Assembly: GCF_900106855.1 (NCBI RefSeq)
Contig: NZ_FNWI01000004.1
Location: 1,426,001-1,490,000 of the forward strand
DNA length: 64,000 nucleotides
Reading direction: 5' to 3'
DNA from: Varibaculum massiliense
GTDB lineage: Bacteria; Actinomycetota; Actinomycetes; Actinomycetales; Actinomycetaceae
The notes beneath the pieces were generated by a model. That model was given only the letters and a program-made list of their open reading frames with translations, had not been told where the DNA came from and searched no databases. Positions 1 to 64,000 of this stretch are shown one piece after another. The stretch's first letter is position 1; every line of letters starts with the position of its first letter. A program made the position numbers and the translations under genes.

Positions 1-416
<416 letters not shown>

Positions 417-472
417 CCACGTATTATTTGAAACGAAAGTGCCGTAAACGCAGGCAAGGTAAGGAGTAACCG

Positions 473-1159
473 GTGAGCTGGATTGAGGGCCCGTTTATGG
501 GTTTCGACACCGAAACCACAGGCGTAAAACCCGCAACTGATCGCATAGTTACCGCTGCCTGCGTGGAATGGCGTCACGGGCTAACCCGGGAGCAGACCTG
601 GCTGGCTGATCCCGGTATTCCCATCCCGGAGCCAGCCCAGCAGGTTCACGGAATCTCCACCGAGTATGCCCGTGAACATGGACGCCCACTAGAGCAAGTG
701 GTGACCGAGGTAGCGCAGGTATTAGAAGCCTGTGGGCAGGCACAAGTACCGGTGGTTATTTACAATGCCTCCTTTGATTTACCGCTGTTAGATAGCCATT
801 TGGAGCGTCTAGGATTACCGACCATGCGTCAGCGAGTAGATTTCTTGCCGGTTATTGACCCCCTGGTGCTAGATCGGGCGCTCGATCGCTATCGGCGTGG
901 TAAACGTACCCTGGAGGCGCTCGCGGAGTTTTACCAGGTGCGCGGGGAAGATGACCTGCATGATGCCCTAGTAGACGTGCGGCAAACTATCGCGGTCTTG
1001 CGGGCGCTTGGCGCTGCCTATCCCCAATTAGGGCAGATGGATCTGCGGCAACTGCAGGACTATCAGCGGGATCAGCATCGCGAGTGGGCGCAGCATTTTA
1101 ACCAATTCCTGCTGTCCAAAGGGCGCAGCGCCGATGTGAATGAGGAGTGGCTAGCGTGA
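473..1159 (+). CDS. DnaQ-family 3'-5' exonuclease
   Basis: A 228-residue DEDDh exonuclease of the DNA polymerase III epsilon type. The three motifs are visible: ExoI DTETTG near residue 14, ExoII NASFDLPLL near residue 99, and ExoIII HDALVDVRQT with its His and Asp near residue 161. These side chains bind the two metal ions that cleave the 3' nucleotide. It is short and has no BRCT or UvrC-like extension, so it is a stand-alone nuclease, perhaps for repair or RNA trimming rather than the polymerase subunit itself. GTG at 473 is chosen because AAGGAG lies nine bases upstream. Its stop TGA overlaps the GTG of the next gene (GTGA), so the two are translationally coupled. Confidence 0.9.
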   Translation: MSWIEGPFMGFDTETTGVKPATDRIVTAACVEWRHGLTREQTWLADPGIPIPEPAQQVHGISTEYAREHGRPLEQVVTEVAQVLEACGQAQVPVVIYNASFDLPLLDSHLERLGLPTMRQRVDFLPVIDPLVLDRALDRYRRGKRTLEALAEFYQVRGEDDLHDALVDVRQTIAVLRALGAAYPQLGQMDLRQLQDYQRDQHREWAQHFNQFLLSKGRSADVNEEWLA

Positions 1160-2442
1160 GTGAGCAGCCCGGTTACGGTTATCGCGGCGAGGGGGAGCCG
1201 CAGGTGAATCCGCCCGCCCCGGTTTCGGGACAGGGACGCTATTTTCCTCCGCGCAACCCCCAGCAACGCCCGCAGTCAGCTGGTCTTCCTTCGACGCAGG
1301 GACCGGGAATTCCACAAGTTTCGCAGACCCCTGCACTAGCTCCGCAAACCCCTGCTGAACGCCCTCTGCAACACGCGGCTGCCCCGCGATCGGCACTGCC
1401 TCCCCGACAAAGACCCCGGCGCGCGCCAGAACCTACTCAGCCAGCTGAAAGTTATTCGCAGGTCAGCCCGCGCCCAATGGCAACACCGGCAGACCAGCCC
1501 GCTACCTCTGCTAGCTCCCAGCAGCACGTCCCGGCTTCCGCCTCGCCGCCACCAGCCGCGGGTGGATACGATGCTCCTGCCTCTGTTTATGGTTCTTTGC
1601 CCAGCAGTACGCCGGCATCAACCAGCATTTTTACCGCGCCACCAGCTAGTGCGAATGCCGCTCAGGCGTCGCCGCTTATGCCTGCGGTGTCTCCTAAAGA
1701 AGACGAAGATAATCAGGAAGCTACTAAAACCCCGCGGCGCTCTCCGCTCTGGCTGTTGTATGGCCTGGTAGTCCTGGTTCTAATTGCTTTAGTGAGTTGG
1801 CAAATAGTGCGGCTCAGTACCGGGCAAGTTCCCTCCGCGATTCCCTTAGGGGTCCAACCTAGTGCTGCCGAAACCGCGGCGGCTCCCGAACCTAAACCCA
1901 TTGCTACTGCCGATAGTGAGCAGGTGAAAAAGGTATTAGCGGCGCAGCCGGTAAGTCCCGCACAGTTGGGAGGGGACAAGAAGCGAGTAACTTTCCGTTC
2001 CCAATCCGGAATCGTGGTTTGTACTATTGCGGACAAACTAGAAGATGGCGTACCGCCACTAGTTCCCCAGGCGGCAGATGCATCCGGTGCGCTCGCTAGC
2101 GGCAGCGGCGTGGTTTGTGCCACTGCCAGCAACTTTGATGCTGCCGGAAATGTTGGGAAATGTAATGAAGGTGACTTGCGCCTGTCGGTGTTAGGGGTGT
2201 GGGACGCCTCCTCCGGTATTGGAGCCTGCGTGAACGGTACCACCCCGCTTTTTCAAGACGTAGTTGCTGGTCAACGGGATAACAGTGGTAAACGTTTCGA
2301 CCTGCAATCACTGGGACCGGGGCAATACACCCAACTTGGAAAATATGCCTGCACCTTCGGGGGTAGTGATGTTACCTGTGTAAATGTTTCTACCGGCAAG
2401 GGCTTTAGCTTCGTTGATCTGGGCGGATATAAGTTCTTTTAA
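1156..2442 (+). CDS. Single-pass membrane protein with Pro/Gln/Ala-rich cytoplasmic region
   Basis: Function not recognised. About 195 N-terminal residues are low-complexity and rich in Pro, Gln, Ala and Ser. They are followed by a basic stretch (KTPRRS) and one hydrophobic helix, LWLLYGLVVLVLIALVSW, near residues 200-217. About 210 residues then lie outside and contain several cysteines (VVCTIAD, GVVCATAS, GKCNEGD, GACVNG, YACTFG, VTCVNV) that could form disulfides. The basic-inside rule puts the disordered part in the cytoplasm. GTG at 1156 is preferred over GTG at 1147 because it overlaps the upstream stop and has AGGAG about eight bases before it. Similar layouts are common among actinobacterial wall-associated proteins of unknown role. 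Confidence 0.75.
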   Translation: MSEQPGYGYRGEGEPQVNPPAPVSGQGRYFPPRNPQQRPQSAGLPSTQGPGIPQVSQTPALAPQTPAERPLQHAAAPRSALPPRQRPRRAPEPTQPAESYSQVSPRPMATPADQPATSASSQQHVPASASPPPAAGGYDAPASVYGSLPSSTPASTSIFTAPPASANAAQASPLMPAVSPKEDEDNQEATKTPRRSPLWLLYGLVVLVLIALVSWQIVRLSTGQVPSAIPLGVQPSAAETAAAPEPKPIATADSEQVKKVLAAQPVSPAQLGGDKKRVTFRSQSGIVVCTIADKLEDGVPPLVPQAADASGALASGSGVVCATASNFDAAGNVGKCNEGDLRLSVLGVWDASSGIGACVNGTTPLFQDVVAGQRDNSGKRFDLQSLGPGQYTQLGKYACTFGGSDVTCVNVSTGKGFSFVDLGGYKFF

Positions 2443-2445
2443 TAG

Positions 2446-3279
2446 CTAGGCGGGATCCAGTAACCCGAAACGTGCAAAGGCTGCCGCCACCCCGTTCTCT
2501 TCAATCGAGGGTGCAATCCAGTCTGCGATTTCGCTTAGTTTTTTTGCCCCGCCCGTTAAGGCGATTCCGATACCCGCGTCGCGCACCATTTCAAAGTCGT
2601 TTGCGGAATCCCCGATTGCGATTGCTTGAGCAGGGGAAGCCCCAAAATGCTGGAGAACTTCGCACATAGCGGTGCCTTTATTGACTCCTTTTACCCCCAG
2701 CTCCACCACTTCGCCTACGCGCACATCGACTGACCCGGGTATCACCATAAAGCGGTCTCCGAAAATCCGATGGGCTTCTTCATAGCTAGAGGAGGCGTCG
2801 GGGGAGAGGTAGAACATACACTTACCGGCAGAATAGGGGGTGCCGGTAAGTACGTAAGGCATAATCTGATTGAGATAGGCAGACCAGTCGCCGGTGGCGG
2901 CGCGGTCAGATTTACCCGCCAGCCGGAAAAAGTCTAGGAAGTTTGCCGAGGGGTAGAAGTGGTCTTTACCTTGCCAAATCCAAGTGGCTCCAGAGCAGCG
3001 GAAATAATCCGTCCATTCGGCGATGCCGGCCTGGTCTATTGAATGATTGGCCAGTACCTGGTCTCCCAATTCTACGTACGCACCGTTGGCGGTAATCAAG
3101 TCAGAAAAGGGCAGGGAAAATAGGGAGGGGTAAAGTTCGGGATAGGAACGCCCGGTGGCAATAAATACTTTGTGGCCGTTCGTAGTGGCGGTGGTGATAG
3201 CTTCCTTTACTTTCGAGCTAATCACCTGGTTGTGGTCGATTATGGTTCCATCTAAATCCAAAAAAGCGAACTTGCGCAT
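2446..3279 (-). CDS. Cof-type HAD-superfamily hydrolase
   Basis: A 277-residue haloacid-dehalogenase phosphatase of the Cof/YidA subgroup (type IIB cap), likely acting on sugar phosphates or similar small molecules. Motif I is FLDLDGTIID (nucleophile Asp), motif II is IATGRS, motif III is NKGTAM with its Lys, and motif IV is IGDSANDFEM binding Mg2+. The start is ATG with complement at 3277-3279, preceded by AAGGAGCAGCA; the frame stays open 21 codons further upstream, but those codons lack a ribosome binding site. It converges on the preceding gene with three bases between the stops. Confidence 0.88.
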   Translation of the reverse strand: MRKFAFLDLDGTIIDHNQVISSKVKEAITTATTNGHKVFIATGRSYPELYPSLFSLPFSDLITANGAYVELGDQVLANHSIDQAGIAEWTDYFRCSGATWIWQGKDHFYPSANFLDFFRLAGKSDRAATGDWSAYLNQIMPYVLTGTPYSAGKCMFYLSPDASSSYEEAHRIFGDRFMVIPGSVDVRVGEVVELGVKGVNKGTAMCEVLQHFGASPAQAIAIGDSANDFEMVRDAGIGIALTGGAKKLSEIADWIAPSIEENGVAAAFARFGLLDPA

Positions 3280-3436
3280 TGCTGCTCCTTGTAGGGGATA
3301 CCTGCCAGACGGGAAGTCCGGCAGTTTCCGGTCTCTTTTCACTTTATGGGAAAACCCCAGCTAACGCGCGCATACCCGGCTCTTAGATAAAAGTGCATTA
3401 GTTGCTTTAGCTAGACAGTGCCTTCTAGATTTGTTC

Positions 3437-3597
3437 GGGGAAAGGTTTTATCCGAGTAGGTTGGACACGCCTGTCATCACATTTTTACCTTTCGGATACC
3501 CGGCTATAAATCAGAATTGGTTTTCGGGCTTTGTGTTGGAAATTAGTATTTGCCACGGGCAAATGGGGATTTTGGACAGGAGGAAAAACCTTTCCCC
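3437..3597. repeat. Intergenic repeat, family B copy 1 (terminal inverted repeats)
   Basis: The 161-base segment is bounded by perfect 13-base inverted repeats, GGGGAAAGGTTTT at 3437-3449 and its complement at 3585-3597. The inner left end reads ATCCGAGTAGG and the inner right end GGACAGGAGG. The same end sequences recur at 23448-23547 and 60799-60897. An internal hairpin ATTTGCC-acg-GGCAAAT lies near 3550-3566. No open frame uses it. It resembles a miniature mobile or REP-like element. Confidence 0.7.
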
Positions 3598-3751
3598 GCA
3601 CGACCTTGGTGAGAGCTGTGTACTTGCTAGAGAAAGATAATCCACTGCCGATTTCCCTCCTGCTCAATATCCACAAAGAATGTTCGAGGCATTGTGCTAG
3701 TTGGGGGAGCTTAGATAGAATGAAATCGGTGGCTATAAGCTACCTCCAAGT

Positions 3752-3775
3752 GCCGGGGGAAGTCCCCCGGCTTTT
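3752..3775 (+). terminator. Rho-independent terminator-like hairpin
   Basis: GCCGGGGG at 3752-3759, loop AAGT, CCCCCGGC at 3764-3771, then TTTT. It sits 13 bases before the truncated DUF3800 gene, so that gene would be cut off from upstream transcription unless a promoter lies between. Confidence 0.6.
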
Positions 3776-3788
3776 GACTAGGAGCGCA

Positions 3789-4148
3789 ATGGCGAGCGAA
3801 CTAAGCCTTTTCGTAGATGAAAGTGGAGATCGAAACGCAAATTCTCGCTATTACTTGTTGACTCTTGTTTTTCATGACCAAGCAGAAGACATTAAACAAT
3901 ACATCAGTCAATATGAATCTCAACTGTTACAGTCGGATTTGCCTAATATTCCATTTCATTCCGAACCCTTGCTGAATGGGCACGGAGAATATAGATACTT
4001 GGAATTAAAGCAGAGAAAGAAAATTCTGAGCTGTTTCGCCACCCTCGTTCGGCACCTGCCGGTTAGCTATGTAACTTTTGGATACCGAAGTAAGGAATTT
4101 GTGGATGCCAAGCAACTTGCGGTGCGTATGGAGCGAGACATAGCGTGA
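3789..4148 (+). pseudogene. Truncated DUF3800 protein
   Basis: A 119-residue N-terminal fragment of a DUF3800 protein. These are RNase H-like proteins of about 220-250 residues often found in mobile and defence regions. The hallmark LFVDESGD is present at residues 6-13. The frame stops abruptly after VRMERDIA, and the next 150 bases show no continuation in any frame, so the second half of the fold and its acidic residues are missing. ATG at 3789 has GGAG at the right distance. The fragment lies between two diverged copies of an intergenic repeat (near 3340-3680 and 4189-4375), which suggests arrival or truncation by recombination. It is probably inactive. Confidence 0.75.
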
Positions 4149-4188
4149 ATAATGCGCTAACGCGTTGAATAATCTTTTAGCTTCCTAG

Positions 4189-4375
4189 TTCTTTTAGCAC
4201 TATGGGAGAATGCCAGCTAAAAAGTGCCTATCTACATCTCCCAAGCAAAAGTGTACCCTTGCTCATTTTTGGGTATTAACCCGGATTTTGGGCAGGAGGA
4301 AAAACCTTTCCCCGCGCGACCCCAGGCTCTGCACGCTTCCTAGAAAAGAGATCAGTAACTACCGATTTTCAGCTA
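4189..4375. repeat. Diverged partial duplicate of the 3340-3680 intergenic region
   Basis: Several blocks match the region before the DUF3800 fragment in the same order: a block around ATGGGAGAATGCCAGCTAA (compare 3352-3370), GGCAGGAGG plus AAAACCTTTCCCC at 4291-4313 (compare 3576-3597), and CTAGAAAAGAGATCAG followed by CTACCGATTT (compare 3630-3657). The left inverted-repeat arm of the family B element is missing in this copy. The rest of 4149-4449 holds no gene that I can support. Confidence 0.6.
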
Positions 4376-4449
4376 TTTTAAGCCGCTAGCTATGCAGCAG
4401 GTGGGGGCAGCAACTAACAGATAGGGGAATAATTTCGTAGAAAATTATT

Positions 4450-4525
4450 TGGTGCCCCGAACAGGATTCGAACCTGCGGCCTTTCGCTCCGGAGGCGAAC
4501 GCTCTATCCACTGAGCTATCGGGGC
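4450..4525 (-). tRNA. tRNA-Arg (anticodon CCG), CCA encoded
   Basis: Complement strand reads GCCCCGATAGCTCAGTGG at the 5' end, anticodon stem TTCGC/GCGAA with loop CTCCGGA, T-loop GGTTCGAATCC, and a closing GCCCCGA/TCGGGGC acceptor stem. Discriminator A is followed by encoded CCA. It reads CGG codons. Confidence 0.95.
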
Positions 4526-4637
4526 TGGACTTCAATGATTCTACACATTTACCCCGGAGCTTACTAAATCAGCGCCCTCTAATTAGACGCTGATTACATT
4601 TAGGGAGGCAGACGGTTGCGAGGGCGGGTGCAATAAT

Positions 4638-6758
4638 ATGAACATGACTTTTTCAAGCCCTTACGCGCACGGTTTTGCCCGGGTAGCGGCCATTACCATT
4701 CCCAGCCACCCCGGCGAGCCAGATCGAAACGTACCGGAAATCGCGGCGGCGGCGCGACAAGCTGCCCGCCAAGGTGCCTGCATAGCGGTGTTTCCCGAGA
4801 TGAGTATCTCCGGTTACACCCTTGATGACCTGGTGTTTTCTGAGTGTCTATTAGCAAGCGTAGAAAAAGGAATAGAGCGGCTGGCCAAAGCAACTTCCGA
4901 TTGCGCGCAGCTAATCGTGGTGGGCGCTCCGCTGCGGATAGCGGGGCAAATCTATGATTGCGCGGTGTTCTTGGCGCGGGGGAAAGTTATTGCCCTAACT
5001 CCGAAAGTTTTTCTTTCTAGTGCGGCTTATGAAAAACGCTACTTTACTTCCGGTGCGCATCTTCCTTCGAATGTTCACTGGTACGCACCCCAGATTCCGG
5101 GAGCCAGCGATGCTCCTATTGGAAACGGGATTATCAATATCGAGGACGTGGCTGGCCTGGCAGTGGGGGCAGAAGTTGGTAGTGACGGGACTGCGGCGCG
5201 TCCTCTAGCGCTGTCACTTGCTCTACAGGGGGCAAGTGTGATTGCTAACCCGGCGGCTTATACTGCCACTTTAGGGAGCGACGAGCAGCAGCAACTACTG
5301 GCTGCGGCCACTTCCCGGCGCGGGATTTGCGCCTACCTACACGCGGGAGCCGGGAACGGGGAATCGTCCTCCGATGCTGCCTGGGAAGGGCGAACCTTTA
5401 TTTACCAAGACGGCTCTAAGCTAGCGGAAACTGAGCCTTTCCCCAGTGAAACCCAGATCGCCCTGGCAGATATTGATTTAACCGCCCTGGCCAATCGGAG
5501 GCGGCGCGAAAGTGGTTTCGCGGATGCCAGAGCCGGGCAACCTGAAAAGCCCTGGGAGATAAAGATTCGCCTGGGAGTGGGAGCCGCGGGAGCGGCTACC
5601 GCCTTCGATCCTTGGGCAAATCATTTGTGCTCTGACCAGCCAGAGGTAGAGGATCGGGGAGTGGAACTGATTCCCCGCCCCGCTAGATTCCCCTTCCTGC
5701 CCTCCGACCAAGAGGGTATTGATCGTGCCTGCCGGCAGGCATTCCAGATTCAGGTTTATGGTCTGCAAAAACGTTTGCAGGCAGTCGGCAACCCCAAGAT
5801 GGTGTTAGGCGTATCGGGAGGACTAGATTCTACCCAGGCTCTTTTGGTGTGCACCCAGGTGGCAGCGCGCCTCGGCCTCGATAAATCCCAAATTTTGGCC
5901 TACACCTTGCCCGGTTTTGCCACCTCAGCAGGCACCAAATCTCACGCCTATAGGCTGTGTGAGTCTTTAGGGATTAAGTGCGAAGAAATCGATATTCGCC
6001 CGGCTGCCCGGCAAATGCTCGCCGATATGGGGCATCCCTTTGCCGAAGGCGCCGCTCAATATGACGTGACCTTCGAGAACGTGCAGGCGGGGCTGCGCAC
6101 CGATTACCTGTTCCGGATAGCCAACCATAAGGGGGGATTGGTGATTGGAACCGGGGATTTATCTGAAGCGGCTTTAGGGTGGTGCACCTATGGGGTGGGA
6201 GACCATATGTCGCACTATTCGGTTAACCCCGGAATCCCCAAAACCATGCTGCAACACATGATTCGCTGGGTTTGCCGGCAAAACCTGTTCGGTGATGCCT
6301 GCACACAAGTGCTGAAAGATATTTTGGCGCAAGAAATCTCCCCGGAACTGATTCCGGGAGGTGGGGAAAAACTGCAATCCACCCAGGACACTATCGGTCC
6401 ATACGAACTGCACGAATTCTTCCTCTATCACCTGCTATTAGGGCGCGAACCCCGCGATATTGCTTATCTGGCGCACCAGGCGTGGTCAGATAAGCACAAG
6501 GGAGCATGGCCGGCAGACCTGCCGGAAGCGGACCGTCACCAATACGATCTGGAAACTATTTTGCGCTGGCTGCGCGAGTTCCTGCGCCGCTTCTTTACTT
6601 CCCAGTTCAAACGGACTTGTGTGCCGGGTGGGCCAGGAATAACTTCCGGATTCGGTCTCAGCCCCCGCAGTGACCTCCGGATGCCCTCGGATATTTCCGG
6701 ACGAATCTGGATTAAACAGGTAGACGAGCTACTTTCGGCTTTAGAGGACGAAAAGTAG
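4638..6758 (+). CDS. nadE: Glutamine-dependent-type NAD+ synthetase with an altered amidase site
   Basis: A 706-residue two-domain enzyme for the last step of NAD+ synthesis (deamido-NAD+ + ATP + ammonia). The N-terminal nitrilase-like domain (about residues 15-300) normally releases ammonia from glutamine with a Glu-Lys-Cys triad. Glu54 (FPEMSISGY) and Lys123 (LTPKVF) are present, but the position of the Cys in the usual EVCED/EICED motif reads EVGSD, giving Gly181 (GGT at 5178-5180). The C-terminal synthetase domain looks intact: PP-loop VSGGLDST near residue 393, GTGDLSEAALGW, and SPELIPG. Glutamine use is therefore doubtful and direct ammonia use likely. The start ATG 4638 has only a weak ribosome binding site; ATG 4644 is an alternative. 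Confidence 0.92.
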   Translation: MNMTFSSPYAHGFARVAAITIPSHPGEPDRNVPEIAAAARQAARQGACIAVFPEMSISGYTLDDLVFSECLLASVEKGIERLAKATSDCAQLIVVGAPLRIAGQIYDCAVFLARGKVIALTPKVFLSSAAYEKRYFTSGAHLPSNVHWYAPQIPGASDAPIGNGIINIEDVAGLAVGAEVGSDGTAARPLALSLALQGASVIANPAAYTATLGSDEQQQLLAAATSRRGICAYLHAGAGNGESSSDAAWEGRTFIYQDGSKLAETEPFPSETQIALADIDLTALANRRRRESGFADARAGQPEKPWEIKIRLGVGAAGAATAFDPWANHLCSDQPEVEDRGVELIPRPARFPFLPSDQEGIDRACRQAFQIQVYGLQKRLQAVGNPKMVLGVSGGLDSTQALLVCTQVAARLGLDKSQILAYTLPGFATSAGTKSHAYRLCESLGIKCEEIDIRPAARQMLADMGHPFAEGAAQYDVTFENVQAGLRTDYLFRIANHKGGLVIGTGDLSEAALGWCTYGVGDHMSHYSVNPGIPKTMLQHMIRWVCRQNLFGDACTQVLKDILAQEISPELIPGGGEKLQSTQDTIGPYELHEFFLYHLLLGREPRDIAYLAHQAWSDKHKGAWPADLPEADRHQYDLETILRWLREFLRRFFTSQFKRTCVPGGPGITSGFGLSPRSDLRMPSDISGRIWIKQVDELLSALEDEK

Positions 6759-6979
6759 GTTATTAGTCGCTAAAGCCATGCGGTGATTCCGTTTGTCGAG
6801 GGAAGCGCCTCGCCCGTTTTCGCCTGGGAGCTAACTTTTCATTAGCAGGAAACACTGCGTCCTTTCTACGGATATTTTCTTTTGCCCAAGGCGAGCCGCA
6901 GCTACCTAAGAGAGCTAGAGCACCTCAAATTAACTAAGCGGGTGCGATGGGATATTTTGGAAGCAAAGGAGAAAAATCG

Positions 6980-7099
6980 GTGAAACCAGGGCGCTTACCC
7001 CCGCTGGTTATTGCCCATGAAAATGGCGGTTATCCGCCCAACTTTAGGAGGAACAGTGAGCGAACGCGAAGCGACGCTAACCCCGGAAATACTATCTGA
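6980..7099 (+). CDS. Possible 39-codon leader peptide overlapping the pepC start
   Basis: GTG at 6980 follows AAAGGAG at a good distance and opens a 39-codon frame that ends at TGA 7097-7099, inside pepC in another frame. A small hairpin GGCGG-ttat-CCGCC lies inside it just before the pepC ribosome binding site. No homologue is recognised and it may be chance. The rest of 6759-7055 holds only A/T-rich promoter-like sequence. Confidence 0.25.
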   Translation: MKPGRLPPLVIAHENGGYPPNFRRNSERTRSDANPGNTI

Positions 7100-8399
7100 A
7101 CTGCGCAAAGACTTCTACGCGGATCCTCGCGGTAAGTTAATGCAAAACGCGGTTACCAACTCAGATATTGACCAGGTGGCGCAAAATCACCAAGTGGTGG
7201 CATTCGCGGATCGTTCTATGTCCCACAAGATAGATGCTTGGCCGGTGGCTAACCAAAAGAAATCGGGACGCTGCTGGCTATTCGCCGGTCTGAATCTGCT
7301 GCGTTCGTCCATGATTAAGCGACTAAATGTCGAGAACTTCGAGTTTTCCCAGGCCTACCTGTTCTATTGGGACAAACTAGAAAAAGCGAACTATTTCTTT
7401 GAATCCCAGATTGAGCTGGCGGATCGGGATATCGATGACCGCACGGTCGCCCACCTGCTAGCCGACCCGATTGGGGATGGGGGACAGTGGAATATGTTCG
7501 TGGCGCTAGTTGATAAATACGGGGTAGTTCCAAAGTGGGCAATGCCAGAAACCGAATCCTCCTCTAACTCAAAGAAAATGGATCGGATCCTGGAGCGTTA
7601 CCTACGGGAAGGGGCGCTGGCTCTGCGAAAAGCCGCGCAAAAAAATCCCGAAACTGTCGCCGAAGTAAAAGCGGGACTGCTGGGTGGGGTACACCGGATT
7701 CTCAATATCCATCTGGGAACGCCCCCGGAAAAGTTCGTGTGGCAATACAACGATAAAGACAATAAGTTTGAGCGGCTAGGGGAAGTGACTCCCCAACAGT
7801 TCGCGGATAAATATATCGTCAATGACCTGCGTAACTATGTTTGCCTAGTTAATGATCCGCGCGAAGCTAACCCTTACGGGAAAACTTATACCGTGGATCA
7901 CCTGGGTAACGTGCTGGGAGCTGCTCCGGTGCGGTACCTAAATGTACCGATGCAGGTAATGAAGGATTGTGCGGCTACCGTGTTGCAGGCAGGAAAACCG
8001 GTTTGGTTCGGTTGCGACACCGAGCAGCAGGCAGATCGGGAGTTTTCCCTGTGGGACAAGAACCTCTACGACTATGGCGGGGTCTATGGGGTACATTTCG
8101 GGATGGACAAGCAAGAACGCCTGCTTTCCCACGAATCCTTAATGACGCACGCCATGTTGTTTGTGGGGGTCGATATATTGGACGGCAAACCGCGGCGTTG
8201 GCGGGTAGAAAACTCTTGGGGCTGCGAAGACCGTGCTGACGAGGGGTTTTATACTATGAATGATTCCTGGTTTGACGAATACGTTTTTGAAATCGCGGTG
8301 CATCGTGACCGGCTCCCCGAAGAATACCGGGAGGTTATCGATTCTAAGGATGAGCCGATAGTGTTGCCGGCTTGGGATCCGATGGGGTCGCTGGCCTAG
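7056..8399 (+). CDS. pepC: Aminopeptidase C (bleomycin hydrolase family)
   Basis: A 447-residue cytoplasmic cysteine aminopeptidase of family C1B that trims N-terminal residues from peptides and in this family forms a hexameric barrel. The oxyanion Gln and nucleophile Cys are in VANQKKSGRCW, the catalytic His in LMTHAMLFVGV, and the Asn in RVENSWG. The C-terminal end (IDSKDEPIVLPAWDPMGSLA) reaches into the active site in characterised members and sets exopeptidase specificity. GTG 7056 is chosen because a perfect AGGAGG sits four bases upstream; the frame is open for 15 more codons but without such a site. Confidence 0.93.
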   Translation: MSEREATLTPEILSELRKDFYADPRGKLMQNAVTNSDIDQVAQNHQVVAFADRSMSHKIDAWPVANQKKSGRCWLFAGLNLLRSSMIKRLNVENFEFSQAYLFYWDKLEKANYFFESQIELADRDIDDRTVAHLLADPIGDGGQWNMFVALVDKYGVVPKWAMPETESSSNSKKMDRILERYLREGALALRKAAQKNPETVAEVKAGLLGGVHRILNIHLGTPPEKFVWQYNDKDNKFERLGEVTPQQFADKYIVNDLRNYVCLVNDPREANPYGKTYTVDHLGNVLGAAPVRYLNVPMQVMKDCAATVLQAGKPVWFGCDTEQQADREFSLWDKNLYDYGGVYGVHFGMDKQERLLSHESLMTHAMLFVGVDILDGKPRRWRVENSWGCEDRADEGFYTMNDSWFDEYVFEIAVHRDRLPEEYREVIDSKDEPIVLPAWDPMGSLA

Positions 8400-8431
8400 A
8401 CCTTGGGCGGTAGGTTCTGGGGAAATTTTCC

Positions 8432-8719
8432 CTAGATTCCGGTGGGCATGATCATGCCGCCGTAGGGAGCCAGAATAAAAAGCGTTACCGAAAGGGCGAA
8501 AAGGGCAAGGCAGTCAAGCTGCCAGGAACGCACTGCACACCAGGCGTTTGGGGAGCGGTCAAATAGCCGGTAAACCCCCAGTAGCAGCAGCATTAGAGAA
8601 AACATGCGGCTGGCGAACACGGGATGCCCGATGAACCCTAAGGTAACTATGCCGATAATTCCTATCAGTAGCGCCGCGGTGCAGGCGCGACGCCAGAGAC
8701 GATTATTCGACAAATCCAT
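8432..8719 (-). CDS. Small three-helix membrane protein (DUF3017-like)
   Basis: A 95-residue protein with three hydrophobic segments: about residues 13-31, 34-50 (SRMFSLMLLLLGVYRL) and 68-85 (DCLALFALSVTLFILAPY). Size and layout resemble the actinobacterial DUF3017 family, whose role is unknown; the assignment is by general resemblance only. It lies on the opposite strand between pepC and an MFS gene. A GGGGA element precedes the ATG. Confidence 0.6.
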   Translation of the reverse strand: MDLSNNRLWRRACTAALLIGIIGIVTLGFIGHPVFASRMFSLMLLLLGVYRLFDRSPNAWCAVRSWQLDCLALFALSVTLFILAPYGGMIMPTGI

Positions 8720-8775
8720 GTCCCCAGTTTAACTGGGACAAGATAGAGAGTAGCTAAAACAGTAGGCTGGGAGTT

Positions 8776-10080
8776 GTGTTTAAGTCCTATCGAGAGATTT
8801 TCGCTTACCCGGGCGCGCTCAGTTTTTCCATCGCCGGGGCGATTGCGCGTTTTCCGATGGCGATGGCAGGGCTTTCTACCCTGTTAATGATTTCTACCCT
8901 TTACGGGGAATATTCCCTGGCGGGACAGGTGAACGCGGTAGTGGTGATTACCATGGCAGCGGCTTCTCCCATCCAGGCGCAGCTGGTGGATCGGCATGGG
9001 CAAGCAAAAATTTTGCGTCCTCTGGTAGCTGCCTCTCTGATTTTGTTGGCTGCTTTAACTGCGGCGACCCTCTACCATGCTCCGCGCTGGACGCTCTATG
9101 TAATCGCTGCCTTGACCGGGGCTACTACCGGCTCTTTTGGGGCTTTCGTGAGGGCGCGCTGGACACATTTATTAGCCGGTTCCCGCAAACTGAACACAGC
9201 GTATGCTTTTGAGGCCGCCCTCGACGAAGTCATTTTTATTTTCGGCCCGATTATTGCCACTGTCTTGGCCACGGTCGTGCATCCGGCAGCGGGAATCATC
9301 GCTTGCCTGCTGACTTCGGGAATCGGTGGCTTCTGGTTCTTGGCGCAGCGGCAAACCGAGCCCACTCCCCGCGGGAAAGCTGATTTCTCTCCTGAGGAAG
9401 CAAAACCGCTACTGAAATCGGCAGCGATGGTGGTGCTAGGGACAATCTTCATGCTTTGTGGCCTCACTTTTGGTGCTCTAGATTTAACCGTAGTGGCCTA
9501 TTGCCGGGAAATCGGTTTGCCCCAAATCGCCGGCATCCTGCTAGCCATGTTCGGGGTTACTTCCTTTTTAGCTGCGATAATCTATGGCGCTAAAGAGTGG
9601 GGAATCTCGGCTTTGCGCCTGTTCGTAGGGGGAATCATCCTGATGGCGCTGGGTTTTTCCACCTTTTTCTTCGCATCCAACGCCTGGATTTTAGGGCTCT
9701 GCCTGGCGCTAACTGGCGCCACCTACGCGCCCACTATGACGAACGCTACCAATATTTTGGCTAATTTGGTTCCCTCTTCCCGTTTTACCGAAGGAATGGC
9801 CTGGTTAAACACTTTCTTTACCTTGGGAATCTCGGCGGGCGCCTGGATTGGGGGCAACGTAGTGGACGCGGGCGGAGCTCGGGCAGGGCTTTGGGTAGTG
9901 ATCGCCGCCGCCTGGGCGATTCTGGCGGTTGTCTTGGCGGGTTCATTGCCTCTGCGTAACTCGCTGCGCCGCGCCTATAAGCGCCGCCTAGTGGCAGTGG
10001 ACCTGCACCTGGCCAAGCCGGATTCACCAGATTTGCATCCTGAAGGTGACCAGGCGAAGAAAGGCAAGTCCCTGGGCTAG
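8776..10080 (+). CDS. Major facilitator superfamily transporter
   Basis: A 434-residue integral membrane protein with about 12 predicted helices in two halves separated by a hydrophilic loop near residues 195-215. The opening FKSYREIFAYPGALSF and the inter-helix motif VDRHGQAKILRP in loop 2-3 fit MFS exporters of the actinobacterial 'FKSYREIF' type. Substrate unknown. GTG 8776 follows GGGAG at short spacing; the next in-frame Met is at about residue 27, inside the first helix. A highly charged tail (KKGKS) ends the protein. Confidence 0.85.
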   Translation: MFKSYREIFAYPGALSFSIAGAIARFPMAMAGLSTLLMISTLYGEYSLAGQVNAVVVITMAAASPIQAQLVDRHGQAKILRPLVAASLILLAALTAATLYHAPRWTLYVIAALTGATTGSFGAFVRARWTHLLAGSRKLNTAYAFEAALDEVIFIFGPIIATVLATVVHPAAGIIACLLTSGIGGFWFLAQRQTEPTPRGKADFSPEEAKPLLKSAAMVVLGTIFMLCGLTFGALDLTVVAYCREIGLPQIAGILLAMFGVTSFLAAIIYGAKEWGISALRLFVGGIILMALGFSTFFFASNAWILGLCLALTGATYAPTMTNATNILANLVPSSRFTEGMAWLNTFFTLGISAGAWIGGNVVDAGGARAGLWVVIAAAWAILAVVLAGSLPLRNSLRRAYKRRLVAVDLHLAKPDSPDLHPEGDQAKKGKSLG

Positions 10081-10124
10081 TGTCTGTGTCGGTATTGGAG
10101 AAAGGTTAGCCAATCCCCGACAGG

Positions 10125-11540
10125 TTATTTTGCGCGATAAATATGTCTACGGAAAAGCGTAAAGACAATCAGACCCAGTACAGCAGTGCAGCCACAAATT
10201 AGCATCAAATTTGCGTAGCTGGCGGCGTCTCCGGTGGCTCCAGTAAAAGAAGATCCTGCAAGAGTATTAGCATCCATGAGGCTACCGATAATGGAGATGC
10301 CGATAGAGGCGGTCACGTTCATGATCAGGTCATTCATACCCACACCTCGCCCGGATTCCTCTTTAGGCACGGTACCCAGCACGGTGGAAACTACCGGCGA
10401 ATACATCAGGCCGCAGCCAGCGTAGAAAACGCAAGCAAAAATGGTGAGCTGCAAGAATCCTGATTCCACGCTGAAAGCGGCTCCGAACCAGCCGATGGTC
10501 ATCAGAGTACCGGCGGTATAGATTCCAGCCTGTTTCCCTATTTTTCCTACAATCGCACCGGAGCTTATTCCTACTACCGCTGCCACCACAAATGCCCAGA
10601 CAATATAATGCGAAACCTTCGTGGTGGTCATTCCATACATGGTGGTGCCGATGGCGTTGAAGATGGGCGAGATGCAGTAGTTCACGGAGTAAAAGACAAG
10701 TATCAGGCTGATTGCCAGCACCCAGCGGGTATTTTTGAAAAATTCGGGGGTAATAAACGGATTCTTCGCTTTATTGATATAGATAGCGAAAACGCAGAAT
10801 AGCACCAGAGCTACTGCCAGCATCCACCAGTTCATGTAAGTGAAGAATAGCGTCAGAATTGCTACCGCCACACCGAAGATGGTGAACCCGGTGGCGTCAA
10901 TTTTTTCTCCGGTACTGCTCTTATCGGGAAGAGAATGTAGCAGTAAAGGCAAGAATAGGATGGTTACCGCGGGTACGAGGAAAAGATACTGCCAGGCGAT
11001 GGAGCTTAATAGACCGGCAGAGAAAACCCCGATAGAGGCAGATAGTTGATATCCGGCGGTGAACAGCCCGAAGAAAATAACTTTTAACTCGTCCTTCAGA
11101 TATTTGGTGGCAATAACCAAAAATACGGAACCAGCTACCTGCTCCCCAGCAGTTTGTAGCACCCGCGCGATAATCACTGTCCAGAGGTTAGGGGTGAAGT
11201 AAAAATTTGCTATAAACCCAAATAGGGAGCCTACGAACAGAGTGATCAGCCCCAAGACTACGAGCTTCTTTAGAGAAACAAAATCTCCTAGAGATCCGTA
11301 AATGAAGCAAACAATACCCAAAACGATACTGGGAAACGCGGTAATGAGGGAGGCCTGCATGGGCGCACCAACATCCGCTCCCACCTGGGTGTACACAAGG
11401 TTGAATCCTTGCAGACATAGAGTACCTAAAATAAAAGTAATTAATAGGGGGATGAGGGCGCGGATTGCCATTTTATTGCTGGTTTCCGGGTCGGAAAATG
11501 GATCAACCTTGGCGCTAACCGGTTTGGGATTGGCTTTCAT
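10125..11540 (-). CDS. Major facilitator superfamily transporter, probably nucleoside-linked
   Basis: A 471-residue membrane protein with 12-14 hydrophobic helices and a DHA2-like layout. Loop 2-3 carries YGSLGDFVSLKKLVVLG, equivalent to MFS motif A, and a later segment carries ESGRGVGMNDLIMNV. It lies 40 bases downstream of a nucleoside hydrolase gene on the same strand, so the two probably form an operon in which this protein imports the nucleoside or exports a product. The role is inferred from context; sequence alone shows only the superfamily. The ATG is preceded by AGAAGCAGA, a moderate ribosome binding site. Confidence 0.85.
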   Translation of the reverse strand: MKANPKPVSAKVDPFSDPETSNKMAIRALIPLLITFILGTLCLQGFNLVYTQVGADVGAPMQASLITAFPSIVLGIVCFIYGSLGDFVSLKKLVVLGLITLFVGSLFGFIANFYFTPNLWTVIIARVLQTAGEQVAGSVFLVIATKYLKDELKVIFFGLFTAGYQLSASIGVFSAGLLSSIAWQYLFLVPAVTILFLPLLLHSLPDKSSTGEKIDATGFTIFGVAVAILTLFFTYMNWWMLAVALVLFCVFAIYINKAKNPFITPEFFKNTRWVLAISLILVFYSVNYCISPIFNAIGTTMYGMTTTKVSHYIVWAFVVAAVVGISSGAIVGKIGKQAGIYTAGTLMTIGWFGAAFSVESGFLQLTIFACVFYAGCGLMYSPVVSTVLGTVPKEESGRGVGMNDLIMNVTASIGISIIGSLMDANTLAGSSFTGATGDAASYANLMLICGCTAVLGLIVFTLFRRHIYRAK

Positions 11541-11580
11541 AGTCTGCTTCTTTTCTGGATTGGATGAATCAGTAATCGTG

Positions 11581-12540
11581 CTACTTAGCTGAGCGAGCCA
11601 CTGAACCTATTCGGGTCATAAACTCGTCGAGGAAGCGGGGTACGTCTACTGCGACAGCCACTTCCATGGTTTTTTGGGGATCGTTAAGCCGTTCTACATC
11701 CCCGATTGTGCGGCCACGAGTAGGCTCGCTGCAATCTACTTTCATATTTATCGGCAAGGTTTCTACCAGGCTGGAATCTGCTGCGACGGCTACGGCGAGC
11801 GGATCGTGTAAGCCGCATCCTCCCAGGTGAGGGGCAGTGGTTTCGTAAGCTTTTATGTAATAGTCGGTCATATCGGCGAGGAACTCTCCGGCTGGGGTTC
11901 CAACGGCGCGCCACTGCTGGGTTTCTTTATAGGTAAGCAGAGTTTGTAAAGTAACGTCCAAACCTATCATGGTGGCGGGTATTCCCGAACGGAACACCAG
12001 GTCAGCAGCTTCTGGGTCTTGAGAGATATTGGCTTCTGCGCAAGCGTTAACATTCCCCCCGACTGTGAGGGCGCCTCCCATCAGCACAACTTTGCCGATC
12101 TGCTTAGTGATATCAGGGGCTTTCTCGATGGCAGCAGCTAGGTTTGTGAGTGGCCCGGTGGGGACGTAAATCAGTTCTTTACCGTAGGTTTCTACTGCTT
12201 CAATTAGAAAATCGACTGCTGATTTCTTTTCAGCGCTGCGGGTTGAGGAGGGGATATCAACATCACCAATCCCATTAAGTCCGTGAATAAAATGGGATAT
12301 TTCTAGCACTTCAAACTCAGAGGCGGTGCGGGCATGGGAGATTCTGGGAAATACTTTTACTTCGGGGTGTCCCAGGACGTCAGTCACTGCCAGAGAGTTT
12401 CGTATTCCTTGTTCTAATAACACATTCCCGAAAGTGCCGGTGATCGCCATCAAGTCTAGCTCGGGGCTTCCCAGTGCATAGGCGATAGCTAAGGCGTCGT
12501 CCACGCCGGTGTCTAAATCTAGGATCAGCTTCTTTGCCAC
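11581..12540 (-). CDS. Inosine/uridine-preferring nucleoside hydrolase family
   Basis: A 319-residue enzyme that splits ribonucleosides into base and ribose. The Ca2+-binding signature LDLDTGVDDALA is at the N-terminus and GLHDPLAVAVA supplies the later His-Asp pair; the mid-protein GPLTNLA and MGGAL segments are also typical. GTG with complement at 12538-12540 is preferred because AAGGAG is correctly spaced; a 12-codon upstream extension has a poorer context. It is followed by an MFS transporter, giving a two-gene salvage operon. The next upstream gene is the toxin-antitoxin pair on the other strand. Confidence 0.9.
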   Translation of the reverse strand: MAKKLILDLDTGVDDALAIAYALGSPELDLMAITGTFGNVLLEQGIRNSLAVTDVLGHPEVKVFPRISHARTASEFEVLEISHFIHGLNGIGDVDIPSSTRSAEKKSAVDFLIEAVETYGKELIYVPTGPLTNLAAAIEKAPDITKQIGKVVLMGGALTVGGNVNACAEANISQDPEAADLVFRSGIPATMIGLDVTLQTLLTYKETQQWRAVGTPAGEFLADMTDYYIKAYETTAPHLGGCGLHDPLAVAVAADSSLVETLPINMKVDCSEPTRGRTIGDVERLNDPQKTMEVAVAVDVPRFLDEFMTRIGSVARSAK

Positions 12541-12801
12541 AATTGTCTCCTTTTCTGATTTCTTCACCGGCGTCACTACAGAACAAGAGCGAAGTCTTCA
12601 ATGAAAGTTATTCAGGTAAATATATCAAAAGAGCGCGCCGGAGATGACGGAAATGCGCGCCTAATTTTTTCTGGAATTCCGCTAATGAATCAAGGCGAAT
12701 TCCTGGTTTGCCGGAGCTAAGAACGACCTTGCCGACGCGTTCAAAATAAATGAGGTACCAGTCTAACCACGCGCTCAATATAGCTAAGGTACGCCGAACC
12801 C

Positions 12802-12833
12802 TTGTGTAATTATGTACTACAAATATATAATTA
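12802..12833 (+). promoter_or_regulatory. Promoter with overlapping inverted repeat for the toxin-antitoxin pair
   Basis: TTGTGT at 12802-12807, 18 bases, then a perfect TATAAT at 12826-12831. TAATTAT at 12807-12813 and ATAATTA at 12827-12833 form an inverted repeat that covers both boxes, as expected for autorepression by the ribbon-helix-helix antitoxin. The other bases of 12541-12854 hold no convincing gene. Confidence 0.55.
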
Positions 12834-12854
12834 TTATCTAAAAATAAATTCGAA

Positions 12855-13118
12855 TGGGAATTGAAGTGGATATATATGTAAATCCTAGAGTCCAAGAACG
12901 CCACCCAGATATGAGCCCGGCAACGGTACAAGACGTGGAATACCACCCTAAGATACATTCCCCGCGACACTGATCCCGTCCAATGGGTAGGGGTTGGAAT
13001 CGCGGACGGCAAGCTAATCGACTATATCGCCATCGAAAATAACGATGAAACCTGGCATATTTTCCATGCTATGAAAGCGAGCAAAAAGACGTTAAGAGAG
13101 GTAGGGCTAGAAAAATGA
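12855..13118 (+). CDS. Putative toxin of a toxin-antitoxin pair
   Basis: An 87-residue protein, MGIEVDIYVNP at the start and WHIFHAMKASKKTLREVG at the end. The pattern NPRVQERHPDMSPATVQDV, then a VGVGI..GKLI.YIAIEN strand pair, then HAMKA matches a family of small actinobacterial proteins usually found just upstream of a ribbon-helix-helix gene and thought to be RelE/BrnT-fold toxins. The stop TGA overlaps the ATG of the next gene (ATGA), so the two are coupled. No Shine-Dalgarno is obvious before ATG 12855. The ending resembles that of the protein at 45667-45876. Toxicity is inferred, not shown. Confidence 0.7.
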
Positions 13119-13375
13119 AATGGACGGCCGCAAACGGAACAACCTACAACGACGAACAAGTCGAGCAGTGGGCAAAAATGCAAGAAAGCGAAGCTGAATA
13201 CAGCGGCAAACACCTAACCCCCGCGATGCCTGGTCGGCCTGTTAGTGTCGGGAAAAATGCTCATCCCTTTACGATCCGCCTAGACGAAGCACGTCGAAAC
13301 AAGATCAATACCATAGCTAAGGAACTGGGTACTACCCCCAGCCATCTGGTACGCGACCTTATCGATGCTTTGTAG
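13115..13375 (+). CDS. Ribbon-helix-helix antitoxin
   Basis: An 86-residue partner of the preceding gene. The C-terminal half holds FTIRLDEARRNKINTIAKELGTTPSHLVRDLIDAL, described here as a beta strand followed by two helices, the form of CopG/Arc-type DNA-binding antitoxins. The acidic N-terminal half (NDEQVEQWAKMQESEAEY) is the likely toxin-wrapping segment. It overlaps the toxin stop by four bases. It probably binds the inverted repeat at 12807-12833. Confidence 0.78.
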   Translation: MKWTAANGTTYNDEQVEQWAKMQESEAEYSGKHLTPAMPGRPVSVGKNAHPFTIRLDEARRNKINTIAKELGTTPSHLVRDLIDAL

Positions 13376-13462
13376 TCGCAGTCAGATAAAACCAAGAAAT
13401 AGATTTGGGTACTTTAAACTAACCCTGGTAAGGGGCAGCAGGGTCTTGGCTAAAGCTGTCTT

Positions 13463-14479
13463 TTAACGCGGCTTTTTGCAGGTGGTGGCGCGTTGTAGCA
13501 AGGAGGGCGTCAGCGCGATTTCTTGTCCCGGAGCCCCGGGGGAAGCGTAGCGGGCAGCAACCGCTTTAATCGCCTCTTTGCCCAGTTGGGAGGCGTGCTG
13601 GTCGATAGCGGTGATAGAAAATTCCTCTAGCTGCCCCAAGTAGGTGTCGTCATAAGTGATTAACCCGCAGTCCCTGCCTGGCGCCATCCCCATGGCTCGC
13701 AACGCGGTACAGGCTTCAATCGCTATCAGGTTGTTATGGGCAATGAATGCCGGCCGTTTGGCCACTGATCCCTCTAGGCATTGGCGAATCTGTTCGCCCG
13801 GTTCCAGGTCAGGCAGTAAGGCTTGGAATCCTGGGAATTTCTTTTTCTTTTTTCGCAAGCTTTCAAAGGCTGCTCGTTGGGCTTGGCGGCGGGTCACTAC
13901 TGCCTGGTCAACGCTTTCCGGGCTGGACAGAGAAAAGATGCGGTCGTAACCGCACTCGGCCAGGTGAGTGATTGCCAAGCGGGCAGCCGCGTCCTCGTCG
14001 ATATGGATAGAGTCGATTTTTCCCGCCACGTACTTTAACCCCAGCACTGCCAGCGGGAAGGTTTCAGACAGGCGCGCCAATCTTTCTTGGGAGGAGGCAG
14101 GGGAGATGAGGATGACCCCGATAGTTTGCATCTCTTGGTAGCGGTTTATCAGGTTCCATTCTTTTTCCGGATCCTGGCGCGCGGTTGAAACCAAAGACAA
14201 AAGTTTGTTTTCTTCGGCGGCTAGGCGCAGCGCGTCCTCTACCTCTTCGAAGAAAGGATTTTGCAGGTCGGGGAGGATTACCCCCAGAAGATCGGTTCCG
14301 GAGGTTGATAAAAACGCGGCGTTTTGGTTACGGACGTATCCCATATCGGAGGCGACGCGCAGGATATTGGCTTTAGTTTCCGCATTTACCCGGGGGGAGT
14401 CAGATAGCGCCAAGGAAACTAATCCGCGCGATACTCCCGCTTTGCGGGCTACATCTGCTTGCGTAGGGCGAAAACTCAT
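13463..14479 (-). CDS. LacI-family transcriptional regulator
   Basis: A 338-residue repressor. Residues 1-55 form the LacI helix-turn-helix (TQADVARKAGVSRGLVSLALS) and hinge helix, and residues 60-330 a periplasmic-binding-like effector domain ending in ITAIDQHASQLGKEA. It is divergent from an oxidoreductase/isomerase operon and very likely controls it through the palindrome at 14641-14656. Its own start looks leaderless: on the complement strand TATACT is followed by six bases and then ATG. An imperfect palindrome near 14493-14506 overlapping that promoter could give autoregulation. The sugar effector is unknown; the target genes suggest inositol or a related polyol or sugar acid. Confidence 0.9.
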   Translation of the reverse strand: MSFRPTQADVARKAGVSRGLVSLALSDSPRVNAETKANILRVASDMGYVRNQNAAFLSTSGTDLLGVILPDLQNPFFEEVEDALRLAAEENKLLSLVSTARQDPEKEWNLINRYQEMQTIGVILISPASSQERLARLSETFPLAVLGLKYVAGKIDSIHIDEDAAARLAITHLAECGYDRIFSLSSPESVDQAVVTRRQAQRAAFESLRKKKKKFPGFQALLPDLEPGEQIRQCLEGSVAKRPAFIAHNNLIAIEACTALRAMGMAPGRDCGLITYDDTYLGQLEEFSITAIDQHASQLGKEAIKAVAARYASPGAPGQEIALTPSLLQRATTCKKPR

Positions 14480-14640
14480 AGCTCAAGTATAAAATAACGC
14501 GCGCTAATTGTTGGCTTGCGGTGAACTTCGGGGAAGAATCTGCGCTCGTAGATAAGGAAATAACCCCAAAAAACTAAATAATAATTTTTTCTGGAATTAA
14601 CTCTTGCTTTCTGGGTAATCCTCCTTTACTGTAGACAGTA

Positions 14641-14656
14641 GTTAACACGTGTTAAC
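14641..14656. promoter_or_regulatory. Perfect 16-base palindromic LacI-type operator
   Basis: GTTAACACGTGTTAAC is a perfect palindrome with a central CG, the usual form of LacI-family operators. It lies 64 bases before the oxidoreductase start, just downstream of a TTGCTT...TACTGT promoter-like pair (from about 14605), in the space shared with the divergent regulator gene. Confidence 0.8.
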
Positions 14657-14719
14657 AACGGTTCGTTGCGGCGGCCGTTCAAGCGTTCTTGACACTAACG
14701 GAACTCAAAGAGGAGAAAA

Positions 14720-15904
14720 ATGACTGAAGAAACTCTATCGGTGGCGGTGATTGGCGCGGGTATGGCCGGGCGTACTCACGCAGACGGATGGCGCCAGGCC
14801 AATACCGTCTTCGCGTCAGAGCTACCCCGGCTGCGCCTAGCCACCATTGCGGATGCTTACCTGCCCTTTGCTCAGGCCGCTGCCCGTGACTACGGTTACG
14901 AAAAAGCCACTGATAACTGGAAAGACATTGTTGACGATCCCGAGATTGACATTGTTTCCATTGTGGTGGGCAACAAGCTGCACCGCGAAATGGCGGAAGC
15001 ATTGGTGAAAGCGGGCAAACACGTCCTGTGTGAAAAGCCCCTGACCGATAACCTAGAGGATGCCGAAGCCATGGCGGAATTCGGGGCAACTGATAAAGTA
15101 GTCACCGGTCTAGGCTATTGCTACCGCCGCAATCCGGGACTGGCAAAAATTGCGGAAATGGCGCAAAGCGGACAGCTGGGAGAAATCACCCATTTTGACG
15201 CGCGTTACTGGTGCGACTACGGCTGTGACCCGAACACCCCGATTGCTTGGCGCTACAAGGGACCGATGGGCTCGGGGGCTCTCGGAGATGTGGGCAGCCA
15301 CCTGGTTGACGCTGCCGAATTCGTTTGCGGCCCCCTAAAGTCAGTTGCGGGTGCCCAGCTATCCACGGTAATCAAGAAACGACCCCCGGCTCTAGAAGGA
15401 GTAGCAGGAGGACGCGGCGCGTCCTCGCAGGCAGAAGCAACTGAAACCGTAGAAAACGATGACGTTGCCACCTGCACCCTAAAATTTGAAAACGGGATCA
15501 TCGGAACTTTCTCGGTCTCGCGGGTAGCGTTCAACTCTCCCAACTCCATGCAGATAACTGTGAACGGCACCAAAGGAATGGTGTCTTTCGATATGGCGCG
15601 TGCCGGCGAAATCATGGTTGATGATCAAAGCGCTCCGGCCGGATTAGGCGGTCCGCGCCGCGTCCTCGTCAACCCTGACTTCCCTTACTTCAAGGGCGGA
15701 TCCTCTATGGACTTTGGGGGAGTGGGAGTTACTCAAATCCAGCAGTTTGTTTACCAGGCACACGCCTTCTTAGAGCAGGTGGTCAGGGTTAAAGACGGAT
15801 TGCCTCCCACCCCTGACTTTGCCTACGGATACCGCTCCATGCGTATCCTCGACACCATTGCCAAATGCGCAGCCAACGGTGGCGCCGAAATGGAAATCAA
15901 ATAA
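14720..15904 (+). CDS. Gfo/Idh/MocA-family oxidoreductase
   Basis: A 394-residue NAD(P)-dependent dehydrogenase of the inositol 2-dehydrogenase/glucose-fructose oxidoreductase type. The Rossmann motif is VIGAGMAGRTHADGW at the N-terminus; the catalytic Lys is in VLCEKPLTDN near residue 103, and a conserved GDVGSHLVDAAEF lies near residue 195, where such enzymes carry their His/Asp active-site pair. AGAGGAG precedes ATG. It is the first gene of a two-gene operon with a TIM-barrel isomerase 25 bases downstream, under the LacI-type operator. The pair probably interconverts a cyclitol or sugar derivative; the substrate cannot be read from sequence. Confidence 0.88.
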   Translation: MTEETLSVAVIGAGMAGRTHADGWRQANTVFASELPRLRLATIADAYLPFAQAAARDYGYEKATDNWKDIVDDPEIDIVSIVVGNKLHREMAEALVKAGKHVLCEKPLTDNLEDAEAMAEFGATDKVVTGLGYCYRRNPGLAKIAEMAQSGQLGEITHFDARYWCDYGCDPNTPIAWRYKGPMGSGALGDVGSHLVDAAEFVCGPLKSVAGAQLSTVIKKRPPALEGVAGGRGASSQAEATETVENDDVATCTLKFENGIIGTFSVSRVAFNSPNSMQITVNGTKGMVSFDMARAGEIMVDDQSAPAGLGGPRRVLVNPDFPYFKGGSSMDFGGVGVTQIQQFVYQAHAFLEQVVRVKDGLPPTPDFAYGYRSMRILDTIAKCAANGGAEMEIK

Positions 15905-15929
15905 CCAAGATAACGAAAAGGAGAAAACC

Positions 15930-16928
15930 ATGGCTATGAATCTAGGTGCTTACACCGCTTGTTTACACAACTTCACCCTGTCCGAAGCGCTTGATTATTT
16001 GAAATCCTTCGGGCTGACCGGCGCGGAAGTAAACGTGGGAGGCTTCATTCCCTCCCCGCACTGCCCGGTTGACCTGCTCATCGGTTCAAAAACCGCTCGC
16101 GAAGACTACCTGGGGATTTTCGAAGAAAAAGGAATGAGGCTGGCCGGACTGAACACTTCCGGTAACGTCGCCGACCCGCTGCCCGATGTGGGGCCGCGCC
16201 ACACCTACGACCTGAAACGCGCCATCGAACTGGCCGGAAAACTCGGGGTTAAAGCGCTGGTATGTATGTCTGGGCTGCCCGGCTCCGACCCGGATGCCAA
16301 ATATCCGGCGTGGGTGGTTAACCCCTGGAACGGGGAACAGCTAGAAGTGCTGGAATACCAGTACGGGGTGCTCGAGAAATTCTGGAAAGAAATGGATCTG
16401 CGCGCCCAAGATGCGGGAGTGAAACTGGCTTGGGAACTGCACCCCACCAACACCGTGTTCACCCCCACCCAGTTCCTGCAGTTCGAGGAACGCGTCGGCG
16501 GTTTCAAGAACATCGGGGTAAATATGGATCCCTCCCACCTGATGTGGCAGGGTATGGACATTATGAAGTCGATTGAGCTGCTGGGTGACAAGATTTTCCA
16601 CGTGCACGCCAAAGACACCAAGATTGAGCCGGGAGTGGCCACTCGCGGGGTACTCGATCCTTCCTTCGGGCCGGTTCCCGAGGACGAATCTGCGCGCACT
16701 CCCGTAGGGATGAATCACTACTGCTCGTCCTGGCCTTCCGACCCGGCCTGGCGCTTCGTGGCCATCGGTGAAGGTCATGACGTACCCTGGTGGAGCGAGT
16801 TCCTAGCCGCGATCGCCAAGATCGATCCGGAAATGAACATCAACATCGAGCACGAGGATGCCGCCTACGATCAGCTAGAAGGCATTCGTCTGGGGGCAGA
16901 AAACCTGATCGCTGCCGACCGTTCCTAG
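15930..16928 (+). CDS. Sugar phosphate isomerase/epimerase (AP endonuclease 2-type TIM barrel)
   Basis: A 332-residue protein of the xylose-isomerase-like TIM barrel superfamily, which includes IolE/IolI and tagatose epimerases. Metal ligands fit LAWELHPTN (Glu), VNMDPSHLMW (Asp and His), FHVHAKDT (His), and NINIEHED (Glu). ATG 15930 is fixed by AAAGGAG eight bases upstream; the frame extends into the preceding gene but without a ribosome binding site. It is cotranscribed with the oxidoreductase. Substrate unknown. Confidence 0.88.
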   Translation: MAMNLGAYTACLHNFTLSEALDYLKSFGLTGAEVNVGGFIPSPHCPVDLLIGSKTAREDYLGIFEEKGMRLAGLNTSGNVADPLPDVGPRHTYDLKRAIELAGKLGVKALVCMSGLPGSDPDAKYPAWVVNPWNGEQLEVLEYQYGVLEKFWKEMDLRAQDAGVKLAWELHPTNTVFTPTQFLQFEERVGGFKNIGVNMDPSHLMWQGMDIMKSIELLGDKIFHVHAKDTKIEPGVATRGVLDPSFGPVPEDESARTPVGMNHYCSSWPSDPAWRFVAIGEGHDVPWWSEFLAAIAKIDPEMNINIEHEDAAYDQLEGIRLGAENLIAADRS

Positions 16929-16938
16929 GGAAACTGGT

Positions 16939-17155
16939 CTAGCGCTGCACCTGCCGCACCGGGCGAATCGATATCGTTTCCACCATGGCGTTTTCGGGAG
17001 AATCAATAGCGAAACGAACCGCTCTGGCGATTGATTCCACTGTCATGTGATCTGCGGGATCATAATAGTCAGCGTTCTCTTGCAAAACGTGTTGCATATC
17101 GGTATCGACGCGCCCGGGGTGGATAGAGGTGACCCAAACGCCCAGTGGTTGGAAA
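16939..17155 (-). pseudogene. 3' remnant of a short-chain dehydrogenase/reductase gene
   Basis: Translating the complement gives about 70 residues, PLGVWVTSIHPGRVDTDMQ continuing to IRPVRQVQR and a stop (complement of 16939-16941). The core 'V.SIHPGRVDT.M' is the characteristic SDR segment after the active site. Everything upstream (Rossmann GxxxGxG and YxxxK) is gone: the frame is cut at the end of ppk2, which occupies the same strand immediately upstream. It looks like the product of a deletion or insertion that joined ppk2 to the tail of an SDR gene. Confidence 0.8.
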
Positions 17156-18067
17156 TCAATTTTCGTTATCGCGATACTTCTTTAGGTCTTCCTCTTTGCC
17201 CTCAAGCTTCTTTTTCTTGTGCTGTTTGGCGACCTCGCCGGCAAAATCAGGCACATATTTAGAAACCGCCACCGAGGGGCGTACGTAACCGTTGGAGTTA
17301 GGACGCGGAGGAAGTTTAATCGGTTCCGCCTGCTTTTCAATCTCGGTATAGGGGATGGAACTGAGGAAATGGTGAATCATATTCAGTCGCGCCTGCTTCT
17401 TGGAATCAGAAAGCACGTGATGCCAAGGCGCCACCGAAGTGTCGGTATGCACCATCATGTCGTCCTTGGCGCGCGAATAATCTTCCCAACGGGTGATGGA
17501 CTCTAAATCCATGGGGGAGAGTTTCCATTGGCGTAAAGGATCGCCTAGGCGGGATTTGAAACGCTTGTACTGTACTTTGTCAGACACGCTGAACCAGTAT
17601 TTGCGCAGGTAGATTCCATCCTCGACTAGCATTTGTTCAAAAATGGGGCATTGGCGCATGAACAGCTGCACCTGTTCGGGGCGGGCAAATCCCATTACTT
17701 TTTCTACCCCGGCGCGGTTATACCAAGACCGGTCAAAGAGGACGATTTCCCCGGCAGCGGGCAGATGTTCGATATAGCGCTGGAAGTACCATTGGGTTTC
17801 TTGCCGTTCCGTAGGTTTAGGCAGAGCCACAATCCGAGCCACCCGCGGGGACAGGTATTCGGTCATCCGTTTAATAGTGCCGCCTTTACCGGCCGCATCG
17901 CGCCCCTCGAAAATAACTACGATTCGCGCTCCGGTGGCTTTCACCCAGGTTTGTAGTTTTCCCAGTTCACCTTGCAAACGGTAAAGCTCGGCTTCGTAAA
18001 CTTTATTAGGGATTTTCTGTACCTTGATTTCGTCAGCTTCGCTAATCCCGTTTTCTTTATGGCTCAT
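17156..18067 (-). CDS. ppk2: Polyphosphate kinase 2 family protein
   Basis: A 303-residue PPK2 enzyme that moves phosphate between polyphosphate and nucleotides. Walker A is FEGRDAAGKGGTIKRM near residue 50, Walker B-like EIVLFDRSWYNRAGVE near residue 110, and the lid segment includes QCPIFEQMLVEDGIYLRKYW. This form fits one-domain class I/II PPK2 that phosphorylates NDP or NMP. GGGAG seven bases before ATG (complement 18065-18067) decides the start; the frame is open eight codons further. The C-terminus is strongly charged (KKKKLEGKEEDLKK). A polyphosphate glucokinase is encoded at 32221-32979. Confidence 0.92.
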   Translation of the reverse strand: MSHKENGISEADEIKVQKIPNKVYEAELYRLQGELGKLQTWVKATGARIVVIFEGRDAAGKGGTIKRMTEYLSPRVARIVALPKPTERQETQWYFQRYIEHLPAAGEIVLFDRSWYNRAGVEKVMGFARPEQVQLFMRQCPIFEQMLVEDGIYLRKYWFSVSDKVQYKRFKSRLGDPLRQWKLSPMDLESITRWEDYSRAKDDMMVHTDTSVAPWHHVLSDSKKQARLNMIHHFLSSIPYTEIEKQAEPIKLPPRPNSNGYVRPSVAVSKYVPDFAGEVAKQHKKKKLEGKEEDLKKYRDNEN

Positions 18068-18189
18068 CTGTTTCTCCCGAATCGGCGTCAATTCTTAGGT
18101 TAGAACAGGGATGGGGTGCTCGGGGCAAAATGGGGAGCAGATTTGTCAAGGGGTAGGCGCGCAAGGGCAAAACGGGATAATTTGGGGTT

Positions 18190-18831
18190 ATGGAATTTAA
18201 AGTCATTGATCATCCACTGGTCAAACATAAATTAACCGTTCTGCGTGATAAAGACACCCCATCATCAGTGTTTCGGCAACTGGTTGATGAACTGGTTACC
18301 CTGCTGGCTTACGAGGCCACGCGGCATGTGCGGGTTAGCCCCAAACAGATAGAAACCCCGATTCAACCGATGGAGGGCGAAACTCTTTCGGCTCCGCGTC
18401 CAATCGTGATCCCGATTCTGCGTGCCGGTTTGGGAATGCTATACGGCATGACCGCGCTGCTGCCCACGGCAGAAGTCGGTTTCCTGGGGATGAAGCGGGA
18501 CGAAAAAACCTTGGCAATCGAGACTTACGCGAATCGTCTGCCCCAGGATTTAACTGACCGGCAAGTATTCCTGGTTGATCCCATGCTTGCAACCGGCGGT
18601 ACCTTGGTGGCAGCCATCGATTACGCCTTGGAGCGAGGCGCCCGGGACGTTACCTGCATCTGCCTAGTGGCGGCGCCCGAAGGAGTTAAGCACGTAGAGG
18701 AACACGTCGGTCAGCGGGCAAATGTCACCGTGGTGGTGGCGGCTCTGGATGAGGGACTCACCCCCGAAGCCTATATTCGTCCTGGTCTAGGCGATGCCGG
18801 CGATCGTTTGTATGGGCTGGTAGATCACTAG
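18190..18831 (+). CDS. upp: Uracil phosphoribosyltransferase
   Basis: A 213-residue enzyme joining uracil and PRPP to UMP in pyrimidine salvage. The PRPP loop is [13 protein letters not shown] near residue 130 and the C-terminal uracil-binding segment [12 protein letters not shown] is intact. It is divergent from ppk2 with about 120 bases between the starts. It could work with the nucleoside hydrolase at 11581, which would release uracil from uridine. Confidence 0.95.
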
Positions 18832-19106
18832 TTTCGCCTGACGGCGCTTTGGCGCGGCTGCACGTCGAGGTTGCTTGACTCGGTAGCGATGCCGGTGAGG
18901 TGGTTGCTTGACTGCTGCATTGACCGGTCAAGTTGCCGCGGGAGTGGTCACATTTCGCGTCCAAAGTTTAGTTCTGGTACGTATTTCCGCTAAACTTTTG
19001 AAAGTCTGTTCATACAGATTTCGGTGGCGGTTCCTCGCTTTACGCCTCAGGTACCTACGGTGCCTTCGGCCGCGAGTAACCACACCAACAACTGAATACA
19101 GTACCT

Positions 19107-19191
19107 GGTAGCGTGTCCGAGCGGCCGAAGGTGCAGCACTCGAAATGCTGTGTGGGGCAACCCACCGTGGGTTCAAATCCCACCGCTACCG
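19107..19191 (+). tRNA. tRNA-Ser (anticodon CGA)
   Basis: Acceptor GGTAGCG/CGCTACC, anticodon stem GCAGCA..TGCTGT with loop CTCGAAA, long variable arm as expected for Ser, T-loop GGTTCAAATCC, discriminator G. CCA is not encoded. Confidence 0.95.
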
Positions 19192-19197
19192 CAAGGA

Positions 19198-19235
19198 GAA
19201 AAATGCCCCGAGCGCTTGCGCTTGAGGGCATTTTT
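19198..19235 (+). terminator. Terminator after tRNA-Ser
   Basis: AAAAATGCCC at 19198-19207 pairs with GGGCATTTTT at 19226-19235, with an inner GAGCGC/GCGCTT-type loop and a T run. Confidence 0.8.
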
Positions 19236-19291
19236 CGACGCAGCGGTATGTAAAGCCGCGTAGCGGTTTTACTAATACCGCAATGTGATGT

Positions 19292-19328
19292 CCCGCGAGA
19301 TATGTCCGCATATCTCGCGGGTTTTTTT
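19292..19328 (+). terminator. Strong Rho-independent terminator
   Basis: CCCGCGAGATATG at 19292-19304, loop TCCG, perfect complement at 19309-19321, then seven T. It is the second terminator within 130 bases of tRNA-Ser, separated by another imperfect hairpin (CGGTAT...ATACCG, 19244-19280). Confidence 0.85.
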
Positions 19329-19342
19329 GGGTTTTTGGGGTG

Positions 19343-19410
19343 GGTGTTTCGGGTCATTTGTCCGTTTTTGGGTTTGGGGTGTTTCAGGACATTTGTCCGT
19401 TTTTGGGTTG
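19343..19410. repeat. Two 35-base direct repeats in a G/T-rich stretch
   Basis: Copies starting at 19343 and 19378 share GGTGTTTC and CATTTGTCCGTTTTTGGGTT. The second contains the palindrome GGACATTTGTCC. The + strand of 19321-19450 is almost all G and T. Apart from the terminators and these repeats, 19192-19506 holds nothing I can call. Confidence 0.55.
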
Positions 19411-19506
19411 GTAGGTTTTGTTGGGGTTGATGGTGTGTTCGGCGATGATTTCGGGCTAATGACCATGATTTCCCCGGCAACCAGATATGACGTTAGAAAC
19501 TTGGAA

Positions 19507-19542
19507 TTTCAACATCAATTTGATGTATAATAGATGTTGAAA
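19507..19542. promoter_or_regulatory. brnTA promoter and nested-palindrome operator
   Basis: Perfect TATAAT at 19526-19531. TTTCAACATC (19507-19516) and GATGTTGAAA (19533-19542) are a perfect inverted repeat around it, and ACATCA/TGATGT (19512-19517, 19521-19526) is a second, nested one. This is a good binding site for the BrnA antitoxin. Confidence 0.75.
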
Positions 19543-19557
19543 GCAGGGGTGTTTGAG

Positions 19558-19830
19558 GTGGAATTTGAGTATGACCCGCGCAAGAGCGACGCTAATCTGT
19601 CTAAACACGGCATTAGTTTTGTTCAAAGCCAGAAGCTGTGGACACAGGGGAAAACGGTAACTTTTAACTCGATTAATGCAGGTAATGACGAATCAAGGCA
19701 AATAACTATTGGAAAAATAGAGGGTAAATACTATAGCGCTATTACTACTCAGCGAGCAGGACGCACGCGGATAATTTCGGTACGGCGCGCCAGGCAGAAG
19801 GAGATAGAGATTTATGAGCAAAACATTTGA
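19558..19830 (+). CDS. brnT: BrnT-family toxin
   Basis: A 90-residue RelE-fold ribonuclease toxin that in characterised systems cleaves RNA and is neutralised by BrnA. The N-terminus EFEYDPRKSDANLSKHGISF is the BrnT/DUF497 signature, and the C-terminal RIISVRRARQKEIEIYE is the usual catalytic Arg-rich end. GTG 19558 is preferred to ATG 19534 because AGGGG sits eight bases upstream and because the ATG lies before the expected transcription start of the TATAAT at 19526. It overlaps brnA by 17 bases. Confidence 0.9.
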   Translation: MEFEYDPRKSDANLSKHGISFVQSQKLWTQGKTVTFNSINAGNDESRQITIGKIEGKYYSAITTQRAGRTRIISVRRARQKEIEIYEQNI

Positions 19831-20077
19831 TACCTTAATCGCCGAACAGATCGATAAAAAATTCGACGATGGTGAGGATGTCCTCGAATATTTTGACTTG
19901 GAAAACCCGCAGGTAAATTCCCCGCTGCGTTCGATTGAGCAGAAGCGGGTAACTCTCACCATGCCGGAGTGGATGATTCAGGGACTGGATAAGCAGGCGG
20001 CTGACCTGGCTATTTCTAGGAATGCAGTAATAAACACTTATCTGGCAGAAAGGCTGACGGAGCAAGCGGCCAGTTAG
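19814..20077 (+). CDS. brnA: BrnA-family antitoxin
   Basis: An 87-residue partner of BrnT. The N-terminal FDDGEDVLEYFDLENP is the family's toxin-binding segment; the C-terminal KRVTLTMPEWMIQGLDKQAADL followed by ISRNAVINTYLAERL is the ribbon-helix-helix DNA-binding domain. It probably represses the operon through the nested palindromes at 19507-19542. The start ATG lies inside the end of brnT. Confidence 0.92.
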   Translation: MSKTFDTLIAEQIDKKFDDGEDVLEYFDLENPQVNSPLRSIEQKRVTLTMPEWMIQGLDKQAADLAISRNAVINTYLAERLTEQAAS

Positions 20078-20116
20078 CCTCTGCGTAAGGTTTTACTCGC
20101 AGCCGGGCGCTATAAG

Positions 20117-21259
20117 GTGGAAACTACAGCTAGGGCTGCGGCCAAGATAGTAAATAGGCGGGGTACGGTGGGAAGACGTATAAAGCACAGGCAGGCGGTG
20201 CGCCCGCCGGCGCGGGGCGGAATCGACCCGGTGGGGTTCGTTTCTACCGGTCAGGAAACGTTAGAGCGGCAGTTGCAAGCCCGCCTGGAACGCAAACTAT
20301 CGCTGTCTACCGCCGAGATTGCGGATTTTGTTACGAAGGCGTTCGCGGCGGGGGATGTGGTGTCTCCCTTAGGGATCGCTTTATCCCCGGACAGCCAACT
20401 ATTGGCGGGGCAACGCTACTACTTGCATCGAGTGGCTCCCGACGAAGGAGCTGCCTTACCGAAGTTGCAGGTGCTTTGGGAGGGCGAGGGGGCAATTGTA
20501 GTAAATAAACCCGCTAGCCTGGCAACGATTCCCCGCGGCTCCTGGATTACCCGCTCGGTGGTGGTGGCTGCTCGCCGCCAGTTCCACAATGACCAGATCA
20601 GCGCCGCGCATCGTCTAGATCGGCTCACTACCGGATGCTTGTTGCTGACCCTAGATCCGAAATATCGGGCGCGTTACCAACAGCTATTTGACCGCCGGCA
20701 AGTAAAGAAAACCTACCTGGCGCGCAGCCGCGGCGGGGGTGGCCGGGGAGAAGCGGCGGCTCCCCAGGTGGGGGAGCGTTTCGATTTCCAGCTTCCGATG
20801 TATAAAGAAACCGGCTCGCTGACAGTATCGATAGGAGCGCCCCCGGCCGGGCGGAAGGTGACGCGCTGCCAAAGCCGTACCCGCGGCCTCGTCCTCGGAA
20901 AATTCCCCCTCCCCGAAAAGACAGAAAAGTCGGAGGGGGAGGAAAACGCAAACCCGGGCAGCCAGGGAACCGCGCCAGAAGAAGAACTGTTGTGGCAGTT
21001 AGAGCCGGAAACCGGGTTTACTCATCAGCTGCGTGCCACCTTGGCACATTTCGGGTATCCCCTGTTGGGTGATCCCCTCTATCCGGAAGTTTTGCCCGCA
21101 GATGCCCCGGAAAATATCGACCCTCAGCTATGCCTGCACGCCCACCAGCTGCAGTTTCCTGACCCGGAAAATTCCGGTACCACCGTAACTGTCACTGCCC
21201 CCACTCCCACCTGGGCAAACGGCTATGAAAGTGCTAACAACCTGAAGAGTCTGGAATGA
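20117..21259 (+). CDS. RluA-family RNA pseudouridine synthase
   Basis: Converts uridine to pseudouridine in rRNA or tRNA. The catalytic motif AHRLDRLTTGCLLL holds the nucleophilic Asp near residue 167; VNKPASLATIP is motif I and GFTHQLRATLAHFGYPLLGDPLY is the conserved C-terminal block. The middle (about residues 205-295) has a Gly/Glu/Arg-rich insert, making the protein longer than average at up to 380 residues. The start is uncertain: the first 35 residues are basic and the SD is weak (AAGGTGG at 20115 covers the start). Target site cannot be told from sequence. Confidence 0.88.
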   Translation: METTARAAAKIVNRRGTVGRRIKHRQAVRPPARGGIDPVGFVSTGQETLERQLQARLERKLSLSTAEIADFVTKAFAAGDVVSPLGIALSPDSQLLAGQRYYLHRVAPDEGAALPKLQVLWEGEGAIVVNKPASLATIPRGSWITRSVVVAARRQFHNDQISAAHRLDRLTTGCLLLTLDPKYRARYQQLFDRRQVKKTYLARSRGGGGRGEAAAPQVGERFDFQLPMYKETGSLTVSIGAPPAGRKVTRCQSRTRGLVLGKFPLPEKTEKSEGEENANPGSQGTAPEEELLWQLEPETGFTHQLRATLAHFGYPLLGDPLYPEVLPADAPENIDPQLCLHAHQLQFPDPENSGTTVTVTAPTPTWANGYESANNLKSLE

Positions 21260-21291
21260 CGGATGGCGCGCTAACCCGTAAGCTATAACCC

Positions 21292-22047
21292 ATGCGAGAA
21301 AGGCTGCCGTTTTTATTTATCCAATGCCGTCCCGCCGGAAAAATAGCGCGTGACGAGCTACAAACCATTGCTGAGGTCACCGGACTAAAGATTGGGCAGG
21401 AACTACGCTCTCACCTGCTGCCAGAAGAAACTGGCCTTGACCTGTTGCGCGACCTGGATATTGCGGGCGGGTACAGTGCAGTCATTATTTCGGGATCGCC
21501 CTTTCGGGCGCAGCAGCCAACTGGCTCCGAAGATCCTGTACAGCGGCAGCTATATAACCAGCTAATGCCGCTCATGCATTACCTGCTAGATCAGGATTTT
21601 CCCACCTTGGGGCTTTGCTACGGAATGCAAATGTTGGGGCAAGCGGCTGGCGCCACTTTAACCGACCGCACCGGGGAAGACCTGCAGGCGGTGGAGGTTA
21701 CTTTAACCGCGGAGGGGCAGGGAGACCCGGTGACCGGGCAGCTTGATCCGGTAATTCGCGGCTATACCGGACACGGGGATTCCCTGGCGGCACTTCCGGA
21801 GGGCGCAACTTTGCTTGGTAGCGGGAAACGTTGCCGCTACCAGCTACTTCGCTTTAAAAATAATCTGTATGGCACCCAGTTCCATCCGGAAATCACCACT
21901 GCAGGAATGCAAATCCGCATCGACCAATACGGGGACGCGTACTACGCGGCCGCTGAACGCGAAGCGGTCATCGCCCGCTGCATGACCCAAGATGTAACCA
22001 GTTCCCACCGGTTGCTGTCCGCTTTTACTGAACATTACCGTCGTTAG
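21292..22047 (+). CDS. Class I glutamine amidotransferase
   Basis: A 251-residue GATase1 domain protein. The nucleophile elbow is LGLCYGMQMLG with Cys near residue 119, and the His-Glu pair is GTQFHPE near residue 199. It resembles stand-alone GMP-synthase-type amidotransferases. It lies ten bases before a YbdK-type carboxylate-amine ligase, so the two may act in one pathway. Which acceptor receives the ammonia is unknown. Confidence 0.85.
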   Translation: MRERLPFLFIQCRPAGKIARDELQTIAEVTGLKIGQELRSHLLPEETGLDLLRDLDIAGGYSAVIISGSPFRAQQPTGSEDPVQRQLYNQLMPLMHYLLDQDFPTLGLCYGMQMLGQAAGATLTDRTGEDLQAVEVTLTAEGQGDPVTGQLDPVIRGYTGHGDSLAALPEGATLLGSGKRCRYQLLRFKNNLYGTQFHPEITTAGMQIRIDQYGDAYYAAAEREAVIARCMTQDVTSSHRLLSAFTEHYRR

Positions 22048-22057
22048 GAGGCACCTG

Positions 22058-23257
22058 ATGGGTATCGAATTTTCAAAATCTGAGCGTTCCACCATCGGTA
22101 TCGAATGGGAACTACAGCTAATCGACAAAGATTCGTTTGACCTGCGTCAATGCGCGAGCGCAGTGCTGGAGGAAGTGGAGCGGCTACATCCACAGAACCA
22201 GCTGGTGCATCGGGAAATGCTACTTAATACGGTAGAACTAATTTCCCGTCCTCGCCGCAACGTGCGCGATTGCATCATGGATTTGAAAGAGGGAATAAAC
22301 CTGGTGCGTCCGGTTACCTCCGCGCTGCGCGTAGAGTTAGCCTCCGCGGGATCCCACCCCTTCGCTAACCCCAGCTACCAGCAGGTTACCGATAGTAAAC
22401 GCTATGAAGAACTGGTCAATCGTACCCAATATTGGGGGCGCCAGATGCTACTTTTTGGAACCCATGTACATGTGGGGGTGGAAGACCGCAACAAAGTATT
22501 GCCCATACAAAACTATCTGACCAGCAAACTTGGTCATATTCAGGCGCTGTTTGCCTCTTCCCCTTACTGGGCGGGAGTCGACACCGGGTATTGCGACAAC
22601 CGGGCGATGGTATTCCAACAGCTACCTACTGCCGGCAAACCCTATCAATTTGAAACCTGGGAACAGCTGGAAGAGTTCACCTCCGGGATGCTAAAAACCG
22701 GGGTGATTGATTCCTTTGATGAGGTGCGCTGGGATATTCGCCCTTCCCCCAAGTTTGGCACTATTGAAGCGCGGGTAGCGGACGCCTCTTCCACTATCAA
22801 AGAGGTAGCAGCCTGCGCCGCACTTACGCAAGCCCTGGTAGAGACGGCTTCGCGGCAGCTAGACGCGGGTAAAGAACTGCCGGTACTGCCCGACTGGTTT
22901 GTGCGGGAAAACCGCTGGCGGGCTGCCCGCTACGGGATGGACGCCATCTTGATTGAGGACGTGCACGGGGAAGAAGCCCTGCTCAGCGAATCTCTGCCGG
23001 ATTGCCTCGAGAAACTGACTCCTGCCGCCGAAGATCTAGACTGCGCAGAAGAACTCTGGTCACTGCTCGACATCGTGAAACTAGGAGTCGGCTACCAGCG
23101 GCAACGTACTATTTTTGAGCGCACCAATTCCTATGAGGCGGTAGTAGCCTTCCTAATGGCAGAAATGGAGGCAGGCGAGCCGCTTGATCCCGCGCACTTC
23201 GTAGACAAATCCCTGCACCAAAGCGGGGTCAAAGGCTGGAAAGTCCGCGCCCGCTAA
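22058..23257 (+). CDS. Glutamate-cysteine ligase-like carboxylate-amine ligase (YbdK/GCS2 family)
   Basis: A 399-residue ATP-dependent ligase. The N-terminal TIGIEWELQLID, central LFGTHVHVGVEDR, and RWDIRPSPKFGTIEARVAD are the conserved ATP/Mg2+ and substrate segments of the GCS2 family. E. coli YbdK has weak gamma-glutamylcysteine activity, and actinobacterial relatives include EgtA and MshC-unrelated ligases, so the true product is open. TTAGGAGG seven bases before ATG 22058 fixes the start. It is probably cotranscribed with the upstream GATase. Its 3' side carries structured element A1. Confidence 0.88.
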   Translation: MGIEFSKSERSTIGIEWELQLIDKDSFDLRQCASAVLEEVERLHPQNQLVHREMLLNTVELISRPRRNVRDCIMDLKEGINLVRPVTSALRVELASAGSHPFANPSYQQVTDSKRYEELVNRTQYWGRQMLLFGTHVHVGVEDRNKVLPIQNYLTSKLGHIQALFASSPYWAGVDTGYCDNRAMVFQQLPTAGKPYQFETWEQLEEFTSGMLKTGVIDSFDEVRWDIRPSPKFGTIEARVADASSTIKEVAACAALTQALVETASRQLDAGKELPVLPDWFVRENRWRAARYGMDAILIEDVHGEEALLSESLPDCLEKLTPAAEDLDCAEELWSLLDIVKLGVGYQRQRTIFERTNSYEAVVAFLMAEMEAGEPLDPAHFVDKSLHQSGVKGWKVRAR

Positions 23258-23290
23258 ACACGCGAATCCGCAAGCACTAACGTTTCAAGA

Positions 23291-23370
23291 GGGCGCGGGA
23301 AAAGATACGAGAGGGGCTTGAGCCGAACTTGTTGAGGCTCACGGGGCCCCGGAGTGCTTTTCCCACGCCC
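23291..23370 (+). other. Structured intergenic element, family A copy 1
   Basis: GGGCG-c-GGGAAAAG at 23291-23304 pairs with CTTTTCCC-a-CGCCC at 23357-23370; inside, TGAGCC pairs with GGCTCA. The flanks of the inner stem, GATACGAGAGGGGCTTGA and CACGGGG.CCCCGGAGTGC, are identical in the second copy at 60904-60990, while both stems change in a compensating way. This suggests a conserved RNA structure; strand is a guess based on the upstream gene. Not matched to a known RNA family by eye. Confidence 0.6.
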
Positions 23371-23440
23371 GTTGCCAGGGGGCTGTTGCGCTGTTAGCAC
23401 GTTATTAGTACGGGGAAGGATTATAGCTGTTTGGCATCTG

Positions 23441-23554
23441 TAAGCGCGGGGGAGAGTTTTATCCGAGTGGGTGCGGTGGGCATAAGAAATCGGGGAGAGA
23501 CTTAGTCTCTCCCCGATTTCTTGGGCGGGAGGAAAAACTCTCCCCCACGCTTAA
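23441..23554. repeat. Intergenic repeat, family B copy 2, with internal 39-base palindrome
   Basis: Outer arms at 23441-23460 and 23535-23554 are inverted repeats of 20 bases with one mismatch, containing GGGGGAGAGTTTT. The inner ends ATCCGAGTGGG and GGGCGGGAGG match the copies at 3437 and 60799. In the middle, 23484-23522 is a perfect 19+19 palindrome around one T. Between convergent genes, it could act as a bidirectional terminator. Confidence 0.75.
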
Positions 23555-23557
23555 GTG

Positions 23558-25033
23558 TTACTGGTTCTCGCTAGCTCCCGTTTCGGCGGGAGCGTTTGCA
23601 GTAAACATGTCATGGTCAACGTGGTTGCGCACCACCAACCAGGCCAGTGCCAACACTACGGTCACCGAGGCGAACGCGATAATCGCTGCCGGCCCCAGAC
23701 CGCCCTCGAACCACATTAAAACAATCATTGAGGCAAACACCGCTAGCACTACGTAGTTGGTGTAAGGAGCCAAAGGAACATGGAACTTCGGACGCTGCAG
23801 CCCATTGCGGCGGCAGTGACGCACGAACAAGATATTCGAAATCATCACCGAACCCCACATGGAGCAAATCCCAATCCCCGCCATATAGGCGATGACGTCG
23901 AACGCCTCGGAAGGGTGAATCATGTTGATGATTACCCCCACCAAGCCGACAGTACCTGCAGCCACAATCGCCGCGTAAGGTACCGCGTTGCGGTTCATCC
24001 CCGCCAGGAAGCGTGGTGCCGAGCCGGAAACCGCTAGCGAACGCAAACCGCGACCACAGGTATAAAGTTCGGCGTTAATCGCGCTGGCTGCCGCGAGCAT
24101 CACCACGATATTCATGATGGTGCCGGCAGCGGGAATACCAATGGCGGTAAAGAAGGTTACGAAGGGGGATTCGTTCTTGTCATAGACGTTGTGGGGCAAC
24201 AGCAAAGTGAATAGCACAATACAACCCATGTAGAACAGCAAAATCCGCCACATCATAGAGTTAACTGCCCGGGGCAATTCTTTTTGGGGATCTTCGGCCT
24301 CACCAGCGGCGGCGCCCAAGTATTCGGTGCCACCGTAAGCAAACAGCACTCCCAGCGACATAGTGACCATGGTGAAAGCGCCCTTGGGGAAGAGACCGCC
24401 GTGCTCGGTAATCGCACCCACCCCCGGATGGTAAACCTGGCCGCCCACGGTCAGGTTTATGCCCAGAATCAAGACCACAACCGCTAAAAGCATGAAGATT
24501 ACAATCGCCGCGACCTTAATCATCGCGAACCAGAATTCGAATTCCCCGAAGAATTTAACGGAAGCGAGGTTAACTATCACCATCAGTGCCAAAGCGATGA
24601 AAGCCCAGCCCCACTGGGGAATCACCTGGAAAATCTTCCAGTAATGCATATAGTTAGCAATCGCGGTGATATCGGCCATCAGCGCCGAAGAATAGGTAAT
24701 AAAGGCAAACCAACCGGTGAAATAGGCTCCGCGTTCACCCATAAACTCGCGGGCGTGGGAAATAAACCCCCCTGAGGAGGGGCGATACAGGCTGAGTTCG
24801 GCCAGGGCGCGCAGCATCATATAGGCTACGGCGCCGCAGATTGCATAGACAATGGCTACTGAAGGACCGCCCTCAGAAATACGTCCGGAAGCCCCAAAAA
24901 ACAGGCCGGACCCAATGGCCCCGCCCAGCGCAATCATGCGCATGTGGCGAGACTTTAACCCTTTGCGGTATCCGACATCGGATTTGTCGCGGTGAGAGGC
25001 TGTCCCCGCTGCCGACGGTTGAGTTTCGCTCAT
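23558..25033 (-). CDS. Amino-acid permease (APC superfamily, AAT family)
   Basis: A 491-residue transporter with 12 helices. The N-terminal GLKSRHMRMIALGGAIGSGLFFGAS is the AAT-family helix 1 unwound substrate site, SLYRPSSGGFISHAREF and EYLGAAAGEAEDPQKELPRAVNSMMWRI are further signatures. It resembles the AnsP/GabP/AroP group, so asparagine, GABA or an aromatic amino acid are candidates. AGGAG seven bases before ATG (complement 25031-25033) decides the start over an upstream extension of 16 codons. Its 3' end faces the YbdK-type ligase across repeats A1 and B2. Confidence 0.9.
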   Translation of the reverse strand: MSETQPSAAGTASHRDKSDVGYRKGLKSRHMRMIALGGAIGSGLFFGASGRISEGGPSVAIVYAICGAVAYMMLRALAELSLYRPSSGGFISHAREFMGERGAYFTGWFAFITYSSALMADITAIANYMHYWKIFQVIPQWGWAFIALALMVIVNLASVKFFGEFEFWFAMIKVAAIVIFMLLAVVVLILGINLTVGGQVYHPGVGAITEHGGLFPKGAFTMVTMSLGVLFAYGGTEYLGAAAGEAEDPQKELPRAVNSMMWRILLFYMGCIVLFTLLLPHNVYDKNESPFVTFFTAIGIPAAGTIMNIVVMLAAASAINAELYTCGRGLRSLAVSGSAPRFLAGMNRNAVPYAAIVAAGTVGLVGVIINMIHPSEAFDVIAYMAGIGICSMWGSVMISNILFVRHCRRNGLQRPKFHVPLAPYTNYVVLAVFASMIVLMWFEGGLGPAAIIAFASVTVVLALAWLVVRNHVDHDMFTANAPAETGASENQ

Positions 25034-25195
25034 TAGATTTCTCCTAAGTTTTACCTTTTTGTACTCGATAACAGAGCACATAGGGAGTATAGGTGAGGTG
25101 CGTGCCAGACTTTAGAGGCAGTCAGCATTTGGAATCGGGCATCCAGCCACAAACTATTTAGGTAAAAGCCTCCTAGGTCACGGTAGACTAAAGAG

Positions 25196-25270
25196 GTAAC
25201 CGTGACTGGCGTAGGTGGGATACCACCGGGGAGCAAGTTGTTAATCAGTCGCTCGCCTGGGCTGATTCGG
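25196..25270 (+). ncRNA. ZTP (pfl) riboswitch
   Basis: GTGACTGGCGTAGGTGGG, then ATACCACCGGGGAGC, a variable stem, and GCTCGCCTGGGC match the pfl consensus, including the GAGC/GCTC stem and the CCTGGGC pseudoknot strand. It binds ZTP/ZMP, which build up when 10-formyl-THF is short, and turns on one-carbon genes; glyA and folD follow directly. No T-run terminator lies between it and the AAGGA of glyA at about 25281, so control of translation is likely. Confidence 0.93.
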
Positions 25271-25292
25271 CACTATTAATAAGGAAGAGTCA

Positions 25293-26585
25293 ATGGGAGA
25301 TAAACTTCTTATCCGATCCATCTCGCAAGTGGATCCCGAAATTGCAGCAGTTTTAAACCAAGAGTTAGAGCGGCAACGCGGCACCTTGGAAATGATTGCT
25401 TCCGAAAACTTTGTACCGCGCGCCGTACTGCAGGCGCAAGGATCCGTCCTCACCAATAAATATGCGGAAGGCTACCCGGGGCGCCGTTATTACGGAGGGT
25501 GCGACGCGGTAGATGTCGCCGAGAATCTGGCTCGCGACCGGGCTAAAGAAGTATTTTCTGCCGAGTTCGCCAATGTGCAGCCCCATTCGGGTGCCCAAGC
25601 CAACGCAGCAGTGCTATCTGCCCTGGCCAAGCCGGGGGACACCATTATGGGTTTGGCGTTAGACCACGGCGGACACCTTACCCATGGCATGAAAATAAAT
25701 TTCTCTGGTCAGCTCTATAACGCCACCGCCTATCAGGTGGATAAAGAAACCAGCTGGGTGGATATGAATCAGGTGCGTGACGCGGCCTTGAAGTATCGCC
25801 CGAAAGTGATTATCGCTGGCTGGTCTGCGTATCCTCGCCAGGAGGACTTTAAAGCCTTCCGTGAAATCGCGGACGAGGTGGGCGCCTATTTGTGGACAGA
25901 TATGGCGCATTTTGCGGGGCTGGTAGCTGCCGGGTTACACCCGAACCCGGTGCCGTATTCCGATGTGGTTTCTACGACTGTCCACAAGACTTTGGGTGGG
26001 CCGCGTTCGGGCATGATTTTGTCGCGCGATAAGGAATTGGGGAAGAAAATTAATTCCGCGGTTTTCCCCGGTCAGCAGGGCGGGCCCTTGATGCACGTGG
26101 TGGCGGCGAAAGCAGTCGCCATGAAGATTGCGGGCAGTGACGAGTTTAAAGATAGGCAAAAGCGCACGCTAGAGGGCGCGAAAATATTGGCGAAACGGCT
26201 GATGCAATCGGATATTGCCGAATGTGGGATTTCCCTGTTGACTGGCGGTACCGATGTACACCTGGTGATGGTGGATCTGCGTAACTCCCCGCTGGATGGG
26301 CAGCAAGGTGAAGATTTGCTGCACGAATCCGGCATTACTATCAACCGCAATACGGTACCTTTCGATCCGCGTCCTCCTCGGGTAGGCTCCGGGCTGCGCA
26401 TTGGTACCCCGGCGTTGGCTACTCGCGGTTTCGGGAAGAAAGAATTTACCGAGGTAGCTGAGATTATTGCGGGAGTTTTGAAGGATGCTTGCCGGGGCAA
26501 GGTAGACACTTCTGACTACCGCGAGCGGGTAAAGGTTCTGATTAAACGTTTCCCCCTCTATTTGGGGCTTAACCAGGTTGCCTAA
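25293..26585 (+). CDS. glyA: Serine hydroxymethyltransferase
   Basis: A 430-residue PLP enzyme converting serine and THF to glycine and 5,10-methylene-THF. The PLP lysine is in [14 protein letters not shown] near residue 233; EMIASENF, the glycine-rich PGRRYYGG and QPHSGAQAN near residue 92 are all intact. ATG follows AAGGAAGA. It is the first gene after the ZTP riboswitch and is followed by folD, which uses its product. Confidence 0.97.
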
Positions 26586-26608
26586 AGCTAAATAGATAAA
26601 TGCAGGGT

Positions 26609-26641
26609 GGCGCGGGCAGACGATTAGAGTCTGCCCGCGCC
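26609..26641 (+). other. Strong hairpin between glyA and folD without T run
   Basis: GGCGCGGGCAGAC at 26609-26621, loop GATTAGA, perfect complement at 26629-26641. The absence of a T tract argues against simple termination; it may stabilise the glyA 3' end or reduce read-through into folD, whose ribosome binding site begins eight bases later. Confidence 0.6.
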
Positions 26642-26659
26642 CTCAAGCTAAGGAGAAAA

Positions 26660-27562
26660 ATGCGTAAAGGATGGAGCGGGGACGCGATTTTGCTGGATGG
26701 GGCAGCGCGGGCTCGGCAACTGAAAGAACAGATGCGCCAGCAGGTTGAGCACCTGCATCAGCAAGGGATTAAACCGGGGCTAGGCACTATTTTGGTGGGC
26801 TCTGACCCGGGATCGGTTTCCTATGTGGCAGGTAAACATCGTGACTGCGCTGAGGTAGGTATCGAGTCGATTCGGGTGGAACTGCCCGATACGGTTTCTA
26901 CGACCCAGGTATTAGCGGAGATTGAAAAACTCAACGAGAATCCCGCCTGTACCGGTTATATTGTGCAGCTGCCCCTGCCGCGCCAAGTCGATGTGAACCA
27001 GGTGCTAGAAGCAATCGATCCTGATAAGGATGCTGACGGATTGCACCCCATGAACCTGGGACGGTTGGTGCTGCGGGTAAAAGAGCCGGTAACCTCCCCG
27101 CTGCCTTGCACCCCGCGCGCTTGTATCGATTTGCTGCAGCAGTATCAGGTGCCACTGGAGGGCGCACAAGTGTGCGTAGTAGGGCGCGGCACCACCGTGG
27201 GGCGTTCCCTGCCCTTAATGCTTACCCGGAAAGATATTAACGCCACCGTCACCTGTTGCCATACCGGAACCCGGGATTTAGCTGCACATACCCGCCAGGC
27301 GGACGTGATTGTCGCCTGCGCCGGATCAGCGGGAATTATCCGGCCCGAGATGGTCAAGGAGGGCGCGGCAGTGCTGGATGTAGGGGTATCTCGCGGCGCG
27401 GTCAACCCGGAAACCGGGAAAGCCCGGTTAGAGGGCGACGTGGCCGAGGGAGTAGATAAAGTGGCGGGTTGGCTCTCGCCCAACCCCGGAGGTATCGGTC
27501 CGATGACCCGGGCAAATCTGCTGCTAAACGTGGTGGAAACCGCTATTCGACAGGTAGGTTAG
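26660..27562 (+). CDS. folD: Methylene-THF dehydrogenase/cyclohydrolase
   Basis: A 300-residue bifunctional enzyme taking 5,10-methylene-THF to 10-formyl-THF. The catalytic Lys is in [15 protein letters not shown], followed by [26 protein letters not shown], and NAD(P)-site [17 protein letters not shown]; the last is the actinobacterial form of the usual GRS..VG motif. ATG 26660 has AAGGAG seven bases upstream; the frame is open 20 codons further, through the hairpin, which is unlikely coding. It belongs to the ZTP riboswitch operon with glyA. Confidence 0.95.
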
Positions 27563-27576
27563 GCGGGGCATAACAG

Positions 27577-28686
27577 ATGCGTTTGCGCAAACTTTCGATT
27601 CCTTTAGCCTTGGCCGCTACCCTCGCCCTTACCCTGGGCGGCTGCGCCTCTTCCTCGAAAACTAGCTCCGGCGCGAAACCTGCAACCGTAGCTAAAACGC
27701 GCGGAGAGTTTTGCCTGGTAGAGAAAAAGAAATCTCAAGATATTCGGGCAGTGGCGCTCAGTAAAGCTCTGGGGGAGGTGCTGGCGAAACCGGAAAATAA
27801 GAAAACGGTGAAGACTGAAACTATCAGCGTAGAGAAAACCTCACAGATTGGCGGGCAGCTAAAGAAAAAGAAATGCAAGAATGTGCTTTCTTTAGAGCCG
27901 GGATTCGCGCGGGAAATGGTGCGGGTCGCAAAAAGTAATTCAGAAATAAACTTCGCCATCCTGGGGGCGATTGGGCAGGTTAAAGCGTTACCTAATGCTT
28001 CGGGTATCGATTTTGATTTGCGGAAACCCGCTTTCCTAGCCGGGTATGCCGCCGCCGGGGTTACTAAGAGTGGTCTGGTGGGGGCAGTTAGCGATTTACC
28101 GCCAGAGGATACTGATAAGAATCCGGGCAGCGCCCTTGGGAAAGATCCGGTTTCTGCTTGGGCAGGCGCCTTTCGTCTGGGGGTGGAATACTATAACCAG
28201 TTCAAAGGCTCGGGGATTAGATTTTCTTCTTGGGAACAAAGCGCGGGCGGACCGCTGCGGGTAAAAAGCAAAGAGCTGCATCAGCAACTACTGAAGTTAG
28301 CCGATGAAAGGGTAGATGTTATTTTCGTAGTGGCTAATCCGGAAGAAACCGGGGTGGTAGCGGAGTTGGCGGCTAAAGATGCGGCAGCTGTCTGGACTGG
28401 GCAAGACCTGGCAGCCAGTACCCCCGATTTGAAGGCCAATATGCTCACCTCAGTGGTTATTGATGCTTCCGGGTGCGCGAAACAGCTGCTAAAACAACTT
28501 AAAACCGGCTCGATTTCCGGCAGGGACTACCGGGGAACTCTCAAGAACTCCGGAGTTAAACTGGCTGGTTGGGGCGATTATGCGCCCAGGTTTTCTGATA
28601 GTCTCACCGCCGAATTGGCAGGTATTCGCAGCCAAATCGACAGCGGAAAAATAGATATAACGAAACTTGAAACCCATCGCGGCTAA
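27577..28686 (+). CDS. BMP-family-like substrate-binding lipoprotein
   Basis: A 369-residue lipoprotein with signal peptide MRLRKLSIPLALAATLALTL and lipobox LGGC (Cys near residue 23), followed by a Ser/Lys linker. The mature part resembles basic membrane protein (BMP/PnrA-like) nucleoside-binding proteins: RKPAFLAGYAAAG near residue 150, VDVIFVVANPEETG near 245 and SVVIDASGCAKQLL. No ABC permease genes lie next to it. It starts 14 bases after folD and could be cotranscribed; a nucleoside ligand would fit the purine/folate context but is inference. Confidence 0.75.
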   Translation: MRLRKLSIPLALAATLALTLGGCASSSKTSSGAKPATVAKTRGEFCLVEKKKSQDIRAVALSKALGEVLAKPENKKTVKTETISVEKTSQIGGQLKKKKCKNVLSLEPGFAREMVRVAKSNSEINFAILGAIGQVKALPNASGIDFDLRKPAFLAGYAAAGVTKSGLVGAVSDLPPEDTDKNPGSALGKDPVSAWAGAFRLGVEYYNQFKGSGIRFSSWEQSAGGPLRVKSKELHQQLLKLADERVDVIFVVANPEETGVVAELAAKDAAAVWTGQDLAASTPDLKANMLTSVVIDASGCAKQLLKQLKTGSISGRDYRGTLKNSGVKLAGWGDYAPRFSDSLTAELAGIRSQIDSGKIDITKLETHRG

Positions 28687-28713
28687 ACGAAAAACGCAAA
28701 GTAAAGGGGAAAG

Positions 28714-29559
28714 ATGCTCAAGGTTGCCACAGTTAATGTGAACGGAATCCGGGCAGCGTTCCGTAAAGGAATGGATGCGTGGCTGGAACAGTCTGCGCCG
28801 GATGTGGTGCTGGCTCAGGAGGTACGCGCGAGCGAAGAAATCGCGCAGGAACTTTTTGGGGATGACTGGCAGGTAGCGGTGAACGTCTCGCAGCTCAAAG
28901 GGCGCGCGGGAGTGGCGGTCGCAGTGCGTAAATCCTCCCCTTGGCACCTAGCGGAATCAGCGGCAGATACGGTGCCGGTTGAGGTTCCCTCAGATGGAGG
29001 GCGCTGGTTAGAAGCGGTATTGACCCGGGAAAATGAAGGCGGGAAAGAGGACGCGCGTGTGCGAGTAGTCTCCGCCTATTTTCATTCCGGGGAAGTAGGA
29101 AGCGAAAAACAAGACCATAAAATGGCGCACCTAGAACGAATCGGTCACCGTCTGAAGCAGCTGATGTCCCCGGATGTGTCCTCGGAAAATGCCGAACCCT
29201 TAGTGCTGGTAGGCGGGGACTTCAATGTGGTGCATACCGAGCGGGATATCAAGAACTGGAAACCGAACCATAATAAACGCGCCGGAGTATTAGACGAGGA
29301 AATCGCGTTCCTGAATCGCTGGGGTGAGCAAGGCTGGGTTGACGTGGTGCGCAACCTTGCCGGGCAGGTGCAAGGACCCTATTCCTGGTGGTCATGGCGG
29401 GGTAAAGCCTTCGATAATGATGCCGGGTGGCGTATCGACTATCAGCTGGCTACCCCGGCGTTGGCAGAGCTTGCGCGCAGCCAGCAAGTTGACCGCGCCG
29501 AGGCATACAATCAGCGTTTTTCCGATCATGCCCCTGTGGTGGTTAGCTACGAAATATAA
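28714..29559 (+). CDS. xth: Exodeoxyribonuclease III
   Basis: A 281-residue AP endonuclease/3' exonuclease of the EEP fold for base-excision repair. N-terminal ATVNVNGIRAAFRKGM, LAQEVRAS (metal Glu), GGDFNVVHTERDIKNW (catalytic Asp-Asn), WRIDYQLATP and FSDHAPVVV (final Asp-His) are all present. AAAGGGGAAAG precedes ATG. It lies 27 bases after the lipoprotein gene and ends at the bidirectional hairpin shared with fumC. Confidence 0.95.
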   Translation: MLKVATVNVNGIRAAFRKGMDAWLEQSAPDVVLAQEVRASEEIAQELFGDDWQVAVNVSQLKGRAGVAVAVRKSSPWHLAESAADTVPVEVPSDGGRWLEAVLTRENEGGKEDARVRVVSAYFHSGEVGSEKQDHKMAHLERIGHRLKQLMSPDVSSENAEPLVLVGGDFNVVHTERDIKNWKPNHNKRAGVLDEEIAFLNRWGEQGWVDVVRNLAGQVQGPYSWWSWRGKAFDNDAGWRIDYQLATPALAELARSQQVDRAEAYNQRFSDHAPVVVSYEI

Positions 29560-29561
29560 AA

Positions 29562-29595
29562 TCGCGCCTGCCAGGATATTTATTGGCAGGCGCGA
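29562..29595. terminator. Bidirectional terminator between xth and fumC
   Basis: TCGCGCCTGCCA at 29562-29573 and its perfect complement at 29584-29595, loop of ten A/T-rich bases, flanked by A-rich and T-poor sequence. It lies between convergent genes. Confidence 0.75.
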
Positions 29596-29612
29596 CCTAT
29601 TACAGTTGCTGG

Positions 29613-31013
29613 TTACTTACCGGCTTTCGGGTGAGTCATATCGGCAACATTTAGAGCTTTATCTAAATCTTCCTCACTGATTTCCCCGCGCTCAACAAAT
29701 CCTAGATCCAGAGCAGATTCCTTGACCGTCATCTTCTCTTTCACTGCGTGCTTGGCGATTTTAGCGGCATTTTCATAGCCGATGTAACGGTTCAGCGGAG
29801 TCACAATCGAAGCCGAAGATTCTGCCAGTTCCAGGCAGTGCTCCGGGTTAGCCACGATACCATCTACGCAGCGCTCGGCGAGCAGACCGGCAACCGCTCC
29901 CAGGCAGTTAATCGACTCTAGCAGGTCCACTGCCATCACCGGCAGCATCACCAACAGGTCAAAGTTGCCTTGCGCGCCCGCGAAAGCAATCGTCTGATCG
30001 TTACCGATTACCTGGGCAGCTACCTGTACGGTTGCCTCGGGCAATACCGGGTTAATTTTGCCGGGCATAATCGAAGAGCCCGGCTGCAGATCCGGCAAAG
30101 TGATTTCGCCGAGGCCGCAGCGCGGCCCGGAAGATGCCCAACGCAAATCATTGGCGATTTTCACGAAGGAAACTGCCACTACCCGCAATGCGCCGGACAT
30201 TTCTACCAAGGAATCCTGCGCGGCTTGGGCTTCGAAATGGTTCTCGGCCTGACGGAACGGCAAATCCATGTTCTCGGCGATTAGGGCAATAACCCGCTCC
30301 GAGAAACCCTCCGGAGTGTTAATCCCGGTACCGACGGCAGTGCCCCCCAAAGGTAGCTCTGCCAGGTTCTTTTCTGCGTCCTTGACCCGGTCAATTCCCT
30401 TACGTACCTGGGTGGCGTATCCGGAGAACTCTTGTCCCAGCATGATTGGGGTGGCATCCATCAGGTGGGTGCGCCCTGCCTTAACGATATTGGCGAACTC
30501 TTCGGCTTTCTTTTCTAGGCTGGTTGCCAGCTGATCTAGCTTCGGGAGCAGAGCATGCTCGACTGCCTCGTAGGCGGCAATATGAATCGAGGAGGGGAAC
30601 ACGTCATTAGAGGACTGGGAAGCGTTCACATGGTCATTGGGGTGAACTTTGCTGCCCTTAAAGCCAGTGGCCAAGGTAGCTACTACCTCGTTGGTGTTCA
30701 TATTCGAGGAAGTCCCAGAGCCGGTTTGGAAAATATCAATCGGGAACTGGTCATCATGTTTACCAGCGATAACCTCTTCCGCGCCTTTCACAATGGCATC
30801 GCGGGTTTCGGTATCGATTACCTCTAGTTCGGCGTTAGCAATCGCTGCCGCCCGCTTGATTTGCCCTAAAGCCGCGATGTGGTGGCTGGAAAGAGTGCGA
30901 CCTGAAATCGGGAAATTTTCTACCGCCCTTTGGGTCTGAGCTGCATAGAGGGCATCCTTGGGAACCCGAACTTCCCCCATGGTGTCATGTTCAATCCGAT
31001 ATTCTTCGCTCAC
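29613..31013 (-). CDS. fumC: Class II fumarate hydratase
   Basis: A 466-residue TCA-cycle enzyme interconverting fumarate and malate without an iron-sulfur cluster. The superfamily signature [11 protein letters not shown] near residue 320 holds the catalytic Ser; [31 protein letters not shown] and [14 protein letters not shown] are the other active-site blocks of the tetramer. AAAGGAGCT precedes ATG. It converges on xth. Confidence 0.97.
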
Positions 31014-31182
31014 GTGTAGCTCCTTTAGTCTTTATAAAAGTGGTTACTTACCTTCTAGCCTACCGGGGTTAGGGGCGAAGAACGTCCTAAAATCCGAGGA
31101 AAAGCCGGGAAAATTGGTGCAGGTGTGATTTTTGAGGTGGAAGCACCTTAGACTGGAACTATCGACAGAAAGCGGGAGCATG

Positions 31183-32061
31183 ATGAGCAACGATGCCTCA
31201 GAGGATAAACCTACCGAATATTTGCCTGGCGGGGCGATGGCAAACGCTTATGTTCCGCGTGGTCGCCAGACTAATCGGCGGATTACTCGCCGGGTAGCGC
31301 AACCGGAACCTAATAGTACGGAGCAAAGAAAAATAGCGGTACCGAATCCGCCCGAGGGTGCGCCCTCGACTACTCCTGCCGCCTCCGCTTTCGAAGGACA
31401 ACCACCTACTGAAGTAATCCCGCCGGTTAACCAGCCCTCAGCGGGCGCGCCTGGTACTGCCCCCTATCCGGTTGGCAATAATCCCGTTGCTAATACCGCT
31501 GCTACCCAGGCGATAGGTGCTTCCGGGGCGACTTATCCAGCAGCGGGAGCTGCCCCAGTTCACAGGAAATCGATAGATCCTGCCGCCGCCACTCCGCAAG
31601 TTGATTCTTTCCCCGGGGGGATTCCTCCCGCCTACAATCCCCAAGTTGACCCGGAACAGCAGCGGGAGGATCAAGAATACGAGGAAGAACGCGCAGACAA
31701 ACGTCGTTTGGTAAAAGTCGCGGGCATCGTGACCGCAATCGTAGCCATCCTGGTCGGGGCGGTAGTGATTATTGCGATGACAATTTCTGCTAAAGAAGTT
31801 GTGCCCTCCGAACAGAAAACCAGCCCGTCAGAAAGTATTTCCACCAGTTCTTCGGCTCCTGAAACCACCCGGACAACTGTTCATACTGAGGAGCCCACGA
31901 CCAGTAAACCTGCGACCAGTGAACCCGTGCCCGAGCAGCCGAGCGCCACACAAACCACTCCTGCCGCCCCGCCCGCCACACGGGCGACGCCCACACAAGA
32001 ACCTAACCCCACCGGGGTAGAAACTCCTACTGCTGAGCCAACTCCCTCTGCCGGAAACTAA
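31183..32061 (+). CDS. Single-pass membrane protein with Pro/Ala- and Ser/Thr-rich flanks
   Basis: Function not recognised. About 185 residues rich in Pro, Ala and Asn, then an acidic patch (QQREDQEYEEERADKRR), one helix (VAGIVTAIVAILVGAVVIIAM, near residues 193-213), then about 75 residues of Ser/Thr/Pro/Glu repeats that would lie outside and may thread the wall. The layout recalls the protein at 1156-2442. ATG 31183 is preferred over the adjacent ATG 31180 and the 17-codon upstream extension because GGGAG lies five bases before it. Confidence 0.7.
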   Translation: MSNDASEDKPTEYLPGGAMANAYVPRGRQTNRRITRRVAQPEPNSTEQRKIAVPNPPEGAPSTTPAASAFEGQPPTEVIPPVNQPSAGAPGTAPYPVGNNPVANTAATQAIGASGATYPAAGAAPVHRKSIDPAAATPQVDSFPGGIPPAYNPQVDPEQQREDQEYEEERADKRRLVKVAGIVTAIVAILVGAVVIIAMTISAKEVVPSEQKTSPSESISTSSSAPETTRTTVHTEEPTTSKPATSEPVPEQPSATQTTPAAPPATRATPTQEPNPTGVETPTAEPTPSAGN

Positions 32062-32164
32062 GGCACAACCTGAAGGTAAGTATCTGAGAGGTAGCCATTA
32101 ACCTGCTGCCCGCATTTCAACTTTTGGGGCTTAACCCGAGCTTTCGGGTCGGGGTAAAGGAAAA

Positions 32165-32185
32165 CGCCGGGGGCAACCCCCGGCG
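32165..32185. terminator. Terminator-like hairpin between convergent genes
   Basis: CGCCGGGGG at 32165-32173, loop CAA, CCCCCGGCG at 32177-32185, with AAAA on the left that gives a T run for the minus-strand gene ppgK. It lies between the stops at 32061 and 32221. Confidence 0.75.
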
Positions 32186-32220
32186 CCTCCTTGAAGGAGA
32201 AAACTAGCTAAAACTAAAAG

Positions 32221-32979
32221 CTATCCCTGCTGGCGTTGACGGGCAGCTCCGGCTGCCGCTGCCCCCACAATCCCGGCGGTATTTCGCAATTTGGCGGGGA
32301 TAATCGGGGTAGAAATGTCGATTAGAGGCAAGAACTTCTCGTGTTTGCGAGATACTCCGCCGCCGACTACGAACAAATCCGGGCTAAATAGTTTCTCCAT
32401 TTCCCGGTAATACTTGGTTAGCCGTTTCGCCCATTTTTTCCAACCCAAATTTTCGCGTTTACGTACCGCCGCGGAGGCGCGGGTTTCCGCGTCATGACCG
32501 CCAATCTGGATATGCCCAAGCTCGGTATTGGGAAGCATTACCCCATCCACAAAAATGGCGGTTCCAATCCCCGTCCCCAAAGTAGTAAACACGGTAACTC
32601 CCGGCTGATCTTTGAAAACCCCGTACTGTTGCTCGGCCAAACCCGCGGCATCCGCATCATTTAGTACAGCTACCGGACGCCCGATAGCCTCGGAAAATAC
32701 CTCTACCGCGTTCTTGCCGACCCATTCTTGATCCAGGTTTGCCATGAAACGGACATTCCCACCCGGGAGCGGACAGGGGAAACAAACACCTACCGGCACG
32801 TCCTCGGGAAGTTCAAAATGTGCTAGGACATCCGCTGCCGTTTTGGATACCGCCTGCGGGGTTGCCGGATAGGGGGTTTCAATCCGGAAACGTTCCTGGG
32901 TAAACTCTCCGGTCTCTAAATCGACCGGGGCTCCCTTAACGCCCGATCCTCCGATATCAATACCAAATGCGATAGCCAT
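32221..32979 (-). CDS. ppgK: Polyphosphate glucokinase
   Basis: A 252-residue ROK-family kinase phosphorylating glucose with polyphosphate or ATP, an actinobacterial hallmark. N-terminal FGIDIGGSGVKGAPVD is the phosphate-1 loop, VLNDADAAGLAEQQYG carries the catalytic Asp, and TTLGTGIGTAIFVDG with NTELGHI the glucose contacts. AAGGAGTAACT precedes ATG. It starts three bases after the stop of map, so they form an operon. With ppk2 at 17156 it points to an active polyphosphate economy. Confidence 0.94.
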   Translation of the reverse strand: MAIAFGIDIGGSGVKGAPVDLETGEFTQERFRIETPYPATPQAVSKTAADVLAHFELPEDVPVGVCFPCPLPGGNVRFMANLDQEWVGKNAVEVFSEAIGRPVAVLNDADAAGLAEQQYGVFKDQPGVTVFTTLGTGIGTAIFVDGVMLPNTELGHIQIGGHDAETRASAAVRKRENLGWKKWAKRLTKYYREMEKLFSPDLFVVGGGVSRKHEKFLPLIDISTPIIPAKLRNTAGIVGAAAAGAARQRQQG

Positions 32980-32982
32980 TAG

Positions 32983-33894
32983 TTACTCCTTACTAGGCAG
33001 GGTCAGAATTTGCGCACCATCTTCGGTTACCACCACGGTGTGTTCGAACTGAGCTGTGCGTGAGCGATCTTTGGTGACCACTGTCCATCCATTATGCCAC
33101 TGTTCCCACTCTATTGTCCCTAGAGTGAGCATAGGCTCAATAGTGAACACCATTCCCGGCTCCATCACGGTGTTATAGGAGGGGGCGCAATCATAGTGGG
33201 GGACAATCAGACCGGAATGGAAAGCCTCGCCAACGCCGTGACCAGTAAAGTCGCGTACCACTCCATAACGAAAACGCTTCGCGTAGGCACTGATTACCCG
33301 CCCGATAATGTTAATTTCGCGTCCCGGCTTCACCGCTTTAATCCCGCGCATCATGGCGTTATAAGTGCGTTCCATTAGCAGCTGGGATTCTTTATCTACC
33401 TGACCGACGCTAAACATGGCGCAGGTATCGCCGTGTACCCCATCTTTATAGGCAGTGATATCCACGTTGACAATATCGCCTTCTTGCAGGGGCTTATCGT
33501 CGGGGATTCCGTGGCAAATAACTTCATTCACCGAGGTACACAGGGATTTCGGGAAGCCCATATAGTCCAGGCAAGACGGGTAGGCACCCTGCGAAACAAT
33601 ATAGTCGTGACCGATTTTATCGAGTTCATCGGTAGTTATCCCGGGTCTAATTGCTTTTCCTACCGCGACGAGGGCGTCGGCAGCAATCTGCCCGGCAGCG
33701 CGAATCTTTTCGACAGTTTCCGGGGTTTTAGTATCGGAAGCGGTGATGCGTTCCGGGCCGTCATGGAAAAGGTATTCGGGACGCTCAATTTCCTTGGGAA
33801 CATCCAGCTTGGGGCTAACAGTTCCGGCTTCCTGATTTCCCAAGGGGGCGCGTTCAGCTAGTTCTTTAAGGCTAAGTCCTTGATATTCATTCAT
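32983..33894 (-). CDS. map: Methionine aminopeptidase type I
   Basis: A 303-residue metalloprotease removing N-terminal Met. The five metal ligands fit VDITAYKDGVHGDT (two Asp), TGHGVGEAFHSG (His), FTIEPML (Glu) and QFEHTVVV (Glu). The first 50 residues (MNEYQGLSLKELAERAPLGN...) form an extension beyond the core, seen in other actinobacterial Map proteins that start with a Pro-rich lead such as RPEYLFHDGPE. It is cotranscribed with ppgK. Confidence 0.93.
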   Translation of the reverse strand: MNEYQGLSLKELAERAPLGNQEAGTVSPKLDVPKEIERPEYLFHDGPERITASDTKTPETVEKIRAAGQIAADALVAVGKAIRPGITTDELDKIGHDYIVSQGAYPSCLDYMGFPKSLCTSVNEVICHGIPDDKPLQEGDIVNVDITAYKDGVHGDTCAMFSVGQVDKESQLLMERTYNAMMRGIKAVKPGREINIIGRVISAYAKRFRYGVVRDFTGHGVGEAFHSGLIVPHYDCAPSYNTVMEPGMVFTIEPMLTLGTIEWEQWHNGWTVVTKDRSRTAQFEHTVVVTEDGAQILTLPSKE

Positions 33895-34077
33895 GTCTCT
33901 ATCCTACGCGGGCAGGCAAATGTTCCGGATTCAACGCGTTTTTAGCTGGAGGATACAGGTAAAGAGAGGAAAAGCGTAGGAAGAGAGGAAAGACGGATAG
34001 GGGGGTAGGGCGCCCATAGAGGCGGGCGGGAAAAGTTAGAAAAGGGGCAAAACTAGCTAAACCGTAACCGAGAACGC

Positions 34078-34902
34078 TTAAACGGACTCGCGGGAAACGT
34101 ACTGCAAAAGCTGACCGCTGGGGGCTTTGCCGAGGTCTAGCTCATCGCCCTCACGCTGGGCTATATGCATTAACTCTTGATAGGCGAGTGCCTGGGTATC
34201 AACATTTATTGAAGATATAGGGGGGCGAGAAACTTGACCAGCGGGAGAGTCGAAGCCACCCACAACCGAACCATCTTGAGGAACCATCCTGCCGCATTCG
34301 CGCAAACCATGCACAATCGCCATCGCCGTCGTATCGTCAATCGCGCAGAACCCGTCCAAACTGGGGTGCTTTTGCAAAGCCGCGAGCAGGTAAGAGGCAA
34401 TGTTCTCGGGATCTGTGGGCAGCTCCAGTTGGATAGGAGACGCCAGCCCCGTTGCCTGGCACACCATTTGAGCAAAGAAGTAATAGACGGTAGCCGCTTT
34501 TTCAGGGTACTTCCCCCGCCAATGCACGAAAGCCAAATGGCGACGATTCCGTTTTACTTGGGCATCTACCTGAATCTTAGCCATCTGGAACGTGACTAAA
34601 TTGGCGGGATTCTGTCGATCCTTGCCCTGTAGCAAAGAATCAAGCACCGTGGCTTCGCACTTTTTTAGTTCCCCCAGAGTCTTTTCGTCCAGCGGGAAAA
34701 GCGGCAAAACCGCAGCATCAGTTTCCCTAATAGTGGAAAGCAGATTCTCGGGATGATCTTCCAGGTGAACTGTGCAAACTACGCTGATTCCCGCCTGGGC
34801 TAGCATAATCGTCATATCGCGTAGCAGGGCGGAGTGAACCTCGCCAATATCGACGGAAGGCACAACGATATCAACCTTCGTTTTTCCAGCTAGCGTCGCC
34901 AA
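34078..34902 (-). CDS. LacI-type effector-binding protein lacking a DNA-binding domain
   Basis: A 274-residue protein corresponding to the periplasmic-binding-like half of LacI regulators: DIVVPSVDIGEVHSALLRDM at the start, DGFCAIDDTTAMAIVHGLRECGRMVP, then VVGGFDSPAGQVSRPPISSINVD, the standard LacI C-terminal block. The usual N-terminal helix-turn-helix of about 55 residues is absent. TTG (complement 34900-34902) follows GAGGAGG five bases upstream and a TATGTAGAAT promoter-like box, so the short form is likely real. It may bind a sugar and act with another regulator. The 183 bases between it and map hold nothing recognisable. Confidence 0.75.
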   Translation of the reverse strand: MATLAGKTKVDIVVPSVDIGEVHSALLRDMTIMLAQAGISVVCTVHLEDHPENLLSTIRETDAAVLPLFPLDEKTLGELKKCEATVLDSLLQGKDRQNPANLVTFQMAKIQVDAQVKRNRRHLAFVHWRGKYPEKAATVYYFFAQMVCQATGLASPIQLELPTDPENIASYLLAALQKHPSLDGFCAIDDTTAMAIVHGLRECGRMVPQDGSVVGGFDSPAGQVSRPPISSINVDTQALAYQELMHIAQREGDELDLGKAPSGQLLQYVSRESV

Positions 34903-35095
34903 GGTGCCTCCTCGATTGCAAGTTTGTTTCCATTCTACATATTAACGCCATCAAGTGCGGCTATCTTCGCACGGTATCTTTTTGTATTCGCGTCTTTGGA
35001 AAGTTTCGCTTCGCGGTCTGAAATTACCCCCGAATTTACTTGGCAACTAGAGTGTAAGACAAAAGAGAGAACAAATATTGATGAAAGGTGAACCT

Positions 35096-36181
35096 GTGTC
35101 TGACGCGACCACACCTATCTCCCCGCTAGATCAAGAGGGAATTGCCCGGGCAGTTGCGGCGGCAGAAGCCGATTTTTCTGCTGCCGACTCGCTAGAAGAA
35201 TTAAAGAGGGCGCGCGGGGTTCACCTGGGTGACAGCGCGCCGATCATCCTGGCTAACCGGGAGATTCGCAATCTGGATAAGGCGGATAAAGCCCAGGCGG
35301 GCAAGAATCTGGGCGGCGCTAAGAAACAGCTGCATGCTGCATACGATCAGCGCCTAGCCGCCCTCGAGAAGGAAAAAGAAGCCCAAACTTTGGCGGCAGA
35401 GGCACTGGACGTAACCCAGGTGGCGCAGCGTTACCCGCAAGGTGCGCGTCATCCCCTGGAAACCTTGATGGAAGATATTTCTGACTTTTTCGTGTCTATG
35501 GGTTGGGAAATCGCGGAAGGCCCGGAAGTCGAGCACGAATGGTTCAACTTTGATTCTCTCAACATCGACCCCGATCACCCGGCGCGGCAAGAACAAGACA
35601 CCCTCTATATAGATGGGCGCTCTTTGGGGGGAGAAAACCCTGGGGATGGGAACCTGGTGCTGCGCACTCACACTTCGCCGGTGCAGGCGCGAGTGATGCT
35701 TTCGCGGGGAGTGCCGGTCTATATTGCTTGCCCCGGGAAAGTTTTCCGTGCCGATGAACTGGATGCTACCCACACCCCAGTGTTTCACCAGGTAGAGGGG
35801 CTGGCAGTCGATAAGGGTCTGACGATGGCGGATCTGAAAGGCACCCTGGATCATTTCGCGCAATCCATGTTCGGGATGGAAGCCAAAACCCGCTTGCGTC
35901 CCTCTTTCTTCCCCTTTACCGAGCCCAGCGCAGAAATGGATCTGTGGTTCCCGCAAAAGAAAGGCGGGCCAGGCTGGATCGAATGGGGCGGCTGCGGCAT
36001 GGTAAACCCGAATGTGCTGATAGCCTGCGGAATCGACCCGAATGTGTATTCCGGCTTCGCCTTCGGGATGGGCATTGAACGCACCCTGATGCTGCGACAT
36101 GGAATCACCGATATGCACGATATTGTCGAGGGCGACGTGCGATTTTCTAAACAGTTCGGCACTACCGGAAGGGGAAACTAG
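35096..36181 (+). CDS. pheS: Phenylalanine-tRNA ligase alpha subunit
   Basis: A 361-residue class II synthetase subunit that charges tRNA-Phe as an alpha2-beta2 complex. An N-terminal coiled-coil (about residues 5-95) is followed by motif 1 around [19 protein letters not shown], motif 2 [24 protein letters not shown] and motif 3 [21 protein letters not shown] 35096 has AAAGGTG at good spacing; TTG 35078 and ATG 35081 upstream are alternatives. The gene is followed after two bases by pheT. Confidence 0.96.
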
Positions 36182-36183
36182 CA

Positions 36184-38832
36184 ATGCCATTTGTAGCGCT
36201 TGATTGGCTAAAAGATCACGTCGAGGTAGTGCCGGGTACGGATATCAAACAGCTTTCCTATGACCTGGTCAAGGTAGGTTTGGAAGAAGAAGCCATCCAT
36301 CCGGCCGCGGTAATTGGACCTTTGGTGGCCGGGCGGGTTTTGACCCTGGATGCCAAAGAACAATCCAATGGGAAAGTCATTAACTATTGCCGAGTCGATG
36401 TCGGCGAGTTTAATGACCGTCCCGGGGAAGGCAAAGAGCCCTCCGAACTGCCCAGTCGCGGAATTATTTGCGGCGCCCACAACTTTAAAGTGGGAGATTT
36501 AGTAGTGGTGTCGCTGCCGGGAGCAGTTCTGCCCGGTGATTTCCAGATTGCCGCCCGTAAAACCTATGGACATATTTCTGACGGAATGATTTGTTCCCAG
36601 CGGGAACTGGGGATTGGCGATGACCATAACGGAATTATTGTCCTGGAGCAGTTACTGCCGGAAAAGGCGGCAGCCGGGGAGCTGCCTGCTCCCGGCGAAT
36701 CAGTGATTGAACTGTTGGGATTGGGGGAGGAAACCCTAGAAATCAATATCACCCCCGATCGCGGCTACTGTTTCGCAATGCGCGGGGTGGGGCGCGAATA
36801 TGCCCACTCCACGGGGGCTAAATTCACTGACCTGGGGCTGGCAGAGAATCTACCTTCCGGGTCAGTACCAGCGGCCACCGAGGACGGATTTGCGGTTAAA
36901 GTCGCAGATGAGGCTCCGATTAATGGCAATGTTGGTTGTGACCGGTTTGTCACTCGCATTGTGACCGGTATTGATGCGCAGGCGGCAACTCCGGACTGGA
37001 TGGTGCGCCGCCTGGAACAGGCAGGAATGCGTTCTATTTCGCTGGCGGTAGATGCCACCAACTATGTGATGCTGGATTTGGGGCAGCCCCTGCATGCTTA
37101 TGACCTGGATAAAGTATGCGAACCGATCGTGGTTCGTCGGGCGAAAGCCGGCGAAAAGCTAACTACCCTCGATGAGGTAGAGCGCACCCTTGATCCCGAA
37201 GATTTACTGATTACCGACTCCCCGGAGGGCGTAGAAGGCTCCCGGGTGCTGGGACTCGCTGGCGTTATGGGTGGCGCCTCCACCGAGGTGACTGCCGATA
37301 CCGTGAATGTACTGGTAGAGGCGGCGCATTTCCAGCCCACTTCGATTGCACGTACTGCCCGGCGGCATAAACTGCCTTCCGAAGCCTCCAAACGTTTTGA
37401 ACGCGGCGTGGATTTCGAGCTAGCGCCGGTAGCTGCCCAGCGGGTAGTCGATATTCTGGTGGAATACGGCGGGGGCACCGACAGTGGACGGGTTAGCGAC
37501 CTCAATAACACCAAGCCCTTTGCCGAAATTGTGATGCCGTTGCATGAACCGGCACGGCTAACCGGGGTGGAATATAATCAGGAAACCATCACTGGTCTGC
37601 TAAAAGATGTGGGATGTGAAGTGCGGGTAGAAGAGGGCAATGTTATTGCCCAGCCGCCATCGTGGCGTCCTGATTTGACTGGACCGGCGCACCTGGTAGA
37701 AGAAATTGCCCGGCTGGCCGGCTATGACACCATTCCTTCGCGCAGGCCGCGCCCGATTGCCGGACGCGGATATACCCCCAAGCAGCGGGCTCGCCGGGAT
37801 GTAGGGCGGGCGCTGGCGCAAGGCGGCCTGGTGCAGGTGCTTTCCTATCCCTTTATTTCCGAGGACGTATTTGACGCTGAACTACTCGGAGAAAAGGATG
37901 TGCGCCGCCAGGCGGTGCTGGTGGCTAACCCGCTGGCAGACGATCAGCCCTTGCTGCGCACTTCCTTGCTAGATACTTTGCTGGGGGTGGCTCAGCGCAA
38001 TATTGCCCGTGGTAATGAGCAATGCGCGATTTTTGAGACCGGTTTAGTTACCCGGGGAATGGGAACTGAACTTACCGGTTCTTTCGGGGTCGAGCACAAA
38101 CCGGATCCGGACCAGCAGCGCGCCCTCGGAAAAGGAGTTCCTTACCAGCCGGAGCATATTGCTGGTGTTCTAGTGGGACAGGCGGAACTTGCCGGTGCGC
38201 TGGGCGGTGGACGCTCCTATGATTGGGCGGACGCGGTAGAGTTCGTGCGGACGGTAGCGCAAACTTTGGCGGTACCGATGCGCGTGCAAGGCAAAGATGG
38301 ACGCCAGCGCCTAGCTAAAGACAATATGATGGGGGAGCCAGGCTCCCCGGAGGCAGTCGCGCCCTTCCATCCGGGGCGTTGCGCCCGGATCGTGGTGCGG
38401 GGTGCCTGCGTTGGTTTGGCGGGGCAGCTCCACCCAGCGGTTTGCCGCAACTTCGGGTTGCCGGAATCTGCTTGCGCTTTCGAGATTGACTTTGAGAAGT
38501 TCACCGAAGCGATGCCGAAGAAAGATTTGCAGGTGAAGCCAGTATCGTCCTTCCCGCCCGCGAAAGAAGATATCGCGCTGGTAGTCGATGCGGATATTCC
38601 TGCAGCTGACGTGCAACAGGTGATTGAGAAACAGGCGGGAGACCTGCTGGAAGAAGTACGTCTTTTCGATGTTTTCAGTGGTCAACAGTTGGGCGCGGGC
38701 AAGAAGTCGCTGGCGTTCTCGGTGAAGATTCGCTCTGGGGAAGGCACTCTGAGTGCTAGCGAGATTCAGGCGGTGCGCACCCGGATTATTAAGGCTACCG
38801 CTAAGAAGTTTAAGGCGACTTTGCGCGCCTAG
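36184..38832 (+). CDS. pheT: Phenylalanine-tRNA ligase beta subunit
   Basis: An 882-residue partner of PheS. The N-terminal OB-fold tRNA-binding domain (GPLVAGRVLTLDAKE to FKVGDLVVV), the B3/B4 editing domain, B5 (ETITGLLKDVGCEVR), the catalytic-like core (RPRPIAGRGYTPKQRARRDVGRAL) and the C-terminal ferredoxin-fold anticodon-binding domain (SSFPPAKEDIALVVD onward) are all visible. It is slightly longer than usual (about 800-840) because of inserts near residues 635-720. ATG lies two bases after the pheS stop with GGGGAAAC as ribosome binding site. Confidence 0.96.
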   Translation: MPFVALDWLKDHVEVVPGTDIKQLSYDLVKVGLEEEAIHPAAVIGPLVAGRVLTLDAKEQSNGKVINYCRVDVGEFNDRPGEGKEPSELPSRGIICGAHNFKVGDLVVVSLPGAVLPGDFQIAARKTYGHISDGMICSQRELGIGDDHNGIIVLEQLLPEKAAAGELPAPGESVIELLGLGEETLEINITPDRGYCFAMRGVGREYAHSTGAKFTDLGLAENLPSGSVPAATEDGFAVKVADEAPINGNVGCDRFVTRIVTGIDAQAATPDWMVRRLEQAGMRSISLAVDATNYVMLDLGQPLHAYDLDKVCEPIVVRRAKAGEKLTTLDEVERTLDPEDLLITDSPEGVEGSRVLGLAGVMGGASTEVTADTVNVLVEAAHFQPTSIARTARRHKLPSEASKRFERGVDFELAPVAAQRVVDILVEYGGGTDSGRVSDLNNTKPFAEIVMPLHEPARLTGVEYNQETITGLLKDVGCEVRVEEGNVIAQPPSWRPDLTGPAHLVEEIARLAGYDTIPSRRPRPIAGRGYTPKQRARRDVGRALAQGGLVQVLSYPFISEDVFDAELLGEKDVRRQAVLVANPLADDQPLLRTSLLDTLLGVAQRNIARGNEQCAIFETGLVTRGMGTELTGSFGVEHKPDPDQQRALGKGVPYQPEHIAGVLVGQAELAGALGGGRSYDWADAVEFVRTVAQTLAVPMRVQGKDGRQRLAKDNMMGEPGSPEAVAPFHPGRCARIVVRGACVGLAGQLHPAVCRNFGLPESACAFEIDFEKFTEAMPKKDLQVKPVSSFPPAKEDIALVVDADIPAADVQQVIEKQAGDLLEEVRLFDVFSGQQLGAGKKSLAFSVKIRSGEGTLSASEIQAVRTRIIKATAKKFKATLRA

Positions 38833-38925
38833 AGATAGTGCGCCTTATTGGGGGAGAAGTGCGAATTCGCCCTCACCGCTAAAAATTGAGGAGCCAAGGG
38901 TCGTAGGGAACAAGGAACGCATGGG

Positions 38926-39000
38926 TGCCCCGTGCGGGACTTGAACCCGCGACCCACGAATTATGAGTTCGCTGCTACTAACCAACTGAGCTAACGGGGC
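38926..39000 (-). tRNA. tRNA-Met (anticodon CAT)
   Basis: Acceptor GCCCCGT/ACGGGGC on the complement strand, anticodon loop CTCATAA, T-loop GGTTCAAGTCC, discriminator A, no encoded CCA. It lacks the initiator's three G-C pairs, so it is elongator Met; tRNA-Ile2 (modified CAT) cannot be fully excluded. Confidence 0.88.
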
Positions 39001-39056
39001 GCATCTAGCCTACCGGATGGCGGGCGGATTATTTAATTTCGTTTAGGGTGGATAAC

Positions 39057-39575
39057 GTGATCAACATTGTGCGAAGACTGAAGGGGCGCAGGGTTCCAGA
39101 CGCCGTGAAAACCGTCCTCACCTCCTCTGATAGGGTTTTTGAGTACCTAAAGGTGGCGGAGGATCACTTCCTGGTGGTGACCATGCAAGCACTAATGGAC
39201 GTGGAATCTGCGCAGGTGAAGTCACGTTTTGGTTGGGATGAGGTTTCTCACGCCCGCTGGGATAGTGAGGCGGGTACGTTGCGAATGGTTTTTCACCAGG
39301 GCGATGATCTGATTCTTACCCCGGCGGAAGCTCCTACACACAACTTTATGGACATTATTCGGGAGGCTCTTAGCGAGGCGCAGGTGTTCATCACCCCCTT
39401 AGAGTTGCCTTCTGGTCAGAGAGTTAGCGCACAGATATTGCGTGACGATAACCGCAATTTACGTTTGTATCCCCCTATATCTAGCTTTGAAAACCTGGAT
39501 GACCAGCGATATCTGCAATCAGTAGTGCGTGAGTGGGAACAGAAATTGGGGATTGTTATAGACCTAGAAGATTAG
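39057..39575 (+). CDS. Conserved actinobacterial protein of unknown function
   Basis: A 172-residue soluble protein. It begins INIVRRLKGRRVPDAVKTVLTSSDRV and contains FGWDEVSHARWDSEAGTLRM near residue 63, a pattern of paired beta strands (short PH-like layout) seen in a family present once in many actinobacterial genomes without known role. No transmembrane segment. GTG 39057 is preferred over GTG 39048 because AGGGTGG is then correctly spaced. Confidence 0.7.
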   Translation: MINIVRRLKGRRVPDAVKTVLTSSDRVFEYLKVAEDHFLVVTMQALMDVESAQVKSRFGWDEVSHARWDSEAGTLRMVFHQGDDLILTPAEAPTHNFMDIIREALSEAQVFITPLELPSGQRVSAQILRDDNRNLRLYPPISSFENLDDQRYLQSVVREWEQKLGIVIDLED

Positions 39576-39614
39576 GAAGTTTTCGCCCTCTCAAGGTAGG
39601 CTTACATTCGTCGA

Positions 39615-39686
39615 TCCCCCATAGCTCAACGGTAGAGCATTCGACTGTTAATCGAAGGGTTACTGGTTCGAATCCAGTTGGGGGAG
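39615..39686 (+). tRNA. tRNA-Asn (anticodon GTT)
   Basis: Acceptor TCCCCCA/TGGGGGA, anticodon loop CTGTTAA in stem TTCGA/TCGAA, T-loop GGTTCGAATCC, discriminator G, no encoded CCA. The CRISPR-Cas locus starts about 140 bases downstream. Confidence 0.96.
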
Positions 39687-39689
39687 CTC

Positions 39690-39723
39690 AAAACCTCAGT
39701 GCTTCAGGCACTGAGGTTTTTTA
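39690..39723 (+). terminator. Terminator after tRNA-Asn
   Basis: AAAACCTCAGTGC, loop TTCAG, GCACTGAGGTTTT followed by more T. It insulates the CRISPR locus from tRNA transcription. Confidence 0.88.
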
Positions 39724-39824
39724 TTTTAGTGCTGGTTGACGGGTGTTTCAAGTCTGTTATCTGGATGGTGATTACCCCCGACAGGTGACTCTATTCGGCC
39801 GAATTGCTTGCTCTTTTTTAGAAT

Positions 39825-39942
39825 TGACCTTAGAGTTAAAGGGAACTGAATCTCAGTAAGCTTCGCCTCGTTAGCGAAGTTGAATGCTCAGCCTTTTGGC
39901 TATTATTTCCACTTCATCTTTTGGGGTGGAAGTGTGTTTTCT
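39825..39942 (+). ncRNA. tracrRNA of the type II-C system
   Basis: The anti-repeat GAACTGAATCTCAG (39843-39856) pairs over 14 bases with the CRISPR repeat read from the minus strand; the single difference gives a G-U pair. It is followed by the nexus hairpin CTTCGC-ctcgtta-GCGAAG (39861-39879), a small hairpin AGCC-tttt-GGCT (39890-39901) and a final stem (TTCCAC/GTGGAA or CACTTC/GAAGTG, 39907-39934) with TTTT at 39937. This order matches known tracrRNAs of Corynebacterium/Actinomyces II-C Cas9. The 5' end is approximate; no clear promoter was found in 39724-39824. cas9 begins 36 bases after the T run on the same strand. Confidence 0.88.
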
Positions 39943-39977
39943 CCCACTTTTCTATGTTATTTGCTTATCCTTGTTCT

Positions 39978-42900
39978 ATGAACGACAAGGAAATTACTCC
40001 CAAAGACAAGCGGCGTTATCGGATTGGCATTGATGTAGGGCGGAACTCTACTGGCTTCTGCGCTCTTGAGATTGATGATGACGACAATCCGATTTCTTTT
40101 TTGAATCTTTCAGTGCTGCTGCACGATGCTGGTGTCGGTAAAGATGGTGGTAAAACCCAGGAAACTCGGAAGGCTATTTCTGGACGAACCCGCAGAGCGC
40201 GCCGTCTTATTAGGAATAGGCGTCGGCGGCTCGCGGAGTTGGATCAGTTTTTGGCTGTCCTCGGTTGGCCGCTACCGGATTTGGAAAAGTATCCCGACCC
40301 GCACGAACCGTGGAAAGTCCGTGCTCTACTGGTTGAGGAATATATAGAAGATGAACAGCTACGCCATGAAAAACTGGCGATTGCGATTCGGCATATAGCG
40401 AGGCATCGAGGCTGGCGCTCGCCTTGGGTGTCGGTTAGCAGTCTGCATGTTTCGCACCCGGAATCCGATGAAGTCATTGCTTTGCGGTCGCGAGTTGCAG
40501 AAAAAACTGGGCGAATTTTGCCCGAAGACTTAACCCCGGGCCAGCTGCTTTACCTTCTTGATCGCGGGGAAAAGATACGTGGCGATGCCGGTATTTTGGC
40601 TGGGAAACTCTTGCAAAGTGATTACGCCACAGAACTTAAAAAGATTTTTTCCCGTCAGGAAATAAGCGAAGATTTGGGTGAGCAGTTAATCGATAGAGTT
40701 TTTGCGTCAAAATCACCCAAAGGTAGCGCTGCCGAAAAGGTGGGGAAAGATGCTTTGCCAGGGCAGGAACATTTAGATCGCGCTGAAAAGGCTCATCCGG
40801 CTTTTCAGCGTTATCGGATTGCCACCATTATTGCTAATCTGCGAATTCGTGAGGATGAGGATGGACAGAAAGAACGCCGTTTGACCGGCGAAGAAATGAG
40901 TTCCTTGTTCAAGTTCTTAAGCGACCCAGACCGCAAGAAGGTTCCCACCTGGATAGAGGTGGCTAAAGTTTTAGGGATAGAACGCCAGGATTTGCTCGGA
41001 ACCGGGAAATTGACGGCGGATGGAGAGCGAACCGGGAATACTCCGCCGGTTGATGAAACGAATATCCGTTTGACTAAATGCAGTATTAAGCCAGTGCAAC
41101 AGTGGTGGCGTGCAGCCAGTTACCTGGAAAGATGTGCGTTTATTGAGCAGATTTCTCGCGCATCCGCACCCGGGAAAGCTACCAGCCGAGAAGAACAGAT
41201 AGCTGCTGATTTTGTCGCCAGTCTGAACGATGAAGACTTAGAGAAACTAGAGTCCTCGGTGAGGCTCCCTATCGGCAGGGCGGCCTATTCGGTAGAAAGT
41301 TTGGGACGGATAACCGAACGAATTTTGGCCGATAATGTCGATTTGCAGCAGGCACGGGAAGCAGAGTTCGGGGTTTCCCCGGAGTGGAAGCCTCCTGCGG
41401 TTCCGGTGGGCGAACCGGTGGGAAATCCGGTGGTGGACAGGGTTTTGAAGGGAGTTAATCGCTGGTTGCTGCGAGCAGAAGCCGAATGGGGCATACCGCA
41501 ACAGGTCAATATCGAGCACGTGCGCGAAGCCTTCATGTCCAAGGCAAAGGTAAATGAACTGCAACGTTTCCAAGCGCAACGTTTTAAGAAGAACGAGGAG
41601 GCGCGGCAGCAGATAGAGGGGAGTCAGAATCTTTCGGGGTTGCCGCGTATCGCTGCGATTCGCAAGCAGCAGGCGCTGCAGCGGCAACATTGCGAGTGTC
41701 TTTACTGTGGAACCCATATTACTTTTGCTACTGCCGAAATGGATCACATCGTTCCGCGGCGAGGGGTGGGATCTACGAATACCAGGGATAATCTGGTGGC
41801 AGTTTGTAGGCGGTGTAACCAGGAGAAAAGTAATATTCCTTTCGCGGTTTGGGCTGCGCAAACAAGTATTCCGGGGGTTAGCCAGAAAGAGGCGATTTCT
41901 AGGGTTAAAGGTTGGTTTACCGATACTTCCGTTAAAGATGACAAAAGTTTGCGGGCGGGAGTGATTGACAGGTTATCGCGTACTAAAGCAGACCCCGAGA
42001 TTGATAACCGCTCTATGGAAGCAGTCAGCTGGATGGCGCGTGAATTGGCTCATCGGATTGAGCAGCGTTATCGCACCCCGCAGGCGCAGCCGGCGACAGC
42101 AAATCATAATAGCGGAGGGGAAGCAACAGACTCTGAAAATAAAGTTAAGGTGCGAGTCTTTAATGGCTCGATTACCGCTGCTGCCCGACGAGCTTCAGGT
42201 TTTGAAGGACGGGTTAATCTGATTGGAGGACGGGGAAAAACCCGTCTGGACAGGCGCCATCATGCGATGGATGCCGCCACCATCGCGATGATGCGCCCGT
42301 CAGTAGCGCAGACTCTGGTGGAGCGAGAGAATCTTCGGCGGGGACAGATTATGGCTGGTGGTGAGCAAAATTGGAAGAGCTGGAAAGGTAGTACTTTTGC
42401 TCAGCAAAAGATCTATGCGGTTTGGCTAGAGCAGATGCGTTATCTGACAGAAATCTATAACCAAGCATTGGCTGATGACCAGATTCCAGTGTTCTCTAAT
42501 TTCCGTTTGCGGCTTGGGGACGGGAAACTGCATGAGGAAGTGAAGAAACTTCATCGTAAACGCCTGGGTGATGCCTGGTCGATGAATGATATTGATCGGG
42601 CAGAAACCCCCGCTTTGTGGTGTGCTTTGACCCGCTTGCCTGACTTTGTGTGGGCAGAGGGTCTGCCGGCTAATCCGGAACGAAAAATAGTGGTTAATGG
42701 CAGTCATTTTGCTGCAGATGACAGTGTCGGGATCTTCCCAACGAATGCCCCTATGTTGAAGCTGCGTAACGGTTGCGTGGAGGTGGGAACTTCTATCCAC
42801 CATGCACGGATTTATCGAATTGCGAGTCGCAAGAAACCGGTATATGCGATGCTCAGGGTATTTACGGTTGATTTACCGAATAAAGCTGGGGTTAATCTAT

Positions 42901-43328
42901 TCCAGGTTGATTTACCAGAACAAAGCATTTCGGTGCGTAATGCCGAAAAGAAGTTACGGGAGGCTTTCCGAGAAGGAAATGCCGAGTATCTGGGTTGGCT
43001 AGTAGTCGATGACGAGTTGGAACTGGATTTATCTGCGGAAAGAAAAGGAGCAATTGCAGAGCTACTGTCGGAATATCCCGGAATATCGCATTGGTCGGTA
43101 GATGGATTCCCCACTAATAGGCAGATTAGGATGCGTCCACTTTGTTTAGCTGGGGAGGGAATGCCGGAAGATGCGCTGCCGGGAACCAAAGAAATCTTAC
43201 AGGGTCGGGGTTGGTGGCCGGCAATCAATAAGATTTTTTCAACCTGTAAACCTTTGGTAATTCGCCGTGACGTGCTGGGAAATATTCGCGAAGATTCCTC
43301 GCGGCTACCCAGTAGCTGGTCTATATAG
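39978..43328 (+). CDS. cas9: CRISPR-associated endonuclease Cas9 (type II-C)
   Basis: A 1116-residue RNA-guided DNA endonuclease, the short II-C size. RuvC-I is YRIGIDVGRNSTGFCAL with Asp19; an Arg-rich bridge helix follows (TRRARRLIRNRRRRLAELDQF); RuvC-II is VNIEHVREAF with Glu513; HNH is CLYCGTHITFATAEMDHIVP with His590 and zinc-type Cys pairs (CLYC, CRRC); RuvC-III is RRHHAMDAATIAMM with His762 and Asp765. All catalytic residues are present. The last 250 residues are the PAM-interacting region. ATG 39978 lies six bases after TATCCT, so the mRNA may be leaderless; an open frame reaches 19 codons upstream into the tracrRNA terminator and is unlikely coding. cas1 follows after eight bases. 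Confidence 0.97.
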   Translation: MNDKEITPKDKRRYRIGIDVGRNSTGFCALEIDDDDNPISFLNLSVLLHDAGVGKDGGKTQETRKAISGRTRRARRLIRNRRRRLAELDQFLAVLGWPLPDLEKYPDPHEPWKVRALLVEEYIEDEQLRHEKLAIAIRHIARHRGWRSPWVSVSSLHVSHPESDEVIALRSRVAEKTGRILPEDLTPGQLLYLLDRGEKIRGDAGILAGKLLQSDYATELKKIFSRQEISEDLGEQLIDRVFASKSPKGSAAEKVGKDALPGQEHLDRAEKAHPAFQRYRIATIIANLRIREDEDGQKERRLTGEEMSSLFKFLSDPDRKKVPTWIEVAKVLGIERQDLLGTGKLTADGERTGNTPPVDETNIRLTKCSIKPVQQWWRAASYLERCAFIEQISRASAPGKATSREEQIAADFVASLNDEDLEKLESSVRLPIGRAAYSVESLGRITERILADNVDLQQAREAEFGVSPEWKPPAVPVGEPVGNPVVDRVLKGVNRWLLRAEAEWGIPQQVNIEHVREAFMSKAKVNELQRFQAQRFKKNEEARQQIEGSQNLSGLPRIAAIRKQQALQRQHCECLYCGTHITFATAEMDHIVPRRGVGSTNTRDNLVAVCRRCNQEKSNIPFAVWAAQTSIPGVSQKEAISRVKGWFTDTSVKDDKSLRAGVIDRLSRTKADPEIDNRSMEAVSWMARELAHRIEQRYRTPQAQPATANHNSGGEATDSENKVKVRVFNGSITAAARRASGFEGRVNLIGGRGKTRLDRRHHAMDAATIAMMRPSVAQTLVERENLRRGQIMAGGEQNWKSWKGSTFAQQKIYAVWLEQMRYLTEIYNQALADDQIPVFSNFRLRLGDGKLHEEVKKLHRKRLGDAWSMNDIDRAETPALWCALTRLPDFVWAEGLPANPERKIVVNGSHFAADDSVGIFPTNAPMLKLRNGCVEVGTSIHHARIYRIASRKKPVYAMLRVFTVDLPNKAGVNLFQVDLPEQSISVRNAEKKLREAFREGNAEYLGWLVVDDELELDLSAERKGAIAELLSEYPGISHWSVDGFPTNRQIRMRPLCLAGEGMPEDALPGTKEILQGRGWWPAINKIFSTCKPLVIRRDVLGNIREDSSRLPSSWSI

Positions 43329-43336
43329 GAGTAAAC

Positions 43337-44224
43337 ATGTCTGCCTGGCGGATTATTGATTTAACGCAATTTTCTGGGTCGATTTCCTCTAAAACAGGAG
43401 CCATAGTCCTGCACCCAGAAGATAAACCGCAGGTGGTGCTGCCAGTGGCTGATGTTGCGGTGGTTCTTATCGGGATGGGAGTTAAACTCTCCGGGGCTGC
43501 GTTGCACCGTTTAACCGCTGCAGATGTGTGTGTATTGCTCTGCGATTGGCGGGGGATTCCGGAAGCGGGAGCTTTTGCATGGCGACCTCATTCTCGGGTC
43601 GCCGCGCGACGGGTGGCACAGGCGGGTATGAGTGTGCCTAAACAAAAAACTGCGTGGAAAGCAGTGGTTAGGCGAAAAATAGAAAATCAGGCGAAAACCT
43701 TGGTGTTATGTGGGAAAGCAAAAGGCAGCAAGAAGTTGTTGGAGCTCGTAAGCCTGGTACGTTCTGGTGATCCCGACAATATCGAAGGCAGAGCAGCCCG
43801 TTATTATTGGTCGGCGCTATTCGGGAAAGAGTTCTCGCGTCAACCGGGGTTGGGTGATGGCGTCAATTCTATGCTGGATTATGGATATACAATTGTGCGC
43901 GGCCATGGGGTAAGAGCAGTGCTAGCAGCCGGTTTAGAACCATCACTGGGGATATTTCATCACAATCGGGCTAATCTATTTTGCTTGGTGGACGATTTGA
44001 TGGAAATCTTTCGACCGCTGATTGATTTGGAGGTTTTTCGCCTCGAAAAGGCCGGTAAATCTTCTACGGCTGATTGTAAAGCCGAGCTGGTGGCGGCGGC
44101 CAGTAGCCAGTATCGTGACGATGGTATCGGTATTCCTGCAGCTTTTGAGGATCTCGCTCAGTTATTTGGCCTTTATGTAGAGAGTCAAGTAAAAAGCTTT
44201 TCTCCTCCTAAATGGTTTAAGTAG
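43337..44224 (+). CDS. cas1: CRISPR integrase Cas1
   Basis: A 295-residue integrase that, with Cas2, inserts new spacers. Catalytic residues fit Glu in NIEGRAARYYW near residue 154, His in GIFHHNRANL near 213 and Asp in CLVDDLMEIFRP near 224. ATAGGAG precedes ATG. It sits between cas9 and cas2; no cas4 or csn2 gene is nearby, which with the Cas9 size defines subtype II-C. Confidence 0.97.
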   Translation: MSAWRIIDLTQFSGSISSKTGAIVLHPEDKPQVVLPVADVAVVLIGMGVKLSGAALHRLTAADVCVLLCDWRGIPEAGAFAWRPHSRVAARRVAQAGMSVPKQKTAWKAVVRRKIENQAKTLVLCGKAKGSKKLLELVSLVRSGDPDNIEGRAARYYWSALFGKEFSRQPGLGDGVNSMLDYGYTIVRGHGVRAVLAAGLEPSLGIFHHNRANLFCLVDDLMEIFRPLIDLEVFRLEKAGKSSTADCKAELVAAASSQYRDDGIGIPAAFEDLAQLFGLYVESQVKSFSPPKWFK

Positions 44225-44229
44225 TTTCT

Positions 44230-44550
44230 ATGAGTAAGAAACCTATGTGGTGCCTGGTGATGTTTGACTTGCCGGTGGACACCGCCCGCCATCGGCGCGA
44301 AGCAAACGCATACCGGCGAATGCTTTTGGATTTAGGGTTCAGCATGGTGCAGTTCAGTGTCTACGCAAAATACACTCCGGCGGGATTAAGTGACGTAACC
44401 ACTATCGGTCAAGTCCGTGCCGGTATTCCTCCCGAAGGAAACGTTCGTATGCTCTTCTTAACGGATAAGCAATGGTCTCGGACGTTCCATTTTTCCAACG
44501 GAACCCCTAGCAAAGCAGAGGAAAAACCGGAACAACTATCAATTTTTTGA
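44230..44550 (+). CDS. cas2: CRISPR-associated protein Cas2
   Basis: A 106-residue ferredoxin-fold dimer that bridges two Cas1 dimers during spacer capture. MWCLVMFDLPVDTARHRREAN holds the conserved N-terminal Asp; LGFSMVQFSVYAKY is the second core block. It starts five bases after cas1. Only 51 bases separate its stop from the first repeat, and these include an inverted partial repeat at 44581-44600. Confidence 0.96.
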   Translation: MSKKPMWCLVMFDLPVDTARHRREANAYRRMLLDLGFSMVQFSVYAKYTPAGLSDVTTIGQVRAGIPPEGNVRMLFLTDKQWSRTFHFSNGTPSKAEEKPEQLSIF

Positions 44551-44580
44551 GGAAAAATTAGACGCAAAACCCCATACAAC

Positions 44581-44600
44581 CTGGGATTATTTACCCCTGA
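44581..44600 (-). other. Inverted, internally deleted copy of the CRISPR repeat at the array edge
   Basis: CTGGGATTATTTACCCCTGA is the complement of the repeat with the inner GAACTGA-type block removed (13-14 plus 6 paired bases). It faces the first repeat across nine bases, so any transcript of either strand can fold into a long hairpin. On the minus strand it is followed by T-rich sequence (GGGGTTTTGCG, TAATTTTTCC), resembling a terminator at the 3' end of the pre-crRNA. Confidence 0.8.
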
Positions 44601-44601
44601 C

Positions 44602-45602
44602 CAAGCATATCAGGGGTAAATAAGAACTGAATCCCAGCAGTAGAACCACCACAGCAAACCGCCGCCCAAGCATATCAGGGGTAAATAAGAACTGAATCCC
44701 AGCTAACCGCAGACCAAAACCTAATCATGAACAAGCATATCAGGGGTAAATAAGAACTGAATCCCAGCTGTAATTCCGGCTCCCATCCGGCCGGTACAAG
44801 CATATCAGGGGTAAATAAGAACTGAATCCCAGCTCAGTAATTGGCACTTGCCTATCTTTACCAAGCATATCAGGGGTAAATAAGAACTGAATCCCAGCAA
44901 ACCGGAAAAACCTTTACCGACGCGCTCAAGCATATCAGGGGTAAATAAGAACTGAATCCCAGCGCACATGGGCTATGTACTAGCGGCAGCGCAAGCATAT
45001 CAGGGGTAAATAAGAACTGAATCCCAGCACCTGTGTGCTGGTTATGACGGGAGAAACAAGCATATCAGGGGTAAATAAGAACTGAATCCCAGCTAATAGG
45101 TAAACGGGTATGGAATCACGCCAAGCATATCAGGGGTAAATAAGAACTGAATCCCAGCAAACCGGCCGCACTTTTACAGACGCGCTCAAGCATATCAGGG
45201 GTAAATAAGAACTGAATCCCAGCTTTCAAGCCTGGTAATGACCGGTAACGCCAAGCATATCAGGGGTAAATAAGAACTGAATCCCAGCTTATGGGGCGTA
45301 AGGTTGTTGTTACTGTCAAGCATATCAGGGGTAAATAAGAACTGAATCCCAGCACGCCGCTTGCGTATTGGTGGAGAAACGCAAGCATATCAGGGGTAAA
45401 TAAGAACTGAATCCCAGCTTAGCGGGCGTATAACGCCGGTCTAAATCAAGCATATCAGGGGTAAATAAGAACTGAATCCCAGCTGATGCACGATAGGTTC
45501 TTTGCCTTCGCCAAGCATATCAGGGGTAAATAAGAACTGAATCCCAGCATGATTTGGTGGACGATGAGCGGATAAACAAGCATATCAGGGGTAAATAAGA
45601 AC
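44602..45602 (-). CRISPR. CRISPR array: 15 full repeats, one truncated repeat, 15 spacers
   Basis: The unit is exactly 65 bases: a 37-base invariant repeat (plus strand from CAAGCATATCAGGGG to TGAATCCCAGC) and 28-base spacers. Full repeats start at 44602 and every 65 bases up to 45512. The last, at 45577, keeps only 26 bases and then diverges. Pairing with the tracrRNA shows that guides read from the minus strand, spacer first and then GCTGGGATTCAG. In that sense each repeat ends in TGATATGCT, an extended -10-like box, so each repeat could promote its own crRNA starting about five bases into the spacer, as in Neisseria II-C arrays. The truncated right end suggests the old end is right and new spacers enter next to cas2. 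Confidence 0.98.
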
Positions 45603-45617
45603 AGACCGGGAAAACTA

Positions 45618-45669
45618 TTGGTAACAATCGTTGACAAGATGTGATTTGGTAACTAACGTTACCAATGTG
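45618..45669 (+). promoter_or_regulatory. Promoter and operator of the array-adjacent gene pair
   Basis: TTGACA at 45631-45636, 17 bases, TAACGT at 45654-45659. TTGGTAAC occurs at 45618-45625 and 45646-45653, and its complement GTTACCAA at 45658-45665, so three half-sites cover the promoter. The GTG start at 45667 lies seven bases after the -10 box, which implies a leaderless mRNA. Confidence 0.65.
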
Positions 45670-45876
45670 ATTAAGGACAGTGCGCATAGGCACGGCTTCA
45701 CCGACGAGGCGATAGCTCATGCTTATAGCAATGCCATTATCGTGCACTTCCTGGACGGGTATCAGATTCTTATCGGGCCAACTCCCAATGGTGAACTCCT
45801 GGAAATAGGGGTTAATCAAGACGGGGACATCTTTCATGCTATGAAAGCCAGACTGAAATTCTTGAGGAAAGGGTGA
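45667..45876 (+). CDS. Small putative toxin (actinobacterial 'ARKHG...IHAM' type)
   Basis: A 69-residue protein: SAHRHGFTDEAIAHAYSNAI, then GYQILIGPTPNGELLEIGV, then DIFHAMKARLKFLRKG. This pattern (helix with RHG..DE.I.HA, a LIGP..G.LLE strand pair, and a terminal HAM.A/R) is shared by a widespread family of small actinobacterial proteins paired with DNA-binding partners and considered toxin-like. TTG 45631 would extend it by 12 codons, but that TTG is part of a TTGACA -35 box, so GTG 45667 is preferred. Function is inferred. It starts 65 bases beyond the last CRISPR repeat fragment. Confidence 0.7.
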   Translation: MIKDSAHRHGFTDEAIAHAYSNAIIVHFLDGYQILIGPTPNGELLEIGVNQDGDIFHAMKARLKFLRKG

Positions 45877-45881
45877 ATTGA

Positions 45882-46115
45882 ATGAAAACTGACGAAGAGT
45901 TACTTGCAGAAATCGCAGCGGATCCCGAACCAGAGATGACTATTACTGATCCCGCCTTGATTAAGGTTTATCAGGCGCTGGTGGAAACGGTTAGGGCAGA
46001 TAAGCGACTTGATGAAGCGGTTAGGGATGCCCGTGAGCAAGGTCAAACCTGGCAGGCAATCGGTGAGATCATCGGTATGACCCGCCAAGGGGCGATGAAA
46101 AAGTTCGCTGCCTAG
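45882..46115 (+). CDS. Helix-turn-helix partner (putative antitoxin)
   Basis: A 77-residue acidic protein. Its C-terminal half, TWQAIGEIIGMTRQGAMKKFAA, is a short helix-turn-helix of the kind in 'IG..LG.SRQAA..RF' proteins. The N-terminal half is acidic and helical. It lies five bases after the small toxin-like gene and probably binds the TTGGTAAC half-sites. RBS is weak, consistent with coupling. Confidence 0.7.
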   Translation: MKTDEELLAEIAADPEPEMTITDPALIKVYQALVETVRADKRLDEAVRDAREQGQTWQAIGEIIGMTRQGAMKKFAA

Positions 46116-46121
46116 GTAGAT

Positions 46122-46145
46122 TAGCTCGCCGGTTGCGGCGGGCTA
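46122..46145 (+). terminator. Hairpin after the gene pair
   Basis: TAGCTCGCCG, loop GTTG, CGGCGGGCTA, ten pairs with one T-G, extended by AT pairs, without a clear T run. The rest of 46146-46351 is an A/T-richer leader region before the surface-protein gene with AAAGGAG at 46337-46343. Confidence 0.5.
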
Positions 46146-46351
46146 TCTGAGTACCGGGTGAGGTAGTGTAGGGCGGGTTTTACTCGCTAGTAGCACCAGT
46201 GAGACTTACGTCCGTTGAGGAACGTTAATCTACCTGATAAGATTTTCATCGTCTGTTCTGGTGTTTCTAATCATCGTTAGCGGGCGCTCCAATTTCAAAG
46301 TTGAGGGTTGAGATAGGTCATTGAGGGGTGACCTAAAGGAGAAAAAACTTA

Positions 46352-49300
46352 ATGAAGCAGCATGCCACAAAACTAACTGCCACCGGATTCGCTTTAGCGT
46401 TAGCGGGGGTGCTACCAGCTACCGGGATTGCGCAGGCCGCGCCCGAGCCTACCGCGCCCGCTGATCCCGCAGGTGCTGAGCAGCAAAACCAGCAGGGCAA
46501 TCCCAAAATAAAATCGGCAAACGAGCTGGAGGCAGCGAAGAAAGCGGCACAGGAGAGCGCCGCGAAAGCGGCGGAGGCCGATAGTAATGCTCAGACAGCT
46601 ACGAAGAAGGCGCAGGACGCTGCAAAGAAATCCGGAGAGAAGTCTGCGGCCAGTGAAAAGGCAAAGAAAGACGCCCTCGATGCCCTAGCTAAAGCACAAA
46701 AAGAGAGTGCTCAAGCGGCAAGTGATGCTGCCAGCCTGCTTGATAAAGCAAACGAGAAGAAAACAGCTGCCGAGAGCGCCGCAAAAGCTGCGGGTGAAGC
46801 TCTTACTAAAGCCAAGAAAGCTAAAGCCGAGGCCGATAAAGCGGTTGCAGATAATCCCGCTCCGGATGCTGGGGAGCTGCAGGCCGCCAAAGATAAGGTG
46901 ACTGCCGCTGAAAAAGCCAAGAAAGTGGCAGATGCCAAGGCGGCAGAAACTGAAAAGGAGCTAGCAGAGGCGCAAGAGAAGGCGAACATTGCGCAAACGC
47001 AGTTGCAGACAGCTCAAGAGGAGAAAGCGAAAGCTGAAACTGCGAGGCAAGTGGCAGATGCCGATGTCAGCGCCAAGCAGCAAAAGGTAAATGAGCTGGA
47101 AGCCAAGGTAAAACAGCTTAGTGAGAACGCCGATCAGGCATTAAAGGACGGCCAGGCGGCCGTAGAAGCAGCGAAAGCCCAGGTGCAGTTGGCTAAAGAC
47201 GCTGCTGCGCAACGGAAAACCAAGCTAGATAATGCTCAGAATGTAGTCACCGCGGCACAAAGTGAGCTGCAAGCAAAACGAGATGCGGTAGAGCAGGCGA
47301 AGAGTAATAAGGCCGCAGCAGAACAAGCTGTGCAGACGGCCGCAAACCAGGTTAAAGCTGCTCAGGGTGAGCTGGCTAAGGCTGAGGCTGCCTCAGCTGC
47401 CCGTCGAGGTGATACCGCAACTGCCAAGCAGAAAGCCGATGAGGCTAAAGCCGCGCAACAGAAGGCAGAAGAGAATCTGGCAAAGGCACGGGAAAACAAG
47501 CAGAAAGCCGATGCCGCGGTAAAAGCTGCAGAAACCGAAGTAGAAAATGCTGAAAAAGCGGTCGCGGAAGCTAATACTAATTTCAAAAAAGGCAGCTTCG
47601 GGTTCTTCGAAAGTGTAGGAGCAACGGATGCTCTGGAAATTCTGAACGATAAATCCACGAAGACAAAGGCCGATGGCACTCTGGTTAACGGTACATTGAA
47701 GCCGGGAGCCGACGATGACACCACCAACTTGAACAATATGAAAGAAGCTATCGCCTGGGTACGAGTAGTTAATCAGTATCGTGCCAAGGGTGGACGTAAT
47801 GGTGAAAAACTTGACGATTACGTGATTACTGACCGCCTAATGGCGATCGCTCAGGCGCAAGCCAACTGGTCCAGATACCATATAGGGCACTCGAGCGCCT
47901 TTGGGGTGGCAGAAAACCTAGCGTGGGGTAAAAGCGATCCGGTTGCCAGGTGGTACGCCGAGAAGTCCATCTATGACGATGCCGTGAAACAGCATCCCGA
48001 TATGGCGACTATGTCTTCCTACAATATTATGATGAAATACCCTGATATATATCCAGACATTGGACACTATTTAAATGTCGTGGGGCACTCTACTGCCACC
48101 GGTTTTGCTGGCGCTTCCGGTCCAGGGATTAAGTACGGAGCTGTTTGGGGTGAAGTCTGCGACGGGGTTGAGACAGGAGAAAAAACCTATACCGTTGACG
48201 AATACGAAAAACGGTTTATGGAGTACTACAACTCGGTGACTCCGGAGGGTGCAAAGCAGAAGCTAGCGGACGCGAAAGAGAAGCTGGCAAAGCTGAAAAC
48301 AGCGGCAAAAACTGCCGATGACAAGATAGCCACAGCTAAAGCAGCGGTAGCAACCGCAGAAGCTAAAACCCAGGAAAAGAATAATGCCTGGAAAGCTGCC
48401 CAAGATAAAGAAGCCGAAACGGCTGCGGCAGTAGAAAGTGAAAAGCAAAAGGTTACGGCGGCGGAGAACGATAAGAAGGCTGCCGAAGGCGTGGTCGCAG
48501 AAAAAGAACAGGCAGTGCAGACAGCTGCAGAAGCCGTTACTGCTGCAGAAGGTGCCCTCGAGAACGCTAAAGCCGGCGTAACTACTGCGCAGGAAGCCCT
48601 CGAACTAGCGCAGCAGAACATTAAAGACAAAGAAGCAGCGCAAGCAGAGAAAGAAAAAGAGCTCGAGGAACTGGCTAAAGGTACGGCTTTAGGAGCCGCG
48701 CAGAAAGAATTATCCGAGACTAAGGCAGCGCTTGCTGACGCAAAACCTCAAGCCCAAGCAGCTGCCGCCCAGCTGCAAAAGGCGACTCAGGCGCAGCAGC
48801 TAGCGGAGCAAGCTAAAACGGCAGCAGATAAAGATCTGGAGGAGGCGACAACCGCAAACCAGCAGGCAGTTGAGGCAGTAAGTCAGGCGGAAAATGAGCG
48901 TTCGGCCGCACAGCAGGCGCTAAATCCGCTAGCTGAACAGCAGATAGCTCATGATCTGCTGGTAGCTAAGGCAGAAAAGGTAGCTCAAGACCTAAAGCAG
49001 GCGAAAGCTGCCGCTGACAAAGCAAATAAAGACCTGGAAGTAGTAACCAAAGTCGCCACCGACCTGCAAAATGAGCAGAAAGCTAAGCAGGCGTTGGCGG
49101 AGAAACTGAAGGCTATAAAGGGGCAGAGCGCCTTGGAAAATGGTCTGGACGCTGCCGATAGCGACCTAGATAATCTGGGATTGCCCGCCCTCTTTAATAC
49201 TTATCGGAATGCGAATACCGCTGCTAAAGATGCGCAGAAGAAAGCAGATGAACTAGCGAGACTGGCCAAAGAGGCGGAGGATTTCCAGAAGGCGGCTGCC

Positions 49301-49828
49301 GAGGTTAATCGGCAAGCCCAATCTAAACTCGCTGCCGCCCAGGCAGAATACAGCCGCTACCATCAGGTGCAAGCTGCCGCTTCCACAAACCGGGTGCGCT
49401 CTTTGGCGCCTGGGGACACATTGCAAGTTCATTTCACGGGATTTAGTCCTGGGAGTAAGAACCGGGTAATCATGCATTCGACCATCGTTGACCTGGGAAT
49501 CCATCCAGCGGTAGGCAAAGGTGAATTCTATGTATCCGTGCAAGTACCAAAGGAACTAGGTGCTCATACCATTACCGCCACTAATGAATGGGGCGAAAGC
49601 GCCAGCTTCAAATTTGAAGTAGCCGAGAAACAACCGGTGAAACCTAGCGGCAAAAAAACCGTCAGAACTGTGGTAGTTAAAGGTGCCAATACTGGGAAAC
49701 CGGCGGCCGGCGAGCAAATGCCGGTGACCGGGGTGTCGGTAACTACCTTGCTGGCGTTGAACTCGCTAGCGGTAATCACCGGAGTGGGATTGGTAGCCGC
49801 CAGTCGCCGTCGATCCCAGGAGGTCTAG
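46352..49828 (+). CDS. Cell-wall-anchored SEC10/PgrA-like surface protein with CAP-like domain
   Basis: An 1158-residue surface protein. A signal peptide (residues 1-30, ending AQAAP) is followed by about 380 residues of Ala/Lys/Glu coiled coil. A compact domain at about 455-605 follows, with WVRVVNQYRAKGG, DRLMAIAQAQANWSRYHIGHS, GVAENLAWG and GHYLNVVGHSTATGFA, resembling the CAP-like region of SEC10/PgrA surface-exclusion proteins. A second coiled coil (about 625-1015) and an Ig-like domain (about 1015-1090, VHFTGFSPGSKNRV) come next. The sorting signal is MPVTG (1123-1127), a hydrophobic helix and RRRSQEV; Met replaces the usual Leu of LPXTG. Likely role: adhesion or contact on the cell surface. 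AAAGGAG precedes ATG. Confidence 0.88.
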   Translation: MKQHATKLTATGFALALAGVLPATGIAQAAPEPTAPADPAGAEQQNQQGNPKIKSANELEAAKKAAQESAAKAAEADSNAQTATKKAQDAAKKSGEKSAASEKAKKDALDALAKAQKESAQAASDAASLLDKANEKKTAAESAAKAAGEALTKAKKAKAEADKAVADNPAPDAGELQAAKDKVTAAEKAKKVADAKAAETEKELAEAQEKANIAQTQLQTAQEEKAKAETARQVADADVSAKQQKVNELEAKVKQLSENADQALKDGQAAVEAAKAQVQLAKDAAAQRKTKLDNAQNVVTAAQSELQAKRDAVEQAKSNKAAAEQAVQTAANQVKAAQGELAKAEAASAARRGDTATAKQKADEAKAAQQKAEENLAKARENKQKADAAVKAAETEVENAEKAVAEANTNFKKGSFGFFESVGATDALEILNDKSTKTKADGTLVNGTLKPGADDDTTNLNNMKEAIAWVRVVNQYRAKGGRNGEKLDDYVITDRLMAIAQAQANWSRYHIGHSSAFGVAENLAWGKSDPVARWYAEKSIYDDAVKQHPDMATMSSYNIMMKYPDIYPDIGHYLNVVGHSTATGFAGASGPGIKYGAVWGEVCDGVETGEKTYTVDEYEKRFMEYYNSVTPEGAKQKLADAKEKLAKLKTAAKTADDKIATAKAAVATAEAKTQEKNNAWKAAQDKEAETAAAVESEKQKVTAAENDKKAAEGVVAEKEQAVQTAAEAVTAAEGALENAKAGVTTAQEALELAQQNIKDKEAAQAEKEKELEELAKGTALGAAQKELSETKAALADAKPQAQAAAAQLQKATQAQQLAEQAKTAADKDLEEATTANQQAVEAVSQAENERSAAQQALNPLAEQQIAHDLLVAKAEKVAQDLKQAKAAADKANKDLEVVTKVATDLQNEQKAKQALAEKLKAIKGQSALENGLDAADSDLDNLGLPALFNTYRNANTAAKDAQKKADELARLAKEAEDFQKAAAEVNRQAQSKLAAAQAEYSRYHQVQAAASTNRVRSLAPGDTLQVHFTGFSPGSKNRVIMHSTIVDLGIHPAVGKGEFYVSVQVPKELGAHTITATNEWGESASFKFEVAEKQPVKPSGKKTVRTVVVKGANTGKPAAGEQMPVTGVSVTTLLALNSLAVITGVGLVAASRRRSQEV

Positions 49829-49852
49829 GAAGCCAAACTTCCCTAAGTAATT

Positions 49853-49893
49853 AAAGGTTGTCCCCGGGCTTACTAAGCCCGGGGACAACCTTT
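49853..49893. terminator. Very strong hairpin terminator
   Basis: The 20 bases at 49853-49872 (AAAGGTTGTCCCCGGGCTTA) are perfectly complementary to 49874-49893. It ends in CTTT on the right and has AAAG on the left, so it can serve both the surface-protein gene and the facing lipoprotein remnant. Confidence 0.9.
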
Positions 49894-49959
49894 ACTCAAT
49901 TAACTAGCCGGAAAATACGCAGCTAAAAATGAGAGATAAAAATAGTTTAAATTAAGAAC

Positions 49960-50400
49960 CTATTTCAGTCGCCAAGTAGCCGTGGCTTCTTTATCTATGA
50001 TGTTTCCGAAGTAGGAAATGCTGGCAGCGTCAGGTTTGACTGGAACAATCCCGGTCACGGTTCCACCGGCTTTTAAGGATCCGTCACCTAGGGGTTCTTC
50101 GTCTAGAACCGGAAGTTCGGGATCTTTCATATTTCCTGAATCAGACGTTTGCTTCCAGTCAAACTGGTTGTAATCTACTGGTTCAGACCCGGTATTTTTG
50201 TAAGTAACAGTAACAAGCAGATATTTTTTATCAGCCTGATCAGTCTTTTTCGCTTTAGAATCAACCGATATTTGTAAACCATTGTCCAAAGTAACCGTTT
50301 TCCCGATAGCCAGCTTGCTGTTATCTGTATTTTTCTCGCTCTTCTAGGAATCGCCGGCAGCGGCTTTGCCCTCCTAGAATCCGCCTGTCGCACAGTTGGC
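49960..50400 (-). pseudogene. Degraded lipoprotein gene with DUF4352-like domain
   Basis: The intact part (49960-50289) encodes an Ig-like DUF4352-type domain: ISVDSKAKKTDQADKKYLLVTVTYKNTG... to ATATWRLK. Upstream in the same frame the protein continues (NTDNSKLAIGKTVTLDNG) but meets two TAG stops (complement of 50344-50346 and 50374-50376). Before these lies NCATGGF, a lipobox-like cysteine with no proper signal peptide ahead. A run of nine G at 50405-50413 sits where the signal peptide should be, and the ABC ATPase gene begins at 50430. ATT-GAC-AAT could restart a short form, but export would be lost. Confidence 0.7.
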
Positions 50401-50429
50401 GAATGGGGGGGGGCTGTTAGTCTTTACCC

Positions 50430-51272
50430 ATGGAACATAAACTCCCCAAACCTAACCCCAAACCTAAGCTGGATTCACCAGAAAAACCGGAGAGGCCCGC
50501 ACCAGAACCCGCGGGGATAGTTAATGCGATAGATGCTCAGGACGTGGTGAAACTCTACGGCAATAACCTTGCCTTAGATCATCTTTATCTGCAAATACCA
50601 GCTGGTTCATTTTTCGGGCTGGTAGGTCCTAATGGGGCTGGAAAATCCACGTTTCTGTCTATCGCTACCGGTCTTTTAGAACCCGACAGAGGCACAGTTT
50701 TCATTAATGGCATCAGTATGTGGGACGAACCGGTAGCGGCAAAGAGAGCGTTGGGGGTATTACCCGACGGGATGCATATGTTTGACCGTCTCAGCGGGAT
50801 TGAACACTTAACATTTGTCGCTCAGCTGCGCGGTCTTGATAAACAGAGTGCAATTCAGCGCTCCCGTTCACTTTTGCAAACATTTGAACTGCCGCTAGAT
50901 AAAAAGAAAACGATAAGCGAATACTCAACCGGTATGCGCAAGAAAATCGGTTTAGCTTTAGCGCTGGTAACCTCCCCGCGCCTAGTGGTTTTGGACGAAC
51001 CTTTTGAAGCGGTCGATCCGGTTTCGGCAAACACCCTACAACAAGTGTTAAAAGAATATGTGAAGCGAGGGGGAACAGTAGTGTTATCTTCCCACGTGAT
51101 GGCGACCGTGGAATCATTATGTACCCATGTGGCAGTGATTAATCAGGGTCGTATTCTGGTGTCCGGAACCACCGAAGAAGTCGCGGCAGGGCAAGACCTC
51201 AACTCGCGCTTCCTACAGTTGGTAGGGGGACATCAGCAATGCGAAGGAGACCTGTCATGGTTGGGACGCTAA
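50430..51272 (+). CDS. ABC transporter ATP-binding protein
   Basis: A 280-residue nucleotide-binding subunit. A Pro/Lys-rich lead of about 35 residues is followed by Walker A GLVGPNGAGKST near residue 65, signature EYSTGMRKKIGLA in place of the common LSGGQ, Walker B LVVLDEPFEAVD, and H-loop SSHVMA. The YSTGM signature is typical of DrrA/NatA-like exporters. It overlaps the membrane-subunit gene by 16 bases. Substrate unknown. ATG 50430 has no strong ribosome binding site. Confidence 0.92.
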   Translation: MEHKLPKPNPKPKLDSPEKPERPAPEPAGIVNAIDAQDVVKLYGNNLALDHLYLQIPAGSFFGLVGPNGAGKSTFLSIATGLLEPDRGTVFINGISMWDEPVAAKRALGVLPDGMHMFDRLSGIEHLTFVAQLRGLDKQSAIQRSRSLLQTFELPLDKKKTISEYSTGMRKKIGLALALVTSPRLVVLDEPFEAVDPVSANTLQQVLKEYVKRGGTVVLSSHVMATVESLCTHVAVINQGRILVSGTTEEVAAGQDLNSRFLQLVGGHQQCEGDLSWLGR

Positions 51273-52960
51273 TCCGGTTAAACCTGCGTTTGCAAACCAA
51301 ACAGTTCACTAAACAGTGGTGGCGAATAGTCCTCGGTGTCCTAGCTATCATCTACGTGGCATTTATATTACTTGGGGTGGCAATCGGCTTTTGGCAAGCA
51401 GGTCGCGCGGGGCTTACCGCTCCGATTCAAATCTATTACGCGCTGCTTATCGTCCTGATTTGGATGATGATGGTATCGGCATCGGTAGCTGGTGAACAAA
51501 GCCTGACCCCCCAGGCGTTAAGCCCCTATATCGGCCCTACCCGGCGCTCAGCCTACGGATTGCTCGCGGCTAATATCGTCAGTGTTTCCTCTTGTATAGT
51601 TTTCGTTATCTACGAGGTGTCGCTGGCGGGGTGGCTAGCTGCCGGTAGCCTTGGTGCGAGTGTGCTTACCGTTCTAAGTGGGCTGCTAGGGGTATTTTTG
51701 ATTGCAGCGCTCACTCAGATATTGCAAACTCGGTTGGTGTCGCGATTAACTGCCAAGCGCGCTAGCTCTCGCCAGCTTTTTACCGGTATCGGTATGCTGG
51801 TGGTAATCGCTTTGGGATACTTGCTAGTGACTATGATTCAGCATTGGTTTGCCGATAGTGGTGGCGCAACCGCGTTTTTCCCGCTGCTGGTGCAAAAACT
51901 GACTGGAAGCACGGCGCAGATTTTTTGGTATTTCTTGGCACTTACTCCGCTTGCTCCTTTCCTGCTTGCTCCTTTCGTGATGGCTCACTTTTATTGGGGG
52001 CTGGCGCTCTCCCTCGCCTCTACCTGCTTTTATGGAGTTCTAATCTTGAGGGCGTGGCCGAAGGTTTTTGCGAATGCTCTAATGGGGCGGGGGCAGGTTT
52101 TAGCGGAAGTATCCGCTGCCAAGAACTTAGATGCGTCCTTTAACGAAAATGGTGAGGACGTCTGGAGGATTCCTCTGTTAGCTCGAGTGTTACCCCTGTC
52201 GCCGGTAGGGCAGATTCATTGGGCAAGAATAAGTTATTACCAGCGAAAAGACCCGCGCCAAATTATTTCCCTATCTTCGATACTGTATGTGGCAGTTATT
52301 TTTGGGATTATGTTGTGGGCAAACCATCCCTCGGGAGAAATGGTTTTTTGGGCGTTGAACGGAACTATTTTGCTGGTAGCGGTGACGGCCGCAACTGCGC
52401 TGCTGAATATGTGGTCCAATGATTCTTCCGCCTACTGGTATCAGATTATTGGCGGGGTTGCCGGTAAAACTGACAGAACCGTGCGTGTTGGGGTTCTTGC
52501 TAGCTATCAACTTCCGGTGATGCTGGCGATTACTTTGATTTTTGGTTTAGCGCTGAAAATGGACACCTCCGCGATTTTGAAATCTGTCTTTTTAGCCTGC
52601 TGCTACCTGTTAGTGGCTTTGGGCGCAGATTCTTTGATTTCTGCGGTGGTTACTATCCCCGGTCCGGCGCCGGGACAGTCGGCTCTGCGTAATAATTCGG
52701 GCGGAAGCGGAAAATCTATGCTGGCTGCCATGGCATCCTCAATGGCGGCGTTATTGCTGTGTGCTCTCCCTTCGGGATTAATTGTGTTGGTCTGCGTCCT
52801 TTTGGATACCTCTTGGGTTTCGCTCTTGATAGCTGCCCTCATTACCGCTGCGGTGCTGGTGGGGGGAATCTACGGCGGCGGAAAACTGTTAGAACGTTTC
52901 CAGGTGCGTAATCTACGCCGAGTGATGGCGTGGCCAAAACATATATATAGCGGGGAGTAA
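51257..52960 (+). CDS. ABC transporter membrane subunit (ABC-2 type)
   Basis: A 567-residue membrane protein with about 12-14 hydrophobic helices in two clusters, the form of two-fold fused ABC-2 exporter permeases. It starts inside the ATPase gene at ATG 51257, with AAGGAG eight bases upstream, and they form one unit. A cytoplasmic stretch near residues 270-330 (MGRGQVLAEVSAAKNLDASF...) separates the halves. Likely exports a lipid, peptide or drug; no specific hint of substrate. A small ACGCC/GGCGT hairpin follows the stop. Confidence 0.85.
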   Translation: MVGTLIRLNLRLQTKQFTKQWWRIVLGVLAIIYVAFILLGVAIGFWQAGRAGLTAPIQIYYALLIVLIWMMMVSASVAGEQSLTPQALSPYIGPTRRSAYGLLAANIVSVSSCIVFVIYEVSLAGWLAAGSLGASVLTVLSGLLGVFLIAALTQILQTRLVSRLTAKRASSRQLFTGIGMLVVIALGYLLVTMIQHWFADSGGATAFFPLLVQKLTGSTAQIFWYFLALTPLAPFLLAPFVMAHFYWGLALSLASTCFYGVLILRAWPKVFANALMGRGQVLAEVSAAKNLDASFNENGEDVWRIPLLARVLPLSPVGQIHWARISYYQRKDPRQIISLSSILYVAVIFGIMLWANHPSGEMVFWALNGTILLVAVTAATALLNMWSNDSSAYWYQIIGGVAGKTDRTVRVGVLASYQLPVMLAITLIFGLALKMDTSAILKSVFLACCYLLVALGADSLISAVVTIPGPAPGQSALRNNSGGSGKSMLAAMASSMAALLLCALPSGLIVLVCVLLDTSWVSLLIAALITAAVLVGGIYGGGKLLERFQVRNLRRVMAWPKHIYSGE

Positions 52961-53131
52961 ACTAATAACGCCCAGATAGGCGTGATTTGCCGCGTATAGG
53001 GTGACGAATTTTGGGTTAGTGCCTAAAAATTTTCGCGTAGTTTTCTGTCACTTTGGCATTAAAACTGGTGAGAAGCGCTAACAACCACCCTAAAAACTGA
53101 CATAAATAGGGGTAAAAACCTTGTCTGTCGG

Positions 53132-53219
53132 CGGAGATGGAGGGATTCGAACCCTCGAGGGGCTATCCACCCCAACTCCCTTAGCAGGGGAGCGCACTAG
53201 GCCACTATGCGACATCTCC
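53132..53219 (-). tRNA. tRNA-Ser (anticodon GCT)
   Basis: Acceptor GGAGATG/CATCTCC on the complement strand, anticodon stem CTCCC..GGGAG with loop CTGCTAA, long variable arm, T-loop GGTTCGAATCC, discriminator G, no encoded CCA. Confidence 0.95.
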
Positions 53220-53437
53220 AATGTCAAAGCACCTCCATAGTTTAACGGACAGTAAGGGCGCGACCAAAAACATCGTGCGTGCATCTGGTCACTTGCCACC
53301 CGGTGTAACAGGTGTCCCAGCCGGCAAAGGACAGCGGTTCTGGCTGCAAAAATAGTTATTTTGATTCAAATGTCGCGTCCTCCCCTCGCTTCCAGGGTTT
53401 AAGACCCCTGGTGAGTGAAGAAGCCAAACTGCCTAAC

Positions 53438-54211
53438 ATGATGAACATGCACTGTGACCGCCAGCCGCCGGGTCAGCAACCGCCCGGAGATTCCGGAAAC
53501 CCAGCTTCTCCAAAACGGTCAGCCTTAAAACAAGCGGCACGGCTGACCGGTCCGGTGGGCATGGGGTACCTGCCGCTGGGGATTGCATTCGGGGCATTCG
53601 CGGTTACCCAAGGATTCCCTGTATGGCTGACTATTTTATCGGCTGCCATTATCTATGCCGGCTCGATGGAGTTCACCGCGGTCTCCCTCATCCTCGGTGG
53701 TATCGACTTTTTCCAAATCGCTCTCACCACCCTGTTCGTAAATTTTCGCCACGTGTTTTATGGCTTGAGTTTCCCGCTACGCAAAATAAAATCTGCGCCC
53801 GCCCGCCTGTACGCAATCCACTCCCTAACCGATGAAGCCTACGCCCTCAACGCCTCCCACCTGACAGATAAGCGCCTAACCGGCCCGGTCGTCCTCTCTA
53901 TCAATCTGCTCTGCCACCTGTACTGGCTAGGCGGGGTAACCGTGGGTGCCTTCGTGGGCAAAGCCTTGCCCTTCAACACCGATTTCCTAGGGTTCGCCCT
54001 GCCTGCGCTGTTTGTCACCCTGGCAATAGATGCCTATCGGCAAAGCGACTATCCACTCCTGGGGTTAGCCGCGCTAGCCTGCGGTTTAATCGGTGCCATC
54101 TGGTGCGGAAAATATATGCTTATCACCGCGCTTTCGCTGTTTACCGTGGTGGTTTTGCTGCATTGCGCCTGGGTAATGCGCCGCATTCCTTCCGGGAAAG
54201 AGGGTGCCTGA
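53438..54211 (+). CDS. azlC: AzlC-family branched-chain amino-acid exporter, large subunit
   Basis: A membrane protein of up to 257 residues (from ATG 53438) with six to seven helices. GPVGMGYLPLGIAFGAFAV, IIYAGSMEFTAVSLI and NFRHVFYGLSFPLRK followed by LTDEAYAL are the AzlC hallmarks. With AzlD it exports branched-chain or other amino acids. The start is uncertain: no Shine-Dalgarno is visible, and GTG 53411 or an open frame from 53312 are alternatives with hydrophilic N-termini. The GTGCC of the last codons overlaps the azlD start region. Confidence 0.88.
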   Translation: MMNMHCDRQPPGQQPPGDSGNPASPKRSALKQAARLTGPVGMGYLPLGIAFGAFAVTQGFPVWLTILSAAIIYAGSMEFTAVSLILGGIDFFQIALTTLFVNFRHVFYGLSFPLRKIKSAPARLYAIHSLTDEAYALNASHLTDKRLTGPVVLSINLLCHLYWLGGVTVGAFVGKALPFNTDFLGFALPALFVTLAIDAYRQSDYPLLGLAALACGLIGAIWCGKYMLITALSLFTVVVLLHCAWVMRRIPSGKEGA

Positions 54212-54212
54212 A

Positions 54213-54545
54213 ATGAATCCTGAAACCTACCCTTACGCCCTGGGTGCTATTGCCGTAATCTGGGCAGTTACTTATGCTTTGCGGGCTTTCCCCTTTGTGG
54301 CACTGCGCGGAAAAGAAGAATCACCCCTGGTGCGCCTAATAGCTACCAGTATGCCGCTGGGAGTAATGGTGATCCTGGTGGTGTTTGCGCTGATGGACAC
54401 CAATTTTTGCTCGCTAGCCTCCTGGGTACCGGCGGCTGGCGGAATCCTAGTTACCGCCGCCATCCACTTCAAATGGGCAAACGCAATGCTCTCTATCGTG
54501 GCAGGTGTCGCCACCTATTGGGTATTAGGGATGCTGCTGGCATGA
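54213..54545 (+). CDS. azlD: AzlD-family branched-chain amino-acid exporter, small subunit
   Basis: A 110-residue protein with four hydrophobic helices; TYALRAFPFVALRG and MPLGVMVILVVFALMD are typical AzlD segments. ATG 54213 follows the azlC stop by one base (GTG 54204 is an alternative that overlaps azlC). It pairs with AzlC in the membrane. The 166 bases to the next gene hold no recognisable feature. Confidence 0.88.
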   Translation: MNPETYPYALGAIAVIWAVTYALRAFPFVALRGKEESPLVRLIATSMPLGVMVILVVFALMDTNFCSLASWVPAAGGILVTAAIHFKWANAMLSIVAGVATYWVLGMLLA

Positions 54546-54711
54546 GGGCGCGGCCGGAGTAAAACACCGGGGATAGCTCCCTAAAACCCGCTCCTTAACT
54601 CGTCCTCGCCTCCGCGGCTACGCTGAAAGCGTGGAAAGCTGCCGGAAGTAACTGAGGGTACTACGCTGAAAATACCGCAGGTTTTAGATTGCAAGGTTTG
54701 AGGAGGAAGAT

Positions 54712-56046
54712 TTGTCGCGCACATTCACCTCCTTCAAATACCACAACTATCGGCTCTGGTGGATGTCCAATATCTTTGCTTCCACCGGTCTATGGATGCA
54801 GCGAGTCGCCCAAGACTGGGTAGTGCTGATGGTGCTCACCGAGCAATCCGGATTTGCAGTCGGGGTAGTCACCGCGTTGCAATTCCTGCCCCAATTGCTG
54901 CTGTCGATACCGGCAGGGATGGTGGCAGACCGCTTTAATCGGCGTCGCATAATCCAGATCTGTCAATGCATAGTCGCCCTTTGTGGGCTGATAACCGGGA
55001 TTTTGCTGCTCACGGGAGTGGCCGCCCTCTGGCAAATCTATATATTTGCCCTGGTAACTGGAGTTGCAGACTGCCTAACCTCCCCGGCGCGGCAAGCCTT
55101 CGTCTCTGAACTGGTCAGCGGGGACGACCTGCCGAATGCGGTAGGTCTAAACTCCACCGCATTTAACTCGGCGCGCTTGATCGGACCAGGTCTCGCCGGG
55201 TTCATGATCGCCGGAATCGGTCCAGGCTGGGTTTTTATTGCCAACTGCGTGCTGTTTATCGTCCCGGTTCTGGGATTGGCGCTCATGGACACCAGCAAGC
55301 TTTTTAGCCGGGAAAAAACCTCCCACACCCAGGGGATGATGCGTGAAGGGCTCCGCTACGTGCAAAATCGTACCGACATTAAAGCCATCATCGCGATTCT
55401 TACGGTAGTGGGAGCCTTGGGGATGAACTTCCAGCTCACCCAAGCGGTCATGGCCACCCGAGTATTCGGGAAAGGTGCTGGTGAATACGGGCTACTAGGG
55501 TCGATTATGGCGATCGGCGCCCTGGCGGGAGCCCTACAAGCTGCCCGGCGCCGCCAGCCGCGAGTTTTCACCGTGGTGGTCTCAGCCGTCCTCTTTGGAA
55601 TTTTAGAGGGCGCACTGGCGCTAGCTCCTACCTACGAAATCTTTGCCCTGTTGCTAATCCCCACCGGATTCGTGATGTTAGACCTGCTTACCAGCGCTAA
55701 CGCCACTATCCAAGTTTCTACCGAGGAAGAAATCAGGGGGCGGGTACTGTCCATCTATTTCCTGTTTTTCCTGGGAACCACCCCGATTGGGGCGCCAATA
55801 ATCGGCTGGGTAGCCGAACATTGGGGGCCGCGTTGGTCGCTAGGAGTCGGCGCCATAGCTTCGCTAGTGGTGGCGATAGTAGTGGGGCTTTGGCTGTGGC
55901 GGCATTGGAAAGTAGATGTCACTGTCCGCGCCTCCCGTCCCTTCCTAACTATTGAAGGGCCGCGCGAGCGGGCGATGCGACGCCGCACCGAGCGCGCCGA
56001 ACGCCAGCGGATTATGGATAACCAGTCCCGCGACACCGGAACCTAA
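54712..56046 (+). CDS. MFS exporter (enterobactin-exporter/DHA3-like)
   Basis: A 444-residue transporter of the MFS_3 (EntS-like) type. F.YHNYRLWWMSNIFASTGLWMQRVAQDWVV at the N-terminus, motif A AGMVADRFNRRRIIQ, SPARQAFVSELV and the later STEEEIRGRVLSIY are typical. The C-terminal 40 residues are basic and cytoplasmic. TTG 54712 follows GAGGAGG at good spacing. It may export a drug or siderophore; no operon partner is present. Confidence 0.88.
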   Translation: MSRTFTSFKYHNYRLWWMSNIFASTGLWMQRVAQDWVVLMVLTEQSGFAVGVVTALQFLPQLLLSIPAGMVADRFNRRRIIQICQCIVALCGLITGILLLTGVAALWQIYIFALVTGVADCLTSPARQAFVSELVSGDDLPNAVGLNSTAFNSARLIGPGLAGFMIAGIGPGWVFIANCVLFIVPVLGLALMDTSKLFSREKTSHTQGMMREGLRYVQNRTDIKAIIAILTVVGALGMNFQLTQAVMATRVFGKGAGEYGLLGSIMAIGALAGALQAARRRQPRVFTVVVSAVLFGILEGALALAPTYEIFALLLIPTGFVMLDLLTSANATIQVSTEEEIRGRVLSIYFLFFLGTTPIGAPIIGWVAEHWGPRWSLGVGAIASLVVAIVVGLWLWRHWKVDVTVRASRPFLTIEGPRERAMRRRTERAERQRIMDNQSRDTGT

Positions 56047-56132
56047 AGTAGATATCCCGGGGGTCGTCCTCCAGAGTGAGCCTAGCCAAAGCAGTTTTAA
56101 GCACAGCGAGGGGTGAAACTAACCCTGAACAG

Positions 56133-56205
56133 TGCCCCCGAGACGATTCGAACGTCCGACACCCGCTTTAGGAGAGCGGTGCTCTATCCCCTGAGCTACG
56201 AGGGC
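56133..56205 (-). tRNA. tRNA-Arg (anticodon CCT)
   Basis: Acceptor GCCCTCG/CGGGGGC on the complement strand (one T-G pair), anticodon stem CCGCT..AGCGG with loop CTCCTAA, T-loop CGTTCGAATCG, discriminator A. It reads AGG codons. Confidence 0.94.
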
Positions 56206-56372
56206 GCAAGGCGGCCGTCAGCGCCTCAGCCAGTCTAGGATAACACTGGTTAATCAGGCTTAAAACTACAGTGGTAGTCACCTCGGGTTTCCCAGGTAGT
56301 GATTATTATCGTTTTCGCCCTCTCAGGGCATGGCAACCAGGGCAAACCCCTTAGGTCTCGTATGCTGGCATC

Positions 56373-59300
56373 GTGAGCTATAACCCGGAAACAGAGATGA
56401 ACTCAAGCGAGAGTACCAATCAGGCTTTGGCGATGGAAGAAGCACCTGCTAGCAGCGGTAAACAGCTAGTGGAGGCGGCACTGAGTAACTGGAGTGCCAA
56501 CCTGGAGCGCACTATTGCCGAAGAAACCGCCTCGGCCTACCTGGAACTATCTGCTGCCCACCCCGGTGGTTTGGCACAGCTTTACGGAGGGCGCCCCACC
56601 CGCCTATCCAACCTGGTACGGGAACCGCGCGCCCTATCGCATTGCCGGATTCGGGCGCGGGAAGTACTCTCTGCCTCCCGAGATCGTGAAGCCCGTTACG
56701 GCAGTGGACCGGTTTACCTGGCGATTGGGACAGCTTCTTGGCGGCAGGGAGGAACCCTGGGAGCCGCTTGGGATCGGGCAGCTAACCAAGCCGCGTCCTC
56801 GGTAACGAAAATATCGGCGACTGCTGCCTCGGCGCTAAGCACAGAAAATAACGCTACTAACAGTGAAAATACTTCCGAAGATGCGGGTGAAAATAGCGCC
56901 GTCTACGATATTGAAAAAGTTCATGCCAGTGAGCCCCGCACCATCACCGGACCGGCGTTGCTATGCCCGGTGGAACTTTCGCTGACTGCAGATGAAGACG
57001 TGCTGCTTACCCTAGATAATGTGGTCGAAGTGTGGCCGCCGCTAGAAGCGGCACTGCGGGAAAAAGGGGAACAGGCAGAAATTGTTTCCATTCTGCAAGG
57101 GCTGCAGGCAGATGAGGCTTTCAGCCCCACCAATGCCCTGCACGAGTTGCGGCGCCTGGGGATGATACATCTTTTGGGATTTGATCTTTACGATTCGCTC
57201 ACTGTGGGGCAATACTTACATCCCTTATCTAACCTGGTAAAAGACTATGCGCTCAATAAAGAATTATTGGCTCAATCGCAGGTAACTGCGGCACTTTGCG
57301 GAGATGTAGAGGCCGCCGGGGCGGTACTATCCCCCCTGCCGGAACCGGTTTTAAGCGACCGTGACCCCGTGGCAGAACATGGGGTGGGTGACCTTGACCC
57401 CGCGCAGCATAACATCCTAGATGCGGTGGCATCCGGGGCGAACCTGCTGCTAGATGCACCACCGGAATCTGAAATCACCTCCACAGTGACCGCGATTCTC
57501 GCGGATGCTGCCAGTGCGGGGCGCACTATCGCCTATGTGCCGGGGGCGCGGCGCCGCCTACAGCAAGTACTCTCTGCCCTGGACCGCTTGGGTTTAGAAG
57601 GGCTCACCCTGGATTTATCGGATCGTAGCCGTTGGAACGATGTAGTACCCGCCAAGCTGCTGGAATCCTTAAACTCCCCGATAGAATCGATTGAAGCGGA
57701 AGAAGCTGAAGCCACCAATAAAATGCGCCACGAGCTGACCCAAGTGCGCTCCCAACTGGGCGGATATATGGAACAGCTGCACCGTAAACGTGACCCTTGG
57801 CAGGTATCTGCCTATGATGCCCTACAGGTATTGGCAGATTTAACCTCCATGAAACCAGGGCCGCGTACCAAAGTACGTTTCGACCTGGAAACTTTGCATC
57901 ATATCGCCGCGGATGGAGCCAAACGTGCCCAAGAACTACTCGCGGAAGCAGAAAAAGAAGGGATTTTCGCGCAGACGCGAGCAACCAACCCTTGGTATTC
58001 GGTGGTAGTTTCTTCCCCCGAAATGGTTGATACCGCTGTTGAGGGTGTTTCCCAACTAGCCGGGCGCACCTTACCGCAGGTGCGGGCAGATATTGATCGC
58101 GCCCAAAAAGAAACCGGGCTGCGCCGCGCCACCACCCTCAACCAGTGGCATGACCAGCTGCGGATGCTAGATGGTTTGCGTGAAGCCATGGACGTGTTTA
58201 AGCCCCAGATTTTTGAGCGTTCCGCCGCCGATATGGTGATTGCTACCGCCACTAAGAAATGGCGCCAAGAGCGCGCCCTCAATATGAAAAATTCTCAGCG
58301 GCGCCACCTGATTAAACAGGCGAAAGACCTGGTGCGTCCCGGACGCAGGGTAGAGGATCTGCATCGTGAACTAATCCGGGTGCAGCAGCAGCGCCGCATT
58401 TGGCGCGAATACTCTCCCGGCGGAGGCTGGCCGGTTCTGCCTGGGCGCTTAGACCAGATGCAAAAAGCCGAGGAAGCGCTACGCAGCCATATATCGCGTT
58501 TGCAACCGTTCTTCTCTACCGGTTTCGGGGATTTCGCAGAAATGCCGCTTGATGACCTAGCCAGCTTGATGGATAGCCTCTCTGCAGACGAGAAGGGCGC
58601 GGAGCGGCTACCACAACGGGTATCCCTGCTAAAAGAACTTCACGACTTAGGGCTGGATGAACTAGTCAATGACCTGCGTGAAAGGCGAGTTTCCCGCGAG
58701 TTACTGCGCACAGAACTAGACCTGGCCTGGTGGGCATCGGCACTGGCAGAAATGCTGCGTCTAGATGACCGGCTGGCTCATTTTGACGGGGAACGTTTGC
58801 GGGAACTGTCTACGCGACTGCGCCAACTTGACCTGCAACAAGTGAACTCTTTGGCAGGGCAAGTATTGCGACAGGTGCGCCGGCAGATAGCGAAACTGGT
58901 TGATTCCCAAAGCGAAACTGTTTCTGACCTGGAGCACGTGTTAACCGAGGCGCGCACGGATTTGCCGGAAGTTATCGGGCAGTTCCCGATTGTCGAGCGG
59001 ATGCGTCCTATTCGCATGATTCCCCCGGTGTTGGTACCTCAGATTCTGGGGAATGATCACCCCGTAGATTTACTGGTGTTGGACGGGGTAGAAAATGCGG
59101 ATTTGGCAGAAGTGATTCCCGCGATTGCCCGGGCGGAACAAGTGGTAGTGGTAGGGGATGTGCGCCGCAGCGAACAGGGAACCATCTCCGATTTTGCCGG
59201 GATATTCCCGCAATTGACCGCGCCCCCTACCCGCTCACGGGTTAATGAATGGGTGGCGGCATTCCTGGCAGACCACGATTACGGTCGGGACGTGATGCCG

Positions 59301-60566
59301 GTGACCGTGCCGCGTCCCTCGCGTCCAGTAACTTTGACCGTGGTCGATGGGCGGGGAATGCCTGCACCGGGAGCCCAATGCGTAGAAACTTCTTCTCAAG
59401 AGGTTGAGGAGGTAGTGCGGCAAGTTTGTTTACATGCGGAACTGCAACCGAAAGATTCTCTAGGAGTGGTGGCGTTAACCGTAAAGCATGCCCAGCGAAT
59501 CAGTGCCGCGATTATGAGCGAAGTTGCTCGCAACCCCAAGTTAGATAAATTCTTAGGGCGCAACCAGGAAGAACCTTTCGTAATCGTAGATGCGGCAGGT
59601 GCAGCTGGTTTACGCCGCGACCACGTGATTTTATCGGTGGGATTTGCGAAAACCCCTCACGGGCAGGTGCTACATGACTTCGGAGTAATCTCTGCGATGG
59701 AAGGCACAGCGTTGCTGGTAGACGCGGTTTCGATGGTGCGTAAAGAACTGTCTTTGATTTCTTCTATGGCTCCTGAGGCTATTGATCCGCAGCGGCTACA
59801 CACCGCGGGATCCAGAATGCTCTACGATTTGCTACAAGCCGCGCGCGCTCAGGCGCAGACCGTGGGACCGGTACAGGCGGCACAGGCCATGGACGAGGAA
59901 GAATCGCAACCCGATCGCCTCCTGCTTGACCTGGCGGAACGTCTCTACTCGGTAGGATTAACCGTGATTCCTAACCTGGGACCCAAGAACGGGATGCGGA
60001 TACCGCTAGCGATTGGACACCCCGACTATCCAGACGAACTGCTGGTGGCGGTGCTGACCGATAACCCCGATTACGTGGCCGAAAAATCTTTGCGGCGGCG
60101 CGAACGGCATTGGCCTGACCGCCTCAAAGAATACGGCTGGGTAGTCAGTGTAGTGTATTCCACCGCGGTTTTCATGGATCCCGCCGCGCAGGCACAGCGC
60201 CTACTTGACCTGGTGGTGGACGTGGTTGAAGAACGTAAGAAAGCGCAGGCAAGACGCGAGGCAGCGGCAGCTCCCGCCCCTGCTCCCGAGCCGGCTGCAT
60301 CTCCGCTTCCAGCCAGTTCACCGGCGCCGCAAGCAGCTATTAGCGAGAAAGACCGTCCCGCATCTCGTCCGCGACTATCTCGGGGACTGCCACTTACCGC
60401 CTACGGTGATGATCAGCTAGATGACCTGCTCGCTTGGATTCGTTCTGATGGTAAAAAACGTAGCGTAGAGGAAGAAGTGGATTTACTTTTTGGCGAGTTA
60501 GGGCTGCTCCGTAGGGATACCCAGGTAGAAACGATTCTGAAGAACGTAGTTACCCGGAATCATTAA
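56373..60566 (+). CDS. Very large helicase-like protein with degenerate P-loop and nuclease-like C-terminal domain
   Basis: A 1397-residue protein resembling actinobacterial DUF4011/SF1-helicase-like proteins. Residues 1-340 form an N-terminal domain (QLYGGRPTRLSNLVREPRAL, YLAIGTASW). The place of Walker A, near 356-372, reads LLLDAPPESEITST instead of GPPGTGKT, so ATP binding is doubtful. A coiled-coil region (about 440-860) follows. LLVLDGVENADLAEVIPA and VVVVGDVRRSEQ near 905-940 stand in for the Walker B/DEASQ and GD..Q motifs. The C-terminal part near 1175-1290 (LLLDLAERLYSVGLTVIPNL, HPDYPDELLVAVLTDN, RRRERHWPDRLKEYGW) looks like the restriction-endonuclease-like MTES_1575 type domain. 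GTG 56373 lies six bases after TATGCT, so the mRNA may be leaderless. Role unknown. Confidence 0.75.
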   Translation: MSYNPETEMNSSESTNQALAMEEAPASSGKQLVEAALSNWSANLERTIAEETASAYLELSAAHPGGLAQLYGGRPTRLSNLVREPRALSHCRIRAREVLSASRDREARYGSGPVYLAIGTASWRQGGTLGAAWDRAANQAASSVTKISATAASALSTENNATNSENTSEDAGENSAVYDIEKVHASEPRTITGPALLCPVELSLTADEDVLLTLDNVVEVWPPLEAALREKGEQAEIVSILQGLQADEAFSPTNALHELRRLGMIHLLGFDLYDSLTVGQYLHPLSNLVKDYALNKELLAQSQVTAALCGDVEAAGAVLSPLPEPVLSDRDPVAEHGVGDLDPAQHNILDAVASGANLLLDAPPESEITSTVTAILADAASAGRTIAYVPGARRRLQQVLSALDRLGLEGLTLDLSDRSRWNDVVPAKLLESLNSPIESIEAEEAEATNKMRHELTQVRSQLGGYMEQLHRKRDPWQVSAYDALQVLADLTSMKPGPRTKVRFDLETLHHIAADGAKRAQELLAEAEKEGIFAQTRATNPWYSVVVSSPEMVDTAVEGVSQLAGRTLPQVRADIDRAQKETGLRRATTLNQWHDQLRMLDGLREAMDVFKPQIFERSAADMVIATATKKWRQERALNMKNSQRRHLIKQAKDLVRPGRRVEDLHRELIRVQQQRRIWREYSPGGGWPVLPGRLDQMQKAEEALRSHISRLQPFFSTGFGDFAEMPLDDLASLMDSLSADEKGAERLPQRVSLLKELHDLGLDELVNDLRERRVSRELLRTELDLAWWASALAEMLRLDDRLAHFDGERLRELSTRLRQLDLQQVNSLAGQVLRQVRRQIAKLVDSQSETVSDLEHVLTEARTDLPEVIGQFPIVERMRPIRMIPPVLVPQILGNDHPVDLLVLDGVENADLAEVIPAIARAEQVVVVGDVRRSEQGTISDFAGIFPQLTAPPTRSRVNEWVAAFLADHDYGRDVMPVTVPRPSRPVTLTVVDGRGMPAPGAQCVETSSQEVEEVVRQVCLHAELQPKDSLGVVALTVKHAQRISAAIMSEVARNPKLDKFLGRNQEEPFVIVDAAGAAGLRRDHVILSVGFAKTPHGQVLHDFGVISAMEGTALLVDAVSMVRKELSLISSMAPEAIDPQRLHTAGSRMLYDLLQAARAQAQTVGPVQAAQAMDEEESQPDRLLLDLAERLYSVGLTVIPNLGPKNGMRIPLAIGHPDYPDELLVAVLTDNPDYVAEKSLRRRERHWPDRLKEYGWVVSVVYSTAVFMDPAAQAQRLLDLVVDVVEERKKAQARREAAAAPAPAPEPAASPLPASSPAPQAAISEKDRPASRPRLSRGLPLTAYGDDQLDDLLAWIRSDGKKRSVEEEVDLLFGELGLLRRDTQVETILKNVVTRNH

Positions 60567-60568
60567 CC

Positions 60569-60760
60569 ATGAAACATCCTGCGGCGCGTAGCTATTCCGA
60601 GGTGGATTTGCAGCGCATCCAGGAAGGTAAACCCACTTCCTGGCAGGAAAGCGCAGATCCAAGCCCGGAAAAGTTCGCGCGCCCAAGTGACGAGCAAACC
60701 CGCCCCGAGGTGGATTACCTATCCGAACTCCCTCCCCACTGGCGCGAACATAATCAGTAG
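60569..60760 (+). CDS. Small conserved protein of unknown function
   Basis: A 63-residue hydrophilic protein starting MKHPAARSYSEVDLQRIQEGKP and ending LSELPPHWREHNQ, two bases after the helicase-like gene, so probably translated with it. It contains no helix-forming hydrophobic core and may be disordered. Short proteins of this composition occur next to the same large gene in related actinobacteria, by my recollection. Confidence 0.6.
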   Translation: MKHPAARSYSEVDLQRIQEGKPTSWQESADPSPEKFARPSDEQTRPEVDYLSELPPHWREHNQ

Positions 60761-60798
60761 CCCTCATTTAGATTTTCTTCGCTTAAGCCGGGGCGCGC

Positions 60799-60897
60799 GG
60801 GGGAGAAGTTTTTCCTCCTGCCCAAAAATTTGGAAAACGTAGCGGCGTTTTCCAAATTTTGCGCCCACCTAGCCTGCTCGGATAAAACTTCTCCCCC
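60799..60897. repeat. Intergenic repeat, family B copy 3 (reverse orientation)
   Basis: GGGGGAGAAGTTTT at 60799-60812 and its complement at 60884-60897 form a perfect 14-base terminal inverted repeat. Inner ends TCCTCCTGCCC and TGCTCGGAT are complements of those in the copies at 3437 and 23448. The centre is another palindrome, AAAATTTGGAAAACG with its complement around TAGCGG. It lies between convergent genes. Confidence 0.75.
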
Positions 60898-60903
60898 ACG
60901 CAA

Positions 60904-60990
60904 GGGTCGCGGCCGGTAAAAGATACGAGAGGGGCTTGACCGGCGAAGCCGGTCACGGGGTCCCCGGAGTGCTTTTACCGAGCCAGACCC
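60904..60990 (+). other. Structured intergenic element, family A copy 2
   Basis: GGTAAAAG at 60915-60922 pairs with CTTTTACC at 60972-60979, extended by GGC/GCC and GGGT/ACCC. The inner hairpin is TGACCGG-cgaagc-CCGGTCA-like. Conserved single-stranded parts GATACGAGAGGGGCTTGA and CACGGGG.CCCCGGAGTGC equal those in copy 1. It directly follows repeat B3 and precedes the mscL 3' end. Confidence 0.6.
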
Positions 60991-60999
60991 GTGACGAGG

Positions 61000-61437
61000 T
61001 TAGCTGTTTTGGGAGGCGGATTTTTCGGATTGCAGCAGGTCGCGGATTTCGGTCAGCAGTTCTACCTGGGGATCTGCCTCGGGTTCTTCTTCCTCCTCGT
61101 CGGTCTTATCTTTAGCGTCGCGCACGCGCATCAGCTTATTCATCGGTACGATAATGCAGGTATAAATCGCTAGTGCTACCAGCAGGAAGTTCACTAGGGC
61201 GGTGATAATTGCGCCCGGCTGCACAGTAGCGCTGCCCAGGTGGAACTCTAAAACGTTATCGAAGTTGGGTTTGCCCACCAATCCGGCGATTAGCGGGTTG
61301 ATGAACTTTTCTACGATGGCGGTTACTACTGCCCCGAAAGCTGCACCGATAACTACTCCGACTGCCAAGTCAATGGCGTTTCCCCGGGAAATAAACTCTT
61401 TGAATCCGGCAATGAAACCAGTTTTTTCTGTACTCAT
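61000..61437 (-). CDS. mscL: Large-conductance mechanosensitive channel
   Basis: A 145-residue pentameric channel that opens under membrane tension to release solutes. GFKEFISRGNAIDLAVGVVIGAAFGAVV is the N-terminal amphipathic helix and TM1 with its pore-gate residues; the second helix is AIITALVNFLLVALAIYTCII. The C-terminal tail is acidic (KTDEEEEEPEADPQVELLTEIRDLL), forming the usual helical bundle. AAAGAGGA precedes ATG. Confidence 0.95.
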   Translation of the reverse strand: MSTEKTGFIAGFKEFISRGNAIDLAVGVVIGAAFGAVVTAIVEKFINPLIAGLVGKPNFDNVLEFHLGSATVQPGAIITALVNFLLVALAIYTCIIVPMNKLMRVRDAKDKTDEEEEEPEADPQVELLTEIRDLLQSEKSASQNS

Positions 61438-61457
61438 TAATCCTCTTTTAGTAGGTT

Positions 61458-62141
61458 TTAGCCTGTCCTGGCCAATTGTAGCGGTTCCGTCTTACTGGCT
61501 TGCACTAGCAGCGGTGCCTGCGCGGCGTTCACTGCCACCTCGATAGTGGCTGCCTTTTGTCCCCCAGTTAGCGAGCCACTGGCGGCACTTACCGATAACA
61601 CTCGGGCGGTAACCTGTGCGGCAAGTCCCTTATTTCCCGCCAATTTGTTTTCTGCCTCGGGGCTACTTTCTGGAGAAGTTTCACCCGTAACAGCGTTTTC
61701 ATTGTCTGAAGATGTTGATTGATTTTCAGCAGAGGTAGCGAGGAAGAAGATCACTTCATCGCCGGCGCTGGCCAAACCCTGATCGCTTTCTCGTAGCGGC
61801 AACGCCAATATCACTTGACCTTTATAGGATTGTCGTGCAAACGGGGAGGAAGAAAATAACGCCGGGAATAGGGTAGTTCCGGCAGCAATCGGTACTGCGG
61901 TTCGTTGCCCCACTACTTGGGAAACTTTCTGATACGCCCGGGGAGGTAGCGCCGCCACCGGAACCGCTTTAACTGCCACTTGCTCAGCGGTAATAACCGT
62001 TCCGGGGGCTATGGTGGTGGCAGATACGATCATCGGTTTGCTGGCAACTTGGGGTAGCACTAAACGCAGCAAATTGATTATTACTGCCACCGCGGCAGCT
62101 AGGGCAATGGTGCGCCGCCAGCGCCAGAGAAACTCTCGCAT
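61458..62141 (-). CDS. SAF-domain membrane protein (CpaB-like)
   Basis: A 227-residue protein with a basic lead (MREFLWRWRR), one helix (TIALAAAVAVIINLLRLVL) and an extracytoplasmic SAF domain (SATTIAPGTVITAEQVAVKAVPVAALPPRAYQ ... GRRTAVPIAAGTTLFP). Such proteins resemble CpaB/RcpC of Flp pilus systems, but no pilus genes lie nearby. A Ser/Glu-rich insert is found near residues 140-175. ATG (complement 62139-62141) is chosen because the helix then follows at once; the frame is open to 62303 with a TTG start, less likely. The 250 bases upstream hold nothing I recognise. Confidence 0.7.
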   Translation of the reverse strand: MREFLWRWRRTIALAAAVAVIINLLRLVLPQVASKPMIVSATTIAPGTVITAEQVAVKAVPVAALPPRAYQKVSQVVGQRTAVPIAAGTTLFPALFSSSPFARQSYKGQVILALPLRESDQGLASAGDEVIFFLATSAENQSTSSDNENAVTGETSPESSPEAENKLAGNKGLAAQVTARVLSVSAASGSLTGGQKAATIEVAVNAAQAPLLVQASKTEPLQLARTG

Positions 62142-62392
62142 ACCCCGATTTATCTCAGCTTTCTGAGTGGCAAGAAAAGCCCAGATAATCCGCCGGAAAA
62201 CATGTCGGTTATTGCCCCTTGGGGACAGCACAGCGTTATCTGCAAGAACTGTTAAACGCAGGGGTATAGCTGCCGGATGGAACCGGGTAACCCGGGGAGA
62301 CAAGATTCCCGAACCGAGCCGCCGCAGCCTGCCCTTTCAGGGACAATATAGTCCTGTCGGTCCTCGTCCATCGCCTCCGGTATCGACCTGGG

Positions 62393-63013
62393 CTAGTCGC
62401 TACCTAGTTTTTGTAGACGCCCTTCCGAGGTCAATACCTGGTCAACTAGCTGGTCGTGTGGCTCCCGGGGCAGCGTTCCCGCCTGTAGTACCTCCCACTC
62501 GTGTACCAGGGCAATCAGCTCGGGATGAGGGAAACAAGTCGGGCCGCAATGGGCTAAGGTCTGGTCGTACCAACCGGCTCCCCGCCCGAGACGCACTCCC
62601 GTCCTATCCACCGCCAAGGCAGGTAAGAAAATAATTTTTAGCCCTATTTTCGCCAGCTCATCGCAGCGTATTTCCCTAGATAACAGGGGAGGGTGCGGGT
62701 TGAAACGACGGTAAAGCGCACGTGTGTGTTGCGCTGGATCCAGTTCCCCCCAACGTGACTGTTCCAGACCGCAAGGAACCATCAGTTTCAAACCAGCCGC
62801 CAGAATGGTTTCGTTAAGTAAGAAAGTAGGAACTTCAGTGTCGAAAGAAAGGTAACTAGCTACTACCTCGCCAGGCTTTAAGGAATCCAAAAGTGGCTTC
62901 GCTGCCGCCAAGACTTGCGTTTCTGCCTGGTGGCGTTGCGCGGCTGAAAATGACAGGCGGCGGCGATCCAAAAACTTTTTTCGCAGCGCCCGTTTGCTAG
63001 TCACTAAATCCAT
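62393..63013 (-). CDS. fthC: 5-formyltetrahydrofolate cyclo-ligase
   Basis: A 206-residue enzyme (MTHFS family) converting 5-formyl-THF to 5,10-methenyl-THF with ATP, rescuing folate trapped in storage form. KRALRKKFLDRRRLS at the N-terminus, VASYLSFDTEVPT, and the ATP-binding FLPALAVDRTGVRLGRGAGWYDQTL with its Gly-rich loop are all present. It complements glyA and folD at 25-27 kb. It is divergent from moeA, with about 106 bases between the starts. Confidence 0.93.
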   Translation of the reverse strand: MDLVTSKRALRKKFLDRRRLSFSAAQRHQAETQVLAAAKPLLDSLKPGEVVASYLSFDTEVPTFLLNETILAAGLKLMVPCGLEQSRWGELDPAQHTRALYRRFNPHPPLLSREIRCDELAKIGLKIIFLPALAVDRTGVRLGRGAGWYDQTLAHCGPTCFPHPELIALVHEWEVLQAGTLPREPHDQLVDQVLTSEGRLQKLGSD

Positions 63014-63119
63014 GAATCAATGATAGACGTTTATGCGTTTGCCTCCATTCGGCTTTTCGCCGTCGAGGCGCGGGCGTGGGCAGGTAACCTGGAAACAGTA
63101 CTAGACCTCAGGAGGGCGA

Positions 63120-64000
63120 ATGCGCACTGTTGCGGAACATTTGAATACTTGTCTGTCCCTAGTGGCACCGCTAGAACCGCTAGACGTGCTGCTACCGGAT
63201 GCGGTGGGGTGTGTCCTGGCCGAGGACGTGAGTGCACCTTTCGATTTGCCGGTCACCGACCAGGCAACTTTGGATGGATATGCGGTTCGTTCCCGAGATA
63301 TCGGGGGTGCCGGAAAAATGCGTCAGGTCTACCTGGACGTTATTGCCGAGGTGAAAGCGGGGGACGCGGAACCTTGCGCCCTGGTGGAAAATAGCGCGGT
63401 CCGGATTGCCTCGGGTGCTCCCTTACCGGTGGGAGCAGATACCGTGGTTCCCCTAGAGGAAACCGATCAAGGCGGTGTTCGGGTGCAGATTCTGTCTGCT
63501 CCGGCAAAGGGTAGGAATATTTTACGTCGTGGACAAGATGTAAGCGCCGGTACCGTGATTTTGCGTGCGGGTTCACGCATTGGCTCGCGGCAAGTGGCGC
63601 TGCTGGCGGGAGTGGGGCGTCTGCGGGTGACGGTGCGTCCTCGTCCTCGGGTAGTAATTTTGTCAATCGGGGACGAACTGATTGAGCCGGGTGAAGCAAT
63701 ACGAGCCGGGGCAGTTTTTGATGCGAATGGACACGCGCTTTCCTCGGCAGTGGAAGATGCGCGGGCAGATACTTTCCGGGTGGCGGCGGTTCCTGATGAA
63801 CACAGGGCGCTTTCTGAAACTATAGAGGATCAGCTGGTAAGGGCAGATATTATTATCACCACCGGTGGTCTTTCTTATGGTAGTGCCGACACGGTTAAAG
63901 AGGTGCTAGCTCCCCTGGGAACCGCGCGTTTTGACAATGTGGCAATGACTCCCGGCAAACAACTCGGTTACGGCACCGTCGGGGAAGGCACCCCAATTTT
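63120..64000 (+). CDS. moeA: Molybdopterin molybdenumtransferase MoeA (gene leaves at the right edge)
   Basis: The first 293 residues of MoeA, which inserts molybdate into adenylated molybdopterin; the full protein is about 400 residues. N-terminal EPLDVLLPDAVGCVLAEDVSAPFDLPVTDQATLDGYAV (shown in parts: AEDV, DGYAVR), RIASGAPLPVGADTVVPLEET, GRNILRRGQDV and SIGDELIEPGEA fit domains I-III, and TTGGLSYGSADTVKEVL is the molybdopterin-binding loop. ATG 63120 has a perfect AGGAGG seven bases upstream. Usual partner genes would lie to the right, outside the window. Confidence 0.93.
   Translation, partial: MRTVAEHLNTCLSLVAPLEPLDVLLPDAVGCVLAEDVSAPFDLPVTDQATLDGYAVRSRDIGGAGKMRQVYLDVIAEVKAGDAEPCALVENSAVRIASGAPLPVGADTVVPLEETDQGGVRVQILSAPAKGRNILRRGQDVSAGTVILRAGSRIGSRQVALLAGVGRLRVTVRPRPRVVILSIGDELIEPGEAIRAGAVFDANGHALSSAVEDARADTFRVAAVPDEHRALSETIEDQLVRADIIITTGGLSYGSADTVKEVLAPLGTARFDNVAMTPGKQLGYGTVGEGTPI

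Follow-up and report, generated by a model that had tools for sequence, protein, structure and literature searches.

The window, meaning the whole stretch of 64,000 nucleotides analysed, contains a type II-C CRISPR-Cas locus whose cas9, cas1 and cas2 all exceed the NCBIfam cut-offs. The features of this locus that are relevant here are the following:

39842..39880, plus strand: tracrRNA candidate, with an anti-repeat core (39842-39856), TAAG and a nexus-like stem-loop (39860-39879)
39978..43328, plus strand: cas9; the listed open reading frame runs from a TTG at 39921, the ATG at 39978 being the start chosen here
43337..44224, plus strand: cas1
44230..44550, plus strand: cas2
44551..44601, minus strand: short leader, from the cas2 stop to repeat 1, with a weakly T-rich tail past the arm on the putative guide strand
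44581..44601, minus strand: leader arm of the hairpin, with an inner part at 44587-44600 (14 nt, fully complementary to the repeat) and an outer part at 44581-44586/7
44602..45602, minus strand: array of 15 identical 37-nt repeats with a 65-nt period and 28-nt spacers, plus a truncated 16th repeat
44602..44638, minus strand: repeat 1, the last repeat on the putative guide strand, with the inner arm at 44609-44623 (3' half), the bulge at 44623-44630 and the outer arm at 44631-44637
44604..44612, minus strand: TGATATGCT, which we take to be an extended -10-like motif, inside the repeat and mostly within the hairpin loop
45577..45602, minus strand: truncated 16th repeat, the array's far end

The junction hairpin in its locus

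The tracrRNA candidate sits upstream of cas9. A plain energy scan of the window does not single it out, and it was accepted because its motif is conserved in relatives. Since its anti-repeat pairs with the first part of the repeat as read on the minus strand, this appears to be the guide strand, and transcription would then reach the cas2-side repeat last. The motif TGnTAnnnT is present in 41 of 46 distinct last repeats. According to excerpts of PMC3656092 and PMC12080349 (papers given by PMC number are cited from excerpts throughout), CRISPR repeats can carry promoters, as they do in type II-C, where new spacers enter at the last repeat. Pairing with the tracrRNA and the repeat-borne -10 motifs thus suggest that the junction is situated at the 3' end of the guide strand. 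Of 47 arrays, 46 have a perfect repeat on the cas2 side and 23 a perfect last core-bearing repeat at the far end, which fits what is expected if the far end is old, and the spacer beside repeat 1 is probably the newest. An earlier note on this DNA, made from the sequence alone, had placed the element in this same position, and both lines of evidence support it.

Several other observations were made around the array. The truncated oldest repeat (45577-45602) has kept the half with the -10-like motif and lost the tracrRNA-binding half, a loss that agrees with the extra-repeat mutations reported in excerpts of PMC12080349. Spacers 5 (44899-44926) and 9 (45159-45186) differ at only 6 of 28 bases and probably come from related invaders. 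Just beyond the array's old end lies a small open reading frame (45631-45876, 81 aa) with no NCBIfam match, and an Rfam scan of positions 36000-50500 returned tRNAs and below-threshold matches.

The inner arms of the hairpin, 44587-44600 and 44610-44623, are 14 nt long, 100% complementary and 9 nt apart. The inverted partial copy of the repeat that the earlier note saw at 44581-44600 is indeed there, as a 14-nt perfect complement with an outer arm of 6-7 nt. The nine bases that it counted between the copy and the first repeat are the loop, eight of them belonging to the repeat; a single base lies between the end of the element (44600) and the start of repeat 1 (44602). The bulged hairpin that it described, of about 13+6 bp, is predicted on the guide (minus) strand as two stems of 7 and 14 bp around a single 8-nt bulge (-30.8 kcal/mol, z -4.3). 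The plus-strand fold reaches -26.8 kcal/mol (z -6.7), and none of 200 dinucleotide shuffles was as stable as the native hairpin on either strand. Likewise, no shuffled leader out of 200 paired with the repeat as well as the native one in the window's own locus (L132).

With regard to similarity alone, a gapped local alignment of the 64 kb to the repeat places the element second among sites outside the array (score 29 vs 32 for 16481-16560, plus strand), and its duplex energy of -33.6 kcal/mol is reached at three other sites in the window. Its distinctive feature is the uninterrupted 14-nt match adjoining the array. The inner 14-mer occurs once in this orientation within the window; a 20-mer of the element has one exact match genome-wide, and the only other match with up to three mismatches lies in the truncated last repeat.

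Pairing of leader and repeat in related loci

Searches for relatives, with the Cas1 protein or family TIGR03639 as the query, covered 6 genomes of the genus, 213 of the family, 396 of the order and 394 of the class (overlapping sets). Fifty-seven regions were taken, of which six (L112, L113, L114, L116, L125 and L131) were dropped because they lacked cas2, cas9 or an array beside cas2. In the 51 with a usable array, this lies beside cas2 in 48, is inverted in two and displaced in one. L039, L040 and L138 had no array, and L042 had an inverted one with only 22 nt beyond it. The nearest relative with the locus is G005 (Cas1 94%); no relative was found on viral contigs. Family labels such as f1 and f3 are those assigned by the search tool, f1 being presumably Actinomycetaceae.

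Leader and repeat pair better than expected on the near flank (median z -2.05, 48 loci) and not on the far flank (+0.11, 43 loci). The whole set was permuted because the ranking of single leaders is blunt for C-rich repeats: in single swaps the native leader was best in 12 of 48 loci and the native repeat in 16 of 48. Across 38 nonredundant actinobacterial II-C junctions, native pairing beat all 20000 of 20000 permutations (z -11.7), while 33 nonredundant far array ends showed no excess (z -0.5, with 5778 of 20000 permutations as low). The signal persists within f1 (25 loci with Varibaculum left out, z -9.2) and within f3 (1 of 720 permutations). In this comparison with relatives, which the earlier note had proposed, the inverted copy is neither absent nor random. 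A chance origin of the copy was rejected on the shuffles of the window and relatives and the permutation across loci.

Changes on the two sides are matched. Among 31 distinct repeats, each of the four Watson-Crick pairs is seen at positions 16-19, and the 38 better alignments hold 507 Watson-Crick pairs vs 29 mismatches. A strand-neutral alignment reaches 6.5 in 38 of 51 junctions, mainly at guide positions 17-25 (numbers that are one too low for the 37-nt Varibaculum repeats, which were cut to 36 nt), although some of these alignments (e.g. L083 and L089) look like chance matches. G-U and A-C mismatches number 10 and 10 over whole alignments and 3 vs 0 within positions 15-27, and name no strand because they are too few. 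The matched changes suggest that the hairpin probably has a job.

The element belongs to the array's acquisition end and follows the array rather than cas2. In the inverted arrays of L081 and L082, close relatives of each other, pairing is found at the array's far end, corresponding to the guide 3' end, and in L098 it is kept with the array 2 kb from cas2. Since the element stays with the array in these three loci, a block of read-through from cas2, as the earlier note had envisaged, was rejected as its general purpose. The distance of the leader arm from the repeat ranges from 0 to more than 20 nt across loci.

Two further observations concern the leaders themselves. A second shared motif resembling GTTGnAATTCCAAGGAAAAC was noticed by eye about 15-35 nt from the repeat in L086, L093, L100, L104, L119-L121, L124 and L130, and is possibly an acquisition signal. 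Additionally, L081 and L082 have a further strong hairpin with a T-run about 30 nt past the leader hairpin, downstream of the array.

At z <= -2, 24 of the 51 junctions are repeat-armed, 19 have a standalone leader hairpin, six have both and 14 neither; one or the other is thus found in 37 of 51 junctions vs 5 of 43 far ends. With this threshold for both classes, the two are not significantly exclusive (p 0.15). With a cut of E <= -20, picked after the values were seen, 13 of 51 junctions are standalone, none of them repeat-armed at z <= -2, vs 24 of the other 38 (p 5e-5), and eight of 51 loci carry neither label. On the Cas1 tree the standalone label changes at least seven times on well-supported branches, and the Cas1 sisters L083 and L087 differ, the former being standalone and the latter repeat-armed. 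This substitution suggests that a hairpin at the junction may be what is kept.

Ten plasmid records were also fetched, and the eight with arrays were tested with an assumed orientation. A standalone hairpin adjoins the cas2-side repeat in five of them, with z no higher than -3.9, and lies on the far side in two (z -3.7 and -3.8). On the cas2 side no plasmid array is repeat-armed, although L136 gave z -2.3 when a longer flank was used. L136, L137 and L143 show guide-strand T-runs past the hairpin. By annotation only, the Campylobacter coli plasmid p13786 (L141) carries a short annotated cas1 with cas2 among resistance genes. In these sequence comparisons, the use of the repeat as an arm is the common actinobacterial form of a junction hairpin.

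The two halves of the last repeat and terminator-like features

In a motif-anchored search, 34 of 51 loci had an anti-repeat adjoining TAAG; because at least 11 of 14 pairs were required, the search favours pairing over the first 14 positions. In a shuffle-controlled alignment, tracrRNA anti-repeats stood above every null in 13 loci only. Predicted tracrRNA pairing is 94-100% at positions 2-13, partly from this selection, and falls to 74% at position 15 and 41% at 16. The leader stem, present in 27 of the 34 tracrRNA loci, covers positions 18-23 in 96%, position 15 in 41% and position 14 in 11%. As predicted pairings, then, the stem occupies mainly positions ~16-28 and the tracrRNA mainly 2-15: the stem mainly uses the half of the repeat that the tracrRNA leaves unused.

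Cofold models held both structures in 25 of 27 loci, the exceptions being L089 and L099. Mean predicted tracrRNA binding over the 27 loci was -16.2 kcal/mol with native vs -17.4 kcal/mol with shuffled leaders. The window itself pays more, with -10.1 vs -17.6 kcal/mol (a cost of ~7.5) and -10.4 kcal/mol at the last repeat vs -21.2 at an internal one. Its outer arm overlaps repeat positions 2-7, in the tracrRNA-binding part, and in its cofold model the tracrRNA duplex runs gaplessly into the leader stem. Locus by locus, an outer clasp was not convincing, with p from 0.03 to 0.83 among the 26 loci listed (300 shuffles each). The observation is more general than the window alone, and a competitor reading is weak outside the window locus.

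The possibility of a second copy of the tracrRNA or of a scaRNA, an idea taken from excerpts of PMC6199352, was rejected: the element lacks the repeat positions between its arms (~8-15) and in relatives covers mainly 16-28.

On the guide strand, the tails past the leader arm (33 nonredundant arms) have T fractions of 0.48, 0.64 and 0.55 at positions 1-3 vs 0.26. Their U-score of 1.59 exceeds those of the remaining leader positions (0.84, p 0.002) and of the plus strand (0.60, p 0.0006), although at least three T in the first five tail positions are found in only 15 of 33. Of 51 junctions, 29 on the guide strand and 13 on the plus strand had a classical terminator score above the 95th percentile (-30.3) of 1224 random control windows, as did 1 of 43 far ends when read outward. 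The window's best guide-strand score, -35, lies below that percentile. In absolute terms the scores are modest, values of d > 0 being seen in 6 of 51 guide-strand and 4 of 51 plus-strand junctions and in 0.4% of the 1224 controls. As regards the traits of an intrinsic terminator, a stable predicted hairpin is present in the window and relatives, while the T-run that should come after it is enriched across the set, weak in the window and missing in about half of the loci.

Interpretation and comparison with known systems

The pairing is real: it covaries with the repeat, is confined to one array end and goes with the array. On sequence evidence, the reading that we favour, with some reservation, is that the element contributes the 3' arm to a conserved, terminator-like leader-repeat hairpin at the guide-strand 3' end of many actinobacterial II-C arrays. 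A terminator was among the functions suggested by the earlier note, and of its guesses it appears the best supported. The window's weak T-tract, the small number of junctions with d > 0, wobble counts that favour neither strand, the lack of significant exclusivity between the two hairpin classes at z <= -2 and the eight loci with neither label count against it. RNA polymerase would exit the array through the last repeat, whose 3' half would fold with the leader. The resulting terminator-like hairpin would end the transcript, or at least fix and protect the 3' end of the newest-spacer pre-crRNA, leaving the 5' half of the repeat open to tracrRNA and RNase III. The 5' arm of such a hairpin would be the last repeat; since acquisition of a spacer copies the repeat that adjoins the leader, every such event would renew the structure. 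In the window, an extra outer clasp of 6-7 bp would touch tracrRNA positions. A bolder version, which we consider rather unlikely, is that the last repeat has one half for the tracrRNA and one for the leader, the leader's half forming a self-renewing terminator, stacked on the tracrRNA duplex, that sets the output of the newest guide. If true, the split repeat would be the 3'-end II-C answer to spacer prioritisation.

Other explanations account for part of these observations. The leader hairpin could be a maturation aid that stacks on the tracrRNA duplex, giving RNase III a longer double strand and favouring the newest crRNA, as a II-C counterpart of the II-A leader effect. The gapless duplex modelled in the window and the coexistence of both structures in 25 of 27 loci point in this direction, but at 13 of 51 junctions the hairpin is standalone and leaves the repeat out, and the window's predicted tracrRNA binding is weaker at the last than at the internal repeat, so that we regard it as unlikely. 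The opposite effect, proposed in the earlier note, is that of a cis competitor hiding the last repeat from the tracrRNA and lowering or delaying the newest guide. Such a cost is predicted locally, since the window leader weakens tracrRNA binding from -17.6 to -10.1 kcal/mol and L099 behaves similarly. As a rule the proposal does not hold: the mean effect over 27 loci is ~1 kcal/mol, the stem avoids positions 2-14 in most loci, and the fit of both pairings in 25 of 27 models makes a general tracrRNA competitor unlikely. We thus find this reading very doubtful.

The element could instead act at the DNA level, an inverted repeat across the leader-repeat junction (e.g. an extruded cruciform) marking the integration site. 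Its position exactly at the acquisition end, its travelling with the leader and its near-perfect Watson-Crick pairing without wobble excess would agree with such a role. However, the sisters L083 and L087 differ, therefore the integrase does not seem to need the element; the arm-to-repeat distance varies from 0 to more than 20 nt, and the one-strand T-rich tail is left unexplained, which makes a role in acquisition quite improbable. A functionless mutational by-product, with template switching keeping an old inverted copy matched to the repeat, would accord with the 507 pairs against 29 mismatches. It seems a very remote prospect given the retention in several families, the restriction to one array end, the one-strand T-rich tail and the standalone hairpins that serve as a replacement elsewhere.

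The favoured reading, a terminator-like hairpin at the guide-strand 3' end, can be set beside several known systems. A leader-repeat hairpin in type II-A was reportedly described by Liao et al. in 2022. In II-A the leader base-pairs with the repeat beside it, and the resulting hairpin keeps tracrRNA off an extra, spacer-less repeat (excerpts of PMC12080349 and PMC13187072). Both hairpins join a leader to its neighbouring repeat beside the newest spacer, and pairing above chance is found in the II-C set too. However, the II-A leader lies upstream, at the start of array transcription, whereas that of the element appears to lie downstream, at the guide-strand 3' end, on the repeat serving the newest spacer. 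Moreover, the II-A hairpin blocks tracrRNA, while the actinobacterial II-C stem, mainly at 16-28, mostly leaves the tracrRNA half free, the window's outer arm overlapping 2-7. The type VI leader-repeat hairpin, as given in excerpts of PMC13187072, is also a control element at an array end, but it involves the first repeat and Cas13, uses no tracrRNA and stops extraneous crRNA.

The earlier note knew of no described equivalent. This is too broad, given the 5'-end hairpins of II-A and type VI (excerpts of PMC12080349 and PMC13187072), and holds for the downstream end of II-C: in the literature searched, which left out preprints and most subscription papers, no description was found of a hairpin between the last II-C repeat and a downstream leader. 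The upstream terminators and ecrRNA-guide hairpins in excerpts of PMC12080349 likewise flank II-C arrays, but at the upstream, old end; in these excerpts the authors, who examined the upstream side, report no leader-repeat hairpin in II-C. In the present set a leader-repeat hairpin is found downstream, covarying with the repeat across families. The 3' half of these repeats, little used by tracrRNA, gains a partner and a constraint, and the junction hairpin could help to orient II-C arrays, a known difficulty (excerpts of PMC12638026). It also brings the fate of the newest II-C guide within reach of experiment. With an intrinsic (Rho-independent) terminator the element shares a stable predicted hairpin, often with T after it on one strand; unlike such a terminator, it has long loops and many weak T-runs, and it takes as its 5' arm a CRISPR repeat that acquisition renews.
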